From NCBI GenBank assembly GCA_015680905.1, contig CM027382.1, positions 11,319,501 through 11,383,500 on the forward strand: 64,000 nucleotides of DNA, read 5' to 3'. Below the pieces are notes generated by a model. It ran no database searches, had not been told where the DNA came from, and saw only the letters and a program-made list of their open reading frames with translations. This stretch comes from Coptis chinensis (taxonomy: Eukaryota; Streptophyta; Magnoliopsida; Ranunculales; Ranunculaceae). Numbering within the stretch: the first letter of the stretch is position 1; every line of letters begins with the position of its first letter. Of this stretch, positions 1 to 64,000 are shown piece after piece. The translations under genes were made by a program, and so were the position numbers.

Positions 1-142
1 CAGGTTTAACCAATATTTTCATGTTTACTGCAAATACCTGCACAAGTATGAAAACATATTTATTTCATGATTATTAAACATATAATTAACCAAATTTATA
101 TGTCTCAATGGGGTTTCATAATACACTTTTGGGTGCTTATCA

Positions 143-203
143 AACATGCTCACAAAAATTCAGCTCATTCAAAGAAATCTAACCTTAGAACATGCTCACA
201 AAA
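143..203 (+). repeat. 61-bp direct repeat, copy 1
   Basis: This stretch, starting aacatgctcacaaaaattc, recurs almost base for base at 541-601, on the far side of the foldback structure at 298-541. Each copy itself begins and ends with the short motif acatgctcacaaaa. The pair is either a local duplication or part of one larger element. No coding potential is visible. Confidence 0.8.
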
Positions 204-297
204 TTTTTGGACCGTTAGATGAAAAGCTAAAAAATGAACACTAATTTTTATATGGTTAGACATATCCAAATATTATAATTTTTTATGAGAATAATCT

Positions 298-541
298 TCA
301 TGGTGGGGAGATCATTTCTACAAAAAACCAGGCCTTAATTCATTTGTGTGTGAAAAATGTGGTTATAATATGCGCATAAGAATGTGCCTCTATCCCTCCC
401 CTATATATATGGGGAGGGATAGAGGCACATTCACTGTAGCCACATTCTAGCCACATTGTAAATTAATCGAAGCAAAATCGTAGACTTAAAAGTTGAATTA
501 AAGACTGAACTTTTGTAGATATAATCTCTCCACCATGATGA
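298..541. mobile_element. Foldback (MITE-like) element with 22-bp perfect inner hairpin
   Basis: The centre is a perfect inverted repeat: the arms at 380-401 and 411-432 (gaatgtgcctctatccctcc core) are separated by nine bases of TA. The pairing continues outward less perfectly: left ttcatggtggggagatc near 298 matches the reverse complement of gatataatctctccaccatg near 517-536. The whole can fold into one long hairpin, as foldback MITEs do. No clear target duplication was found other than the flanking 61-bp repeats, and the outer limits are approximate. Confidence 0.6.
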
Positions 542-601
542 ACATGCTCACAAAAATTCAGCTCATTCAAAGAAATCTAACCTTAGAACATGCTCACAAA
601 A
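541..601 (+). repeat. 61-bp direct repeat, copy 2
   Basis: Second copy of the repeat at 143-203, directly abutting the right arm of the foldback element and followed by a short TA-rich run. Confidence 0.8.
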
Positions 602-821
602 ATATATATATCTATATATATATTAGAGCATTGGTTATCGGTTATTACATAGCCGGACTCTTTTCTTTGGGCAAGAAAATTTAAGACTTTGTTTACTTAA
701 CTAAACTATGATGCAAACAACTTGCTATGAGTTGTTGGAATTCCTTGTTTTATATTTCAAAATACTTGTGTGCAAAAGTGGAGAAGAAGAACTTTGAGTG
801 TTTCTCTTCACTTTGTGTTTT

Positions 822-1890
822 TGTGATAGTCCCACATTGGTAAGCAACCACTAACTTTGTGAGTATACCTAGTTTATCCTTAGTCTAAGAGAGTGCCTTT
901 TGGGTACAAATGCTTTTATGTTAGAAGGGGGCCTTTTACAAAAAGGCACACGCCAAGACGCTTCCCGTCTCCAGATCGCATCCGCATCGAACCGAACCAT
1001 GCCGAGTCTAGTTATGTCGCGTCGTGATGTGTCGGGTTGGGTTCGGGCTTGGGCTTGGGCTTTTTGTGTGTGATATGTTAGTGGGCTTGACCAATTTCCT
1101 AAACTGTTTTTTGCCTTTCCACCACGTTTTAGTCTTCTATTAAGGGCATCTCCAATGGGGGGTGTAAACCGTATAGAGTGGAAATTTTACACCTCAAATA
1201 TAAAAAAACTCTCTCCAATGGGGGTACTAAACCGTAGGTAATAGTGTATTAGCTAATAGAGAGGGTGGGGAATTCCCCCTCTCGCTATTAGTTAATAAAA
1301 AGCCTGGACGTCACTTAAAATAACGTCTGTTTAACTTAAAAACTCGGACGTCACTTCAACACACGTTTGAAACTTTATTTTTAACTTCGGACATCACCCA
1401 AGACGCCCCAGGTTTAAATTAAAGAGGGACATCACTTGGAGTCACGTCCGAGTTTAAAATCTATTTTTTTTTACACTCTTCCATTGGAAAGTATAGAGTG
1501 TGGATATTTATGATCTATACAATACTATACAATTAGAGGTGTAAAATCCTAATGGCACCTACGTGGAGCCTAGGTGGAGGTGTAATTTTACACCCCCCAT
1601 TGGAGATGCCCTAACAGTAGGTTTTCTATACTGTTTTGGAAACTAAACCGACTTGTTCCCAATATAAACAAGACTTACGTCCAGATCAAAACACAGTCTT
1701 AACAAACCCTAAACCAATTCTTTCTCTTCTCCCTTAAAGTCACCAGAAAGGGTTGTATTGTCTTTCTAGAAGAGTAGTCTGTTTGAGTGCATATCATTCT
1801 ACTATTACCATTGAATCCTATGAGGAGAGTCGAAGCTTTTTTGCACCATCTGAAGAGGCGAAATTTTTTCTTAAAAACAGTGTCTAACAC
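822..1890 (+). mobile_element. Possible LTR remnant interrupted by a MITE
   Basis: The segment opens with TGTGATAGTCCCACATTGG, a kind of start seen in plant Copia-type LTRs, and later has a pyrimidine-rich leader-like stretch (about 1690-1740) after a TATA-like caatataaacaag (1661-1673). A MITE (1144-1611) sits inside. No partner LTR, primer site or target duplication was found, so this is only a tentative reading. Apart from the MITE nothing else is seen here. Confidence 0.3.
1144..1611. mobile_element. Tourist-type (PIF/Harbinger-like) MITE, 468 bp
   Basis: The terminal inverted repeats are about 25 bp: GGGCATCTCCAATGGGGGG at the left and the matching CCCCCCATTGGAGATGCCC at the right. The element is flanked by TAA on both sides (1141-1143 and 1612-1614), the three-base target duplication of PIF/Harbinger elements. 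The terminal motif partly recurs inside (about 1213), and the centre has repeated cggacgtcact motifs. A second member of the family, heavily interrupted, lies at 29910-33236. It has no coding capacity. Confidence 0.88.
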
Positions 1891-3821
1891 GCCTGGGTAG
1901 TTTTTGTTCGTTCTGTCCTTGTCTCTTAATTTTCTGATTCCTAACCCAGATACAACATAAGTATCTATATATGGAAAAGAGTGGTCTTGAATTTTAATTT
2001 GATTCAAACCCTACCACAAAGCCCAAAAGACTGCTAGGGACAGCGCGTGTGTGATGAAATGGCGTTGCTTTTCTTTTTCATATATGAAATAAACAGGTAC
2101 ATATACCATGATTACGAATGATTAAACAGAAAGAGCACAGTATCTAGCATCTGCCTACTTCTTCATGGATTTGGCACATTTCCTCATAGTAAGTCGATCT
2201 AGTCTCTGTGTTTTTGTTATGGTTACTTGATTAGGAACTCGATTTCATCGGCAAGATATGGTTCCACCTCTATCTAAGGGCCGATGCATACCTTTTCGCT
2301 TGGGAATTGATATTTCTAGTAGGTCTCGATGATGGTATGGTAGCTAGATATGAATAAATATGATTTTTCTTAGTGACTAAACTACATAATTGCATCGTCA
2401 GAACTGTCGTAACTAAATCTGGTTTTTTAAATGTCTATCTACTAGGATTTCACAAAACCTCGAAATAATCCAAATTTGTGAACTAGCTACTTCATATACA
2501 TGGGATGTTTTTTTCAATTTTTATTGATCTTCAATAGAACGAGTGTCCACATATGAGATCAACTCTTCCCGGTTTACCTAAAAAATATAAGATTCTAATG
2601 TTTATAGTCTGCTGACATGTGAATCACTAGTTCTCATGCATGGAGTGGCCAAATGAATTCAAAACATGGTGAATGATAAACAACACGAACTTCACTTAAA
2701 GACAAGAAACACCTTCCTCTTTACCTTACATACCACACTAATAAGGAGGAACATATTTCGTATACTCCAAAAATGGTGGGCTGCTACAATGTCATTTTAG
2801 TAATGGCATGACTCTATGTCCCGTGAAGGTTTGTCTCATCTTTACTAAATATTATTCCCCAAGGAATGAATGATTTGATTGTGATATTTACCAAGTGGAT
2901 TGGAAATAATTTCTTCCCATCCTAAACTTTCGCTTTGGATGCCCAGTAGGCCGGATCCTACTTAGCTAAAAGTTCAAAGGTCGATAGGTTCATTGGTTAT
3001 TATATTTTTGGATAGAATCCAACTAAAGAACAAGGTTATGCTGGTATAAATAAATTATAGCCTACGGAGCCACAGGGATGAAGAAAAAGTTCACCTACTT
3101 TTCTATAGAAAAAAATGTTACGAAGCTACCTGAAGTCCCGAAGAGAAGCACCGAGCTAATTATATGGAATGGTTCCATCCCTCCTCTAATTTATGCTAAT
3201 GGTATGGCCTAAAAGCATTCCCGCACAGAACTCATAATATACGGCGTTTATTTGTACACTCGTAGTTTTTGGATGTGAGCCAATTAGGCTACTAGGGGAT
3301 CCAATAGTCTAGCTCCGCACGCTTTTGATTGCATAGCTATATAGTTCTAATATAAAGTTCCTCAATAAAAACTTTGCCATAACAAAATTTTATGGAACCT
3401 CCGGCATCACGTAAAACATTGTATCCAAGCATAATCGTTCAGAAACACGCTTTTATTTTGCATACAGTACGATCACCATCAAAAATTTACCCTGCATTCT
3501 TCTTTTTCAGTATTCTGTACACCAAGCAGGGGAACTTTTAATGGTCATGGTACTAAATGTATATATGTAGTGCATTTCTTGGATTGCAACTGGTATGTTA
3601 TAATGTTAGTGTTCAAAGGAGCTAAGATCGATTATGTATCTAAACCAACTTCAGGAATACGCTACGTACCGTGAAGTAGAAAATTATCATTAGGGATTTA
3701 TCCCAAATTTAATATAGTACAAAGTACAAACTAGTGAACTACAAACTACAAAGTCTGGTCATTGTTGGGCCCTAACTCCTAACATGATCATGACTAATTT
3801 AGACAAACAACTTCCAAGGCA
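1891..3821. other. No gene recognised (1.9 kb)
   Basis: AT-rich DNA. No protein similarity, RNA gene or terminal-repeat structure was recognised. It lies downstream of the minus-strand MIZ1-like gene, so its first few hundred bases (about 3600-3821) may hold that gene's 3' UTR. Confidence 0.5.
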
Positions 3822-4484
3822 TTATGATCTCAACAAAAATATACTCAACTCTTGACCACAACTTCCAACTGGGTTAATCATATGAAACGATTCCGAGTTG
3901 ACTGAACCAATAACCCGTTTAAAACTAGCACGTAAATACATAAGCTCGCCTTCCTCCGATTTTTGCTCAATTGGTAACACACCAGCACCTACTGAAACAG
4001 ACTTCATAAGCTTCAATACTGCCATATCAGTCTCAGTCATTTGACGTCTTACCGCGAATCCCACCTTACGACCATTACAGTACAAAGACCAAACCCGGAC
4101 GGAATATAATGAGTCGACTCGGGTCTTTAACCGGTCACACTCGAGTGCGATACGTAGCAATCCATATTGCATTTCTTTTGCTAGATATGACGTTGGTATG
4201 GCGAATTCGAGCAGTAAGAGAGGTGTGCTTCTAGAATCATCTTGGAGGCAAAAACTTACTCGGCCCTTACGATAGCCAAAGAAAGTACCGGTCACGGTTG
4301 AACCGTGAGTTGACTCAGAATTACTAGCCAACTCGGATGGTTGGAAGCCACAACATGGGACCATGCACTCTACAAGTGATCTAAATGATCGTCGAAACCT
4401 CACTTCTCTTGCGCAATCTATGTCGGTAGGTGTTTCGATGATTCGGAGAGGACCTCTTTGGCTTCCTAAATCAATCATCTTCAT
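3822..4484 (-). CDS. MIZU-KUSSEI1-like protein (DUF617 family)
   Basis: An intact, intronless 220-residue reading frame. DUF617 (MIZ1) proteins are plant-specific; the founding member is needed for root hydrotropism, and others are linked to stress responses. The biochemical activity of the family is unknown. What shows it: the family core GTFFGYRKGRVSFCLQ at about residues 66-81, followed by PLLLLEFAIPTSYLAKEM and a RIALEC motif; then AVRRQMTETDMAVLKLM, and the closing block GELMYLRASFKRVIGS with ELSIFLLR just before the stop. The N-terminus is short compared with MIZ1 itself (about 300 residues) but normal for the smaller paralogues. The first ATG of the frame was taken as start; a TATA-like cctatttaaa lies about 70-80 bases upstream. 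It has no gene neighbours with a related role and is surrounded by transposon relics. The family call is firm; the specific role is not known. Confidence 0.93.
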   Translation of the reverse strand: MKMIDLGSQRGPLRIIETPTDIDCAREVRFRRSFRSLVECMVPCCGFQPSELASNSESTHGSTVTGTFFGYRKGRVSFCLQDDSRSTPLLLLEFAIPTSYLAKEMQYGLLRIALECDRLKTRVDSLYSVRVWSLYCNGRKVGFAVRRQMTETDMAVLKLMKSVSVGAGVLPIEQKSEEGELMYLRASFKRVIGSVNSESFHMINPVGSCGQELSIFLLRS

Positions 4485-4554
4485 GACTAAAAAGTACGAT
4501 AGAGCAAAAAATTTAGAACAAAAGAAGAGTTTGTAGAGTAAGGAGGGAATAAGG

Positions 4555-4564
4555 TTTAAATAGG
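4555..4564 (-). promoter_or_regulatory. TATA-like box of the MIZ1-like gene
   Basis: On the minus strand this reads cctatttaaa, about 70-80 bases before the ATG at 4484. That spacing would give a 5' leader of roughly 40-50 nucleotides. Placement is inferred only from motif and distance. Confidence 0.5.
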
Positions 4565-4932
4565 CGCAAAAAGAAAGAAAATTAGCAAAGGAGAGTTTTC
4601 AATGTGGGCCGGGGAATCTGGATTAATAATTTTGCCCACGAGTGTGTTGCGGGCCCATAAGTGTGAAGCTGATGCGCGTGGGTGGTGACCAGGAAGCACG
4701 CCTAATGACAAATAAGAAAAGCAAAATGATTTGACCAAATTCAGCATATTTGAAGATGAAGAACACAATAGTTGGATGAGGTCAAGACTTTTGTAATTTA
4801 ATTACTGAATAGTCACAATCCTCACTTTGGACTGTTAAGACTCTCATATGAGCACAGGAGGGGCTAGGCCAGCTAGATGTATCATAGCGGTTGGGTTGGC
4901 TATAATCTAGACTGCAATAAACAGGGTTGGAG

Positions 4933-5772
4933 TAGGGGTGGGCAATGGATAGGGTCGGGCAAGTTCGGCCCTAAACATTTAAAAGTCTTTCAGATATTAA
5001 GGTCGGATAGGCCCGGCCCTAAAGTCAGCTTTAGAATCGGGTCAGGTCGGGCCGGGTCATAAGTCTAAATCTCAAGCTCTGACCCTACTCTAAGCCCTCT
5101 TTAAAGGCTTTAGGGCCGGATTTTAGGGCCGAACCTATATATTTTCTTCTTTTTATAAATGTCATTTTTCAGAAAGGTTGTTTTTGGTTTCTGTGTTACA
5201 AATGTCTACTCTGTATTTCGCTTTAATAGTGTGGACGGAAACCTTTAGTTCTAGACTTGGTTTGGATGTGAATAAAAATATAATTTATAAGAAGTAAGTG
5301 GAAAAATAAATTGAGAATAATAAGTTCTAAACTTTGACTTGATAATAAAAGGAATAAAGTCTTATTTTTTTATTAAATTTAGTGCTTTCGTTGTTCTTCA
5401 TAGGTCAGCTTTAGATAGGTTGACAAATTTTTGTTATATAAAGACAAGTTATTGGAAGTACCTTTGGGTGTAAGTGATAAATTACAAAGGATAATATTAT
5501 TTTAATTTAAAATATTTAACAAAGAGTTGGACAATTATAGTATGTGTATTTATAGTGAAAATGTGAAACTATAACTAGGACTTGGTTAGGGCTGAATTAG
5601 GATCGGGCCTATGTTTTAGAACCTTAGCCTTAGCCCTGCCCTAGAAGGCCTTAGGGTCGGGTCGGCCCTGCCCTAAATTCTGTGAGAGCTTTAGTTGTGA
5701 GGGTTTTATAGGAATTAGGATCGGATCGGTCAGGGCCGGATTAGAGTCGTTAGGGCCAAATTCCCACCCCTA
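4933..5772. mobile_element. Non-autonomous hAT-type element, 840 bp (family A, copy 1)
   Basis: The ends are TAGGGGTGGGCAATGG and the inverted CCCACCCCTA. The flanks ggttggag (4925-4932) and tgttggag (5773-5780) agree in seven of eight bases, matching the 8-bp target duplication of hAT elements. The subterminal parts are full of gggtcggg / cccggccc motifs, which could pair with each other. The AT-rich middle is nearly identical to that of the element at 30268-31485. No transposase is encoded; short frames here (such as 4877-5062) are chance products of the GC-rich repeats. Confidence 0.85.
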
Positions 5773-7016
5773 TGTTGGAGCAAATATGAAGGCACATAAT
5801 CTAGACAAGAATCAATATGCTTTTGTAACTACATTGCGTAGTTTATACAAAAACTTAATATGCTTAACGGAATCATATTTTTTTTCTGGTAGAAGAAGTG
5901 AAAAGGAATATTTTGTTTTCAGGTCATGCGACTCCACTGAGATGGTGCTTGATTACTATGTAGAGAGACAACATTTACATTTGTTAAAAGATTCACATAA
6001 GAATTGCAAATAAGAACCCCCTACTTTGCCCCTCGTTTGGAGCAAAACAGTAAATTCCGCAAAGAAAGTGAAATTAGCCAAATTTGCTAAGACCTCAACA
6101 AAAAAGTAAAAGTTATTTCCAAGGCAAAACCCCAATGGGACCACCATAGATTGTAAATGGAAGACAACTTAGTACTTGGTACGTAAAATCGAATATGTTT
6201 TTATTTTGACTTTGTAGTATGGAATATGAATGTAAATCATGTCCCTGTAATTGTGAGCAAAGCATCAGCTCATCGATTTTATTGCATTCAAACCATGAAC
6301 CAAATCTTGGTCGGGTGCATCAGTAAAAGTACCTGCAATCGATCTAAAGTATTACGTACTGGTTATTGGTCTCGTCTGCACCTAGCAGACCATGTGAACA
6401 GTATGGGACGCAGGAAGCATCATTCACAGTGATCCTCTGAGGCTCTGATGCGTGCACCACATTTTGTCGGAACTAAGAGACTGGGCCTGAGATTCTTAGA
6501 ACAAAGTTAGAAGTGATCCTGAGAACAAAATTATAAGTGTCCACTTGAAATCTGTATATTTAAATTTCTTGTTCTCCAATTGGAATTGATTCAGATTAAT
6601 TTTTTTTTGCCTGACATGAAAACCGGCTGTAACTTGAAAACCTGATGATAAAACTTCAGTGAGAAGTATTTACTAGAGAATGCGCTATTTGCACCTGGGC
6701 AATCTCGGACTAAATTTTCGTATGCCCGACCAATTTTGGTTAATGTGGCATCCCTATGTAGTAAAAATTGTTTAAAACGGGTTCCTACTTCCTAGACCTT
6801 ATAAATGGAACTCTTTGGACGTATTTTGCGTCTTTTACCTTGAGTTATGGCAACTTTAAAACGCAAGCCACCACGTGGCAGCGTTATTTAGTGTGGCGGT
6901 GAATTCAGCAACGGCGTCAAGGGTGATATTTATGAACTCAAATATGTCAAATTGAAGGTCCAAACATGTCAAAACATTACGGGCTGAAAAAAATCAACTT
7001 TTAGTCAAATCTAAAG
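5773..7016. other. No gene recognised
   Basis: Several short frames on both strands (5786-6013, 6226-6432 and others) show no recognisable motif and no supporting promoter or splice structure. No terminal repeats were found. Confidence 0.5.
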
Positions 7017-7061
7017 TCGGTTGCTCCCATTTTTTTTTTTTTTGATAATCGGTTGCTCCCA
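7017..7061 (-). mobile_element. Minimal retroposon scar: poly(T) between 13-bp direct repeats
   Basis: The sequence tcggttgctccca occurs at 7017-7029 and again at 7049-7061; between them is only a run of T followed by gataa. This is what an extremely 5'-truncated non-LTR insertion on the minus strand looks like: a poly(A) tail plus target-site duplication and almost nothing else. A duplication by slippage is the alternative. Confidence 0.55.
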
Positions 7062-8305
7062 ATTCGTGTCTCATCTTTTAGAGTATTTTGAGACACTCCA
7101 AATAGAGTGATCAAACACCTAAACCGGAACACCGAGCTAGAAATTATACATGGCAGAAGTTCACACCTCATTCAATGTTCTATTTTGGTTCTAGTGAAAA
7201 ATCCTTATTCACTGTATTATGGAGGGAAGAGTTTCCATCACTCCTCATAATCTCCGGACTATTAGCTAGGAACTTCCTTAGTGCAATACCAGAGCTAGTT
7301 CATAACGACATGGATTCTCGACAATTTTAGGACGGGTCTAGAGACATATCGCATTTGGAGCATGCATACGTGGTACCGTTAGAAAAAAAATGTTGCCAAT
7401 ACCACGTCCTAGCGCTACGTTGTACTGTTTGGTCATGAGAACATCTAGATTTCGTCCCAATGGTGTATTCAGCTATCTAGTCTCAAAGATATATGACAAG
7501 TGTGCTTAGTCTCTTCTCGGACATATTCGAGAATTCAACTGTGGGCAAATGGGGTAACCCTCAGTCTTGACTATTCGTAAGTTACTTGAGCATCGAATGT
7601 TTATCAAACTTGTGCATAGTCGAACTGCACGATCATGTACACCGCACAAACCCCTCTCACCACATACTTCGGGACGTGTCCGTTACAATCGGGCACTATA
7701 ATATTTGTGTTGCAGTGCACTTTGCCACTTTCGTGTCGCATTGGACATTCATAATGCAATGTCTTTTTTTCGATAATTATTCATACGTACTGCAATGTCA
7801 TTTTTGCATGGTCAGTGGATGCAATCCCTACTCCCTATTGCAACATTCAACTTGAAATCTCCGGGATTAAAAGAGTTGGACACGTGGCTCCTTGAGGTTT
7901 TGAGAATGTACCTGTGTGAATGGGGAGGGGGGGCGGTAGGAATTTGCCTATTCGTGATCTGACCTTGTTTTTTTTTGGTACGTGGGATATCCATCGATGG
8001 TGGCTTCATGTATAACGGATGTTGACACAAACCAATCAAGAACCCCTATTGATAATCCAAAGCAGCTACAACCGATTGTCTTCACTTTGTTTGAAAACAT
8101 TCCTCTTTGTGTTATTGAGATGAATAAACGATCAGAAAAAGCAAAAGAAACGCCCCAAAAAAGCTTTGATCAGTCGTCCCATCTCTCTCTCTGGTCCAGG
8201 CTCCAGACTCAAAGGAATGGGACAAATGACACGGCTTTGTGTGGCAGCATTCGATATGCATGGCCCGATTTCATGAGTTTATTATAATTTATAGTTATCC
8301 AAAAT
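7062..8305. other. No gene recognised
   Basis: Mixed sequence with short frames on both strands (7586-7855, 7812-8039, 7982-8287). None has a recognisable domain, and they overlap one another. No repeat structure was seen. Confidence 0.5.
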
Positions 8306-8700
8306 GTTGTTGTTGTTGTTGTTTTTTTTTTTTTTTTTTGTTAAGGATAATTTGTATTAAGCAAAAGAAACTGTTACAATGAAAGAATCATTAGAATAGA
8401 AGGCACTACTTTGCAAGTCTTCTCATTACACTGTTGGCACGAATCTAAAGTAAGTTGCGTTTTGGTCTTCGAGCTTAGATATGAAATCTGCTCTATAGTT
8501 CCATCATTGTTTGGCGGCATAGCACCTTTAGGAAGAGACGCCCCTAGTCTAACGCATGCATCTATTGAGAAGTTGACTTCTCTCCAAGTTGAGGAGATGA
8601 GGATCCACTACATTTTCTTTCGAACCCTCTCCCATGCTCTCTTGCACTGCCAATGAACTTGACTGTGTTGAATTGTTGCTGCCGCTATTGTAGAGTCAGT
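8306..8700 (-). mobile_element. 5'-truncated L1-type LINE remnant
   Basis: Read on the minus strand, the segment ends in a poly(A) tail (18 T at 8322-8339 on the plus strand, next to a short TTG microsatellite). Before it lies ttaatacaaattatcc, typical of a LINE 3' end. The minus-strand translation around 8540-8600 includes STWREVNFSIDACVRLGASL, which resembles the C-terminal end of the RNase H domain of plant L1 elements (usually ...REANFSADALAKRG...). The rest of the element is missing. No target duplication was identified. Confidence 0.5.
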
Positions 8701-9350
8701 TTAAACCCAAAGCTTAGTCCATCCAAGTTTTACAACTTTGGTTATACATGTTAGAAAAATAGATTTGCACAAATCCATTGAGATATGGATGAGTAATTTG
8801 TCTCCCAAGTTACCCCACTTGAGATGAAATATGTTTATCTTGAAACAGTAGGTAAAGTGAGAAAAATCTTTTCGAAAGAGTGTACTAATTTGAAACATTA
8901 CATTATGTTGAAAAGGTGCGACCTTTCGAAATGTGCACTGGTTCGAATTGAAATAGTGCATCATGCCGAAAAAGTGTGACATTTTGAAATAGACACTGGT
9001 TTGAAACAGTGCTTCATGCCGAAATGGTGTGTCCTTTCGAAACATGTGACTATTCAAAGAGTTGCTTAATTTTTCCCAAGAGTTACTGTGTTGTTTCGAA
9101 AAGACATTACTCACCTATAAATAGTTGATGAATTTGGAGAGAAAAACACACCAGATCACACAGAGTTCTGATCTTTCTCTTCTCTCCCTGTTCTTACTCA
9201 AATATTATGTTGTGTTCGCTGATTTTGTAGAATTGAAGTGCTAGCTTTCTATAGAAGGAAATATATTATATCTTGGGAGACAGTTTCCCATCAACATTCA
9301 AGCACCGTGAGGGCGTGAGGGGGAAAATTTGTCTTAAGGATATATTGCAT
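8701..9350 (+). mobile_element. Possible solo or truncated LTR with promoter
   Basis: A U3-like part has loosely repeated motifs around 8870-9060 (for example cgaaaaagtgtgac and cctttcgaaa). It is followed by a strong TATA box (tataaatag, 9116-9124), a leader rich in tct motifs and a U5-like end. This layout is typical of plant Copia LTRs. No second LTR, primer site or target duplication was found, so the edges are estimates. The minus-strand frame at 8701-9114 is a by-product of the repeats. Confidence 0.35.
9116..9124 (+). promoter_or_regulatory. TATA box in the LTR-like segment
   Basis: tataaatag followed within about 60 bases by a pyrimidine-rich leader (ctttctcttctctccc). It probably served the LTR rather than a host gene. 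Confidence 0.4.
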
Positions 9351-9728
9351 CTATACTAGGCTCGGATTTAACTAAGAAGTACAAGACACGTACAAGATAA
9401 AATGTTTGTATAGTTTGGTAATTGGTAAAAAATAAGTACAATTAAATTGTATATTCCTAATAATACACTCCACAATTGCTTTACTTTCACCATCATACCG
9501 CCAGACCGCCTATAGAGTACCGTAAACATCACCATCATAATCTCTAAAGATTACTCCCTAACCCAAAATGTCGGGATTACCTCGACATGACCCAATATCT
9601 TTACCAAAGTTGGTGTTTCTTTAAAGTACACATGTGAAACTTAATTTGTTTTCTATAAGTAGAGAGATAAACTTCCATGTTTAATAAAACCAGTAACACC
9701 CTCATTGTGATCTCACATTACTACATTA

Positions 9729-10138
9729 CAGTGCCGGCCCTGAGGTAAAGCCACACAAACAAGCGCTTTGGGCCCCCATTATTTTAGCAAAGTAAGGGGT
9801 CACCAGTCCACCACTAGAGTCCACTGAAACAATTTAATACACCTTGCAATATACACTTACTAATAAGAACAATATAATTATATGCTTAATCAAAGTTTAT
9901 ATATGGCTAATGAAATTATTAAATCCGCTTGCTATTTCACAAATTATGAAGTCAAAAGATGCATAAAATCTTATTTGTTGCATAAAATAAAAAAGAATTT
10001 GACTAAAAAGAGGAGAAAACAAAAAATAACGCGAGGCAAAAAATGCATCGATTTTTGTTTTTGACATGTGAATAGACACATATATAACCACATTTTAAGA
10101 ATTCGCTTCATGCCACCAGAAACCCAGGGCCGGCGCTG
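9729..10138. mobile_element. Non-autonomous hAT element (Tip100-like ends), 410 bp
   Basis: The terminal inverted repeats are CAGTGCCGGCCCTG at the left and CAGGGCCGGCGCTG at the right, which pair with one or two mismatches. The flanks ctacatta (9721-9728) and ctacagta (10139-10146) are an 8-bp target duplication with one change. The AT-rich inside encodes nothing recognisable; short frames at 9882-10091 are incidental. Confidence 0.85.
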
Positions 10139-10324
10139 CTACAGTAGTCACTTATATTGTGGACTGAAATATTTGTGAGAAGTAAATACGAAAAATGTTG
10201 TTGTGTGAGCATAGTCGACTTGATTCATATTTCATAGCACATTAAAAATAGGTTGATCGCTATGATCCTGAATGGGATCTAAACAAATTAAATTCTTAGT
10301 GGTACTAGCTGTAATTGTTCAAAT

Positions 10325-10544
10325 AAGGATTTTTTAGTATTATCCCCCCTACTAGGTGAGCCAATTAGGATTTCCCCCAACTAGATGGGGAAATTAGGGT
10401 CTTCCCCCTGAGTACACACACACAAAAAAACACGGTCAACCCATTTTTTTAGTGTATACTCAGGGGGGAGACCCTAATTTCCCCATCTAATTGGGGGAAA
10501 TCCTAATTGGCTCATCTAATAGGGGGTAATACTAGTTAATCCTT
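10325..10544. mobile_element. Foldback MITE, 220 bp
   Basis: Almost the whole element is an inverted repeat: attatcccccctactagg near the left matches aatagggggtaat at the right, and cccccaactagatggggaaa matches its complement around 10475-10500. The arms are about 95 bases with a short CA-rich and T-rich loop (about 10420-10455). The outer ends are AAGGATT and AATCCTT, flanked by CAAAT on both sides (10320-10324, 10545-10549), a possible 5-bp target duplication. Confidence 0.75.
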
Positions 10545-10805
10545 CAAATAAATCACAAATAAGACTAAATCAAATCTTGATCAGATTCACCATCTTATAA
10601 TGTTTAATGACCAATTACTCTATAAGCCAGAACAGCAAGGCAGCAAGCTAGTACTAGTAAAGAGAGCCAAATATTTGTATATCAAGATGAGCACAGGGAT
10701 AGAACAAACACATTTGCCACTTGTGTTCAATCTTTTGGTCACCTCTCAGCATTTTCATGATTTACTTCTTTGCACAAGCACAAATTTTTGCTCTCTATTT
10801 TCTTA

Positions 10806-10887
10806 GGCTAAGTCTAATGGTGTGGCAAAACACCAAATATCACGGAAATTCTGATCTAACAGAGCGTCAAAATCATTGGAGTTAGCC
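10806..10887. mobile_element. 82-bp miniature MITE with TTA target duplication
   Basis: Ends GGCTAAGTCTAATGG and the inverted CATTGGAGTTAGCC, with TTA on both sides (10803-10805, 10888-10890). The same end sequence (GGCTAAGTCTAAT) appears at the right end of the larger nested element at 30034-31680, so the two belong to one family and this is an internally deleted copy. Confidence 0.75.
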
Positions 10888-12478
10888 TTATATATATATA
10901 TCATCGTGAATGTTGTTCAAGATCCCTAATATGAGTCGGTGTTGCACATAGAAGACGGTGTTGCGCATAGAAGACTTTATCCATAAGCTTGATTGGAAAT
11001 CTTATCCTCCACATTACCGCATCTCAAACCTTGTTTAAGTGGTACTGTGAGTGATTAATCAGTCTAGGTTTTGCATGCCCACTTCAATAATTTTTGCCAT
11101 GCACTTAAGTTTGCTTTTCAAAAAGCTTCTCTTTTTGTCTACTCATGGGAAACAAAATCAAAATACAAGGATACATCCACCCACTATGAAAAGGGCGTAA
11201 GACTCTACAGCTGATGTTTATTTGGTGTTATAAAGTATAGCATTCATTTGGCATTGATCATAGTACTATCTTAATTACTTTGTTGATTTTAACCCAAAAT
11301 GAATTAGATAGGGAGCAACATTGACATCTCTGTCATTCTGTGTCTATCAGCGTATCACCACATTATTGAATGCTTGGTTTCTGTTTTATTTTTTTTATTT
11401 TTGATTATTATTTAGTTGTTAAATTAAATTTCACATCTTCCACTACTCTTGAGTATATATTGACAATGCATGTGGCTGATTTTTGGTGTAAATCATTGAA
11501 AATGGATGTTTAAACTATAAAGTGTTTGTTAGGTAGTAAGCAAAGAATGACACAAATTCTTGACAAAGATTTAAAATTTTGGTATTCATAGAAAAACTGA
11601 GGTGACCAATTGATTCTTGTCGCAAATAGGGAAATGCTAATAGGCAAGAAACTCAGTTGAATACATGCTACGTACCTCACTAAAACATACATTTGATCCG
11701 GGCAGAATTTGAAGTGACAGTTAGAATCCGAAGGCAAAGGTATGTCCTCAACTAATTTGTGATAGTTATGATTGTCCATCTATATCATGCCATAGCCTCG
11801 AGAGCTGGGTACTCTGGAAGGGCAAAAATCCCCCCACCATCATAGGGCTGGAGATAGATCGGTTGGGCCGAATTGAGGTTTTGGTTGGATCAAGAACCTG
11901 ATATACGATCCGATTTCCTGCCCTACGGTCCTACCATCTAATGACCACATAACAAATTTATTGTGCTCTACCAAAAGAGAGCGAATTTGTGGACAGGTTT
12001 ATCCACAAATAGAAGCTTCTCATTAGTCCAAACAATTTCCGATCACATAAACTCCGGCACCAACTCCACCAATCAGCACATACTGTGTTGTGGACCGCAA
12101 GTAGTAACTTGTCCATAAAGTTATTCTCCTACGAAAACTCCTGATGAATTGTCAAGTTTGGTCCATGAACTTTAAGCCCGCCTTTCATTTCAAATGGACA
12201 CCATGATGTTGTAATTCCAGTCTTGTAAAGCGAGCTACAAGCAAATATGCAAAGGGCCCGTAACCGTTTCAGCCGACCGTTCTTATGTCTATTTCTGTCG
12301 GAGTTTCAGTCCAAATTAAACCGAACCCAAATACTATCCCAGGCCTGGTTAAGATCGTCAAAGTTCGATCTTCATTTGAGCAGCCCAGATATGAGCCCTT
12401 TAGACATCAAGAATGTATTTGACTTCAAGATTCCAGCTTCAGGAATTTTTTTAGAGATTTAACTATATAGAAGCAAAC
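10888..12478. other. No gene recognised
   Basis: About 1.6 kb of unique-looking sequence up to the insertion site of the large Tat element. Frames at 11510-11779 (minus) and 12247-12462 (plus) are short and unrecognised. Confidence 0.5.
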
Positions 12479-12483
12479 ATATT

Positions 12484-13012
12484 TGTAGGGGAGTGATATT
12501 CTCTATCCAGCACGCGCCTAACATGGTGGAAATGACGCATCGACCTATGGATCCAGGTCGCATCTATGAGCTAATAGAACACTACAGACAGGTCACAGTA
12601 TCACGCGAACTACGCTATGAAGTGACTCAGATACCCCTTCCAGAAGCAATCATGACTAAAGATGCACTTGCACAAATCTTGGCCGTCGGCTCATCGGTCA
12701 TGCGCAAGCTACTTATCTGATTGACACTCCACATCATTCTGGCCGGACCTATGAGGGCCGGTTCTCACATGCTATCCTAATCTCCACCCCTCGTTTGGGA
12801 CACCCTTTACACGTGGTGGACAAGGATACACTCTCGATATCTATAAATACCTCCCCTATGAACTACACCAGACCTGATTCTGCTCTCCCCCACAAAAAAC
12901 CAAGAGCAAGATACGTAGGCAGTTCGCTCTCAAGATGAACTCGGTCCATCCAATAACCTATTCCAGTCCCCCATCGACTGTTTGTAAGGGAAAACTAAAT
13001 CACATCTTTACA
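12484..13012 (+). repeat. 5' LTR of the Tat element
   Basis: Starts TGTAGGGGAGTGATATTC and ends CATCTTTACA. It matches 24445-24970 over its full length. A TATA-like ctataaatacc lies at about 12841-12851, giving a plausible promoter for the genomic RNA. The frame at 12493-12720 is LTR sequence, not a gene. Confidence 0.93.
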
Positions 13013-13030
13013 TTGGCGCCGTCTGTGGTC
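13013..13030 (+). other. Primer-binding site of the Tat element
   Basis: TTGGCGCCGTCTGTGG directly follows the 5' LTR. The same sequence stands behind the LTR-like segment of the second Tat element at 37608. Its position fits a tRNA primer site; the exact tRNA was not determined. Confidence 0.8.
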
Positions 13031-13097
13031 TCAATTACTTGAGAAACCAAACCACTTCCAAACAAATCCGTAACCAAAACTCTCAAGCCCACGAAGC

Positions 13098-14270
13098 ATG
13101 GCAAGCCTCGAAGCTCAACTCCACATGTTAGCAGGACAACTAGGGACGGTAAACAAGCAAATAGCTTCATTTCGGGCAGAAAAACGTCACACTACGTGCA
13201 CAAGTGGATACCGCGTAACCCACTAAGTGCCACCGCGAAGGACGGCGTCATCAACGTCGATCAACGGATCAACGAAATGAGCCAAAAGCTTGACAAAAAT
13301 GCGGTAAAAAAGACTCCACCCGGATAGTGCAAAAGATGTTGAAAACCTACCGCGATCTCCATTTGTTCTTTGAGCTACTCCGCAAAAGTTTCTCCTCCGT
13401 GATTTCATCCAACCACGGTTCCCGATAATGCGATGGCGCACATGCCCGGGCGGCGATATATAGTTTGGTATGTTCAAAGTCTAGCACTTTCTGATTGCAC
13501 GAGTTCGACCACCTTCATTGCGGACTATTTCGCTAGTCTAAAAGATGGCTCACTCGGTTGTTCTTCTCTCCTCGAGGCCGACTTCGATAAAAACTTCAAC
13601 GGCTCACCGACACGTTACCGCCAAACCAATCGTCCATAACGAGGCGTAAAAGGGCGATCTCAATTCACTCTTTCGGCTTTGCACTTTCGGCAAGGAGGAA
13701 ACCTTCCGCTCCTTCTTAAGTCGGTTCAAAACCGAACAATTAGACATGGAAAGTGGCCTCAAAGAGTCATTATTCGGGTGGCTTTCCAAAACGCTTGCGC
13801 CCGCAACATTGCGCTCGCGGATCGCTCTGAAAGAACGGCCCGAACGCGTTGGCGGTATGCGCTTTCGAGTTGATAGGTACATCAAGTTACAAGAAGGTTT
13901 GAAAAATCAGAACCAAGAAGAAGAAGAAGTAGAAGAAGGAGAAGTTTACGAGGTAACATCATCCTCTAAAAAATGACCCCGACAACAAGGGCAGCCCTCC
14001 AAACTCAAAGCGAGCAATGACCGAGAATTCACCGTACTCACCAGATCTCCTAGTTACATACTAGAAAAGATAAAACGAGCTACCTATTACCGACCTGAGA
14101 TCAGACAACTGGTAGATCGCCCCGACCAGCCCTACTGCGCTTTCCACCGAGCTAGGTGCCATGAGACCGATGTATGCTGGGGGCTTAAGCATTACTTGTA
14201 GGATCTCATAGAAGCCGGACACATCAAGCAATACATCAACATACCCGACGGCGACCTGCGCCACAAGCTC
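13098..14270 (+). pseudogene. Degenerate gag of the Tat element
   Basis: A frame begins with an ATG at 13098 and soon breaks. Recognisable pieces remain in different frames, among them a Cys/His-bearing stretch around 14130-14200 (HRA.CHETDVCW, like the YCDYHR..GH.T..CW motif of Tat Gag) followed by DLIEAGHIKQYI. Gag forms the cytoplasmic particle that packages element RNA. Many small indels shift the frame, so no intact Gag is present. Confidence 0.7.
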
Positions 14271-15404
14271 ATGGCCTGCAGAGTACGAAGTAGATCCCCA
14301 CCTCGATGTAACAATCAGAAGCCCCAAGGTCACTCTCACAGCAGAGGACGTCCCCGAGACCGCTCTCATCAAGATCGTCGCCAACCGTCAACAGGTCGGG
14401 AATACGACAGAACCATTCACATGATCACACTTCAGGATGATTCCGTTTCCACATCTAGAGAAAAGAGAAGGCGCGTTGGCGCCCTTCATGAAGTTTACAA
14501 CTTTTCTTCGCGGGCCGCACCCGCACCACGCAGTTCAAGACGTAGGTCAGGAGATATCACCTTCTCGGAGGCCGACCTCAACAAGGTTTGCCTCCCGCAC
14601 AACGACGCACTCGTGGTCCACGTCAAAATCAGCGACTGGACCGTCAAGCGAGTTTTGATAGATCCTGGCAGCTCGTGCGATATTTTGTTCTACCATACCA
14701 TCCAAGAGATGAACCTGCTAAAATCGGTCTTCATAGACCCGATCGCGCCTCTCTTTGGATTCAATGGTTCCAGGGCCGACCCAATAGGAGACATCATACT
14801 CCCAGTCTCAGTGGGCTCCCAAGAAGACAAGGTCAGCTTCAACACGCGTTTCAGCGTCCTCGATACCAAGTCGTCCTACAATGCTATTCTAGGACGACGA
14901 TGGATCCATCAAATGCAGGCAGTGCCTTCCACATTGCATCAGGTGATCCGTTTTCCTGGCCCGAGAGGAATGCTGGAGCTTCGGAGCAACCAGCTTGAGG
15001 CCTATCATTGTAACCAGATCATCGCAGCGAACAAGACCACTGAATCTCCCATCAACATAAAAAACGAGCCCACCAGCTATACAATGGCCAAAGACTTAGT
15101 GGCCGAGGTCAGAGCCAACGTACCAAAGCAGAACGCTGGGGGCTCTAACAAAAACTTCCTCTCACCAGCCCAGATCTCGAGCTCCACTAAGGCAGCAGTT
15201 GTCCCAACATTACAAATCCTAGAGGTCGCCCCAGTAGAGAGCATCCCGCACAAGCAGAGCCTAGAGATCGCCCCGCCAGCTTTCATACAACCAGTGCAGC
15301 TGCATCAAACCATTCCAGCTTCTGTTGTCACGGCCACAGAAGTCACTTCTGACCCTATTGTTGTAACCACAGAAGACGCTCCAGCTCCTACAGCCACTCA
15401 TTAG
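14271..15404 (+). pseudogene. Gag C-terminus / aspartic protease segment of the Tat element
   Basis: A 377-residue open stretch. The N-terminal part is basic (Arg/Ser-rich, like a nucleic-acid-binding Gag tail). The retroviral-type aspartic protease lies at about residues 110-210: VLIDPGSSCDILF carries the catalytic Asp with a Pro-Gly-Ser-Ser context, and YNAILGRRWIHQM is the conserved second motif. The C-terminal 150 residues are a low-complexity Pro/Ala/Thr linker. The open stretch ends in a stop before the reverse transcriptase, so it is only a fragment of the original polyprotein. Confidence 0.8.
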
Positions 15405-16452
15405 ACCAGCATAACATCTACAAAGTGCCATCATCCAGCGAGCACTCAAAAAGCACAGGTCCCGGCACCGACTGAAGAAAGGCATCAAGTGAATCTGGGA
15501 ATAGAAGACGACCCTAAACTCGTCTATGTCGGGGCTAACCTCGACCCCACATTTAAAGCTCATCTTGTAAACTTTTTGTCCATGAATAAAGATGTGTTCG
15601 CTTGGTCGTATATCGACGTACCTGGTATAGATCCTAGCGTTGCATGCCATAGGTTAAAGGTCAACCCTAGTGCCAAACCAGTTCGACAACGACCTAGAAG
15701 ATTGTCATTACGTTTTCTAAAAGCAGTGAATGATGAGGTCGATAAACTCAAGCAAGTTGGTTTCATCCGAAGGTCGATTACCCAGTTGGGTAGCAAACAT
15801 CGTGGCGCTCAAAGAAGAATGGTACAAATCCGCGTTGTCGACTTCACTTCACCAACGTCAACCAAGAAACACCTAAAGACGACTTCCCGATACCTAGAAT
15901 CGACCGACTAGTCGACCCGGACTTGTGGGCACGAGCTGTTTATCATTCATGGATGCATACAGTGGGTACAACCAAATACCACTCGCTGAGGAAGATCAGG
16001 AGAAGACCTCATTCATCACTGAGCAAAGAATTTATTGCTACAACGTTCTCCCGTTCGGACTCAAGAACGCCGGGGCGACTTATCAATGACTGGTAACTGA
16101 CATGTTCCAGGACATGTTAGGTGACACCATGGAGGTCTATATAGACGACATGGTCGTCAAAAGCAAAAAAGCAGGCGACCACCTCACCCACCTTGAGCAA
16201 GCGTTCTCCAGATTACGCCGAACTGGAATGAAGCTGAACCCAGAGAAATGCCTCTTTGGAGCGTCCTCTGGAAATTTTTTAGGATATCAGGTCTCACAGC
16301 GAGGCATCGAAGCAAATCTAGACCAAATCCGGGCATTCTTAGACATGCCCGACCCACAAACAAAGAAACAGATACAAAAGCTGTCAGGCATGGTCGCTGC
16401 ACTCAACCGATTCATATCGAGATCGTCAGACAAGTGCCGACCGTTCCTATAG
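15405..16452 (+). pseudogene. Reverse transcriptase domain of the Tat element (broken)
   Basis: The linker into RT (VYVGANLDPTFKAHLVNFL, then DVFAWSYIDVPGI) begins at about 15528 and is typical of Tat pol. The finger part follows to about 15780, then the frame is lost. The palm carries the catalytic YIDDM motif at 16138-16152, followed by the KLNPEKCLFG block. There are at least three frame changes and stops between the parts, so no functional enzyme is encoded. Confidence 0.82.
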
Positions 16453-16910
16453 ATCCTGAAAAAAGGCGAGCAGTTCTCATGGAAAGATCAATGTCACCAA
16501 ACATTCTCCACTCTCAAGGAATACCTCCCTGCGCGCCTCCGTCTTAGCCAAACCAATGACGGAGAAAACACCGGGCTCTATCCGGCAAGATCGGACTTAA
16601 GCCATCAGTTCGGTTCTCTTCAAAGAGGAAAACAATTCAGAAAAGTCGATCTACTTCACAAGTAAGACGCTCGCTCCAGCCGAGAAGAATTATTCCCACG
16701 TTGAAAGAGCAATGCTTGCTTTATTATACTCGGCAAGAAAATTCAGACCTTATTTCCAAGCTCATCCAATCAAAGTACTTAGCGACCTTCCATTGAAGCG
16801 GATCCTTCACAAAGAGAATAAGACTACTAGGATGGCGATATGGGCCGAAGAGTTGGGCGAGCACCACATGGACTTCGTCCCCCGCACGTCGCAGAAGGGC
16901 TAGGTCATCG
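16453..16910 (+). pseudogene. First RNase H domain of the Tat element
   Basis: Pieces of the retroelement RNase H follow RT: KTLAPAEKNYSHVERAMLAL around 16668-16725, then the segment FRPYFQAHPIKVLSDLPL and WAEELGEHHMDFVPR to 16900. Its role in the family is removal of the RNA strand during reverse transcription. The frame is broken between 16540 and 16700 and ends in a stop near 16904. Confidence 0.75.
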
Positions 16911-16989
16911 CAGATTTCCTAGCAGATTTTCCAGTCGACGACCCCAATTGGGAGTCAGAAGCAAAGGCACCCACAAAAGCAAACATAAA

Positions 16990-17240
16990 AATAGTCTAGT
17001 CCCTCTACGTTAATGGTTCCAGTAACCCAGGAGGCAGTGGTATCGGAATCATTTTAGTATCCCCCGAGGGAGCTATGATAGAAAAGGCAGTTCGCATAGA
17101 CTTCGCAACCTCCAATAACGAAGCGGAGTACGAGGCATTAATAATGGGGTTGCGTGCGGCAATCCAACTCGGTGTAAAGGAGCTCCAAATCTTTAGTGAC
17201 TTCGCGAACCGGTTGTTAGCCGGATCGCAAAAAGTACACT
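16990..17240 (+). pseudogene. Second, archaeal-type RNase H (aRH) of the Tat element
   Basis: SLYVNGSSNPGGSGIGIIL followed by SPEGAMIEKAVRIDF and NNEAEYEALIMGLR. These are the hallmark motifs of the additional archaeal-like RNase H found between RNase H and integrase only in the Tat lineage. The usual first catalytic Asp (VDGSS) is Asn here (VNGSS), and the frame is lost soon after 17240. Confidence 0.85.
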
Positions 17241-17416
17241 ACCAACGAAGGTAACCTTTCCAAGTACCTTCAAGTTGTTAATGATTTACTTCCTTCTTTC
17301 GCCAGAGCTACTGATACACCATTTTTGAGTGGCGAGAACCGTCCACGCCAGATAGCTTAGCGTGCATTCGCCACTCGGACACCGAATATTGTGCCCCTAG
17401 ACAACTGACCATTGAA

Positions 17417-18730
17417 GTGGTCGACCGACTAGCTTACCAAGCGGACCATGTCTTAGCGATCAGTGACCTGTGCCCACTCTCTGGAGATCAGATGAGTCAA
17501 ACATGGATGCAACCTATTATACAGTACATCCAACACGGTACACTCCCAGATGAGCGTGCCAGGGCCAAGAAGATTCCGCACCAGGCACGTAGCTATTGTT
17601 TGGTAAATGACAGGTTATTTCGCAAATCTGCTGGGGGACCTCATCTGAGATGCATCAGTCCAGAGCAAGGTCAGTTAATTTTCGCTGAGATCCATGAATG
17701 AGAGTGTGGAAACCATGCTGGAGGTCGCTCATTGGCCCATAAAGCAATTTCCCAAGGATACTTCTGGCCCCGTATGCAGATCGATGCCAAAATGTATGTC
17801 CTCAAGTGTGTCAAATGTCAAACATTTGGGCACAACATCATTCAGCCAGCCCGCGAACTGATCAACATCACGAGCCCTTGGCCGTTCCATATGTGGGGCA
17901 TGGACATTATGGGACCATTCATACCTCAGAAGAGCACCGGCTTCCATTTTGTCTTGGCTGCCACAGATTACTTCACTAAGTGGGTCGAAGCAGTTTCGTT
18001 GGCACACGTCAAAGAGTCACATGTCAGGAGTTTCATTTGGACTCATATCATCACCAGATTTGGCTTACCACACACACTGGTGATGGACAATGGTTCCCAG
18101 TTTAAGGGCAAAACAGTCAGAGAGTTCCTAGCCAAGTGGAAGATCGTTCATGCATTCTCCACTCCCCAGTACGCTCAAAGCAATGGACAGGCAGAGGCCA
18201 GCAATAAAGCCATTTTAGAGAATTTGAAGAAAGAGATTGAAAAGAACAAAAGCCAATGGCCAAACCAGCTCGAGAACATCTTATGGACTCACCGCACCAC
18301 ATCTCGCTCCAACACAGGCGAATCACCATTCTCTTTATGTTATGGCACAGAAGCTGTCATCCCCACTGAGCTGACAATCATGACAACTCGATCTGAACTT
18401 GTCGAATCAGGGCATAATGACTCAGTACTAGCTCGAGAGGTCGATCTGCTGGAAGAACGGCGTGACCTAGCAGCTATCAGAGTAGCATCTTATCAACAAA
18501 TCCTAAAGCGATCCTACAACAAACAAGTACATCCTCTATCTTTTCAACCTGGGGATCTAGTCTTGAAAAAAAACTCAAGATGACTCTAAACTAGCGCCAA
18601 CGTGGGAAGGCCCTTACATAGTGGAACGCGTCGTTGGCAATGGAGCGTACTAGATTAAAACACACGAGGGGAAGTTATTGCCATGACCTTGGAACACGTA
18701 CTTGTTAAAGAAGTTTTATCGTTAGTATCA
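17417..18730 (+). pseudogene. Integrase of the Tat element (core nearly open)
   Basis: The N-terminal zinc-binding part spans about 17650-17830 (a His-His region, then CVKCQTFG). The catalytic core lies in an uninterrupted 283-codon stretch from 17732 to 18583: GMDIMGPF with the first Asp, MDNGSQF with the second, and NGQAEASNKAI with the Glu, all in correct order and spacing. The C-terminal part (GPYIVERVVGNGAY) continues after a frame change and contains stops. The zinc part is separated from the core by a stop at 17699. Integrase inserts element cDNA into host chromosomes; this copy is inactive as a whole. Confidence 0.85.
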
Positions 18731-18884
18731 TTATGTTGTGTAGTTCATGTTTCCATTTGCTGAAAATTCAAGTATAGGTTACTTAAGTTTGTTATTATAA
18801 GATACGACATTTACTCGCCTCTCCAAGCCAAGCCACTCGCATTGCAAGCACCATCAGTACACCTGCACTAACAACATCTCTAGT

Positions 18885-19507
18885 AGCCTCTCCGAGTCTC
18901 GCTAGTTGAGGACCTATACTCCTAGGATCAACTACGCGAGAACGCTCTCAGGAGCATAACGCCCTCAGGGGCTACATACGCTCTCAGGAGCTTACAGGCT
19001 CATAGCCTCTCTGAGTCTCGCTAATTGAGGACCTATACTCCTAGGATCAACTACGCGAGAACGCTCTCAGGAGCATAACACCCTCAGGGGCAACATACGC
19101 TCTCAGCGAGCAGAATGTTCTCAGGAGCTTACAGGCTCATAGCCTCTCCGAGTCTCGCTAGTTGAGAACCTATACTCCTAGGATCAACTACGCGAGAACG
19201 CTCTCAGAGCATAACGCCTCGGGGGCTACATACGCCTCTCGGCGAACGCCTCGGGGAGCTTACGGGCTCATAGCCTCCGAAGTCTCGCTAGTTGAGGACC
19301 TATACTCCTAGGATCAACTACGCGAGAACGCTCTCAGGAGCATAACACCCTCAGGGGCTACATACGCTCTCAGCGAGTAGAACACTCTCAAGAGCTTACA
19401 GGCTCATCGCCTCTCCGAGTCTCGCTAAGTTGAGGACCTATACCCCTAGGATCAACTCCGCGAGAACGCCTCAGCGAGCAACATGCCCTCAGAAATTTGT
19501 AGGGTCA
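18885..19507 (+). repeat. Tandem array of five units, about 119-137 bp each
   Basis: Units start at 18885, 19004, 19141, 19272 and 19408 (last one partial). Each holds the order agcctctccgagtctcgct, then cctactcc-type cctatactcctaggatcaac, cgcgagaacgctctcaggag and ggctacatacgctctcag. Length varies by short insertions such as cgagcagaatgttc. It lies between integrase and the antisense ORF. Such arrays in the untranslated 3' part of Tat elements are known as a source of satellite DNA. Confidence 0.93.
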
Positions 19508-19947
19508 TGAACCCCCTAAGTCTAAACTAATCGGACACTTATCTCCCAGATCGCTCTCCCGAACAATACTACACAAACATTACGCTTTACGAGTACATCT
19601 CAGAAACAAGCCCCATAAACAGAATAATAGCTACAAGCAGTCAAGCAAAAGATAACATTAAGCATACAGTTACCACGAAGCTACATGACCAGTTTCAAAT
19701 AACCAGTTCTAACCCACCGATCTGCTGGGTTTACCCAGAAAATCCAGATCGGACCGGTGAACAAAGGGAGAAAAATTAACGAACTGCCACTTTCGTGGAC
19801 ACCAGTTCTCTGTATCAACAAAGGCGAACTGCTCAGGCAAGCCTGAAAACACAGCTCTAATGTTTAACCCTCGTAGGGGCGAAGAATAGACACAATAACT
19901 ACCAAATGAACCCAGTTTCTTACCAAGACAAAGAAGAGAAATCACCA

Positions 19948-20956
19948 TCAAGGAGCCACGACCACATGTTTGTCTTGAGGAGTAGTGCTGGTTGAAGGAA
20001 CGTGCCTCGCAGCCCGCAGAACAACGCACATACCCGTCCCTTGAGCCTCGTCTGCCTTCTTTAGCTGACAATACTTCTCGTCCAACTTGGCATACTCACT
20101 ACAGGCCGTGGTATACGCACTTTGAGCTTTACGAGCAACCCCCTGACATCGCTTGGCGTACTCAGTGACTTCCGCTACCTCCATTTGCAGCTCAGCCATT
20201 GCAGCAACCAGTTTAGCATACTCGTCAGCAGCAGCACGGTACTTCTCCTTCATCGCATCCAGCTTCCTCTTGTCAGCCCCCCATGCAGCTCGCAAACATC
20301 CCAGCTCGACTCGGGAGTTGACGTCAGTATTAGCACGTTGAACAGCGTTCTTCAGCTTGTCATACCCAGTCAGAAACTACAAGTACAAAATCATAATCAG
20401 AATCACTTAAGAAACAAAGCGGCAAAGCTGACGGATAAACACTCACCAAACAATTAGCCATGTCCATGGTCCCCAGCAGCGTCTCCATATCTTCATCCTC
20501 GACTTCAGCTTTGTCCCCGTCTAACACGATCCCCTTCAAGACTAGTTGCTATGGGCGCCGAGTGGAAGCTTTCAATCGAACGCTTTTACAAAGACGCTTC
20601 TTCTTCCGCTTTCCCCACATAGTAGAATTAAACTCCCCACGCCCCCGACACGGGGAGAGAACTCTCACTAGCGACGTGGACGACCTTGCCCTGTGTCGTT
20701 GCTTCCATCAAGAAATTCGATGGGTGTCTTCCGCCACCGAGGCGCGACTGAACACAATGCCGCCAGTCGAGCGATCTGATTTCCTGGATCGCTTGCTCTT
20801 CTTGACCCCCGACGCCAAAGCTTTTCTTTTGCCACGATCCCCATGCACATGAGGAAGGAACTCCATCTCCTCCATGAGCAGAGGAGAACTCTCTCTTAAA
20901 CTCCCTTCTCCCCTAACGTACGGAAAGCACCTAGCCATAAGAGAAGCTGAACACAT
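19948..20956 (-). pseudogene. Antisense extra ORF, proximal copy (C-terminal part)
   Basis: Read on the minus strand, a basic segment (GVKKSKRSRKSD, about 20755-20795) leads through a block resembling SAPIATSLEG into a coiled-coil of about 100 residues (starting near 20295: DKRKLDAMKEKYRAAADEYA). A likely intron lies at about 20375-20450: minus-strand donor gtgagtgtttatccg and acceptor cttgtag. Tat elements commonly carry such an antisense extra ORF of unknown function. The arrangement parallels the distal copy at 21765-23104, so this looks like a diverged duplicate lacking the N-terminal half. Confidence 0.6.
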
Positions 20957-21764
20957 AAAACAAAAGGAAGCTGGTTAGAGCAGTCAGTAACCGTCTTCAT
21001 GATCTAAAAGAAGAAAAGAGAAACGTACCTGAGTAAACGGGAAAGGAAAGCGAAGCACAAACAAGAGGGAAGAGAAGCAGCCGAAGCAGGAAGAACAAGA
21101 AGAGCAAATGCCGTTGCTCTCCCAAGACCAGTCATATTTATGCCCACGAAACGTCTCTTCCCAAGGCACACCATTATGGCATCGAGACACCAAACGCCAG
21201 CCCACCTGGCAGCCATCATTTCATATCTCCCGAGCGCCCACATTCCGACACGTGCCACGCACGCACTATAGCTCAGGCAGCTCCAAAGTGCAGAACGCCC
21301 TGGCGACCTCATAGGACGTGCGACCTGCACCGTTTAAATTGCGACAGCATGCACATGCTTACAAATGCAAACATTCATATCATACACAAGACTAAGTATA
21401 GAAAGCAAAAGCAACTAGGTTCATATTCATAAAAGGAGCGACCTAACGACATCAGGGACGCCCCAGTTCACAGACTAACCGTACTACTGAGAACACTCAG
21501 GAAATCTAGCATAGTTAATCACTAGTTATCATAATCAATGGCAAAACAGAAAAACGAGCTGCCCAGGTCAACCCAGGAAACCAGCTCTATTGTTTACGGC
21601 CAGAGGCCTGTTACAACCACAAACAACAACAAACTTTCTAAACAATATCATCAAGATCTTCTCCAAGAGCGACATTCAACACGGAGACGGAGCTCGGATC
21701 ACCAGAGGACGCCACAACTGCCTCAACAGCAACCACGTTGAGCTCGCCGGACCCCTGAAGCTGC

Positions 21765-23962
21765 TCACTCACCACACCAGTGAGGGGGGAAGGCACGACC
21801 GTAGAACGATTGCCCGGCATCTTCGGGCGATTCGCGCCGAAGTTCTCTCGAAGTTCGGCGTTCCCGCTCCTCCTGCAGGTCGTCCAGCTTCTTCTCCAGT
21901 TCCTCCCCCTCAGCACAGATGGTGAGATAGGCCTCTTTCGCTTGCAGGGTGGACGTCTTACATCGTTCAACATAGGTGTTCGCCGCGACTAGCTGGCCCC
22001 TCAACACTTCCACCTCATGCTTTAGCCCGATCGACTCATTCACTGCGAGGGTCTTCTCGAGTCGTGGCGGTGGTACAGGGCCTCAAGCCAAGATCCAGTT
22101 TGGTTTTCTCGGCTGTTGCACGGCTTCGCGGTCGACAAATTCGTCCCTCAGCGACTCAACCTCCGCCTTCTCCAAGTCAGCGATCTGCGCGGCCGTCTTC
22201 AGCTTCTGGTACCCAGCGATCAGCTGCGACAACTCGCACAACATATCACGTTAGTATCAAACAACAACATGTAACGCGATAACACAGTCAAGTTGAGCGC
22301 AAAGGTTACTTACCAGACACATCGCCTTATCCATCCCCCTCATATTCGACTCCAGCTCCTTGGCATCCAAGTCCTTCCTATCACCGTCCAAGGTCATACC
22401 CTCTAGCAAACAAGCAGCTATGGGTGCGGACTTGTAGCTGCAGTCCGACCTCCTTACATAGCGCTTCTTCCCAGTCACCTCATCTATGTACATCAGGTTG
22501 CGTTCCAGCTCGTCTTTTCCAGTACTGGAGTGCCCCTTACCAGTTTCCCTCACACCAACCTTTCCCTTTATCTTGCCAGAGGGATCTCCAACAACCCTGG
22601 GTTGAGCGACCTCCGGGTGTCCTCACCAAGGACGCTGAAATCGGGCATCGGTCTCGCCCTCGAGTTGCGAGCCGCCCTTCCCCCAGTTCGCACCTCACCA
22701 CCCCCCGGTGCGGTCTCAACCACCCTCGCAACCTTTGCAGGTCGAGACTCTGGGACTTCGAAGAGAACGTCCTCCACATCGAATGGAGCGTCCTCTCGGC
22801 CCTTCCCTGCTCCAGACCCAGAGTCCCCAACACCTCCAGCAGATTGCTTCACCCCAGTACGACCGCGGTTCCTATCTTCCCTCGTAACCAGATCACTCCT
22901 ACGCTTCTCCATCACAGGTCTCTTCGACGTCCTCCTGCTCACCTTATCCCGCGCTCTGGTCTTTTGCACTTGCCTTCTCTCCCTAATTGCAGGTCCTCCA
23001 TGTTCTTCAAAGAAATGAGCAACTTCCGGTAGCTTGGTTTGTTTCTCAGCTCGCGTCAGCCTAGCGAACTTCTCGATCACCTGTCGGCTCGACCCCTTTT
23101 TCAAGTGGATATCTGCACAGACAACGAAACAACAGTTTCAGTATAAGATCAACCAAAGCAAGTTTGATATTATCAGTCAGCGTACTGGTACCCACTAGTA
23201 AAGTCGCATATCTTATTGTCCACACTGAACCCGCTAGCACAGTAGTTTCCAACAAGCAGCAGTGGTCGTTTATCCCACGACTCGTTGCTCTTACCATCCA
23301 GAATGCTCGATAGCGTAGCTCAAGTTTGCAAGCTAAAGTTCAGCGACCTAGATCGCTTTACGAGGTAGTGCTCGATAACATTAGCGACCTCAATTCGGTA
23401 CTTCACGGGGCGCGTTCAATAGGTCAAAACCTTGAACAATCGCCACGTGTTACCCACAAACCCCGAACGGGGGCCTTGCCCGCGGTGTTCAGAACTCACA
23501 AACCAAATTTTGAAGAACGGTATCGTCATGAACGCCCTCAGCTGCCCCTCACAGATGATCACCCCATGATTTGGTGGGGTGTACCTATCGCTATAGACTA
23601 GAGCGTTTTGGTCAGGCTCATGGATCTCCAGACCGCTTACAGTTATCCCATATTTCTCTCGGATATGGGAACGCCAAAAGCATGTCCGTCCACGTTACAG
23701 CGGCGGCGTCAAGAAGACGACCTCTCACAGCGACCTAAAGTGCTAGCTTCAGCAGCTATACAGACGCAGACCGAGCCACATCTTCCTCACTACTAGCCCC
23801 CTCAACCGCCTCATCTCCATTATCACCCTCAACCACCCCACACACAGACTCATCTTTCTCTTCCTCTTCATCATCCCAGCCAAGAGAAACTTCACGAACC
23901 TCATTAGATCGCGTGTCATCGGAGTCAGACATTTTTCTTCTAACCCTAACAGGTATAGCCAC
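21765..23962 (-). pseudogene. Antisense extra ORF of the Tat element, distal copy
   Basis: Read from 23962 leftward: an acidic N-terminus (MSDSDDTRSNEV..GWDDEEEEKDE); a decayed middle around 23400-23700 with IREKYGI and GVIICEGQLRAFMTIPFF, which resembles the conserved part of Tat antisense ORFs; a segment with WDKRPLLLVGNY and a possible intron (about 23110-23195, minus-strand acceptor ttgtctgtgcag); a charged linker (22568-23104); a SYKSAPIAACLLEG block near 22400-22440; and a coiled-coil (21765-22043, ESIGLKHEVEVLRGQL). The function of these ORFs is unknown. Several stops and frame changes indicate decay unless more introns explain them. Confidence 0.6.
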
Positions 23963-24430
23963 TAGTAACTAATAGGGTATCCTAACAACTCTAGAACAGA
24001 GGCTAAGCACGAAACAAGAAGCAGAAGTTCAACAATGGCAGAGAACTAACCTGAAGGATGATGCGGTAATGAAGTAGTTTCTACCAGACGAAGCAGCCAA
24101 ATGAAGTTTTAAAAGAGCCAGCGAAATTTTTGAGAAACCGCCCCTCCAGTTTCCAAGGCATCATGATTACACCCCAGCCCTAGCCTAGCCCCGACTTCGA
24201 CTTCCAACCAACCAATTCCCCGCTTTTTCACATCCCGAAAAAATGGGGCGCACGCGTTTTCTCTGCAGAATCGCCAGATCATCCGCGTCTTCAACACGCG
24301 ATCAAACGTTTGCACCCACCAGCTCACATGGTTAACACGAGCCGCTCCTCACAGATCGTTGGAACTTTCCACCTCTAGCATGCTCCACACATGCTAACGA
24401 TCTCTCTCAGCAGGTCATTTTCACAACCTA

Positions 24431-24444
24431 CTGAGAAGGGGCTG
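24431..24444 (+). other. Polypurine tract of the Tat element
   Basis: ctgagaaggggctg lies immediately before the 3' LTR, in the expected place for priming of plus-strand DNA synthesis. It is short and interrupted by pyrimidines. Confidence 0.6.
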
Positions 24445-24970
24445 TGTAGGGGAGTGATATTCTCTATCCAGCACGCGCCTAACATGGTGGAAATGACGCA
24501 TCGACCTATGGATCCAGGTCGCATCCATGAGCTAATAGAACGCTACAGACAGGTCACAGTATCATGCGAACTACGCTATGAAGTGACTCAAATACCCCTT
24601 CCAGAAGCAATCATGACTAAAGATGCACTTGCACAAATCTTGGCCGTCGACTATCGGTCACCGCCATAGCTACTTATCTGGTGACACTCCACATCATTAC
24701 AGCAGACCTATGAGGACAGTTCTCACATGCTATCCTGATCTCCACCCCTCGTTTGGGACACCCTTTACACGTGGTGGACAAGGATACACTCTCGATATCT
24801 ATAAATACCTCCCCTATGAACTACGCTAGACCTGATTCTGCTCTCCCCCACAAAAAACCAAGAGCAAAATACGTAGGCAGTTCGCTCTCAAGACGAACTC
24901 GGTCCATCCAATAACCTATTCCAGTCCCCCATCGACTGTTTGTAAGGGAAAGCTAAATCACACCTTTACA
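24445..24970 (+). repeat. 3' LTR of the Tat element
   Basis: Starts TGTAGGGGAGTGATATTC and ends CACCTTTACA, followed by the ATATT duplication. Differences from the 5' LTR cluster around 24650-24720, where several small indels occur; elsewhere there are only scattered substitutions, mostly transitions. Confidence 0.93.
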
Positions 24971-24975
24971 ATATT

Positions 24976-26725
24976 CTTCTTGCATTAAAAAAACAAAATT
25001 GTCACGGTAGGTATTGGGATTCTATTGCTTTGAATTAGTCTATTAACAATTTTGAATTGTCCCTTATTTATTTATTTTCCCCTTTTCTTTTCTTTCACTT
25101 TACTCACAAATAATTTGTGTATTGGTTATAGGACGACTGCCTCACATAATTTGAAACACATATAATTGAAAAAAGTTATTTATAAGAAAATAAATAATTG
25201 AAAAAAATTTCTAAATCGTTCCCATATGTTGATTATAACCCTGAACATCATATATCTACACTATATGATAGCCGGATCTTTAGGAGGAAAATTTCTCAAC
25301 CGAATCTAATTTGTAATCTCTATTTTATGATTTTAGAACCACCTCCCTTTAATTATTCTAATTTTCCTTTTTAAATAATTTAAAAAACTCTCTCAATTGA
25401 AATTAGAATTAGATATTATTTAAAATAATTTAAAACCCTCATTCCCAAATTATATTCAACCCCTCCTAATGTTTTATATTATTTTTAGATTATAACCCAA
25501 AAAAATCATACTATCGATAATGTTAGAGCTTAATGATTTAAAAATTTGAAAAATACCGATCGCGTATAGGATTTTATAATAGGATCTATTATACTTTTCA
25601 ATATGGACATTGTGAAAACTCAAAATGACCATTTTTACAATTTAATTCAGCTGGACCGACTAGTATTTATTCAAATAAAATTTTAAAATAGACTATATAA
25701 TTACCAACTTAGTTCAATTGGAATGACAAACTAAAAGTGATTATATCAATTATATAGCAAAATCTTGAATTGTTTCGTTACAAATTCAACTAGCTTACAC
25801 CCCTGACTTTACGAGTCAGGTTTGACTCTACATGGCATCCGGTCCGGTTTATCTCGGTTCAGAACTTGACTGGTTCAATGGTCCAACCATCGGTTTCGCT
25901 TGGTCCAACCATGGATACTGGTTTTCACCAACTCGAACTGAAAATGTTACCAAACCCGGTTGGACCCAGTTGGCCCCGGTGCAATCCGGTTTTCAAAACG
26001 TTGCATTTTTGGCTTTTGCACCTATGAACCGGAATGTGATGCCTAATGAGTAATGATAATAGTCGAGCACTGCATGGGCCTCTAATATCTTCTAATTTCT
26101 AACGTATGGGATGACTTCACATTTTCACAACTTTCTTATAATGTTGTCCATTGCTATTCGGCACCGATCCCATATCTTTGTCACTTGGCAACGCATGTCG
26201 TGTACTGTCATAGTCATCTAGAAAACCTTTTTATTTATTTTTGTTGTTTTCCTTCTATATAAGCTTCCTTGTTACTTGTTTGCATTGTACTAGCTGAACT
26301 GTCGGAGCCAAAAATTAGGTGTCCTTATTTATAAAAGCTATCAGTATTCTAGCTATCGTTATCATCCAATGGCCCCAAGTATAATCTATACAATACGGAA
26401 TTAACTATTGAATTGCAGGTATTAACTAGCGAAGTGGGTAAAATTTTTGGCCATAATACTAGTGAATTATATTATTTTTAATGAAGATGGTCTCTCTGCC
26501 TTGTACAATTTTTTATTATATTATATTCGGAAAGACGAGCTCGTACCGTCGTACGTGATCAACTTTAAACCTTGCAAGTCCACCTAGCATTATTGAACAA
26601 GCTTCAAGTTTCTAAAGTTTTCAAGTGGTTTATTTTTCATATATGTATATATTAGTTACCTGCAGCAAGGTATGTCGAAATTTTCAAATGGGATCAAAGT
26701 TTTTTGTACAAAGATTCTGTGTCAT
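24976..26725. other. No gene recognised (1.75 kb)
   Basis: Very AT-rich sequence. The 74-codon frame at 25832-26053 lies in a segment of repeated ggttcaa / ggttggacc motifs and resembles degenerate repeat DNA rather than a gene. No terminal repeats could be assigned. Confidence 0.5.
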
Positions 26726-26829
26726 AAGAGCATCTTTAAGAGAGCTACAAAAAAAAAACTAAAATTTTGAACCAAAAAAACACCAAACAACTTTAAGAGC
26801 AACATCAAATTTTCACCAAGCAACTACAC

Positions 26830-26975
26830 AGTTTTGCCAAAACCGCGCCATATAGCCTACGCGGTTTTGCCAATACCGCGCCACTAAAGTCTAACTGACA
26901 GGTCCAAACTCACGCGGTTTTCAGAAAATTGTGCGGTGTTCAGAACACCGCGTGCTATTTTTATATAAACAAGTC
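26830..26975. repeat. Left subterminal repeats of the PMD element
   Basis: Repeated gttttgccaaaaccgcg, gcggttttgccaataccgcg and cgcggttttcagaaaattg motifs, partly inverted. They mirror the cluster at 29550-29690. Such subterminal repeats serve as transposase-binding sites in other TIR elements; that role here is inferred. Confidence 0.6.
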
Positions 26976-27081
26976 CAAAGCCGCGCGATTCAATCACTTT
27001 CAACTCTTCTATAAATTATAAACCCTCTCCTTTAGTTTAAAAAAAAAAAAACAAAAACCTACCTAAACTCTTGAAATTTTA

Positions 27082-29324
27082 TATGGATTCTTTTGAACCT
27101 TTCGACGTGATGATTGGCAGTACACAAATGACATTGGCGATGGGGGAGAAGAACCCGAAGAAGTACAATACGGTGGGGGAGAAGAACTCGAGGATGTCGT
27201 GCCGACTGATAGACATCCCTATGTATTGGAGTATCAGATGAACGACTTCGATTGACAATTTGCACCTGGAGAAGCACTTGATATGGAAGTTGTGTCTTCT
27301 ACACGTGATACAAAATACGTGTCGAGTGCAGTGGCTAATACTCAGGTAATTAATTAGTTTTGATTAAATATTTTAAATATTAATTAGTTGAGTTGGACCA
27401 ATTAATTATTTATCTTATACGCATTATTATTTTTTCATAATATCAGCATGTTATTGACTACCGAGTTAGATCGGCTTTACATGGTGTTAGAGAGTGGTGG
27501 AAGGTTATTAAGAGTTTGGATGAGTTTGTACATATTAGAGATAGTATTTTGTATACACCTTTGGGTCTTTTGGTTGATGTGGATTATAAATAGGTTGATT
27601 GGGCAGTGGTCATAGCTTTAGTAGAAAGATGGTGGAGTAGAACTCATACATTTCATTTCCCTTGTGCGGAGTTAGGGTTCACACCACTAGACTTCACTAT
27701 GATTTCTGGGTTGAGTATCGGTATAGGCTAACCGATACCTTTTCATACAAATTATGAGAATATGGATAGTATGTTTATGAGTTTTCTTCATTTGGGTGCG
27801 GATGCTTATGATTCTTCTGGTATTAAGCTATCTCATATTAAGACTGCATATATGAAACCCCTCTTAGATCCTGATACACGAGCGGAGTTAGCTTTGATTG
27901 TTCTACCTGGTAGTGAGGGTGCTGATGCATATGTTATGGCTTTTTTGATGTTTTTTATTGGGCATGTTCTGTTTCTCAATGGTCATTCTACAGTACGACT
28001 GAGATATTATGCTTATGTATCTGATTTGTATGCTATGAGAGATTATGACCTGGGTAGCTCAGTATATGCCACATTGATAGCGGCATTAGATAAAACTTCA
28101 CAGACATTCGGAAGTAGAAGTCCTCAGATTGCAGGATTCACAGGACTTTTAGAGATTTGGTTTATGAGTACTTTCGAACTCTTTGTCCTAACATAGACAT
28201 AATTGCTGATACTCGCCCTAGATTTGGTAGTTGGTCGTATTCTCACTTGATTAAATATCGAGGGGGCAAATTAGAAATAATGTCTGTATGGCTCGTACTC
28301 AGATTGATATTAGATCATTGTCATCTATTGAGTGGAGACCTTGGCGTTTGACTACTGCCTTTGTCGATCCAGTTGTGCAGCATGCTTGTGTGTTGTCACG
28401 TCACAGAGTTGTTTTTGCCGCACGTGACTATATGGTTTGGTATTGTGGCGACAGATGACTGGACGTTATGGAGTTCCATGTGCTCCCATGCCAGATGTTA
28501 GTGATGCCAAGTCGTGGGATAGAACTCAAGTTCATGAAGTTCATGCCAATGGTGGTCCTTGGCCAGATGCGTTTTCTTTTGTTGTTGAGCATACTGCTGA
28601 TCAGTATTATAGATGGTGGAACCGTGTCTTCATGGGTCCGTTGTTGCCCCCTGTTGGTCGGGCTAGCAACTTCGAGTTTGTGGGCCTAGAAGGGATGAGA
28701 CGTGAGCTACGTATTCCTCATCCGCCACAGCCTGTTTACAACCCACAACCTCTGAATGCATATCATCCAAATTCGTAATCCGCTAGTAATCCTCAGATGT
28801 TTGCGTGTGTGGACTGATGGGGAGGCTACTTACATTTCCATTCCTGAGGTGCCTCGTGCTCGTTGCCATGAGTTAGAGCTGCAGATTGATCAGTATACCA
28901 CGGTGAGTTTCGTTATTTTATTTTTCTTATTCATTATATATATAATATGTACTCACCATGTATTTTCTTAGATTTTCAGGCTAAGATTCGGGAAAGATAT
29001 GAGAACCAGATTTGTATGTTTGATGGGATGAGGATTGCCGTGTATCATTATAGCCAAGAAAGGGAGGAGGCATATTCTCAGACATATCAGCAATCCCAAC
29101 GTGCGTATGACGAGACTCGAAAAGCGTCTTTGGATATTCAAAGAGGTGTACACGCAAATGAAGATCGGGGATATGAGGAACTTTAGGCTGAGGTAGTTAA
29201 CCTTCGTGCAGACAGAGAAGATCTTGATTCTCAGGTTAGGAACTTAGAGGAACAACTTAAGAATATCCAAATAGAGAGAGGAGAGGGATCGAGTGGTAAG
29301 GGGCATAAGAAGAGAGCTAAATAA
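27082..29324 (+). pseudogene. Plant mobile domain (PMD, MAIN/MAIL1-like) gene, decayed
   Basis: An acidic N-terminus (GGEEPEEVQYGGGEELEDV, near 27150-27205, one frame change after the ATG) precedes a likely first intron (donor 27346 gtaatt, acceptor before 27447). The PMD core follows: LVERWWSRTHTFHFPCAELGF, then TPLDFTMISGLSIG, the open stretch 27762-28196, and the tail FSFVVEHTADQYYRWWNRVF near 28575-28635. A second intron is likely at 28903-28979 (gtgagt...ttttcag). The last exon is a coiled-coil ending in the basic GKGHKKRAK. In-frame stops occur at about 27253, 27590 and 27729. PMD proteins include host genes for genome maintenance and silencing (MAIN, MAIL1) and transposon-borne versions; this is the transposon-borne type. 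Confidence 0.8.
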
Positions 29325-29549
29325 ATTTGATGTAATATGATAGGTTTTGGATCATTTTGGATATTATAATCATAGATTTTGGACTGCATAATCATAATCA
29401 TAATCATAGGTTTTTAATTTTTTTTAATTTTTTTGATTTTGAATCACAATTCTTAATTTCTTCAATTGCACAATTATTAATTTCTTAACTTCTATGCACA
29501 ACTCATAATTTTTCAAGTTCTATGCACCACAGTTCTAATTTTCAGAAAA

Positions 29550-29690
29550 AACGCACGTGGTTTTGCCAACACCGTGCCAATAGAAGCCCAAGCCCACGTG
29601 GTTTTGCCAAAACCGTGCCATAGAAGTCCAAGCCCACGCAGTGTTGGGAAAACCACACGGTTTTGGCAAAACCGCGTGAGTGATTTGATA
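29550..29690. repeat. Right subterminal repeats of the PMD element
   Basis: Three or four copies of cacgtggttttgccaa(a)accgtgcca followed by the inverted form ggttttggcaaaaccgcg. This pairs with the left cluster at 26830-26975. Confidence 0.6.
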
Positions 29691-30033
29691 CAGCATCAAA
29701 CCTAGAACCAAATATTGGCCAATTTGGTGTTTGGTTTGGTATTTTTTGTGTTTTCATTAACATGTAGCTTTCCTGAAGTTGAAAAAATACCAAATTGTTG
29801 GAAATTTGGTATTTGGTGCTAGGTTGATATCACTCCTAAAGATACTCTAAGAAGACTATCCTCCCAAAATTTTATGATTCCATTTTTGTTTGAGGTAGTA
29901 AGGCTGTAAGGCCATCTCCAATAGGGTGTAAACTATATAATTAAGATGTATAAAGTTAATTTATATCCCCAATTTTAAAAATATCTTCCTAATAGAGGTA
30001 CAAATTGTAAATAATAGCTAATAATAACTATTA

Positions 30034-31680
30034 CGCAAAGTTCTATCAATGGTGCGCCATCCCACCAAATATGGCAAAAATCGTGATCCAATGGTGCGTC
30101 AAAACACCAACCCGTTAACGCTATCATTATTAATTTACCTATGCATAGCGTGAGTTTTAGCGAAATGGCGTATGGTCTACACGCCACTCTGAAAAGCTAG
30201 TAGAATATATTTTGTTGGCATGCCGCTACAAATGGCGGGTAGAAAGTGTTTGCACACCACTAGGAGTTAGGGGTGGGCAATGGGCCGGGTCGGGCTAGCC
30301 CGACCCTAAACATTTAAAGCCCTTCATATATTAGGGCTGGGTCGGCCCGGCCCTAAAGTTAGCATATCGGGTCGGGTCGGGTCACAAGTCTAAACCTCAA
30401 GCCTCGACCTCCACTAGCCCCTCTTTAAGGGCTTTAGGGTCGGCTTTTAGGGCCTGCCTATATATTTTCTTTTTTACTACATCAGTTTTAAAACTCATTT
30501 ATATTACAAAATGTACAATAATCTACAAACTCAAAGTCCAACCAATTTAGTAATAATAATCAGATAAGTCCAAAAATTTAAAATACACATCCACAATCTA
30601 ATGAACTGAAGTGCATCGAGAGTTCGAATTTGTTCTTCCTTGTACTCAAACCTCAATTTTTTGTTACATTTAACATTGAAATACATAGACAAATAATTAT
30701 ATTATCATTTTAAAGGAAGAAGTAATAGATATAAAGAAGAAACATAATAGTTTTGGTTAAGGTCATGAAAGTTGTTAAACTATTTGTAATATCATAAATT
30801 ATTTCTATAATAGATTTAAACAAATATAATATTACCTTTCTTCTAATTTAAAAGTGATTCAAGCTTTGTATATGGAAATGAAAATATTGGCTTTTGAACA
30901 AGTGATGGAGAAAGGTTTGAGATTACAAATGTCATTTTTCCGAAAGGGTGTTTTTGGTTTCTATGTTACAAATATCCGTCTATTTTTGCTTTAATGGTGT
31001 GGAAGGAAACCTTTAGTTTTAGACTTGGCTTGGATGTGAATAAAAATATAATTTATAAGAAATAAGTGAGAAAAAGAAATTGAGAATAATAAGTTATGGA
31101 CTTTGATTTGATGATCAAAGGAATAAAGTCTTATTTTTATTTAGGCTAGTGCTCATTGTTCTTTTCATGGTCGCTAAGTTGACAAGTTTTTGTTATATAA
31201 AACAAGTTATTGGAAGTACCTTTGGGGTGTAAGTGATAAATTACAAAGGACAATGTTATTTTAATTGAAAATATTTAACAAAGAGTTGGACAATTATGGT
31301 ATGTGTATTTTATAGTAAAAGTATGAAACAGGGGCGGTTAGGGCTTGGTTAGGTTTTTTTAGCCTAGCCCTAGCCCCTGCCCTAGAAGGGCATTAGGGCG
31401 GCCGGCCCTAAACTCTGGGAGGGCTTTAGTTGTGAGGGGCTTTATAGGGCTTAGGGTCGGGTCGGTCGGGGGCATTAGGGTCAAACTAGGAGTGGTGCTT
31501 GATAATACTTGCTTGATTTTGGCTACACGCTATTGGGAGAGGCGGTTAGAAATTCAAATATTTTATTCATGCCTTTGACACTGTCAAATGGTTAGAAACC
31601 ATTGGGTGCGACTTACACCATTCCGCTAACACTATCTCTGTGTTATAGTGGGATAGCGCACAAAACTATTAGACTTAGCC
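30034..31680. mobile_element. MITE of the GGCTAAGTCTAAT family, nested, itself interrupted
   Basis: The right end reads inward as GGCTAAGTCTAATAGTTTTG, like the 82-bp element at 10806-10887; the left end (CGCAAAGTTCTATCAATGG) is diverged but pairs further in through gcgccatcccacc / gtgggatagcgc. TTA flanks both sides (30031-30033 and 31681-31683). A 1.2-kb hAT element sits inside. Confidence 0.6.
30268..31485. mobile_element. Non-autonomous hAT-type element (family A, copy 2), 3' tip deleted
   Basis: Starts TAGGGGTGGGCAATGG like the copy at 4933 and shares its AT-rich interior (for example gtgtggaaggaaacctttag near 31000). The perfect 8-bp duplication CTAGGAGT (30260-30267 and 31486-31493) proves insertion. 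The expected right tip (CCCACCCCTA) is missing just before the duplication, so the element has lost one terminal repeat and cannot be mobilised. Confidence 0.85.
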
Positions 31681-31782
31681 TTAGATCGAGTGGAGAATTC
31701 TCCACCCAGATACAAGTTGGTAAAAGACACTAGCACCACCAACTTAAAACAAGTTCGGATGTTACTAGGAACAATAATTCTA

Positions 31783-32712
31783 CACTGACGACATAGAGAT
31801 TTTGACACAGTTGACTGACACAGTGATGTGGCACTGCAACATCAATGTTGCACTATGAAAAACTATTACTGCAACATCAATGTTGTATCGAGAAGTTTCA
31901 TTGCAACTTCAATGTTGCATTATGAAAAGTACTGTAACGTGAATGTTGCACCAAGAAATAGGGGTGTACACGGGTCGGGCATGGGTCTAAACCGACAACC
32001 GAATCGACCCTATCGGTTTATACTTTTTTGAAACCGAACCAAACTGGTTTTGTTATATTAACCGAACCGAACCAAAGTAATTTCCAATCGAACCGATACT
32101 CGAACAGAACTGATTGGGTTACGGTTTAACCGATATTAACAGACCCGAACCGATCGGTTTTTATATATTTTAAAATTAAATCAATTAAATATATATATTC
32201 TAATATATATTATATATATCGGGTCGGGTTTGGGACTAAACCGATGACCGAACCGACCCTATCGGTTTTCAAATATACTTAATCAAACCGAACCGATTCA
32301 TAAACATAATTGACTCAAAACCGATCGATTCGGTTCGGTTCAATCGGTTGTGTCCGTTCAGCTGGTTTATGCACACCCCTACCAAGAAATATCACTGCAA
32401 CATCAATGTTGTACCATAAAACCAACGCAACATGAATATTGTACCGAGAAATATCACTTCAACATCAATATTGCACTATGAAAACCATTACAACATCAAT
32501 ATTGTACCATGAAAAACCAATAGAATCGATGGTTTGCTATAAAGAAAATATGAGAATGACACAATAAGAATGGGAAAATGATAATGGAAGAGAAGAAGTG
32601 TTTTGAGTGAGAGAAAAGAGATTTTTGGCTCTTATTTTCACCACTGCAATATTTATGTTGTAACATATCACGTCACTGTGTTTTAACTGTGTCATTTTTC
32701 CTGTGTCAGTGT
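31783..32712. mobile_element. TIR element with CTACACTGAC ends, nested
   Basis: The left end CTACACTGACGACATAGAG (from about 31779) and right end CCTGTGTCAGTGTAG (to about 32715) form inverted repeats extending about 50 bases with gaps (both include GACACAGTT and CAGTGA). Internally the motif tgcaacatcaatgttg(t/c)a is repeated about eight times at 31835-31955 and 32394-32510. TA or CTA/TAG border the core, which would suit a TA-duplicating family, but the class is uncertain. A hAT element divides it. Confidence 0.6.
31959..32381. mobile_element. Non-autonomous hAT element, 423 bp, perfect 8-bp duplication
   Basis: Ends TAGGGGTGTACACGGG and GCACACCCCTA, flanked by CCAAGAAA on both sides (31951-31958 and 32382-32389). 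The body is made of ccgaaccgatcgg / cggttcggtt motifs in both orientations. It is inserted in the middle of the CTACACTGAC element, so it is the younger of the two. Confidence 0.92.
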
Positions 32713-32775
32713 AGTATTACTCTTACAGTTTTACTATGAGTGACGACACACGAGTTTGCAATAAGTTATTTTTAG

Positions 32776-33090
32776 TTAGGGCAGGAAATCGGGTCAGGTT
32801 TGACCCGAATCTGACCCGACCCAAATCCGAATAGTTTGGGTTCGGGTCGATTTTGATATCCGTTTATTTATTTGGGTTGGGTTCGGATTCGGATATAATT
32901 TTTGGGGTTTTTTTTGGAATTTTTAGTGTTATCTAATCGAGTCGTTTAGGTTTAGGTCGAATTTGGATTGAAAATTTCGGTTTGATTCGGATTGGAGTTC
33001 GAATTCGAATATTGTCAAACTAGTCGGATTCCGATATAGTCATATCCGAACCAAACCCAACCCGTAAAATAAGCTCGGACATCATTATTC
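32776..33090. repeat. GGGTCGG/ACCCGACCC-rich inverted segment
   Basis: Reads gggcaggaaatcgggtcagg at the left, with aaacccaacccg at the right end, and many gattcgg / gttcgga motifs between. It resembles the interior of non-autonomous hAT families with GGGTCGG-type subterminal repeats, but no clear terminal repeats or target duplication were found. Confidence 0.4.
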
Positions 33091-33239
33091 ATGGCGACTA
33101 GTGTTTTAAAATTCCTAAGATTGTAATAAAAATTCCCTTTGGAAAACATATAGTAAAATATGAAGAGTTGTAAAATACTAGGGGCACCTAGGGCCTATGT
33201 AGAAATGCAACTATGCATCCCCCATTGGAGATGCTCTAA

Positions 33240-33943
33240 GCAATCTACCATTCTACCATGTTTTGTCAAACTTTTTAATTTTCCACTACAATGTTACTAA
33301 GTTTGATGAATCATCCCGTAATTTTATGACGTTTACCCCAAAGATGTAAATAGTAATACGGGCATACGGCAAATATCCAGGTTGTGTTGAAATGCTACAA
33401 ACGGCCGAACACATGAGCTGGGAATCTTGCCTTAACTACAGTCACAACCCGGTTTAGCACTTGCTCCCACATGTGCTTTGGAGACTCAAGTGTTTTTGTT
33501 TTTAACTGAACTTTAAATATAGAAGGAAGAAAAATTCTAATGTGATGCTTTTGGAATGTTTCATTTTGTCCATAGGTCTGGACGTCGATCTGGTTCATTG
33601 GTAGTGTAGTGTCAGTGTGTACCCGTCCTCACATGTGAAGGTGGCAGTCCGATACTCTTTTGTGTCGTTTTCGGAGTTTCGATTCGAGCAATTATTTGGG
33701 CCTTGAGTAGATTGTCTCTACCTTCAGTCGTGATTTCTACATAACTGATCAATCAATTACTCTTCAGGACTGGTGATGTTAGCGTTTTGAAAATGTTAAT
33801 ATTCGAAGTTAAAAATAATGGTAGAGAGATTTCAGTGTGCATGTGGACATGTGGTACGTCCATCGTCATCAGTTTCGAAATTTTATTTGGACAAGTGAAG
33901 AAGCTAAATTATTATCAATGTTATATATATAATTTTGGGGTTC
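33240..33943. other. No gene recognised (0.7 kb)
   Basis: Upstream of the UGT gene. A minus-strand frame of 67 codons (33395-33598) has no recognisable motif. Distal promoter elements of the UGT gene could lie here, but none can be named. Confidence 0.4.
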
Positions 33944-34078
33944 ATGGCGGCAGCCTCGCCTGACGCTGAGAAGGTTGCACTGTTGGGTGGTTGGAACCCT
34001 ACCCGACCAATAAGAGGCGGCCACCACCAGCACGTCCGCGGCAGACCCAGCATTGATCCCTACATCATGAGATACTAG
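33944..34078 (+). CDS. Hypothetical 44-residue ORF with a GGWNP motif
   Basis: A short GC-rich frame in otherwise AT-rich DNA. It starts MAAASPDAEKVALLGGWNP and then becomes Arg/Gly/His-rich. The LLGGWNP part recalls the GGW-P start of phytocystatins (small plant cysteine-protease inhibitors), but the rest of the cystatin fold, including the QxVxG loop, is absent in any frame nearby. It may be a fragment of a gene or chance. It ends about 185 bases before the UGT start codon. Confidence 0.2.
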   Translation: MAAASPDAEKVALLGGWNPTRPIRGGHHQHVRGRPSIDPYIMRY

Positions 34079-34223
34079 ATACTTTGGGTGTGATATGATC
34101 TAGATACTTTGTTGGAACTTGGAGGACAAGTAATTTCAATTATATTATATATTAGGATAAGAATCAATTGTTTAGTACAATAATATTTTAGGCAGCGCAG
34201 AAAGGACAAAAAAAGGGTACACA

Positions 34224-34232
34224 TATATATAA
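34224..34232 (+). promoter_or_regulatory. TATA-like box of the UGT gene
   Basis: tatatataa about 32 bases before the annotated ATG (34264). With normal spacing the leader would be only a few nucleotides, so initiation may instead use the second in-frame ATG at 34276. Confidence 0.45.
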
Positions 34233-34263
34233 GCCACAAGATAGAGAGAAGATTAAATTAGAA

Positions 34264-36276
34264 ATGTGTAAGGAAATGAGAGGTAGTCCAAAGGGTCATG
34301 TTGTGCTCTTCCCTTTTCCAGCCCAAGGCCATACAACCCCAATTCTTCAATTTGCCAAGAGATTAGCTTCCAAAGGTGTCAAAACTACACTAGCCACCAC
34401 TGTGTACGTCTCCAAAACTATGCATATAAAAAACTGCAACGTTGGAATTGAAACTATCTCTGACGGATTCGATGAAACCGGCTCATTCCAAGCAGTAGAC
34501 TACTTTAAATCTTTCGAAGAAGTTGGCTCACGAACTTTAACCGAGATCATCAACAAGTATAGCAATGATAGAAGTGGTGAATGTGACTATGCACCGGTTA
34601 CATGCCTTCTATGTGATTCTATAATTCCATGGGGTTTGAACGTAGGTAAGAAACTTGGGTTGGTTACTGGAATATTTTACACTCAATCATGTAGTGTGAC
34701 TTCCATGTTTTACCATATCAAACAAGGAAATTTGAGTGTTCCAGTTGAAAAGCCAACAGTATCCATTCCTGGATTGCCACTACTTGCTAACGAAGATTTA
34801 CCTTCTTGTGTGAGCGTCTTGGAAGGTACAACACCAAGTGCGTTGAGTCTGTTAATGGGTCAATTCGCAAATGTTGAGAATGCAGATTGGCTTCTTTACA
34901 ACACTTTTGAAGAGTTGGAAAGCGAGGTGAGTGATTACTCTTATTAATTAGTACCTTGTGGATCTTAACAAGCTCTCTCGAGTCTCCCCTGGCTTAAACA
35001 AACCAGTAGCTAAACCCCTGACTTATCCGTCAGTTGGCAAAACCCCCTCTAACGAGCAGGTGAACCACCTCGTGTTGGTAGTCCACTCATATGATTGTGC
35101 GTGAACTAGCGGACGAATCACTAAGTGGGGATGCTCCCGCCTCCAGCATTTGCGAACCTGCATAGAAAACTCTGGTGCGCTCTGTGTCCATGGGCTTGAC
35201 GGAAGTACATGAAACCTTTAAATAATGCATCAATCTATAAGTATTAGCACCCCCAAATTATTTTCAATACTGCTCCAAACCCGTTGATTGTTCTCCACCC
35301 TCCATAAGCAGATAACTAAGAAAATAATCTAAAATTTTGTTCTTGTATGTGGTATCAAATTAAAATTTTGAATTATATTTCTTATAAATGTTTGATTCTG
35401 TTTGATTTCTCAAGCATGAGCAAATGCATCAGTACTGGTTTTTGCCAGGACAAATTGTAATAAGCAACTCTTGAAGTAGTAGGTTTAAATAAGAAATCCC
35501 AATCCTCCAAATTTCTTAACTTATATTTTTATTTATGTGTGATATTGCGATAGATTCTGAACTGGATGCGGGAGTTATGGCAAGTTAGATCAATTGGGCC
35601 TACGACACCGTCTATGTATCTAGACAAGCGCGTGGAAGGTGACACAGAAAACAGCTTCTATATGTTTAAGCCAAGTGATGCAACTTACATTAAGTGGCTT
35701 AATGCAAGGGAAAATGGATCTGTTTTGTACATTTCGTTTGGCAGTGTCGCTACACTAGACGAGGAGCAGATGGAAGAGTTAATATGTGGTATAAAGCAGA
35801 GCGAAAGGGATTTCATCTGGGTAGTAAGGGAAAAAGAACAAAGCAAACTCCCAGCTAACTTTGCCGAGGAGATGCTGCAGAAAGGATTGGTGGTGCCATG
35901 GTGCTCCCAAGTAGAAGTGTTAGCTCATGAGGCCGTAGGCTGCTTCTTAACGCATTGCGGATGGAACTCTACCATAGAGGCATTAGGCTTGGGAGTGCCT
36001 ATGGTGGCAATGCCAAATATATGGGACCAGCCCACAAATGCTAAGTTTGTTGAAGATGTTTGGGAAATAGGAGTCAGGGTTAAGCCGGATGACAACGGAA
36101 TTGTAAGAAGGGGAGAACTAGAGCGATGTATAAGAGAAGTTATGGAAGGTGAGAGTGGAAAAGTGTTTAAAGCAAACGCTAGTCGGTGGAGGGAAGCGGC
36201 TAAAAATGCAGTAGGTGCAGGTGGGAGCTCAGATTTGAACATTGACGAATTTGTATTGAGCATTACATACCCCTAA
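34264..36276 (+). CDS. UDP-glycosyltransferase, UGT74 family (two exons)
   Basis: Exon 1 is 34264-34926, exon 2 35554-36276, together 461 residues, normal for family 1 plant UGTs. The enzyme is cytosolic and transfers sugar, usually glucose from UDP-glucose, to a hydroxyl or carboxyl group of a small acceptor. Seen: FPAQGH at residues 18-23 with the catalytic His23; the partner Asp118 (LLCDSIIPWG); the 44-residue PSPG donor-binding box at 337-380, from WCSQVEVL through THCGWNS to the closing DQ, whose final Gln is typical of glucose users. PSMYLDKR in the linker and the intron position after FEELESE are typical of UGT74. Known UGT74 members act on salicylate, auxins or thiohydroximates; the acceptor here cannot be told. 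No stops or frameshifts. An alternative start is Met5. A fragment of a duplicate lies downstream. Confidence 0.92.
34927..35553 (+). other. Intron of the UGT gene, 627 bp
   Basis: Begins gtgagtgatt and ends gatattgcgatag, phase 0. The junction joins FEELESE to ILNWMRELW, matching the order in other UGT74 proteins. No other feature was recognised inside it. Confidence 0.9.
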
Positions 36277-36582
36277 TGGGAGGGACGGAGCCAGGAATCG
36301 GAGGGGACGAGGTCAAATGCATGTGTACATCTTTCGTGTAAGAGAATGCCTTTTTATATTAAGAAGAGCATTTGTGGTTCCAAAAACTAGACTGTTTCTA
36401 AGATCTGTTTTTGAACATCCAATCAATGTTGTTTTGATTATTCTGTTTCTAAGCAACTTCAATGTCTCATCTTCTATCCAAGTAAAATTCTGTAACTTCC
36501 AATGGTGTTTTCAAAATTCGCAAATTGATACAACAAGTTCGCCGTAGCTGACTGCGTAGTTAAAGTTGGTATATATAGATAC

Positions 36583-36905
36583 AGGTGGGAGCTGAGATTT
36601 TTAACAGCGACGAATTTTGTTTTTCGAGTATTACATATTTACATATACCTAATGGTGAATGAGGTTGATTGTCTACGCCTCTCATGTAAGAAAATGCCTT
36701 AACTTCTTCACTCACGGTTTCAAAATATTAAATTGATTGTGGTTTTTTCAAGTATTTACATCATCTTTTTGAACGCGTTCAAATTCAAGGTAGTTTAGAT
36801 TATTACAGTGTTTCCTAATTGAACTTCATAGTGTGTAGTTACTAGTGTTCTGTATATGCAGTCCAAGACTTCCAGTGGTGACCAAATTAATTCAACTAGT
36901 TTTAC
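36583..36905 (+). pseudogene. Relic of a second UGT: duplicated gene tail and 3' flank
   Basis: ggtgggagct.agatttt... and the following bases repeat the last 60 bases of the UGT coding region (36213-36276), including a matching end at acctaatgg. The similarity runs on into the 3' flank: tcatgtaagaaaatgcctt matches cgtgtaagagaatgcctttt near 36335, and acttccagtggtg matches acttccaatggtg near 36497. Nothing of the upstream exon sequence is left. It is best explained as the end of a former tandem UGT copy or a small tandem duplication. Confidence 0.75.
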
Positions 36906-37357
36906 CATCTTGGTTTATTTCATGAGCCACGCATGTAGTCTGGTTGATGGAGGCATTCGAACCATCAAATGCATTAGTCAACAGACCTAATCAGAGCCAA
37001 ACATTAAATTTCACCCAGTCAAAATTTGGAATCAGGGGCTCTCTGTTCCTACTGAAAACATGTCTATTACCTCACCATTTAGTCTACATACTCTACAAAA
37101 GCTCTTCCCAACTTCGCATAAATTTGCATCCCCTAATTGGATATCCTTAATTCCTTAGAGCATTCCCAATGCAAGTCATTATGGTGGGTTTGTGACTTTA
37201 TTCACCTCCAAATGGTTCAAAATCTTTGCCCAATGCAAAGGTGAATACTAATGTGACTATTTTTTCAAGTCAAAACGAAGGTGTATAGGACATATTCATG
37301 ACATGGGAGGTTAGAGGTGGCAAGTGGGTCAGATGCGATATAGGAAAGAGAAGACAT
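36906..37357. other. No gene recognised; possible MITE end at 37158
   Basis: At 37155 TTA is followed by GAGCATTCCCAATGCAAG, the form of a Tourist-type left end, but no matching right end was found before the retroelement starts. A short frame at 36944-37150 is not recognised. Confidence 0.35.
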
Positions 37358-37606
37358 GCTGTAGTGGATTAGATCCGCAGAACCCTAATTGCAGGGAAAC
37401 CGCCGCGACATATGGAGAGAGAAGAGACGCTAGATGAAAGAGAGATCAACGAACCACAGGAGGAGGTTAGAGAAAAGAATGAGATATAAAGAAAGATGTG
37501 AAAAAAGAAAAGAGAAAAAAATAAGAAACCAGAGAGAGAGAGAGAAAGAGAGAAGAGTAAGGACTTGATACTAGTAATCATATAGGTTGTAATAATAGTT
37601 TATTCA

Positions 37607-37624
37607 TTTGGCGCCGTCTGTGGG
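37607..37624 (+). other. Primer-binding site of the second Tat element
   Basis: tttggcgccgtctgtggg, matching the site at 13013. It defines the end of the 5' LTR. Confidence 0.75.
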
Positions 37625-37636
37625 GAACGTAAGAAA

Positions 37637-37972
37637 ATGGTCACTGTAATGAAAAGGGGAGTAGGAAGACCTAAGAAAGCAACAGCTAGAGAAGCGGTCG
37701 AGGAAACAGAGAGCGCTGAGATGGAATGGGTAGGAGAGGAAGAAATATTAGACATGGCGGCGGACGCTACCAGACTTCTCCAGGAGGAAATAGTTAGGCT
37801 ACGGAATGAGAATGACGAGTTGAGAAAGGAGAGAGAGACTACACGTGGTGAAACGGAGCGGGGGGATCCTCGGAGCAGCGAAGTGGAGGGGGAGAATGAG
37901 GAGTACCCGCCACCGGACACAGAACAAATGGCGGAAATCACATTGGATGGAGGTAGTACAGGCTATGATTGA
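37637..37972 (+). pseudogene. N-terminal Gag leader segment of the second Tat element
   Basis: A 111-residue frame starting MVTVMKRGVGRPKKATAREA with an AT-hook-like GRPKK, followed by an acidic Glu-rich coiled-coil (DATRLLQEEIVRLRNENDEL). It ends in a stop shortly before the main gag frame at 38039, with one frame change between them. The position matches the start of Tat Gag, so it is probably its N-terminus cut off by an indel. Confidence 0.55.
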
Positions 37973-38038
37973 GAAAGATAGGGAAATGAACCGCGTAGCG
38001 AAAGAGCAAACCAGAACTGCGCTGCGCAGAAGGAGGTT

Positions 38039-39709
38039 GTGAGCCTCAACAAAAATCCGCTGGCAGATTCGATATGGAATTCGGAAGTGCCTAAGAGGTT
38101 CTCCCAACCCAGATTTGAGAGGTATGATGGGAAAGGAGACCCGACTAATCACTTGCACCATTTTCGGCAACAGATGCCGTTATGGCAGGAGAATAAGTAT
38201 GATGGGCTCCACTGCATGATGTTCCCCGTCAGTCTTAAGGGGGGAGCCTCAGATTGGTATTACAGGTTGGCTTTGCAGAGCATCAAAAGGTTTGAAGAGC
38301 TGGAGTGCGCATTTGTTGACCACTTTATACACCAGAAAAGAAGGGTGGTTGATATCGCGGCTTTCTTCAACATAAAACAAAGGTCTGCGGAATCATTAAG
38401 AGAGTTTTTGTGTAGGTTCAAGGAGGAGACACTGAGAGTGGAAAATCTGGATGAACATACAGCGGTTATAGCCTTCCAGCATGGCTTGAGGTCGGGAACT
38501 AGAGTTCATGAGTCGGTTTTCAAAATCGAAATCACTACTTTGCATGCTCTGTATCCAAATGTAGAAAAATACATACGATATGAGGATATAATGCAGAGGA
38601 ATGCGAAGGAACAAAAGAAATCAGGGAAGGCAGTGCAAGATGTTGACAGAGATGACCGAAAGGGAAAAGGTAGGATAGAAGAAAGAGAGAGAGGATCGTA
38701 CAGAGGGGAGAACCGAGGTCCAAAGAGGACAGGGGACCGAGGGAAAAGGGATATCCGAGAGAGGAAGCCATACTGCGAAATCGAACAGACTCCTCTCAAC
38801 AGGCCCTTAGAGGAAATCTTGCCTCTAATTAAGGGGCAACAATATTATGAGGGTCCGCGGAGTACACCCGTGGAGGTAGAAGGGAAACCATTCTGCACAT
38901 ATCATCAAATCAGGAATCATGCCACTAATGAATGTTATGCCTTGAAGTGGTTAGTGGAGAGAATGATAAAAAAAGGGTTGCTCAGGGAGTTTGTTGCGGA
39001 GGTTCGTCAAGCCGAGAGAGTGCTAGCTCCGGCTAGAATTTTAGGTACTATCAATGTCATCTTTAGTGGAGAAACCCTGGGAAGGAATGCACACAGAGAA
39101 AATATAAGAAAGACAGCGAGTTTACAGCAGGTGAATGAGGTGGTGAGCATACCGTGGTTAGTTTGTGGAACCGCGATGGGTGAGGAAAGCATAATGTTCA
39201 CCCCAAAAGACTTAGAGTCAGTAATTTCACCGCATGAGGATGCATTGGTGATTACTATAGTGATGGGAAATTATCTGGTAAATAGGGTGTTGATAGACTG
39301 CAGAAGTTCAGTGGACTTGTTATTTAAAGGGGCCATGGAGGAGATGAATATCGGTAGAGATCAGTTAAAAGCTCCTCAAACCAATCTGTATGGGTTTAAT
39401 GGCAGTATGACAGATCCCATGGGAGAATTAATGCTACCAGTAACAGCAGGTCCGACAACGGTATTCACTAGGTTTATGGTGGTGGACTCTAGTTCCCAAT
39501 ATAATGCCATTCTAGGGAAAAGATGGATCCACGAAATGAAGGCCATTCAGTCAACATTTTACCAGGTGATCCGCTTCCCCACTAATGGGGGGACGTATGA
39601 GATAAGGGGGGATCAGGTGGCAGCGCAGAACATCCATCAGGTTACTATAAAAGGTATGGTCCGTGGAACGAAAGGGGAGGGGTCGTTACATGAACAAGGA
39701 TCAGCATAG
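38039..39709 (+). pseudogene. Gag and aspartic protease of the second Tat element
   Basis: A long open stretch of 556 codons. Residues about 15-180 are the retrotransposon Gag domain: PRFERYDGKGDPTNHLHHF, then SLKGGASDWYYRLALQSI and QRSAESLREFLCRFKEE. A Cys/His motif (CTYHQIRNHATNECYALK) lies near residue 290. The protease is near 400-500; its usual Asp-Thr/Pro-Gly-Ser-Ser is IDCRSS here, so the Gly of the flap-supporting active-site turn is replaced by Arg. YNAILGKRWIHEM follows. With this change and its missing pol parts the product cannot support transposition, although the frame itself is open. Confidence 0.8.
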
Positions 39710-39736
39710 CAATTACAGGAGGCGGCGGCGACAGAA

Positions 39737-40640
39737 GTGTACGAGCCTCCACTGGGACCGAAAACTTTGGATGAGATTGAGGTAGTGAACCTGGGGGTGG
39801 GAGATGAGGAAAAGTTTACATTGGTTGGAGCTGACTTGCCGGAGGAATGGAAGTGTAAGCTGGTGCAGTTTTTGGCAGAGAATACCGATATATTTGCATG
39901 GGTAATTGAGGATATCACAGGTTTAGACCCAGAGTATGCCTGTCATCACTTACATATGAATAAAGATGCTAAGCTGGTAAGACAAAAGATGAGAAGCATA
40001 AGACCCAAGTACGCTAAGGGGATTCGCGAAGAGGTTATACGACTGAAGGGGGTTGGGATAATAAGGGAAGTAGAGTTTACAGAATGGCTATCTAATATGG
40101 TCGCGGTACCGAAAAAGAACGGCAAGGTTAGAATGTGTGTTGACTTCACAGATGTAAACAAGGAATGCCCGAAAGATTGTTACCCTATGCCCCGGGTGGA
40201 TAAGTTAGTAGACATAATGGCAGGATTCAAAGTGTTTTTCTTCATGGATGCATCGATGGGATACAATCAGGTCGCGATGTTCGGGCCACATTAGGAGAAG
40301 ACAACCTTTGTGGTGGAGGGTGGTACCTATTGTTACACCAGGATGCCCTTCGGTTTAAAAAATGCTCAGGCTACCTTTCAACAGTTAGGAGAAAAGATGT
40401 TCGAAGGCAAGATTTGAAAAGGGATCGAAATATATATTGACGACATGGTGGAAAAAAGCATGTCGGAAAAGGAACACTTAGAAGGCCTCCATGAGACTTT
40501 TGGCATACTACGAAAGCATAAGCTGAAACTCAACCTTGAGAAATGCACATTTGGGGTAACTTCAGGAAAATTTCTGGGCTACATAGTCACCCACCGCGGA
40601 ATAGAGGCGAATCCTGAGCAGATTTGATCGTTGATTGAAA
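39737..40640 (+). pseudogene. Reverse transcriptase of the second Tat element (broken)
   Basis: The N-terminal connection (FTLVGADLPEEWKCKLVQFL, DIFAWVIEDITGLDP) leads into RT with CVDFTDVNKECPKDCYPMPR and FFFMDASMGYNQVAM. A stop at about 40292 interrupts it. The catalytic YIDDM block lies at about 40435-40449 after another stop (40417), and KLNLEKCTFGVTSGKFLGYIV follows up to a stop at 40627. At least three stops separate the parts. Confidence 0.82.
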
Positions 40641-41184
40641 TGTCGTCCCTGCAGAATGTGAAGGAAGTACAAAGGCTGGCTGGGAGGGTTTGCGGCACTT
40701 AATAGATTCATTTCCAAGTCGTCAGACAAATGCCGACCTCTATATCGTTTGCTAAGAAAAACACCTGATTTCCATTGGACCGCGGAATGTGAGGGAGCCT
40801 TCCAAGAGTTGAAGAATTATCTAGGGAAGGCACCCTTGCTATCGCGTCCGGAGCAGGGAGAGAAGTTGTATTTGTATCTGGATGTTAGCGAGTACGCGAT
40901 AAGTTCAGTTCTGATGAGGGTGATTGACAAGATAGAAAAGCCAGTTTACTTTCAAAGCAAAACCTTGCTGGACGCAAAGACCCGGTACAATAAGATTGAA
41001 AAGTATGCTTTGGCCTTGATATTTTCAGCTCTTAAGTTGAAGCCTTACTTCGAAGCATATTCAGTGGTGGTAGTAACAAATTTGCCTCTCAAGCAAGCGT
41101 TGAAGGCCGAGAAGTTAGGCAACATGCTGAAATGGGCGGTAATACTTAGTTCTTATGAGATTACATACCAAATCAGAACGACAG
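40641..41184 (+). pseudogene. RNase H segment of the second Tat element, cut at its end
   Basis: FISKSSDKCRPLY-like remains lead into an open stretch from 40749: FHWTAECEGAFQELKNYL, LYLYLDVSEYAISSVLMRV and YNKIEKYALALIFSALKLK, the standard RNase H block behind RT. Sequence matching the family stops at the edge of the inserted LTR at 41185. Confidence 0.78.
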
Positions 41185-41739
41185 TGTTTGGGTGAGAACT
41201 CACACAAACACACCAATGATCTTGTTGGAGAGGTTGATAGAGAGTGAAAGAGACTGTACCACCAATGGCTGCTTACGTATCCAAATTGTTCTCTGGAATC
41301 AAGTCTAAAAAATGCACGTAGTTCTTTGTTGAAATGATTGTTGGGTATTTATAGGCAAATGAATATGTTGATTAAAATACCCTTTCCTTATTTGATGAGA
41401 AATTTTCCTCTTTATATGAAATCTTTCCAAAAGCTTCATATGGAAAAAATCCCTTGACATATCTCCGGACCTGCTATATATAACTTGGATGCCACAGTAG
41501 CGGGCAAGTAAGCACGCCTCACTAGTAGGCAAACGGGACTGCCCCAGTAGCGAGCAAGCACACCCGCCTCATTAGTAGGCAAGCGATGCCACAATAGTGG
41601 GCAAGCACGCACGCCTCACTAGTAGGCAAGCGGGACTGCCATAGTAGTGGGCAAACAAGCACGCCTCATTAGTGGACGGCTCTTATAGTAGTATCCCATG
41701 ATGGTTGTTCGTAGGGGTACGAGTACACTAGTACATACA
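41185..41739 (-). mobile_element. LTR of a minus-strand LTR retrotransposon, 555 bp
   Basis: On the minus strand it begins TGTATGTACTAGTG and ends CTCACCCAAACA, has a TATA box (cctataaatacc, plus 41345-41357) with a plausible leader downstream, and is preceded by the purine tract aaagagggggcgg (41740-41752). This order (purine tract, then LTR) marks a 3' LTR. It sits directly in the RNase H of the Tat element. The 5' LTR and coding part of its own element are not seen to the right, so it is truncated. Confidence 0.6.
41491..41679. repeat. Tandem repeat, four units of about 48 bp
   Basis: Units start at 41491, 41541, 41588 and 41638, each reading gccacagtagcgggcaagca and then cgcctcactagtaggcaagc with small changes. 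It lies in the U3 part of the minus-strand LTR, where such repeats can act as enhancers; that role is inferred. Confidence 0.85.
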
Positions 41740-41752
41740 CCGCCCCCTCTTT
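41740..41752 (-). other. Polypurine tract before the minus-strand LTR
   Basis: On the minus strand aaagagggggcgg immediately precedes the TGTATGTAC start of the LTR. Confidence 0.55.
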
Positions 41753-42415
41753 GCGGATGGAATTCGTTCCTTGCGGCAAAGAATAGACATCACATTATTG
41801 CAAAAGAATGAAACAGTGTGATTGAAATATCTGCGATGCCATGCGAATAACTTAGTTGAGGTTAACTTAACTTAGAATGTTTTGTAATTGTGAGATCGAC
41901 TGACCTAGCGGGTAACTCGGATCCAGTAAACTCAGTGACTTTGACCATGTGCAATCAATTACATTAGTAAGGGTAATTTAGTAAGTGACAATATAAGATT
42001 GCTGTTTGGACCCATGGAAATAAGGATGACGGCAAATCAATTTAGGGAACATGCGCTCACACTAATAAGCTTGATATGTGCTTGTTTAACTAAGAAGGAA
42101 TTAATCTAAAAAAAGTTTGTGACCTTAAAAGAAGGTGTGTCGAGGATCTGTTGGGGTTTGCAAACATAGAGTTGAGGTGTGGGTACTTGCAAGCTTTGGC
42201 ATTTTGATATAGAAAGAGATATTCATGAAAATAGAAAAAAAAAATCTACCGACCTTTGAATTGGGAGATCGAATTGTGGCTGCTTGCCTATAAGAAGGTA
42301 ATGTTATTTTGTACTCCCTGAATATTAAGTGCTACCCGTTCCAAGTATTTAAGGTTTCGTATACCACAAGGCTATATGGTGAATGGGAAAGAAACCGGTG
42401 GTGAGATGAAGGCTA
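41753..42415. other. No gene recognised
   Basis: Probably internal sequence of the truncated minus-strand element followed by other repeat DNA; no domain could be recognised on either strand. Confidence 0.4.
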
Positions 42416-42519
42416 AAGCTGGTGGCAATACACGGTAGACGATGACGAGTTTCGCTGGCAAGACGTTGCAATGCAGATGGATAGAGCGTACAACCTTACC
42501 AACAAACAAATTTGCTCGT

Positions 42520-43054
42520 AGTACGACCTCTGATGAACTGACAAGAATGTTCCGCTTGAAGAACTTCTGCATTGAGCAGCTTTCGAATATGACAAAGGAC
42601 ACCCGGTGAAGGAGGGGGAATTAGTGGTGACTTTTGCACAGCTAGAGTATGGGTTAATGATACCTCTTGACAAGGAGGTGTCTCGTGTTCTATCTGTGTG
42701 GCGAATTCCGCCGATTCAAGTGTCCATGTCGTTATGGTTAGTCTTTGCGAGGGCACGCGCTTTGGCTGAAGTATACTGGTGTCCCTTCGAGGCAGATGAA
42801 TTACTGCTTTGGTACGGCCGCAACGCTATATAGAAGAAGATGGGTCCTTAATGTTTCATGTGGAACGGGCATATCCAGAGATGAAGTTTAAAGGATTACC
42901 AAAGGGGTACCGCAACTGGGATAAGTACTGTTTCTTAGTACGTGGAAATTGGAACCCTTATGCAACCCGTGTCCCAAATAGGATTATAGGTATGGAACAC
43001 GAAGGGTGCACCTGCACAATCATTATCTTGTGTATTATCTATATACTCTAGTTA
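42520..43054 (+). pseudogene. Fragment of a Tat-type extra ORF, here on the plus strand
   Basis: EGELVVTFAQLEYGLMIPLD at 42609-42668 matches the form of the conserved motif of Tat extra ORFs (EGE...Y.A.LE.GL..PL...), and further on FKGLPKGYRNWDKYCFLVRG near 42886-42945 has the PKGYRNWDKYCFLV form of their second block. The two parts are in frames that overlap at 42809-42833, so a frameshift lies there. A gtattatctat-type splice or stop ends it near 43051. The element it came from is not visible; it follows the truncated second Tat element by 1.3 kb. Confidence 0.55.
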
Positions 43055-43169
43055 CTGACGTTTTTGTTTTCAGGTGATCGGCCAAGTATTACGGACTTTG
43101 GCATGAGCAGCGAAGCTTTGAAGCATCTCAGATTTTACTTTAGCATGGACAGTAATAAACACCCAAAAC

Positions 43170-44621
43170 TGTGATATTATACCCCATAGAGACATAGCAA
43201 TTTGGTTAATTATGTGTTTAATAATCAGGAAAAAATTGTATTTTCGTGCTTTTGCAGGGTATAGCAACTACCGTAAAAATAATGATAAAGCCAGCATTTA
43301 AGCACAAAATAGGGAGTATACAGAAGCGTCAAACTTTTGAAGCTCATATCTCTTGAACCAGGACTCCGAATGCGACGAGTGAGATGCCCCGACAATCAGT
43401 GCAACGAACTCTACGCATAGGCGGGAAATTGTAAAAATACCAAAAGACCAGACCACCATTGGACACTACACATGGACCCACTAGGCGGCCCACAAGATTT
43501 GATAAGTCATCATGCAAGTCAAGACAAAGGTGTAAATAATTGGTGCAAATTTGACACCTTGCATGAAGTTAATGAGTTGGTTGGATTTAGGTGATGATTA
43601 TTTAAGAAAAATGAAAGGTGTCAAATGGGGGTGAGTTGTGGATAAGAGAAAAATAAATGAGAGGAGAGTGTTTCACGTGGGAGAAGAGAAAAAGGCTATC
43701 TTATGTAAAGGGGGGCTGATTTTGGGAGTTGGCTAGCTTTTACTTCCTTGACTTTTACTTTTCATTTATTTCCATGTCTTTACTTTTGGTTTTTAGTTTT
43801 TAGTTTGAAGGAAAAAAGCTTGTAACTTGTTAATGGAGAACTCCACTTCCTACTTCTTGAATAAAATTTATTTGATCTTTAGGTAAAATAGTTGGTACAT
43901 TTTGTATTCCTTTCTTCTTTCTCTCTCACTTTTTTAGATATCTTCTTATAACTTTCATTTTAATTCTAAGGATTATGAGCTAAAACCCTCCGAAGTGGAA
44001 GGTTAATGAAGCTCATGTGAGGATTCATATAAAATTCTTAGGAGTAGGATTCATTACCTGGACTTAAGGATACATGGAACACACTACCCCAAAATGGTAG
44101 GATTGTGTTTTATGTGTCCAGGAGTTGAAAGGGAGTTTCAGAGATGAAATTCCAGTTCAACTTCTTATGCTAGGGAAATGGACTTAGAGATGAGTTCATT
44201 TTGCTAGGGATCGACGCTCAAGCTGGTTCGAGTTTGATAATGAACCCAAAAAAACTTAGAGATGGTAGCAATCTGATCCTAAGATAGGATAATATGACCT
44301 TACATGAGCAGTATGATCCTCCATTTATTCTTCTCTTTGAATATCTTAGGAAAAATCTTAGTTTTACATAATTTTGTATTTTGCATGTTTAGCGTAATTT
44401 AAGATTTAACAAAGCAACTTAGCTAGCAAACACTACGAAACTTACTCACTATATTTCCTAACTTAAAGCATTAGAAATTTGTATGTTGTCCTTGAACTTA
44501 GATTGGTTCGAAACCCTTATTTAAACTATATGCACGAATTGTGTGAGTAAGGATTTGAAATCTACACCGAAACGAGTTATTTGAGATATTCGTATATAAA
44601 GACCGCAACGTGTAAATATCA
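43170..44621 (+). repeat. Probable 5' LTR of the Athila-type element
   Basis: Begins TGTGATATTATACCCC and ends AAATATCA, just before AATGGCGCCGCTTCC, which stands where the Athila primer site (TGGCGCCGTTGCC-like) is expected. The length (about 1.45 kb) and the internal ttgtattttcgtgcttttgc are typical of Athila LTRs. An ataaaatttatt stretch near 43861-43872 could be the polyadenylation region. No second LTR is in the window to confirm the borders. Confidence 0.5.
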
Positions 44622-45890
44622 AATGGCGCCGCTTCCATTCTAAAGACCCATGGACCTGTGCTTGCAAACTGGAATTGCTCCAAGGGGAAACCCCCTACTC
44701 TCATCTTTTCATATATTTCTTTTTCTTGTGTTTTCTTCATTTTTTTTTTGAAATTTCCCGCATTTTTGCTACTGATCCGCATACTGCTTTTGGTTGGACT
44801 TGCAGGTTCCAAATGCTAGGACCTGGAAACTAGGCTACAACAAACCACTAAGCTTACTGTGAAAAATTTGGCCTGTTGTGCACGTTTCTTTTCTTTGGTA
44901 GACTTGCGGGAAGCTTGTACGTTCCAAATTTTAAATATTTTTGCATGCTTCACATGTATGTAGTTATTATGTCGTAGTTAATGGACTATATTTTGCGTAT
45001 TAGGTTAGTAATATGCATGAATTATGTGAATACGCTTGTGAATATATATATGCGGTTAAGTGGTTATGAATTACATATTAATGTATATATACATACAAAT
45101 GGTACTGTTTTGCATGGTTATATATATAAGTCACATGTTTAGCATATAAATTACCTTATGAGTGGTTATTAGGGGGTGTTATACATAGTAATTAGGGTGT
45201 GTTTTGGTATTTTGGCCATAACTTTAGCTACGGTTCTCTGAATCACACATGTGAGCTCAATTCAGAAAGATCTCGATGGTGTGCACGCTGTCACCACCGC
45301 TCGGTCATTTTCGAGGTCAAAATCAACTATTTTCCCCTCCAAAATCATCATTTTAGAAAATTATCTTGTTTAATAAGTCGATTTTGTCATGAAAGAGGAG
45401 AACATTCCAACGAGGGTTAAAATCTGAGTTGGGTAAGTTGTTTTTAAACCCTACGGGGTGAAGCTGCTCTTTATATGACACTTGCAATCTCAATGAGTAT
45501 TGACAAAATCGAATTATTATTATGCAATACAAGAGTCGTATTTTAGTTTATGTATAATACGTTGCATATTTAGTTTCCGTCTTTGCCTAGTCGTATATAT
45601 CTGTGTACGTATAGTATCTTCGCATGCTACTGTAACTAGATACGTATGAGTGATTACAATTTGCCTGTTACTGTAGATTTACATATCCGTAATATATATC
45701 TACCTATTTGCCTACATATATGTATTACTGATATGTATTTGCCTGTACGTATCGAAGTATTTATTGATGATATAACCTTGCCTATTCGTATTACTATACA
45801 TATGAGTAGAGTATCTTCACATGCTACTGTATCTAGTAATGTATGAGTAGGTCGTATTTGCCTGATTGTACTTTCTCCCTTGCATAAATT

Positions 45891-45896
<6 letters not shown>
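44622..45896. other. Leader region of the Athila element; short repeats, no gene
   Basis: AT-rich, with a direct repeat of agtatcttcgcatgctactg (about 45614-45633 and again near 45799-45818) and several copies of tttgcctgtacgtat-type motifs in between. Small frames (45199-45420, 45646-45846) are not recognised. Confidence 0.45.
45878..45896 (+). repeat. Target-site duplication of the LINE, left copy
   Basis: ccttgcataaattttaatt; matches 47518-47536 in 18 of 19 positions. Confidence 0.85.
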
Positions 45897-45927
<31 letters not shown>

Positions 45928-47517
45928 AGAAAGGACTATGATCGGAGATACAGAACAGGTGGCGACATCTTTGGGTATGATTCAGGAAGAAGGACCTTCT
46001 TACGGGTTGGTTCTTAATGTGGCTAAAACTGAGATATTTTGGCCATCACCGGATCCATGTCGCTCCACTCCTGGTCTCTTTCCTTCAGATTTGTCTCGTC
46101 CTCAGCAGGGGGTCAAGTTGCTTGGAGGTGCGGTCAGTACTGATTCATCCATTGTCATGGGCCTTGTTCACAAGCGTATTGAAAAGGCTATGAGTTTGAT
46201 AGACCGTTTAGCCTTTTTGGAAGATCCACAGTGTGAGTTAGCGCTCTTACGAGCTTGTGCTGGGCTCTCTAAGTTGGTTTTTGCGATTCGTACTTGTCCA
46301 CCAGATCTTTTCAGAGAGGAAGCTAAGACTTTTGATCGACATCTCCGTAGTGTTCTCCAGGGCATTGTGGTTTCTGATGGTCCTGGCTTCGGTGATTTGC
46401 AGTGGTGTCTATCAACACTCCCATTACATCTGAGTGGGTTAGGTATTTATTGTGCCACTGATGTCTCTACTTTTGCTTTTATGGCCTCCCGTTGTCAGAC
46501 TTCTGAGCTTCAGAACCACATTCTTAGGAGTTGTGGCGCAATGCCTTTGGATGAGATTCTTGATGTTGCTAGCTGTGCATTGAGTCTCTCTCTACCTGAT
46601 TTTGACATTAACTCTCTAGCTGTGAATGCTACCGTCCCCTCAAAACTACAAAAAAGTTTTGGTGGAAGCGTTTACGGTAAGATGGTTGCTGGTCTTGAGA
46701 GGGAGTTTGTGTTATCTACTAGTCAGAAAGCAGTTATTGGATGCTTGCAGTCAGAACATGCAAATAATTTTCTACTAGCTATTCCAATGGAGGGACTTGG
46801 ACAGCGTATGTCGCCGGTGGAGTATCGGTTCTATTCTTCGGTACTGTCTCATGATTCCTTTGTACTCTGATGATGGTCTATGCCCTATTTGCAAAAAGAG
46901 TAGACTAGATGCTTTCAAGGACCATGCAGCACATTGTAGGTATTTCCCAGGTTTCAAATACCGACATGATCATGTCAGAGATATTTTATGTGATGCATTT
47001 TGGAGGGCTGGGGTACAAGTGAAGAAGGAATCTCCTGTGAATTTTCTCACTGATCCGAATGAGGGAAGATCGACACTTCGGCCTGCGGATGTATTGGTCT
47101 ACAGTTGGTTTGAGGGGAGACATGCGTGTGTTGATGTAACTGGAGCCTCTCCGTTGGTAGGGCTTGGGAATGGAGTCTTTGAGGTGGGAGAAGCAGCTAA
47201 TAGAGCAGCGACAGGAGAAATTGAGAAACACGCGGAGGCTTGTAGAGCTAACCAGCATTGTTTCATCCCTTTCAGTTTTGACACTTTTGGTTTCTTGGCC
47301 CAACAGTCTATTGAGCTCCTTAAGAGATTACAGAAAGTTATGGACTGCAACGTAATGACAGCTGGTTCCAATGAGTTTGTATTTAGGAGAATAGGATTTG
47401 TCATTCAAAAAGGACTTGCGGCGCAGCTTGTTGCACACTTATCTTAATTATTTGTAAAACTTGTTATCTTTATCAATAAAATTTCCACTTAAAAAAAAAG
47501 AAAAAAAAAAGGTAAGA
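45897..47517 (+). mobile_element. 5'-truncated non-LTR retrotransposon (plant RTE-like LINE)
   Basis: The insertion has 19-bp target duplications, a polyadenylation signal (caataaaat, about 47474) and a poly(A) tail ending at 47510. Only the C-terminal end of the ORF remains. Its left end is itself a long A run (45898-45924), probably added at or extended after the insertion. Confidence 0.88.
45937..47447 (+). pseudogene. C-terminal part of a LINE reverse transcriptase polyprotein
   Basis: The first part (to 46870) starts beyond the catalytic RT motifs: LNVAKTEIFWPSPDP, then GVKLLGGAVSTDSSIV, PQCELALLRACAGLSKLVFA and GPGFGDLQWCLSTLPLHLSGLG. These blocks mark the thumb and connection of the plant RTE-type reverse transcriptase. 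After a frame change near 46800-46860 a Cys/His segment follows (CPICKKSRLD..DHAAHC) and then LRPADVLVYSWFEGRHACVD and CFIPFSFDTFGFLAQQSIEL, the usual C-terminal domain of the family. The catalytic YxDD region lies in the missing 5' part, so the fragment is non-functional. Confidence 0.85.
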
Positions 47518-47536
47518 CCTTGCGTAAATTTTAATT
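47518..47536 (+). repeat. Target-site duplication of the LINE, right copy
   Basis: ccttgcgtaaattttaatt; differs from the left copy by one transition. Confidence 0.85.
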
Positions 47537-47952
47537 CCATAAATCTTAATCATATTCTAACGGTGTCTAGGAAACTTGAAAGATTGAGGTTATTTAATTA
47601 GAACCGTGCTTACACGGAAAGCCTCCCTCATATCTCTCTTGTGACCTAGGCTGTTGGTGTATGCACACGTATTCCTAGCTTCACTGCTACGTTAGCAGTA
47701 GCTTAGGCCTATGTTGCTCAACTCAAATGCTTAAAGATAATCATAAAATTCAGGTAATAATAAGTTCCTTCTTTCAATTAGATCTAATTTTATGCTTGCA
47801 TGAGATTACGGTCTAGTTCCACTAAAGAATTTGAACATACCTATCGTCGAAAAAAATAAGATAGGCAATTGCATAAGTTCTCACCTAAAAATTGTTCTTC
47901 TCCTGTTAATCACCTTCATCAAGATCCTTTGTCGCCATTAACTTCTGTCGTT

Positions 47953-48599
47953 ATGGCCGACGATCCTCCACCAGCTGAGAAAGCCCTTGTCAGACTTCTA
48001 TACTGCATTACAGGAAGAACCTTCTTCCTGTATCAAACTCGAGGATATTAACGGCGATTTTAGAATCCCACCTAACGTTTTTGAATTGTTACCTGTTTAT
48101 CATGGTTTAGATCATGAGAAACCATACAATCACCTTCGTAGGATTCAGCAAGTAGCACAACATTTCATCACCCCACCGTCTCTACCGAACAACTCTTGCT
48201 TAGGTTGTTTTCTTTCACTTTAGCTGATAAAGCGTCACTTTGGCTAGCAGGCCAACCGCCACAATCCATAGACACATGGAATAAACTTGTGCAAGCATTC
48301 ATGCTACAATTTTACACTCAAAAGAAAACTACTGAATGCTTCAAAAAATTCAATTCTTTCATCAAAATCCTCATGAATCCTTTACGGAAGCATGTAATCG
48401 ATTTACTGATCTTCTGTTAGAATGTCATCATCATCAGCTAGATATTGTTGTTCTTGTTCGTTCATTCTTTAATGAACTTTCCAATCATCAAAAAGAAACA
48501 CTTGATATAATGAACGGCGGTTGTTTCATGGACAAAAGAGCAACTGAAGCATATAGTTTTCTTGACAAACAAGCAAAACGAGGTACCCACTAGGGTAAC
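47953..48599 (+). pseudogene. Athila gag, N-terminal part
   Basis: Starts MADDPPPAEKALV, then changes frame near 48000 to EDINGDFRIPPNVFELLPVY and LDHEKPYNHLRRIQQVAQ, and again to FSFTLADKASLWLAGQPPQS with LVQAFMLQFYTQKKT, the core of the retrotransposon Gag domain. Further frames carry ACNRFTDLLLECHHHQLD and MNGGCFMDKRATEAYSFLD. There are at least three frame changes and an in-frame TAG right before the inserted element at 48600. Confidence 0.78.
48595..48599 (+). repeat. 5-bp target duplication GTAAC (left)
   Basis: GTAAC directly before TGTAGCGCCCC and again at 51188-51192 directly after GGTCATTACA. Confidence 0.8.
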
Positions 48600-51187
48600 T
48601 GTAGCGCCCCAATTTTCCAGACAACTGAATATTCAGATAAAAGAGCTCAATCCAAATATTCAACCGTCTGATAAACCAAGACGTGAGCAGGTTTGACTCA
48701 CACGAGTCCAAACTAGAACTAAAATATAAAACCCCCCTGAACATCGCGTTCTAAAAAAATTTCGACAGAGTTTCCCCTGTATTTCTAACATTTCATAAAT
48801 TTTACAACCTGCCATAACTTGAAAATCAGCTAATATACTTCCATTTAATATATTCAACCTCATTCGCAACCCAACTACTAAAGATATATTGATTCGTGGC
48901 TACTTAACCATCTCGACAAATGCCAGTTAAATCAAGTAGCTGCAGCGCCCCGAAACCAATCTCATACCCCATATCGGTCTTTCACAAGTGAACGCTAATC
49001 CATGTCATAATTCCTAACTAATGGATGCATCTTAATATGGATTCATTATTAAAGACAATAAAGAAATATGAAATTATTACAAAACAACTTAAATGAATAA
49101 ATTTAGGAATAAGAACAACTAAAAGAACCGTCTTAGCCGATCAGAGTATGCTTCACGTTCAATTTTCCTTAGTGAACACATACGCCCTTTTCCTGTTTTC
49201 TAGGAGCCTATTTGTCTTTGTGAAGATACTCCAACGCTCAACGTTGGATACGTAGTCAATATATAATAATCCCCTTGAAATGAAATTGAAAACACAAGAC
49301 AAGGTTACACATACCTTTAACTGCTTAATACCACTTACCGTTTCCTTATTAAATCCTCGTAAGTGCATCGATTAACATACTCTCAAGAAAAACATTAGCA
49401 ATCAATATAATTCCATATATCCATGCATAACACGAACAATATAATTTAGCCAGAAATTAGTCAAATATAAAACAGATTAAACACTCGACTTCTTTGTGCA
49501 ATGGGTATGGGTTTTCCTATGGAAGCGGTTGAGCCGGGTGGCTGCCTACGTACCCATTTAGGGATCAAGTCAATCGTAGTTCCCCCTATTCGGGTAAGGA
49601 TCTATGGGATGGATTAAGCCATTTCCGATGAGGAAGGCGGTATAGGTTCCTCACTCTTGTTCTAACCATGTAACGTCCTCTCACCGATTCTCAACCTTGA
49701 ATCGGTATTCTACCTAGTATGTCACTTCACTTCTACTTATTCGAGGTTTTTCCCGAATTCTCGAGTAAACGCACCATATATATATTATTCAACCTATACA
49801 AAAGAAGTATTTAACGCAAGAGAACCTATGATAATCGCATGTCATTAATATACTTATCTTAATACTATTCTAACAACCAATTAATTACGCGGGAAAGAAA
49901 ACAATAAGTTAATAAAATAGGCACGGATATATTAAAGCTCGTCATGGCTTGCGGCAGCCTAACAATGGCCTGCAGTGACTTAACATGGTCTGTAGCGGCC
50001 TGTAACAAATTGAAGAACTAACAGACCCTTAGCCATAAAGCCGAAGTCCACACGAGATGAAATTTTATTCATATATGAGATTAGTGCATTATTTTTTTTT
50101 CTCTCCAAATTCATACTAATAGTAGAGCCCAAAGAATCTAATAAGTAGCTGAATAAACATAGTACTTAAAAGATAGAATATAAGTAAATGACAAGAAAAT
50201 AATAAGGGAAGGAAAGTGACGGCCTTATCTTTCCTTTTCTCTGTTCATTTCTGTCCAAGCTTAGCGATTCAAGCGAGGGCATCCTCTTCAGTTTCTTATT
50301 CTCACCAATCCCCTCTGGACACATGCTCTTTTGTCTGACGAAAGCAATCATGCTTTGCAAAAATACTGTGATTTCTCTCCATATGCCCCCAAGGCTGATG
50401 AACCTAAGCAATGCACCGACGCGAAGACTGAAGCCGATAATAACAATGATCCAATTGATATCTACAATATCTAAGCACCAACCCACTCAATATTTTCACC
50501 GAACGCTCGCTCGACAGCCTCCTTTCGTTTCCCCACAATAACACATGATTTCTTGTCAACCCCAGTCACTCTACCTGATCTACACATCTCTATTTCAATA
50601 TCAATGACTTTTCCACCTAAAATAATAAACTAAAAAGGGATCCAGATTAGTGGGATTTGGTAGTGGTAGGACAATTTCCGTGGTTTGATCGCCGGTTTGG
50701 ATGGCGAGATTTGGTGGTCGGTCGGGATATGATCGGTCAGGAAGGTTGTGAGAGTCGTGTTTTCTAGGAAATGAGAGAGAGAAAACGTAGATAGTGTAGA
50801 GAGAGAAGAGTTCCCTCCTTTTTTTTTTCTTTTTTTCGTCCTTATCTTTCCACCCCCCTTCTTTCTTGGACCGTAGGAGCAAACCCAATATATATATGAA
50901 CAGGCCCATATAATAAACGAACCCAATATACTATAGCAAGTCTAATAATTTAACCGGCCCAATTTAATAGAATATGCACAGATATTTCTACCCAAGCCCA
51001 CACAAAAGCCCAATACAATACACATGCCCAATATAAAAATAACCATCAATGAAAAGCCCATAATCATCAAAGTCCACCAAATGATAAATGTTAAACCTCG
51101 CCATATAGTACGTAATTACCTAGAGTGGCACTGAACTAAGACATAAAATGACCGATTTACCCATAGGTAAAATTCCAGGTCATTACA
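48600..51187. mobile_element. LTR-like insertion without coding region (solo LTR or LARD), 2.6 kb
   Basis: Starts TGTAGCGCCCCAATTTTCC and ends GGTCATTACA, the TG...CA ends of an LTR, and is flanked by GTAAC. A start-like tgcagcgccccgaaacc also occurs inside at about 48942. No gag, pol or primer site is present. The length suits a solo LTR of a long-LTR chromovirus or a non-autonomous LARD. It splits the Athila gag. Frames within it (48526-48869, 49159-49368, 50166-50541, 50601-50926) show no recognisable product. Confidence 0.75.
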
Positions 51188-53052
51188 GTAACACTGAGTC
51201 GTCTAGGTCATCTAAGGATACTGTTACAAAAGCTACATTTATTTTTGAGGTAAAACCCGATTCCGAATTAAAAATTTTGATAGAATCCCTCACTAAAAAA
51301 GTAGATGCCCTTGCAGTTCAAGTAAATGATCAACTCCCAAAACAGCTCATGAACGTTGACACATCTCCATGTGTTCTTTGTCTTAGTCCTGACCATCCTG
51401 ATGCTTATTGTCCCTTGTTATATGCCTCCCCTTCTCAACCATCAGAAAAGGCATGTGCATTCAACATTCCTAATGCACCTTGGCGACAACATCCGAATTT
51501 CGCTTGGCGCCCACCTCCACCACAGATGCCTCCTCCAGGTTTTGCTAATCCACCTGTTCGACCACCCAACAACTTTATTCCATACCGCCAAGGAAATAAT
51601 CAGCAATACCAACAAAGTCAATTTCAAAATAATTCTAATGCTAACTATCAAACCAACCGCAGCCTTGTTCCAGCCAATCCAAATCCCAGCTATAATCAAC
51701 AACTTCTCAACAATAATCGTGAAGTAGTACCTGTTGCACAACCTGCGCCACTCATTACGGATAGGACAAGTGAGACTTTATTAGCTTACATGAACCAACA
51801 ATCTCAAATTTTAACGTCTATCCAACAATCACTTCAACAATTGGCGCAAGAAAAGAGTCAGAAAGGCGTGTTTCTTGGACAAGCAGTTCCAAACCCTAAG
51901 CCAGCAAACACTGCCTTTGAACTCACCAATGCACCTGGTACAAGTACTCTAAACCAAGGTGAGGTGCACGCAATCACTACTCTTCGATCTGGCAAAACTG
52001 TAGACAATCAAATACGTATGCCAGATGATCAACCAAAGGTATCCGAAGGTTCCAATGAATCTAATGAACCTCCAGAGGATTCACCAAATCCAACAAAGTT
52101 AACATCTCAAAAATTAGGAAACGAGCAAGCGGACCCCTATACCAAATTCCGCCCTAAGACACCGTTTCCTGCACGCTTGGCAAAGAATAAACCCGATGAG
52201 AATTTTGATGAAATTCGAGAAACTTTTCAGAATTTGACAATCAACTTACCTTTTCTCGATGCCCTAAAGCTATTGCCAAAACATGCAAAATTTCTAAAAG
52301 ATATGTGCACCACAAAAAGGAGAACTAATGTTCCTCAACAAGCGTTTCTTACCAAACAGTTTCCATCCATCACCAAACATAATGGTATAGTCAAATACAA
52401 GGACCCTGGTAGACCAACAGTTCCATGCACCTTAGGTGACAAATATACAGCTACTGCGCTACTAGACTTAGGAGCTAGTGTGAACTTACTTCCATATTAC
52501 TTATTTAAACAACTAGGCATTCATGAGCTTAAACATACCACCATGACTCTACAGTTAGCCGATCGTTCCATTAAGTATCCACAAGGAATTGTGGAAAACG
52601 TCCTTGTAAAAATCCAAAACTTTTATTATCCTGTAGACTTTGTTATTTTGGATATAGAAGTTGCATGTGATTCTATTCCTATCATCTTAGGACGTCTGTT
52701 CCTAGCAACTGCTAATGCTCTCATTAACTGTAGGGATGGTTCCATGTCCTTCGAAAATCTTTTGGTCGAGGTGAATGTGTTCAAGTTTATGAAACAAATT
52801 CCAGAGCCTGACATTGATGGTGAAGTGAACATGGTTGACAGCTTTGTGCACGAGTATTTAACAAACTCTTTTCCTGACGATGAAGTACAACAATTTCTTT
52901 CCTTTGGTGAATCTGAATTTGACATCGATGATTATACACAGGAAGTAAACACGTTATTTGAGTCAATACCACTATTTGACCCTACTACCGTGATATCCAG
53001 CGACTTGGACAATCATAAATTTGTTTTCTCCATAGAAGAAGACTTTCCTTAA
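51148..53052 (+). pseudogene. Athila gag C-terminus and aspartic protease
   Basis: The real Athila sequence begins at 51188; the codons before belong to the inserted LTR. Seen in order: CVLCLSPDHPDAYCPL, a Cys/His-bearing motif; WRQHPNFAWRPPPP and a long Asn/Gln/Pro-rich stretch; EVHAITTLRSGK, diagnostic for Athila Gag; FPARLAKNKPDENFDEIRET and the FLDALKLLPKHAKFLKDM block; then the protease at about residues 425-535 with ALLDLGASVNLLPYYLFKQL, carrying the catalytic Asp in the DLGAS form usual for Athila, and PIILGRLFLATANALI. The stretch is open to the stop at 53050, the longest intact part of the element. Confidence 0.85.
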
Positions 53053-53194
53053 GAATATTTGATACCCACTCCACCCACCCTTGACTTAAAACATCTTCCT
53101 TCGGAATTAAAATACGTACATCTTGATCCAGATGGTCGTCACCTAGTTATCATTTCTTCACAATTGACTGATGATTAGGAATCTCGTTTAATTA

Positions 53195-53890
53195 ATGTCA
53201 TTAAACAACACCATTCTGCTATTGGATGGTCTCGATGACATTAAAGGCATTGACCCTAGTGTATGTACCCATCGCATACATCTTGAAGAAAATACTAAGA
53301 CGTCTCGTGAGCCGCAACGTCATCTAAACCCCACCATAAAGGATGTGGTACGAGAGGAAGTTTTAAGATTACTCGATGCGGGTATTATCTATCCTATCTC
53401 CGATAGTGTTTGGGTGAGTCTAGTACACGTTGTTCCAAAGGAATTTGGCATTATAGTTGTGCGCAATGATAAAGATGAATGCATCTCTGCTCGTATTCCA
53501 ATAAAATGGAGAATATGCATCGATTATCACAAACTTAATGTCATCACTCGTAAGGACCACTTCCCACTTCCCTTCATCGATCAGATGCTTGAACGGTTAG
53601 CCGGTCATGCATATTACTATTTTCTTGATGGTTATTCCGGATATTTTCAAATAGTCATAGATCCTGCTGGTCAAGAAAAGACCATGTTCACCTGTCCATT
53701 TGGTACATTTGCATATAAACGAATGCCTTCCTGCCTTTGCAATGCACCTGATACTTTCCAACGCTGCATGCTTCACATTTTCAGTGATATGGTTGAACGT
53801 TTTATGGAAGTATTCATGGACGACTTCTCAATATATGGTGATTCTTTCGATAGCTGTCTATCAAATCTTGAAAAGGTCTTTACACGTTGA
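53195..53890 (+). pseudogene. Athila reverse transcriptase
   Basis: The RT region is mostly open: HRIHLEENTKTSREPQRHLN, then KDVVREEVLRLLDAGIIYPI, RICIDYHKLNVITRKDHFPL, YYFLDGYSGYFQIVIDP and the catalytic motif FMDDF at about 53815-53829 (the usual YxDD Tyr is Met-preceded Phe here, a form seen in Athila). It ends in a stop directly behind LEKVFTR. A stop at 53176 separates it from the protease part. Confidence 0.85.
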
Positions 53891-54600
53891 AAGAGAAAAA
53901 CCTTGTTCTTAATTAGGAAAAATGTCATTTCATTGTTACAAAAGGAATAGTTCTAGGACATATTGTTTCAAAGGACGGAATCGAAGTCGACAAAGCTAAG
54001 ATTGAAAAAATTGCTTCACTTCCTATACCAAAAACAGTTCGCGACATTCGTGCATTTTTAGGACACACAGGGTTCTATAGAAGATTTATTCAAGATTTCT
54101 CAAAAGTTGCTAGACTTTTAACAAATCTCCTACTTAAGAATACTGTCTTTGACTTCAATTTCAATTGCAAACAAGCTTTTGAAACCTTAAAATCCGCTCT
54201 GACTACAACTCCTATAATTCAACCACCTGATTGGTCTAAACCATTTGAGTTAATGTGTGATGCAAGTGACTACGCTATTGACACCGTCCTAGGGCAACGC
54301 CGAGAGAACAAGCCAATTGTCATTTACTATGCTAGTAAAAATCTTAATGACGCTCAACGTAACTATACCACCACTGAAAAAGAATTTCTAGTAGTTGTAT
54401 ATGCCCTGGATAAGTTTCGTCCTAACCTAGTTGGTTCTTCCACAATAGTCTACATTGACCATGTGGCGCTACATTATCTATTAGCAAAGAAGGATGCCAA
54501 ACAGAGGTTGATCCGATGGATTCCCCTCTTGTAAGAGTTTACTCTAGAAATTAGAGATAAAAAAGGTTGCGAAAATGTGGTTGCAGACCATTTATCAAGA
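53891..54600 (+). pseudogene. Athila RT connection and RNase H
   Basis: GIVLGHIVSKDGIEVDKAK and FLGHTGFYRRFIQDFSKVA-type blocks continue after the stop at 53888. RNase H follows at 54253-54534: MCDASDYAIDTVLGQR carries the first catalytic Asp, then YYASKNLNDAQRNYTTTEKE and the second block ending IRWIPLL with a stop. Confidence 0.8.
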
Positions 54601-55975
54601 CTTGTCAGTGATGTTGATACTGATACCGAACCTATATGTGATTCCTTTCCGGATGAACACTTGTATTCCGTTTTTTCATCTCCTTAGTTCGCTGACATAG
54701 TAAATTACTTAGTTACCAAGGAAGTCCCTTCATCTTGGTCTCGTAATGACCGAAACAAGTTCTTATCAACTGTGAAATTTTATTTCTGGGATGATCCCTA
54801 CCTCTTCAAGTATTGTTCAGACCAACTTATACGCCGTTGCATTCCCGACTGGGAACACAATGACGTGTTATCCTTCTGCCATGAACAATCTTGTGGTGGT
54901 TATTTCAGTGGAAAGAAAATAGTGGCCAAGGTTCTACAATGTGGATTTTATTGGCCAACACTATTTTGAGATGCACATGAGCATTGCAAAGCATGCAACC
55001 GCTGCCAGCAGCTAGGACGCATCACTCAACACAATATGATGCCCTTAAATCCCATTTTAATTGTGGAAATCTTTGATGTATGGGGCATCGACTTCATGGG
55101 TCCCTTTCCAAATTCTCATGTCTTCCTATACATACTGGTAGCCGTTGACTACGTGTCAAAATGGATTGAGGCATTGACATGTCATGCTAATGATCATAAA
55201 ACGGTTGTTTTGTTCGTAAAGGAAAATATTTTCTCTTCATTTGGTGTTCCCAAAGCTATAATTAGTGATGGGGAAAACATTTCTGTAATAAATTTTTGAA
55301 TCATTAGTAAAGAAATATGGAGTCACGCACAAAGTGGCAACTCCGTATCATCCTCAGACCAGTGGCCAAGTAGAAGTCTCTAATAGAGAGATCAAATCAA
55401 TTTTAGAAAAGACAGTTAATCCATCTAGAAAAGACTAGTCTCTAAGATTATCTGATGCCTTGTGGGCATATAGAACATCTTTTAAGACACCTATAGGGAT
55501 GTCTCCTTATCGCCTCGTTTTTGGAAAACCTTATCATCTGCCGATTGAACTTGAGCATCGTGCTCTATGAACCATCAAAAGCCTCAATTATAATACCAAT
55601 ACAGTAGACGAGAAGCAAAAATTGCAGTTAAATGAGCTTGAGGAGATTCGGAGTGATGCCTATGATCTCTCGAAATCCTATAAAGCCAACATGAAAAGAG
55701 TGCATGACAAGCACATATTGAGAAAAGATTTCAAAGTTGGTCAAAAAGTTTTGTTGTATAACTCAAGATTACACATTTTTCTAGGAAAATTAAAAACTCG
55801 ATGGTCTGGTCCTTTTACTGTCTCTGCTGTCACCCCTTATGGGGCTATATCTTTGAAAAATTTAAACGATAACAGCAAATTTCAAGTAAATGCCCAACGT
55901 CTAAAACATTATCATGAGTTGCGTTCTCTAGATATTGAAAAGACTCTTCTCCAAGATCCAGTCTACACAGACTAA
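54601..55975 (+). pseudogene. Athila integrase (broken)
   Basis: The zinc-binding N-terminal part is at about 54870-55030 (CHEQSCGGYFSGKK..., later [12 protein letters not shown]). The core has [13 protein letters not shown] with the first Asp (55080-55118), [10 protein letters not shown] with the second (about 55256-55285, where the normal GG becomes GE and a frameshift follows) and [11 protein letters not shown] with the Glu near 55363. The C-terminal part, 55622-55975, contains FKVGQKVLLYNSRLHIFLGK and RWSGPFTVSAVTPYGAISL. Stops at 54967 and 55297 and several frame changes make it inactive. Confidence 0.82.
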
Positions 55976-56182
55976 TAGATTCGCTGGTGTACTTCCTTCC
56001 ATGTCATTTAAATAGGGAAAGTACGCCATTAGGGTAGCCGGGCCCTCTTCTATTTTATTTTCTAAAAAATCTCTAGATTGTGTGGCTGCAAGCACCGGAA
56101 CCTTAGTCCACAAAAACTCTAATCATAACTAATTAGTATAAATGTCTTCTATTAATTGAGCAAATGTGCCTTCTGGTAAACA

Positions 56183-56266
56183 ATGGGTACCCAAAATTTC
56201 CCCTCCTTCTTTCTCTTCCCTTTTCTATTCTCTTCCTCGCAAACTTCAGCTCATCATTTGGTGTAA
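56183..56266 (+). other. Short hydrophobic ORF with a splice-donor-like end
   Basis: A 27-residue frame, MGTQNFPSFFLFPFLFSSSQ and onward, is strongly hydrophobic, like a signal peptide. Its stop codon overlaps gtgtaagtct, a good match to a plant 5' splice site. It lies about 200 bases behind integrase, in the place where env-like genes of Athila elements begin. That it is the first exon of such a gene is inferred, not shown. Confidence 0.3.
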
Positions 56267-56486
56267 GTCTCACCCATCTCGAATAGGTAATAGTCGTAGT
56301 ACTTTTGCTTGAAAGCGACGTGCACGAAGGGTCGGGTGGTGTATAAATTGTCAAACATCTTTCTGTCCAGGTCTTAAACTACTATCTGATATGAGCCGGT
56401 ATAAGATATATTATTGTCTGACACCAGCTCAACAGGATAAACTTCATCGTCGCCCGTTGCTCCCACAGGTTGGGATTTGTCTTGAG

Positions 56487-56578
56487 GATCTGACGTTAAA
56501 AGATTCACATTCGTCTTAAAGATCTGACGTTAAAAGATTCACATTCGTCTTAAGGATCTGACGTTAAAAGACTTCACA
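56487..56578 (+). repeat. Tandem repeat, 34-bp unit, about 2.7 copies
   Basis: Units begin at 56487, 56521 and 56555 with gatctgacgttaaaagattc; units 1 and 2 differ only at the last base, unit 3 has one inserted base. It lies in the 3' non-coding part of the Athila element. Confidence 0.92.
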
Positions 56579-57014
56579 TGTATATACTCGTGTCTTTTAT
56601 TTTCACCTTTGCATTGTGCACAAAGAAAGTCGTGATGTGCAACATCGGATGGTCCCTCGTTTGCACGGGCAATGGATTTCACCAGGCCAACCCCGAATAG
56701 TTTTCTATTTGATGACAGTTCGGGACGGTTTGAGGCTATACCATATGTACTAAGGGTAATATTATTATTAGACCATTGCACATTGGTCAGGGATGGTACC
56801 GTCCTGAACCCTAGGCCCCCAAAACATAAATGTTAAGCCACAACCGCTAGATTGGGTTAAGCCCCGAGCCGACATATGACAAATGCCCTTTTCTTGTAAT
56901 GGTTTTCTTCTTGTAGTCCGGTGTTGTTGTCACGTTCTTTTGTATATTCACACATGCATCTTCCCTTGTACATTGCCACATTCCTCTCGCCTTATACATT
57001 TGTATATATAAAAA

Positions 57015-57077
57015 TAAAAATAATAATAAATAATAAATAATAAAATAAAAATAATAAAAATAAAAATAATAAAAAGG
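57015..57077. repeat. ATAA/AAT microsatellite
   Basis: An irregular run of ata, aat and aaata units. The overlapping minus-strand frames rich in Phe/Tyr/Ile are products of this repeat. Confidence 0.85.
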
Positions 57078-57323
57078 TTTGAATGTGCCTTTGTCATATT
57101 CCATTGGATGACATTTTTAATGCCGATCATTTTTGACATCTCATTCGTTCAATTTGGAGTTAAAACGAATCGAAATTCTGCATTTGAAATTTCGGGACAT
57201 TTCGGAACATAAAGGGAATTTCCAGAATTCATTTGGGCTTGGGCAAAAAATTAGAACCGACCCAAAATCACGTGTACGGTCAGATACCCAACGGTCAGAT
57301 TTCTAAATGATCAGATTTTTGCC

Positions 57324-57330
57324 TATAAAT
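57324..57330 (+). promoter_or_regulatory. TATA box before the 39-residue ORF
   Basis: tataaat, 93 bases before the ATG at 57417; the stretch between is pyrimidine-rich (cactcaccacattctctcac), like a plant 5' leader. Confidence 0.45.
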
Positions 57331-57416
57331 TCCGACACTCCTCATCACCCTTCACTCACCACATTCTCTCACTCTCCAAAGCTTAATCTTCACATATTAT
57401 CTTTTCATTCAAAACA

Positions 57417-57536
57417 ATGGATCCGATCGAGCGATTGGAAAAGGAGCAACACGAATGGGCTATCACAGTATTCGTGATAACAGTATTTATCATTGTTTTA
57501 CTGTCGCTCATGCATAACTTCATCCATAATATCTAG
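57417..57536 (+). CDS. 39-residue ORF with one transmembrane segment
   Basis: MDPIERLEKEQHEWAITVFV and onward: a charged N-terminus of 13 residues, then about 18 hydrophobic residues (rich in Ile, Val, Phe, Leu) and a short tail with His and Asn. It would span a membrane once. The frame is intact and stands behind a TATA box and leader. Its function is unknown. It lies in the Athila 3' region, so it is more likely element-borne than a host gene. It is too short for firm support from codon use. Confidence 0.35.
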   Translation: MDPIERLEKEQHEWAITVFVITVFIIVLLSLMHNFIHNI

Positions 57537-58050
57537 ATCTATGTAACCTACGTATCTCTTTCCCTTTGTTGCTTTGTATATTATTATGGTGTGTTAAATA
57601 ATTCTCAACCATTTATACAGGTTACGTATTAAATGGAGAAGTCGCCTATTTAATAAATATGTGTATTACTTGTATTTTCACCTGATAATATATATATAAA
57701 TTGATCAAATCCATAACAAGGAAGAAAAATCAATAAATCACAAAGATAATTCAATATGAACTCAATAGGTTCTTAGACGTTCGCGCACGCCGCTCATTTT
57801 GTCTATCCATCTGCCATTATTGAGGTATGATAATAACTGTAGGTCTAACTACCATGTGAAGCCTTTCTCCATGTTTTCTAACATTGGAACACCCCATTAA
57901 TTGTTTTTGGAAATCTGACATGACAAGACGTACTATGGATACTCATAGTTGCTGTACATACTTATGTGAAGCAACATTATATGGTTCACTTGTGTTTTCA
58001 GATTTTAAGATCTAACTGCACTTGGCATATTGATTCGTACAGACTCATAT
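57537..58050. other. No gene recognised
   Basis: AT-rich spacer between the 39-residue ORF and the next TATA box. Nothing recognised on either strand. Confidence 0.4.
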
Positions 58051-58056
58051 ATTGGC

Positions 58057-58063
58057 TATAAAT
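58057..58063 (+). promoter_or_regulatory. TATA box before the env-like ORF
   Basis: tataaat, 71 bases before the ATG at 58128, with a pyrimidine-rich stretch in between (ctatccttccctcac). Resembles the arrangement at 57324-57417; both ATGs are followed by GATC. Confidence 0.45.
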
Positions 58064-58127
58064 CTCTTCTTTTCAGCCAGTTCTTCTCATGCATTCTTCA
58101 CTATCCTTCCCTCACTTATCCTTCTAA

Positions 58128-59139
58128 ATGGATCACTCAAGAAATATAGTGCCCGAGAAGAACTACCTGAAATTTTTTAATGATGGTCAATTTTCTCCTT
58201 TTTTGACACAGAAATTATACGTCGAGGATGGATGCCTCTTCTATATCATGCAGAAGCAGCTTATTCCAGAGATTTGGTCTTGATGTTCTACCAATTTAGC
58301 AGACCTGAAAATGGAAAATTCTATTTCCATGCCTATGGATAACGATTTGAATTGACTAGGGAAATTATCTCCGACATACTTCAAATTCCAATGAATAACT
58401 CAGAGTTCAATCTTTCAGAGCCTCATTTCATTCCGTCAAAAATTTACTACGGGCCACCGTATCTCATGGCGAAGTCGGAAATAAAAATCACGTTGTTTTT
58501 CAACGCTCTTTGAAACAATCAACGAAGCGGTGGCTCCACCGGTTTAGACACAAATGTGGTGGGTACGTCACACCAATCTGAAGTCACCAAGCCACAACTC
58601 TACCTACTTTGGATTATGCAGAATCAAATAGATGATTTTTGCATAATCCAACACCTCTGGAACGCGATCACCAGGAAAACAAAAAGGTTAGCACTTCTGC
58701 CTACTTTAGTCACAAAAATTATGATACGTTGGGGTTATCCAGCAGTTTCTCCAGAAATACCTCTTCGGTTGTTACTGTACTTCACAAAGACTGTGCCGGT
58801 GGTTCTTGGACTCCAGATACTCTGACAGAGGAACAAGACGACCCAAGCTTAAACTTAAAACATTTCTTCCATGAGAATGCCATACATAACATTTTTAATC
58901 CCATGGAAGGCATTCAATTTCTTCATCAAGGCATGAGGGAACTACACGCACGTCTAGAACTCATCATCAAAAGCTTCATGGAATTCCAAGAACGTCAAGC
59001 AATGCACGATGTTCAACAGGGGGAAATCTTGAAAAATCATTCTCAGTCCTTGCAAAATCACGATCTCCTAATGGAAAATCAATCTACACTCTCTGTCAAC
59101 CAAGGCAACATTCAACTGCAGCTAAAGCCAACAAATTGA
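58128..59139 (+). pseudogene. Athila 3' extra (env-like) ORF, broken
   Basis: Starts MDHSRNIVPEKNYLKFFN and continues with LYVEDGCLFYIMQKQLIPEI up to a stop near 58280. The next blocks are in another frame: MFYQFSRPENGKFYFHAYG, a stop, then LTREIISDILQIPM. Further on an open stretch (58639-59139) forms a likely coiled-coil (HQGMRELHARLELIIKSFME). Athila elements carry such ORFs behind integrase; they are called env-like from their position, but no entry function has been shown. At least three stops or frame changes are present. Confidence 0.65.
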
Positions 59140-59205
59140 TGAACTAAACGGTCTTTGTGCAATCTAGCGCCTCCATAGTCATCCCATCGATCCGTTTTCC
59201 CTTAA

Positions 59206-59223
59206 AAATAATAATAATAATAA

Positions 59224-59269
<46 letters not shown>

Positions 59270-59300
59270 TAAAATAAATAATCAAAATAAATAAATAATT
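59206..59300. repeat. (AAT)n microsatellite, about 90 bp
   Basis: Nearly uninterrupted aat units, with a few aaat, followed by aaataaataatt. It lies directly behind the env-like ORF. Confidence 0.95.
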
Positions 59301-59458
59301 ATATTTATTACATTTATCGTCGTATTATGAATTTTGTTGTTATCTTTGTGTCTTCTTTTGTAAGAAATGCCTACTAGCATTGTCATAATTCACGTTGTGA
59401 CAAGAACAATTTTAACATGTGATTTTCAATGTTAACAGCTTACACATGAGTGAGTTAT

Positions 59459-62293
59459 TGTTATAGCCTGCGGTGGGATAGAATGTAGGAAATTAATTAA
59501 GCTGGTTGGGCCGGAAAAATAATTAAGACGCTAAGTCGAATTAGTGGGTGGTTAGAAGTTAATTAGGACCTTAAGCCTAATTTGGTCATATTGGGCTTGG
59601 GCCTTAACAACTTAAACAAGAAAAGGAAAAAAAAAAAAACGTATCACACCAAAATAGAACGAAATCGCGAAAACAGAAAAAAATCGCCCAAATCAAATCG
59701 CACCAATTTCTTTTCTTCTCCAATTTCGCCCAAACCACTAAAACCTAGGAGAGAGAAACCCAATTCGCCCAAATTCAATCTATCCAAACCAACAATTCTT
59801 CCCACCCAATCTTAGTAACACTAAAACCAAGCGTGAAGATTCAAATTGATTGAATTTAGGTCATTGCATCACGCGGGGTGAGTTTAATTTCGTTTCAAAC
59901 AAAATTTTAAACTTATTTCAATAGCTTGTGATGTATTACTGAAAATAATGGTAGGGGAAAGTTTAATTTTGGCAGTAGCAGTTGGAGAAGCTAGAGTTAA
60001 GCAATATGGGTGAAGAAGCAAGCTAAAGGAGCGGTTCTTACTGACTCTGTAAGAATTATATATATTCACTCCATTTTGAGCATTTCATGTTGATTATTGA
60101 GTGGAGGAGAAGAAGCACCCACCGAGTTTAAATGTTAGAATTAATGTGAAGTGAAGAGTGGAATTTGTTTGTAGTTAGAGTTGGGGAAAAATCGTAATCG
60201 TTAGTGGAATTAATATATATGAGTAGTGTGGGCATAAAGGCTTGTAGAGACCTGTCAAAGGAACAGTGCTAGCAATGGCATGCAGCTCTGTTAGCTACGA
60301 AACCAAATTCGTAACGTCGAGATTTCTTCTCGGCTTGCGTTAGATAAGAATTTCTTGTTAGTGGATAAATTCTAATAACCGACGTGTGTGTATATGATGT
60401 TATAGGAGGAATTACGAGTGGATTCGGCTAAGCGGGCTTGATTCGGTTAAGTGGGCTTGAGGAGAACGGAGCTTGCTAAGGTAGGAATCTACATACCAAT
60501 ATATAGCATGCTTATTTTCATGCATGATTTGATTTGTTTAAATTGTTAAGAGATAGTTTGCGTATCAACCATACATCTATATATGGTATTCATATTTTGC
60601 ATTTGTATTTTTCCGCGATATAAACTAAATATACGGATAGCTTTTGTGTGAAAAATGAGTTTGCGAAATCGGGGTAGTGGGGATTTATTTTCTCTGTTAA
60701 AAGAGTAAAACTGGTTTTAGAAAGGGTTCTCGTCTCTTGTCTCAGTAAGGAGACGGAGAGATGGATTTTGTAATGCGAGTAAAGATTACCCGGTTGTTTG
60801 TAACTAGGTGTGAGGTTCTGGATTGTTCCCGGGATGGTTGTTGTTATTTACGATGATTCGCCGTTTGGGAAACATCGGTTGTTATTTACTATGACTCGCC
60901 CGTTTGGGAGTCATAGGTTGCTTTTACTTGATTGTGGGAAATCCAGGAACTCACACCTACAGAATCAACAATTTAAAAAAGGAAAACTAAATATGTAATT
61001 ATAGTATTTTGAAATAACCGGTAATACGAGTATATATATATATATATATGCTTATCACGAGGGGATTTGGAAAAGAATTGGTGAATTCCTATAAAGAAGG
61101 AACTGTTGTCGCATTTTCGGAGATGGCAGTTAATTTCTAGATTCCAACCGTGGTGTACACCTTTCGAGGTGGTGGGCCACCTTTAAAGGGATGCATCACA
61201 GGATGTAGTCCGGGAATTCCTTTTCTACTTTTCTAGATAACCATGTTTGTACGTGTCACACTGTATGGTGATTAGTTTGTGTGAGGTTACATGCTACCTC
61301 GATGAGGTTTAGACGCGAGGAGTGAGAGTTTAGTCCACTCCTGGATGTGTGTCAGGATCCTGAGCAGTCTGCAGTCGTCGAACGGTTGACCACCGTAAGT
61401 TAGGTGACAGCCCGTATGGGGGTCGTGGTCACAGGGCCCACCTGGGCCCTAAAAGCTTTGGGAATTTTGTGTGTACGAACACAACAACGGCATTTTAGCT
61501 CCCTGTCGGTAAAATCAGGAAAACAACGGTACATGGTTCACATCGAAAGTCTTGAACCGAGATCCGCCTCGCGGATCGGGCCGAAAGTACCGGTCTTACC
61601 CCATTCCATTCTAATAGGATGCAGCGGCCACAATAGTTGTATGATGATTGTGAAAAACTCTATTTTGTATATCAATGAAGCATGTCGAGATGATTTCTGC
61701 TAGTTAGTGATGTATATATATATATAGTCACGATATTTGAATACCTTTATGGAAACCCTGCATGTTTTAAATGTTTTCTATAAGTAAACTATTTATTGGT
61801 TATGTGCATTTCTACTAGGCATAGTTGTTTTGCTCATCCTACATTAACATTTCAGCCGAGCCCGTTGCAGAGGAGACTTTTCCTACCACCGAGGATGATG
61901 GTTATGGGGATTTGGGTGGTTTCCCTTATGCTTGATGAGGACAGAGTCAAGTTCATATTTTGGGTTGTATAGAGATAGTCTAGTCATTTTGGTTGTATAT
62001 ATAGAGAGCTCCGCTCCTTTTGATGTAATAAACGATGTATTGGAGTAATAGTTACCTTAAACCTTTTGTGGATATGTGTATATACATCTCGGTTATTAGA
62101 AAGTGGATTTTGGATATATATGTGGTTGTTGGATGGGTATTTTGCGATGTCCAGGTTTTATGACAGGTTTTCGTATAAGAAACATCGATTAAACAAAGGA
62201 AACTCTGACGAAATTCCGTTAGAATTGGGATGGTGTTGGCCTCGAGATTCACTCCTCGTCCTCGGGATGTGTGATGGGTCTCGGGGCGTGACA
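59459..62293 (+). repeat. Probable 5' LTR of a Tekay-like chromovirus, 2.8 kb
   Basis: The right end is firm: GGGGCGTGACA is followed by the primer site. The left end is placed at TGTTATAGCCTGCGG by the TG rule and is less certain. A length of 2-3 kb is usual for Tekay/Del LTRs. Short frames inside (59582-59815, 60810-60998, 61404-61703, 62066-62341) are LTR sequence. Within it are a 38-bp tandem pair (60840-60915) and a TA microsatellite (about 61031-61049). Confidence 0.6.
60840..60915 (+). repeat. Tandem pair of about 38 bp
   Basis: gttgttatttacgatgattc with gccgtttgggaaacatc is followed directly by gttgttatttactatgactc with gcccgtttgggagtcata. Confidence 0.8.
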
Positions 62294-62297
62294 AAAC

Positions 62298-62310
62298 TTG
62301 GTATCAGAGC
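62298..62310 (+). other. Primer-binding site (initiator Met-tRNA type)
   Basis: TTGGTATCAGAGC, complementary to the 3' end of initiator methionine tRNA, as in most chromoviruses and Copia elements. It lies four bases behind the LTR. Confidence 0.9.
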
Positions 62311-62744
62311 GTCCACTATTAGATCCATCTGGGAGCTGTAGTGGGGGACTCGGTCGCGACGAGTTTCGGAAGTTTTAGTCGAAACCCAATAAAACCCTAA
62401 GTAGTGTTTACGTTACGTTAAGCGTTAATATTAGCTGGGCAATAGCAAAACGTCGCACGGTTATTCGTCTTGTCAAGGCTGAGAGCGCGGACACTTGTCG
62501 AAAAATTTTGACGAATTGGACACTATATAGTATAAGTGAATTTTTTTTCATGTTCCAGTGGAGAGCGCGACTTGCGCTCTGCTGAAGGCATGTTGGAGCA
62601 CTGCCTACACTCTTGTCGTGAGGAAGTTCCAGTAACTTAGCGCACCTCGCGCCGTGACCTGCGCCTCTTGCATAATTTTGAAAACTCTCTCTCTCATTTA
62701 TCAAACACTGAGTTAGCTCTTTGTGTATGTGCAGAATAGTTACC

Positions 62745-64000
62745 ATGGATCCGGAAAGTACTAGTGGTGATGATACTACGGATCGTGGTCGGGAGGACCG
62801 AATGGATAGGCTCCTCGCTATGATGAATCAAATGGCTCTGCCAATGTAATCGATGATGAGACTCGATTGAAAGTTTGAGGGCTAGTCGAACGAAGCCAAA
62901 CCTCTCCCAACATCCGTGTTATTCCACCGGGCGAATAACACCATAGGTAGCATCCCCAACCGTGAGTGAGAGTTGAGGAGTTCAAAGCCACCGCAAAAGT
63001 CAATCGGGTTTTTAAGTAAATTTCATCGGGTTACGTCCACCTGAATTTGTAGGGTCTTCTGAGGTTAAAGTAGCCGAAGACTGGTTGTTAGACATGTCTA
63101 GTATGCTAGACTCCATGATGTGTACTGATGTGGAACGGGTTACTTTGGCTACCTTCATGCTTAGAGGTGAAGCCAAACACTGGTGGATCAGTGTTAAGGA
63201 TGTGGAGACGTTTCCGATGAGTTGGGCTAAATTTGAGGAACTCTTCCTTTTGAGGTATGTTACCGAGGCGGCGAGATCTAAGAAGCGAATGGAATTCCTC
63301 AAATTGGAACAAGGAAACATGATCGTGGGACAAGACGTCTGAGAAATTCAATCGCTTTTTCATGACGGGGAAGGAGTTGATTTCCACAGAAAAAGCTAAG
63401 GCTAGGAAATTCATTGACAGGCTGAAACCGTATATGTAGAGCAAGATGTCGGTCCTTCAGATCGATTCTTATGCTGAGGCTGTGAGAAGAGCTCAAGGCA
63501 TTGAAAGAGTTGATGATCATTTATTGCTCCAGAGGCAAGAGGTTGGAAGGGTAAGACAAACTTGACATTTCCGTAGTGCGCATGATATGGGAAAGAGGCG
63601 TTTATCAAGGCAAAGTGGTTCCGGTCGCAATGGATGTATAGGCCGGTCATCCAAAGAGCCAATAAAGGAGAGGGCACCAGCCGTGTATTAGGGGTTTGAA
63701 TGTGGTTAGGCCAGCATAGAGTCTACCAATTGCGAGACCAATGAGTGGATCACAGATGGCACCGAGGGTACCTGCTCCTTCTCAAACTAGAGCACCAGCA
63801 CAGAATTTTAGGCCTCCGGGTCAAAGAGCTAGATTGCAATCTGTAATACCGCAAGGCACACAGTCAGGGCGAGATGGTGTGGTTTGCTATGGTTGTGGTG
63901 AAGCTGGGCATATCAGGTGGTTTTGTCCCAAGTCCAATTCGGGGATGGAACAGAGACCACAGGGCAAGGTGTATTATCTAGTGCCAGAGGAAGAAGTTGT
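62745..64000 (+). pseudogene. Gag of the Tekay-like chromovirus, degenerate, runs off the window
   Basis: Opens MDPESTSGDDTTDRGRED and stops at 62847. The Gag core follows in another frame: SSEVKVAEDWLLDMSSMLDS near 63057-63114, then LATFMLRGEAKHWWISVKDV and LLRYVTEAARSKKRMEFLKL up to a stop near 63340. A zinc knuckle with intact spacing (CYGCGEAGHIRWFC, C-X2-C-X4-H-X4-C) lies at 63885-63926. Several indels separate the parts. Protease and pol would lie beyond the window. Confidence 0.8.
63885..63926 (+). other. CCHC zinc knuckle coding segment
   Basis: Cys-X2-Cys-X4-His-X4-Cys with all four ligands present. It is the RNA-binding knuckle near the Gag C-terminus. Confidence 0.85.

Follow-up and report, generated by a model that had tools for sequence, protein, structure and literature searches.

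What kind of element carries the plant mobile domain (PMD) gene in the window, that is, the whole 64,000-nucleotide stretch of Coptis chinensis contig CM027382.1 analyzed here? The gene lies in a single 3,120-base unit at 26728-29847, with inverted ends and TAA on both sides, which is very probably a decayed copy of a non-autonomous, Pack-PIF-like PIF/Harbinger subfamily in which a PMD gene stands in the transposase slot and whose copies would have been moved in trans. The PMD subfamily appears to have multiplied to hundreds of copies, moved by sister elements; its PMD gene was most likely carried along as a passenger, perhaps expressed at one time from the leader of the element itself. The non-autonomous PIF/Harbinger-type identity, first proposed in an initial annotation of this DNA, is supported by transposase-bearing sister elements with the same ends, by TAA/TTA duplications, and by an empty site.

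Where does the unit begin and end? The A end, GAGCATCTTTAAGAG, and the inverse of the B end, GAGTATCTTTAGGAG, are alike at 13 of 15 positions (Table 1), which confirms the 3.1-kb unit and 15-bp inverted ends of the initial annotation, with the true start one base before the claimed 26729; the TAA duplications claimed on either side are also present. By itself, an inverted pair with a duplication is weak evidence, occurring at a mean of 0.57 per simulated 64 kb (30 simulations), and the window has 2. The two subterminal zones are more telling: their local score against each other is 55, whereas scores did not exceed 31 across 1,777 placements with the same spacing or 39 across 500 simulated pairs. 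These zones had been described as mirrored repeats, and their similarity is indeed far above chance, but the direct score (55) exceeds the inverted score (44), and "mirrored" is only partly meaningful because the repeat units are themselves near-palindromic. With up to three mismatches allowed, the CGGTTTTGCCAAAACCG core is present in the unit; elsewhere in the window it matches at three places, with 3 mismatches at each. Scans of the whole window with Rfam (gathering threshold) and for tRNAs gave no matches. A direct-repeat pair at 4929-5748 and 30263-31482 looks hAT-like by eye and has an 8-bp duplication of its own.

Table 1. Features of the PMD-bearing unit, in positions of the window
Feature	Positions	Strand	Basis
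Target-site duplication TAA, left	26725..26727	.	Read from sequence
Terminal inverted repeat, A end	26728..26742	+	End comparison; 966 exact family motifs genome-wide vs 4 reversed controls
A-end subterminal zone, near-palindromic CGGTTTTGCCAAAACCG-like units	26743..26954	.	Comparable zone in transposase-bearing sister elements
Leader up to start codon, resembling the transposase gene leader of sister elements	26955..27082	+	Leader comparison
PMD gene exon 1, acidic N-terminus, broken frame	27083..27345	+	Predicted from sequence
Predicted intron 1 (GT..AG)	27346..27446	+	GT and AG also present in two further copies
Exon 2 of PMD gene: PF10536 domain, interrupted by in-frame stops and shifts of frame	27447..28902	+	Pfam, frame reading
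Predicted intron 2 (GT..AG)	28903..28979	+	GT and AG kept in L011, L013
Exon 3 of PMD gene: C-terminus basic and, by eye, coiled-coil-like; a single in-frame stop	28980..29324	+	Predicted
B-end subterminal zone, near-palindromic units as at A end	29550..29687	.	Zone comparison
Terminal inverted repeat, B end	29833..29847	-	End comparison
Target-site duplication TAA, right	29848..29850	.	Read from sequence

The gene model, derived from sequence, starts at 27083, has two predicted introns, and closes with a stop codon at 29322-29324. Read through with X at the breaks, it matches Pfam family PF10536 at E 1.2e-21 and 77.8 bits (profile positions 15-287 of 347), and a six-frame scan with stops as X gives E 4.4e-19 and 69.3 bits, where the cut-off is 34.9 bits. 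The window's longest open piece alone (144 residues) stays under that cut-off (E 2.9e-7, 30.4 bits); open frames of two other copies exceed it (L013, 65.7 bits; L011, 58 bits). Four in-frame stops fall among the 603 complete codons of the window copy, and its pieces are spread over three frames. Thus, the spliced PMD gene of the initial annotation stands as to its domain, with the introns as predictions, but the gene is not intact. In L013, intron 2 has an 11-base gap ahead of the acceptor. One 154-aa PMD piece had no confirmed relatives in viral or genomic contig collections and no meaningful match among solved structures. In six-frame Pfam scans at E up to 0.1, PMD was the sole family in 25000-29801, so no DDE transposase domain is present there, as the initial annotation had held; no domain matched in 29800-34601.

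How widespread is this family in the source genome? Across 935,630,033 bases in 116 contigs, the exact end motif GAGYATCTTTARGAG occurs at 966 places (469 + 497), compared with 4 for the reversed control, and a PMD-interior 24-mer with up to two mismatches occurs at 380 (180 + 200), compared with 0 for its control. Both counts are lower bounds because they miss diverged copies; end variants such as GAGCATCTTTAGCAG, found in several PMD copies, do not match the exact end pattern. Two full-length copies (L011 and L013) can be aligned with the window element over its entire length, at ~92% over aligned bases. From 100 listed end-motif places we examined 56 loci: 12 inverted pairs, 40 others drawn from the 75 unpaired listed places (29 forward on contig 1 and 11 reverse), and four more that were likewise unpaired. 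PMD is present in 12 of the 56 (L011 and L013 among the pairs; L028, L031, L034, L036, L039, L043, L046, L047, and L058 among the 40; and L062 among the four). Family transposase or ORF1 is also present in 12 of the 56 (L010, L014, L016, L017, L019, and L020 among the pairs; L038, L040, L041, L042, L048, and L056 among the others). All three protein queries were run against 44 loci (L021-L060 and L062-L065), and none of these holds PMD together with transposase or ORF1. Of the 56 loci, 19 look like MITEs, with both ends visible ~350 to 550 bases apart; they include L026, L060, and L065, which have distant protein matches only (~23-43% identity). Most remaining loci show one recognizable end only within the stretch examined. 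L045, L050, L051, and L052 have no match of at least 100 bases to the element, and the L052 site (= L005) matches it over 59 bases.

What do the sister elements encode? Six of them with paired ends (L010, L014, L016, L017, L019, and L020) have ~160-265 bases at each end in common with the PMD element, at 75-87%. An open 462-aa frame in L017 matches Plant_tran (PF04827, E 1.1e-88) and DDE_Tnp_4 (PF13359, E 9.5e-13), as does the L014 transposase (E 2.7e-92 and 6.6e-14, respectively). ORF1 pieces carry the NAM-associated domain PF14303 in L019 (E 4.1e-11) and L020 (E 5.6e-8); in L019 and L010, the N-terminal pieces of ORF1 match no Pfam family significantly. Transposase is encoded from the A end inward, and ORF1 from the B end inward. 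The family thus includes members with a DDE transposase (L014 and L017) whose ends are shared with the PMD unit, and the ends called PIF/Harbinger-type in the initial annotation are the ends of elements encoding both PIF/Harbinger proteins.

The A end also locates the PMD gene relative to the transposase gene. When five PMD elements are aligned with six transposase elements, A-end similarity spans the subterminal zone and continues, more weakly, along the leader as far as the start codon; PMD and transposase frames both start ATG(G/A)AT(C/T) at the same place. When leaders were compared with each other, 29 of 30 PMD/transposase pairs scored above all 200 simulated pairs, and for the remaining pair 1 of 200 was at or above the observed value. 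For the last 45 leader bases alone, 0, 3, 1, and 1 of 1,000 simulated comparisons were at or above the observed value in four pairs. Leader similarity between PMD and transposase elements is moderate. Since ends and leader are shared up to the start codon, the PMD gene occupies the transposase slot.

Do PMD copies behave as moved units? To avoid selecting by ends, we chose ten loci by the PMD 24-mer, taking the first ten exact matches on contig 1 among loci outside the end-motif set (8 of the 22 exact contig-1 matches were already in that set), and only the predicted ends were read. All 10 have element-end homology on both sides (lowest local score 113; null maximum 39), such that no PMD copy in this sample extends beyond the proposed ends without them. 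Both TIRs (with up to three mismatches) and an equal TAA or TTA are found in 6 of the 10, and one or both TIRs are decayed or missing in the other 4. Equal TAA or TTA also flanks 11 of the 12 inverted pairs (the exception, L018, has ATC/TTA) and 11/11 elements tabulated because both ends were known, namely seven PMD elements, including the window's (7/7), and four sister elements. Single family ends have other neighbors as well, including AAC, ACT, TCT, and TTT; L060 is flanked by TCA at either end. The flanks of the 11 tabulated elements are unrelated at E 1e-3, with two exceptions: an L011 flank matches an L028 flank, and the two flanks of L017 match each other. In L028, the PMD element is inserted in the TAA of another family member's TIR, and its joined flanks reproduce the uninterrupted TIR seen in 6/6 MITEs compared. 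At this one site, then, the joined flanks of L028 represent an empty site from which the PMD region is absent.

These observations suggest how the subfamily could have arisen. An ancestor would have retained its two ends together with the leader before the transposase start codon. Because ends and leader are shared, we infer that the stretch from the start codon to the B-end zone was replaced by a two-intron PMD coding region, captured by the element, leaving PMD behind the transposase's own leader; alternatively, there may have been an ancestor that carried both PMD and transposase genes. Sister elements would then have supplied transposase and ORF1 to move the copies in trans, as their common ends suggest. 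Insertion at TAA/TTA with duplication can be read directly from the sequences.

Is the PMD a passenger, or does it work for the family? A working accessory gene would counter host silencing or aid movement family-wide, with PMD and transposase elements forming a two-component system. The 380 interior 24-mer matches speak for such a role, as do the use of the transposase gene's leader and start position and the occurrence of PMDs on Ty3/gypsy and MULE elements, for which counter-silencing has been proposed in the sources consulted (PMC5418596, PMC8616336). The coding sequences of 12 PMD copies (the window's and 11 others, L062 left out) point the other way. In-frame stops occur in 12/12, at 1 to 8 per copy, so that none of the copies compared keeps an open PMD frame. 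Changes on terminal branches are flat over codon positions (0.61, 0.54, and 0.54), and internal-branch rates at positions 1, 2, and 3 are nearly so (0.110, 0.102, and 0.132). On two internal branches taken together (L031+L039 and L028+L036), 19 synonymous, 42 nonsynonymous, and 0 stop differences are fixed, against a neutral expectation of 27%, 69%, and 4%; the lack of stop changes among these 61, where ~2.5 are expected, favors the accessory role but is not significant. The L031+L039 branch has support of 1.00 (7 synonymous, 23 nonsynonymous); L028+L036 alone has 0.32-0.34, rising to 0.99 when L058 is added (12 synonymous, 17 nonsynonymous), and three further groupings have 2 to 6 differences each. 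No purifying selection on PMD was detected in the 12 copies, but the transposase control is as flat in these tests, and because the transposase must once have worked, the comparison has little power either way. A role in mobility or silencing, raised in the initial annotation, is thus without positive support, and we regard the accessory gene as unlikely. Marginally less likely still is the specific form in which the sister class's PMD protects a two-component PIF/Harbinger system from MAIN/MAIL1-type silencing, making this a third PMD-recruiting transposon superfamily.

Could the unit belong to another kind of element, or to none? PMDs are common in both MULE and Ty3/gypsy elements, according to the portions of the literature at hand (PMC6446971, PMC9289625), and the direct-repeat pair mentioned above (~80%) brackets the unit, which might then be part of such an element with Harbinger-like ends by coincidence. 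Yet no MULE, integrase, or reverse transcriptase domain is found in 25000-34601, no 8-11 bp duplication around the unit adjoins a good inverted repeat (the best arms match at 10/15), and the copies end at the same TIRs, common to elements with PIF/Harbinger transposase. An LTR retroelement round the unit was rejected, as the LTR-like pair ends at 24970 and the other bracketing pair is hAT-like by eye; so was a Ty3/gypsy element with PMD, as the whole unit recurs between TIRs without retroelement domains. The sister elements and the empty site refute either identity, which we consider extremely improbable. The same slight probability attaches to an ordinary host PMD gene caught between two MITE insertions: family MITEs are frequent among the loci examined, but several whole-unit copies occur at different sites with duplications, in addition to the empty site, and the repeated full-length unit refutes this arrangement. 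The non-autonomous PIF/Harbinger subfamily with a passenger PMD remains our preferred reading.

Why would this matter? Two Arabidopsis PMD proteins help to silence transposons, as described in part of the source (PMC5418596), and PMDs nevertheless recur in transposons: previously Ty3/gypsy and MULE elements, and here a third superfamily, at high copy number and in the transposase slot. Because sister elements with and without PMD occur in the same genome, the counter-silencing proposal can be tested in a natural setting. The family also indicates that amplification by PIF/Harbinger elements can extend to an entire spliced gene (with predicted introns) behind an element-type leader. In tea, the portion of the report available describes 175 phasiRNA loci at PMD genes (PMC10673657). 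Amplification of PMD elements may help to explain why some plant annotations list so many PMD genes.

How does the family compare with known systems? Its closest structural counterparts are the Pack-PIF elements of maize and rice, which, in the part of that study seen, are likewise non-autonomous, with PIF/Harbinger ends, a 15-nt TIR, TTA/TAA duplications, and non-transposase coding DNA inside (PMC8903248). The examples described there hold short fragments or a single exon; the window family, in contrast, carries a whole two-intron gene at the transposase start, and the same cargo in hundreds of copies. Autonomous PIF/Harbinger elements (Medicago, PMC2213677; the PHIS survey, PMC4482050), as far as those accounts extend, resemble the sister elements in encoding both proteins and in having short TIRs, TWA duplications of 3 bp, and related MITEs. 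The window element differs from them in having PMD instead of transposase and ORF1, and the second protein is described in those passages as having a Myb/SANT domain, or YqaJ in ISL2EU, and not a PMD (PMC2213677, PMC4482050). PMDs have been described in Ty3/gypsy elements and in a rice MULE, with two MULE captures proposed and an anti-silencing use suggested (PMC5418596, in part), and many flowering-plant MULE families list PMD, often antisense (PMC6446971, in part). PMD-bearing MULEs resemble the window family as DNA transposons carrying a PMD for which anti-silencing use is proposed (PMC5418596, PMC6446971, within the sections seen); they differ in their MULE transposase and, where a length is given, mostly 9-bp duplications, compared with the 3-bp duplications and PIF/Harbinger sisters found here. 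In Ty3/gypsy PMD-A elements, too, PMD is an extra gene of a mobile element, on the evidence of the excerpts used (PMC5418596, PMC9289625), but these are LTR retrotransposons, and the window unit has neither a retroelement domain nor an LTR pair of its own. MAIN and MAIL1 share the plant mobile domain; unlike the element-borne PMD, they are described in the part of the source seen as host genes acting in silencing (PMC7156037). In the literature searched, which left Repbase and most subscription papers outside, we found no report of PMD in a PIF/Harbinger element, and a search for the end sequence gave no relevant paper. What is new, to judge from these searches, is the pairing of PIF/Harbinger ends with a full PMD gene placed where the transposase gene would be—Pack-PIF-like in structure and PMD-bearing like some MULEs.

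Among the loci fetched from the Coptis chinensis genome through the family's end motif, one (L028:301-3964) is a PMD element, the plant mobile domain gene unit, sitting within the terminal inverted repeat of another member of the same PIF/Harbinger-type family; the family ends thus hold the family's own preferred TAA target. Distant transposase or ORF1 matches (about 23–43% identity) lie close to family ends at L026, L060, and L065 and probably represent other Harbinger families.

Other features in the window
Feature	Position	Strand	Details
Tourist-like MITE	1144-1611		468 bp; inverted ends GGGCATCTCCAATGG, 15/15 matching; TAA duplications
DUF617 gene	3822-4598	minus	host-type gene
LTR-retrotransposon-like unit	12484-24970		direct repeats 94.7% identical; integrase core domain
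Tourist-like end GGCCATCTCCAATAGGG	29910-29926
8-bp direct repeat CTAGGAGT	30260-30267, 31486-31493		by eye
Repeat, hAT-like by eye	30268-31485		resembles 4929-5748
UDP-glycosyltransferase piece	35554-36276		PF00201; host-type gene
Two long overlapping open frames	45866-47447		334 and 222 aa

The MITE belongs to a different family from the PMD element. A second Tourist-like end, GGCCATCTCCAATAGGG, begins ~60 bases past the PMD element, and its partner, judged by eye, may lie near 31686 (about 31670-31690). By eye, this candidate pair would have GC-rich subterminal repeats of similar design. An alternative candidate partner is a match with three mismatches at 33220-33236.

Neither of the two overlapping frames has a Pfam match. 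The similarity of the repeat at 30268-31485 to its counterpart is about 80%, and by eye the copies of CTAGGAGT border it directly on both sides.
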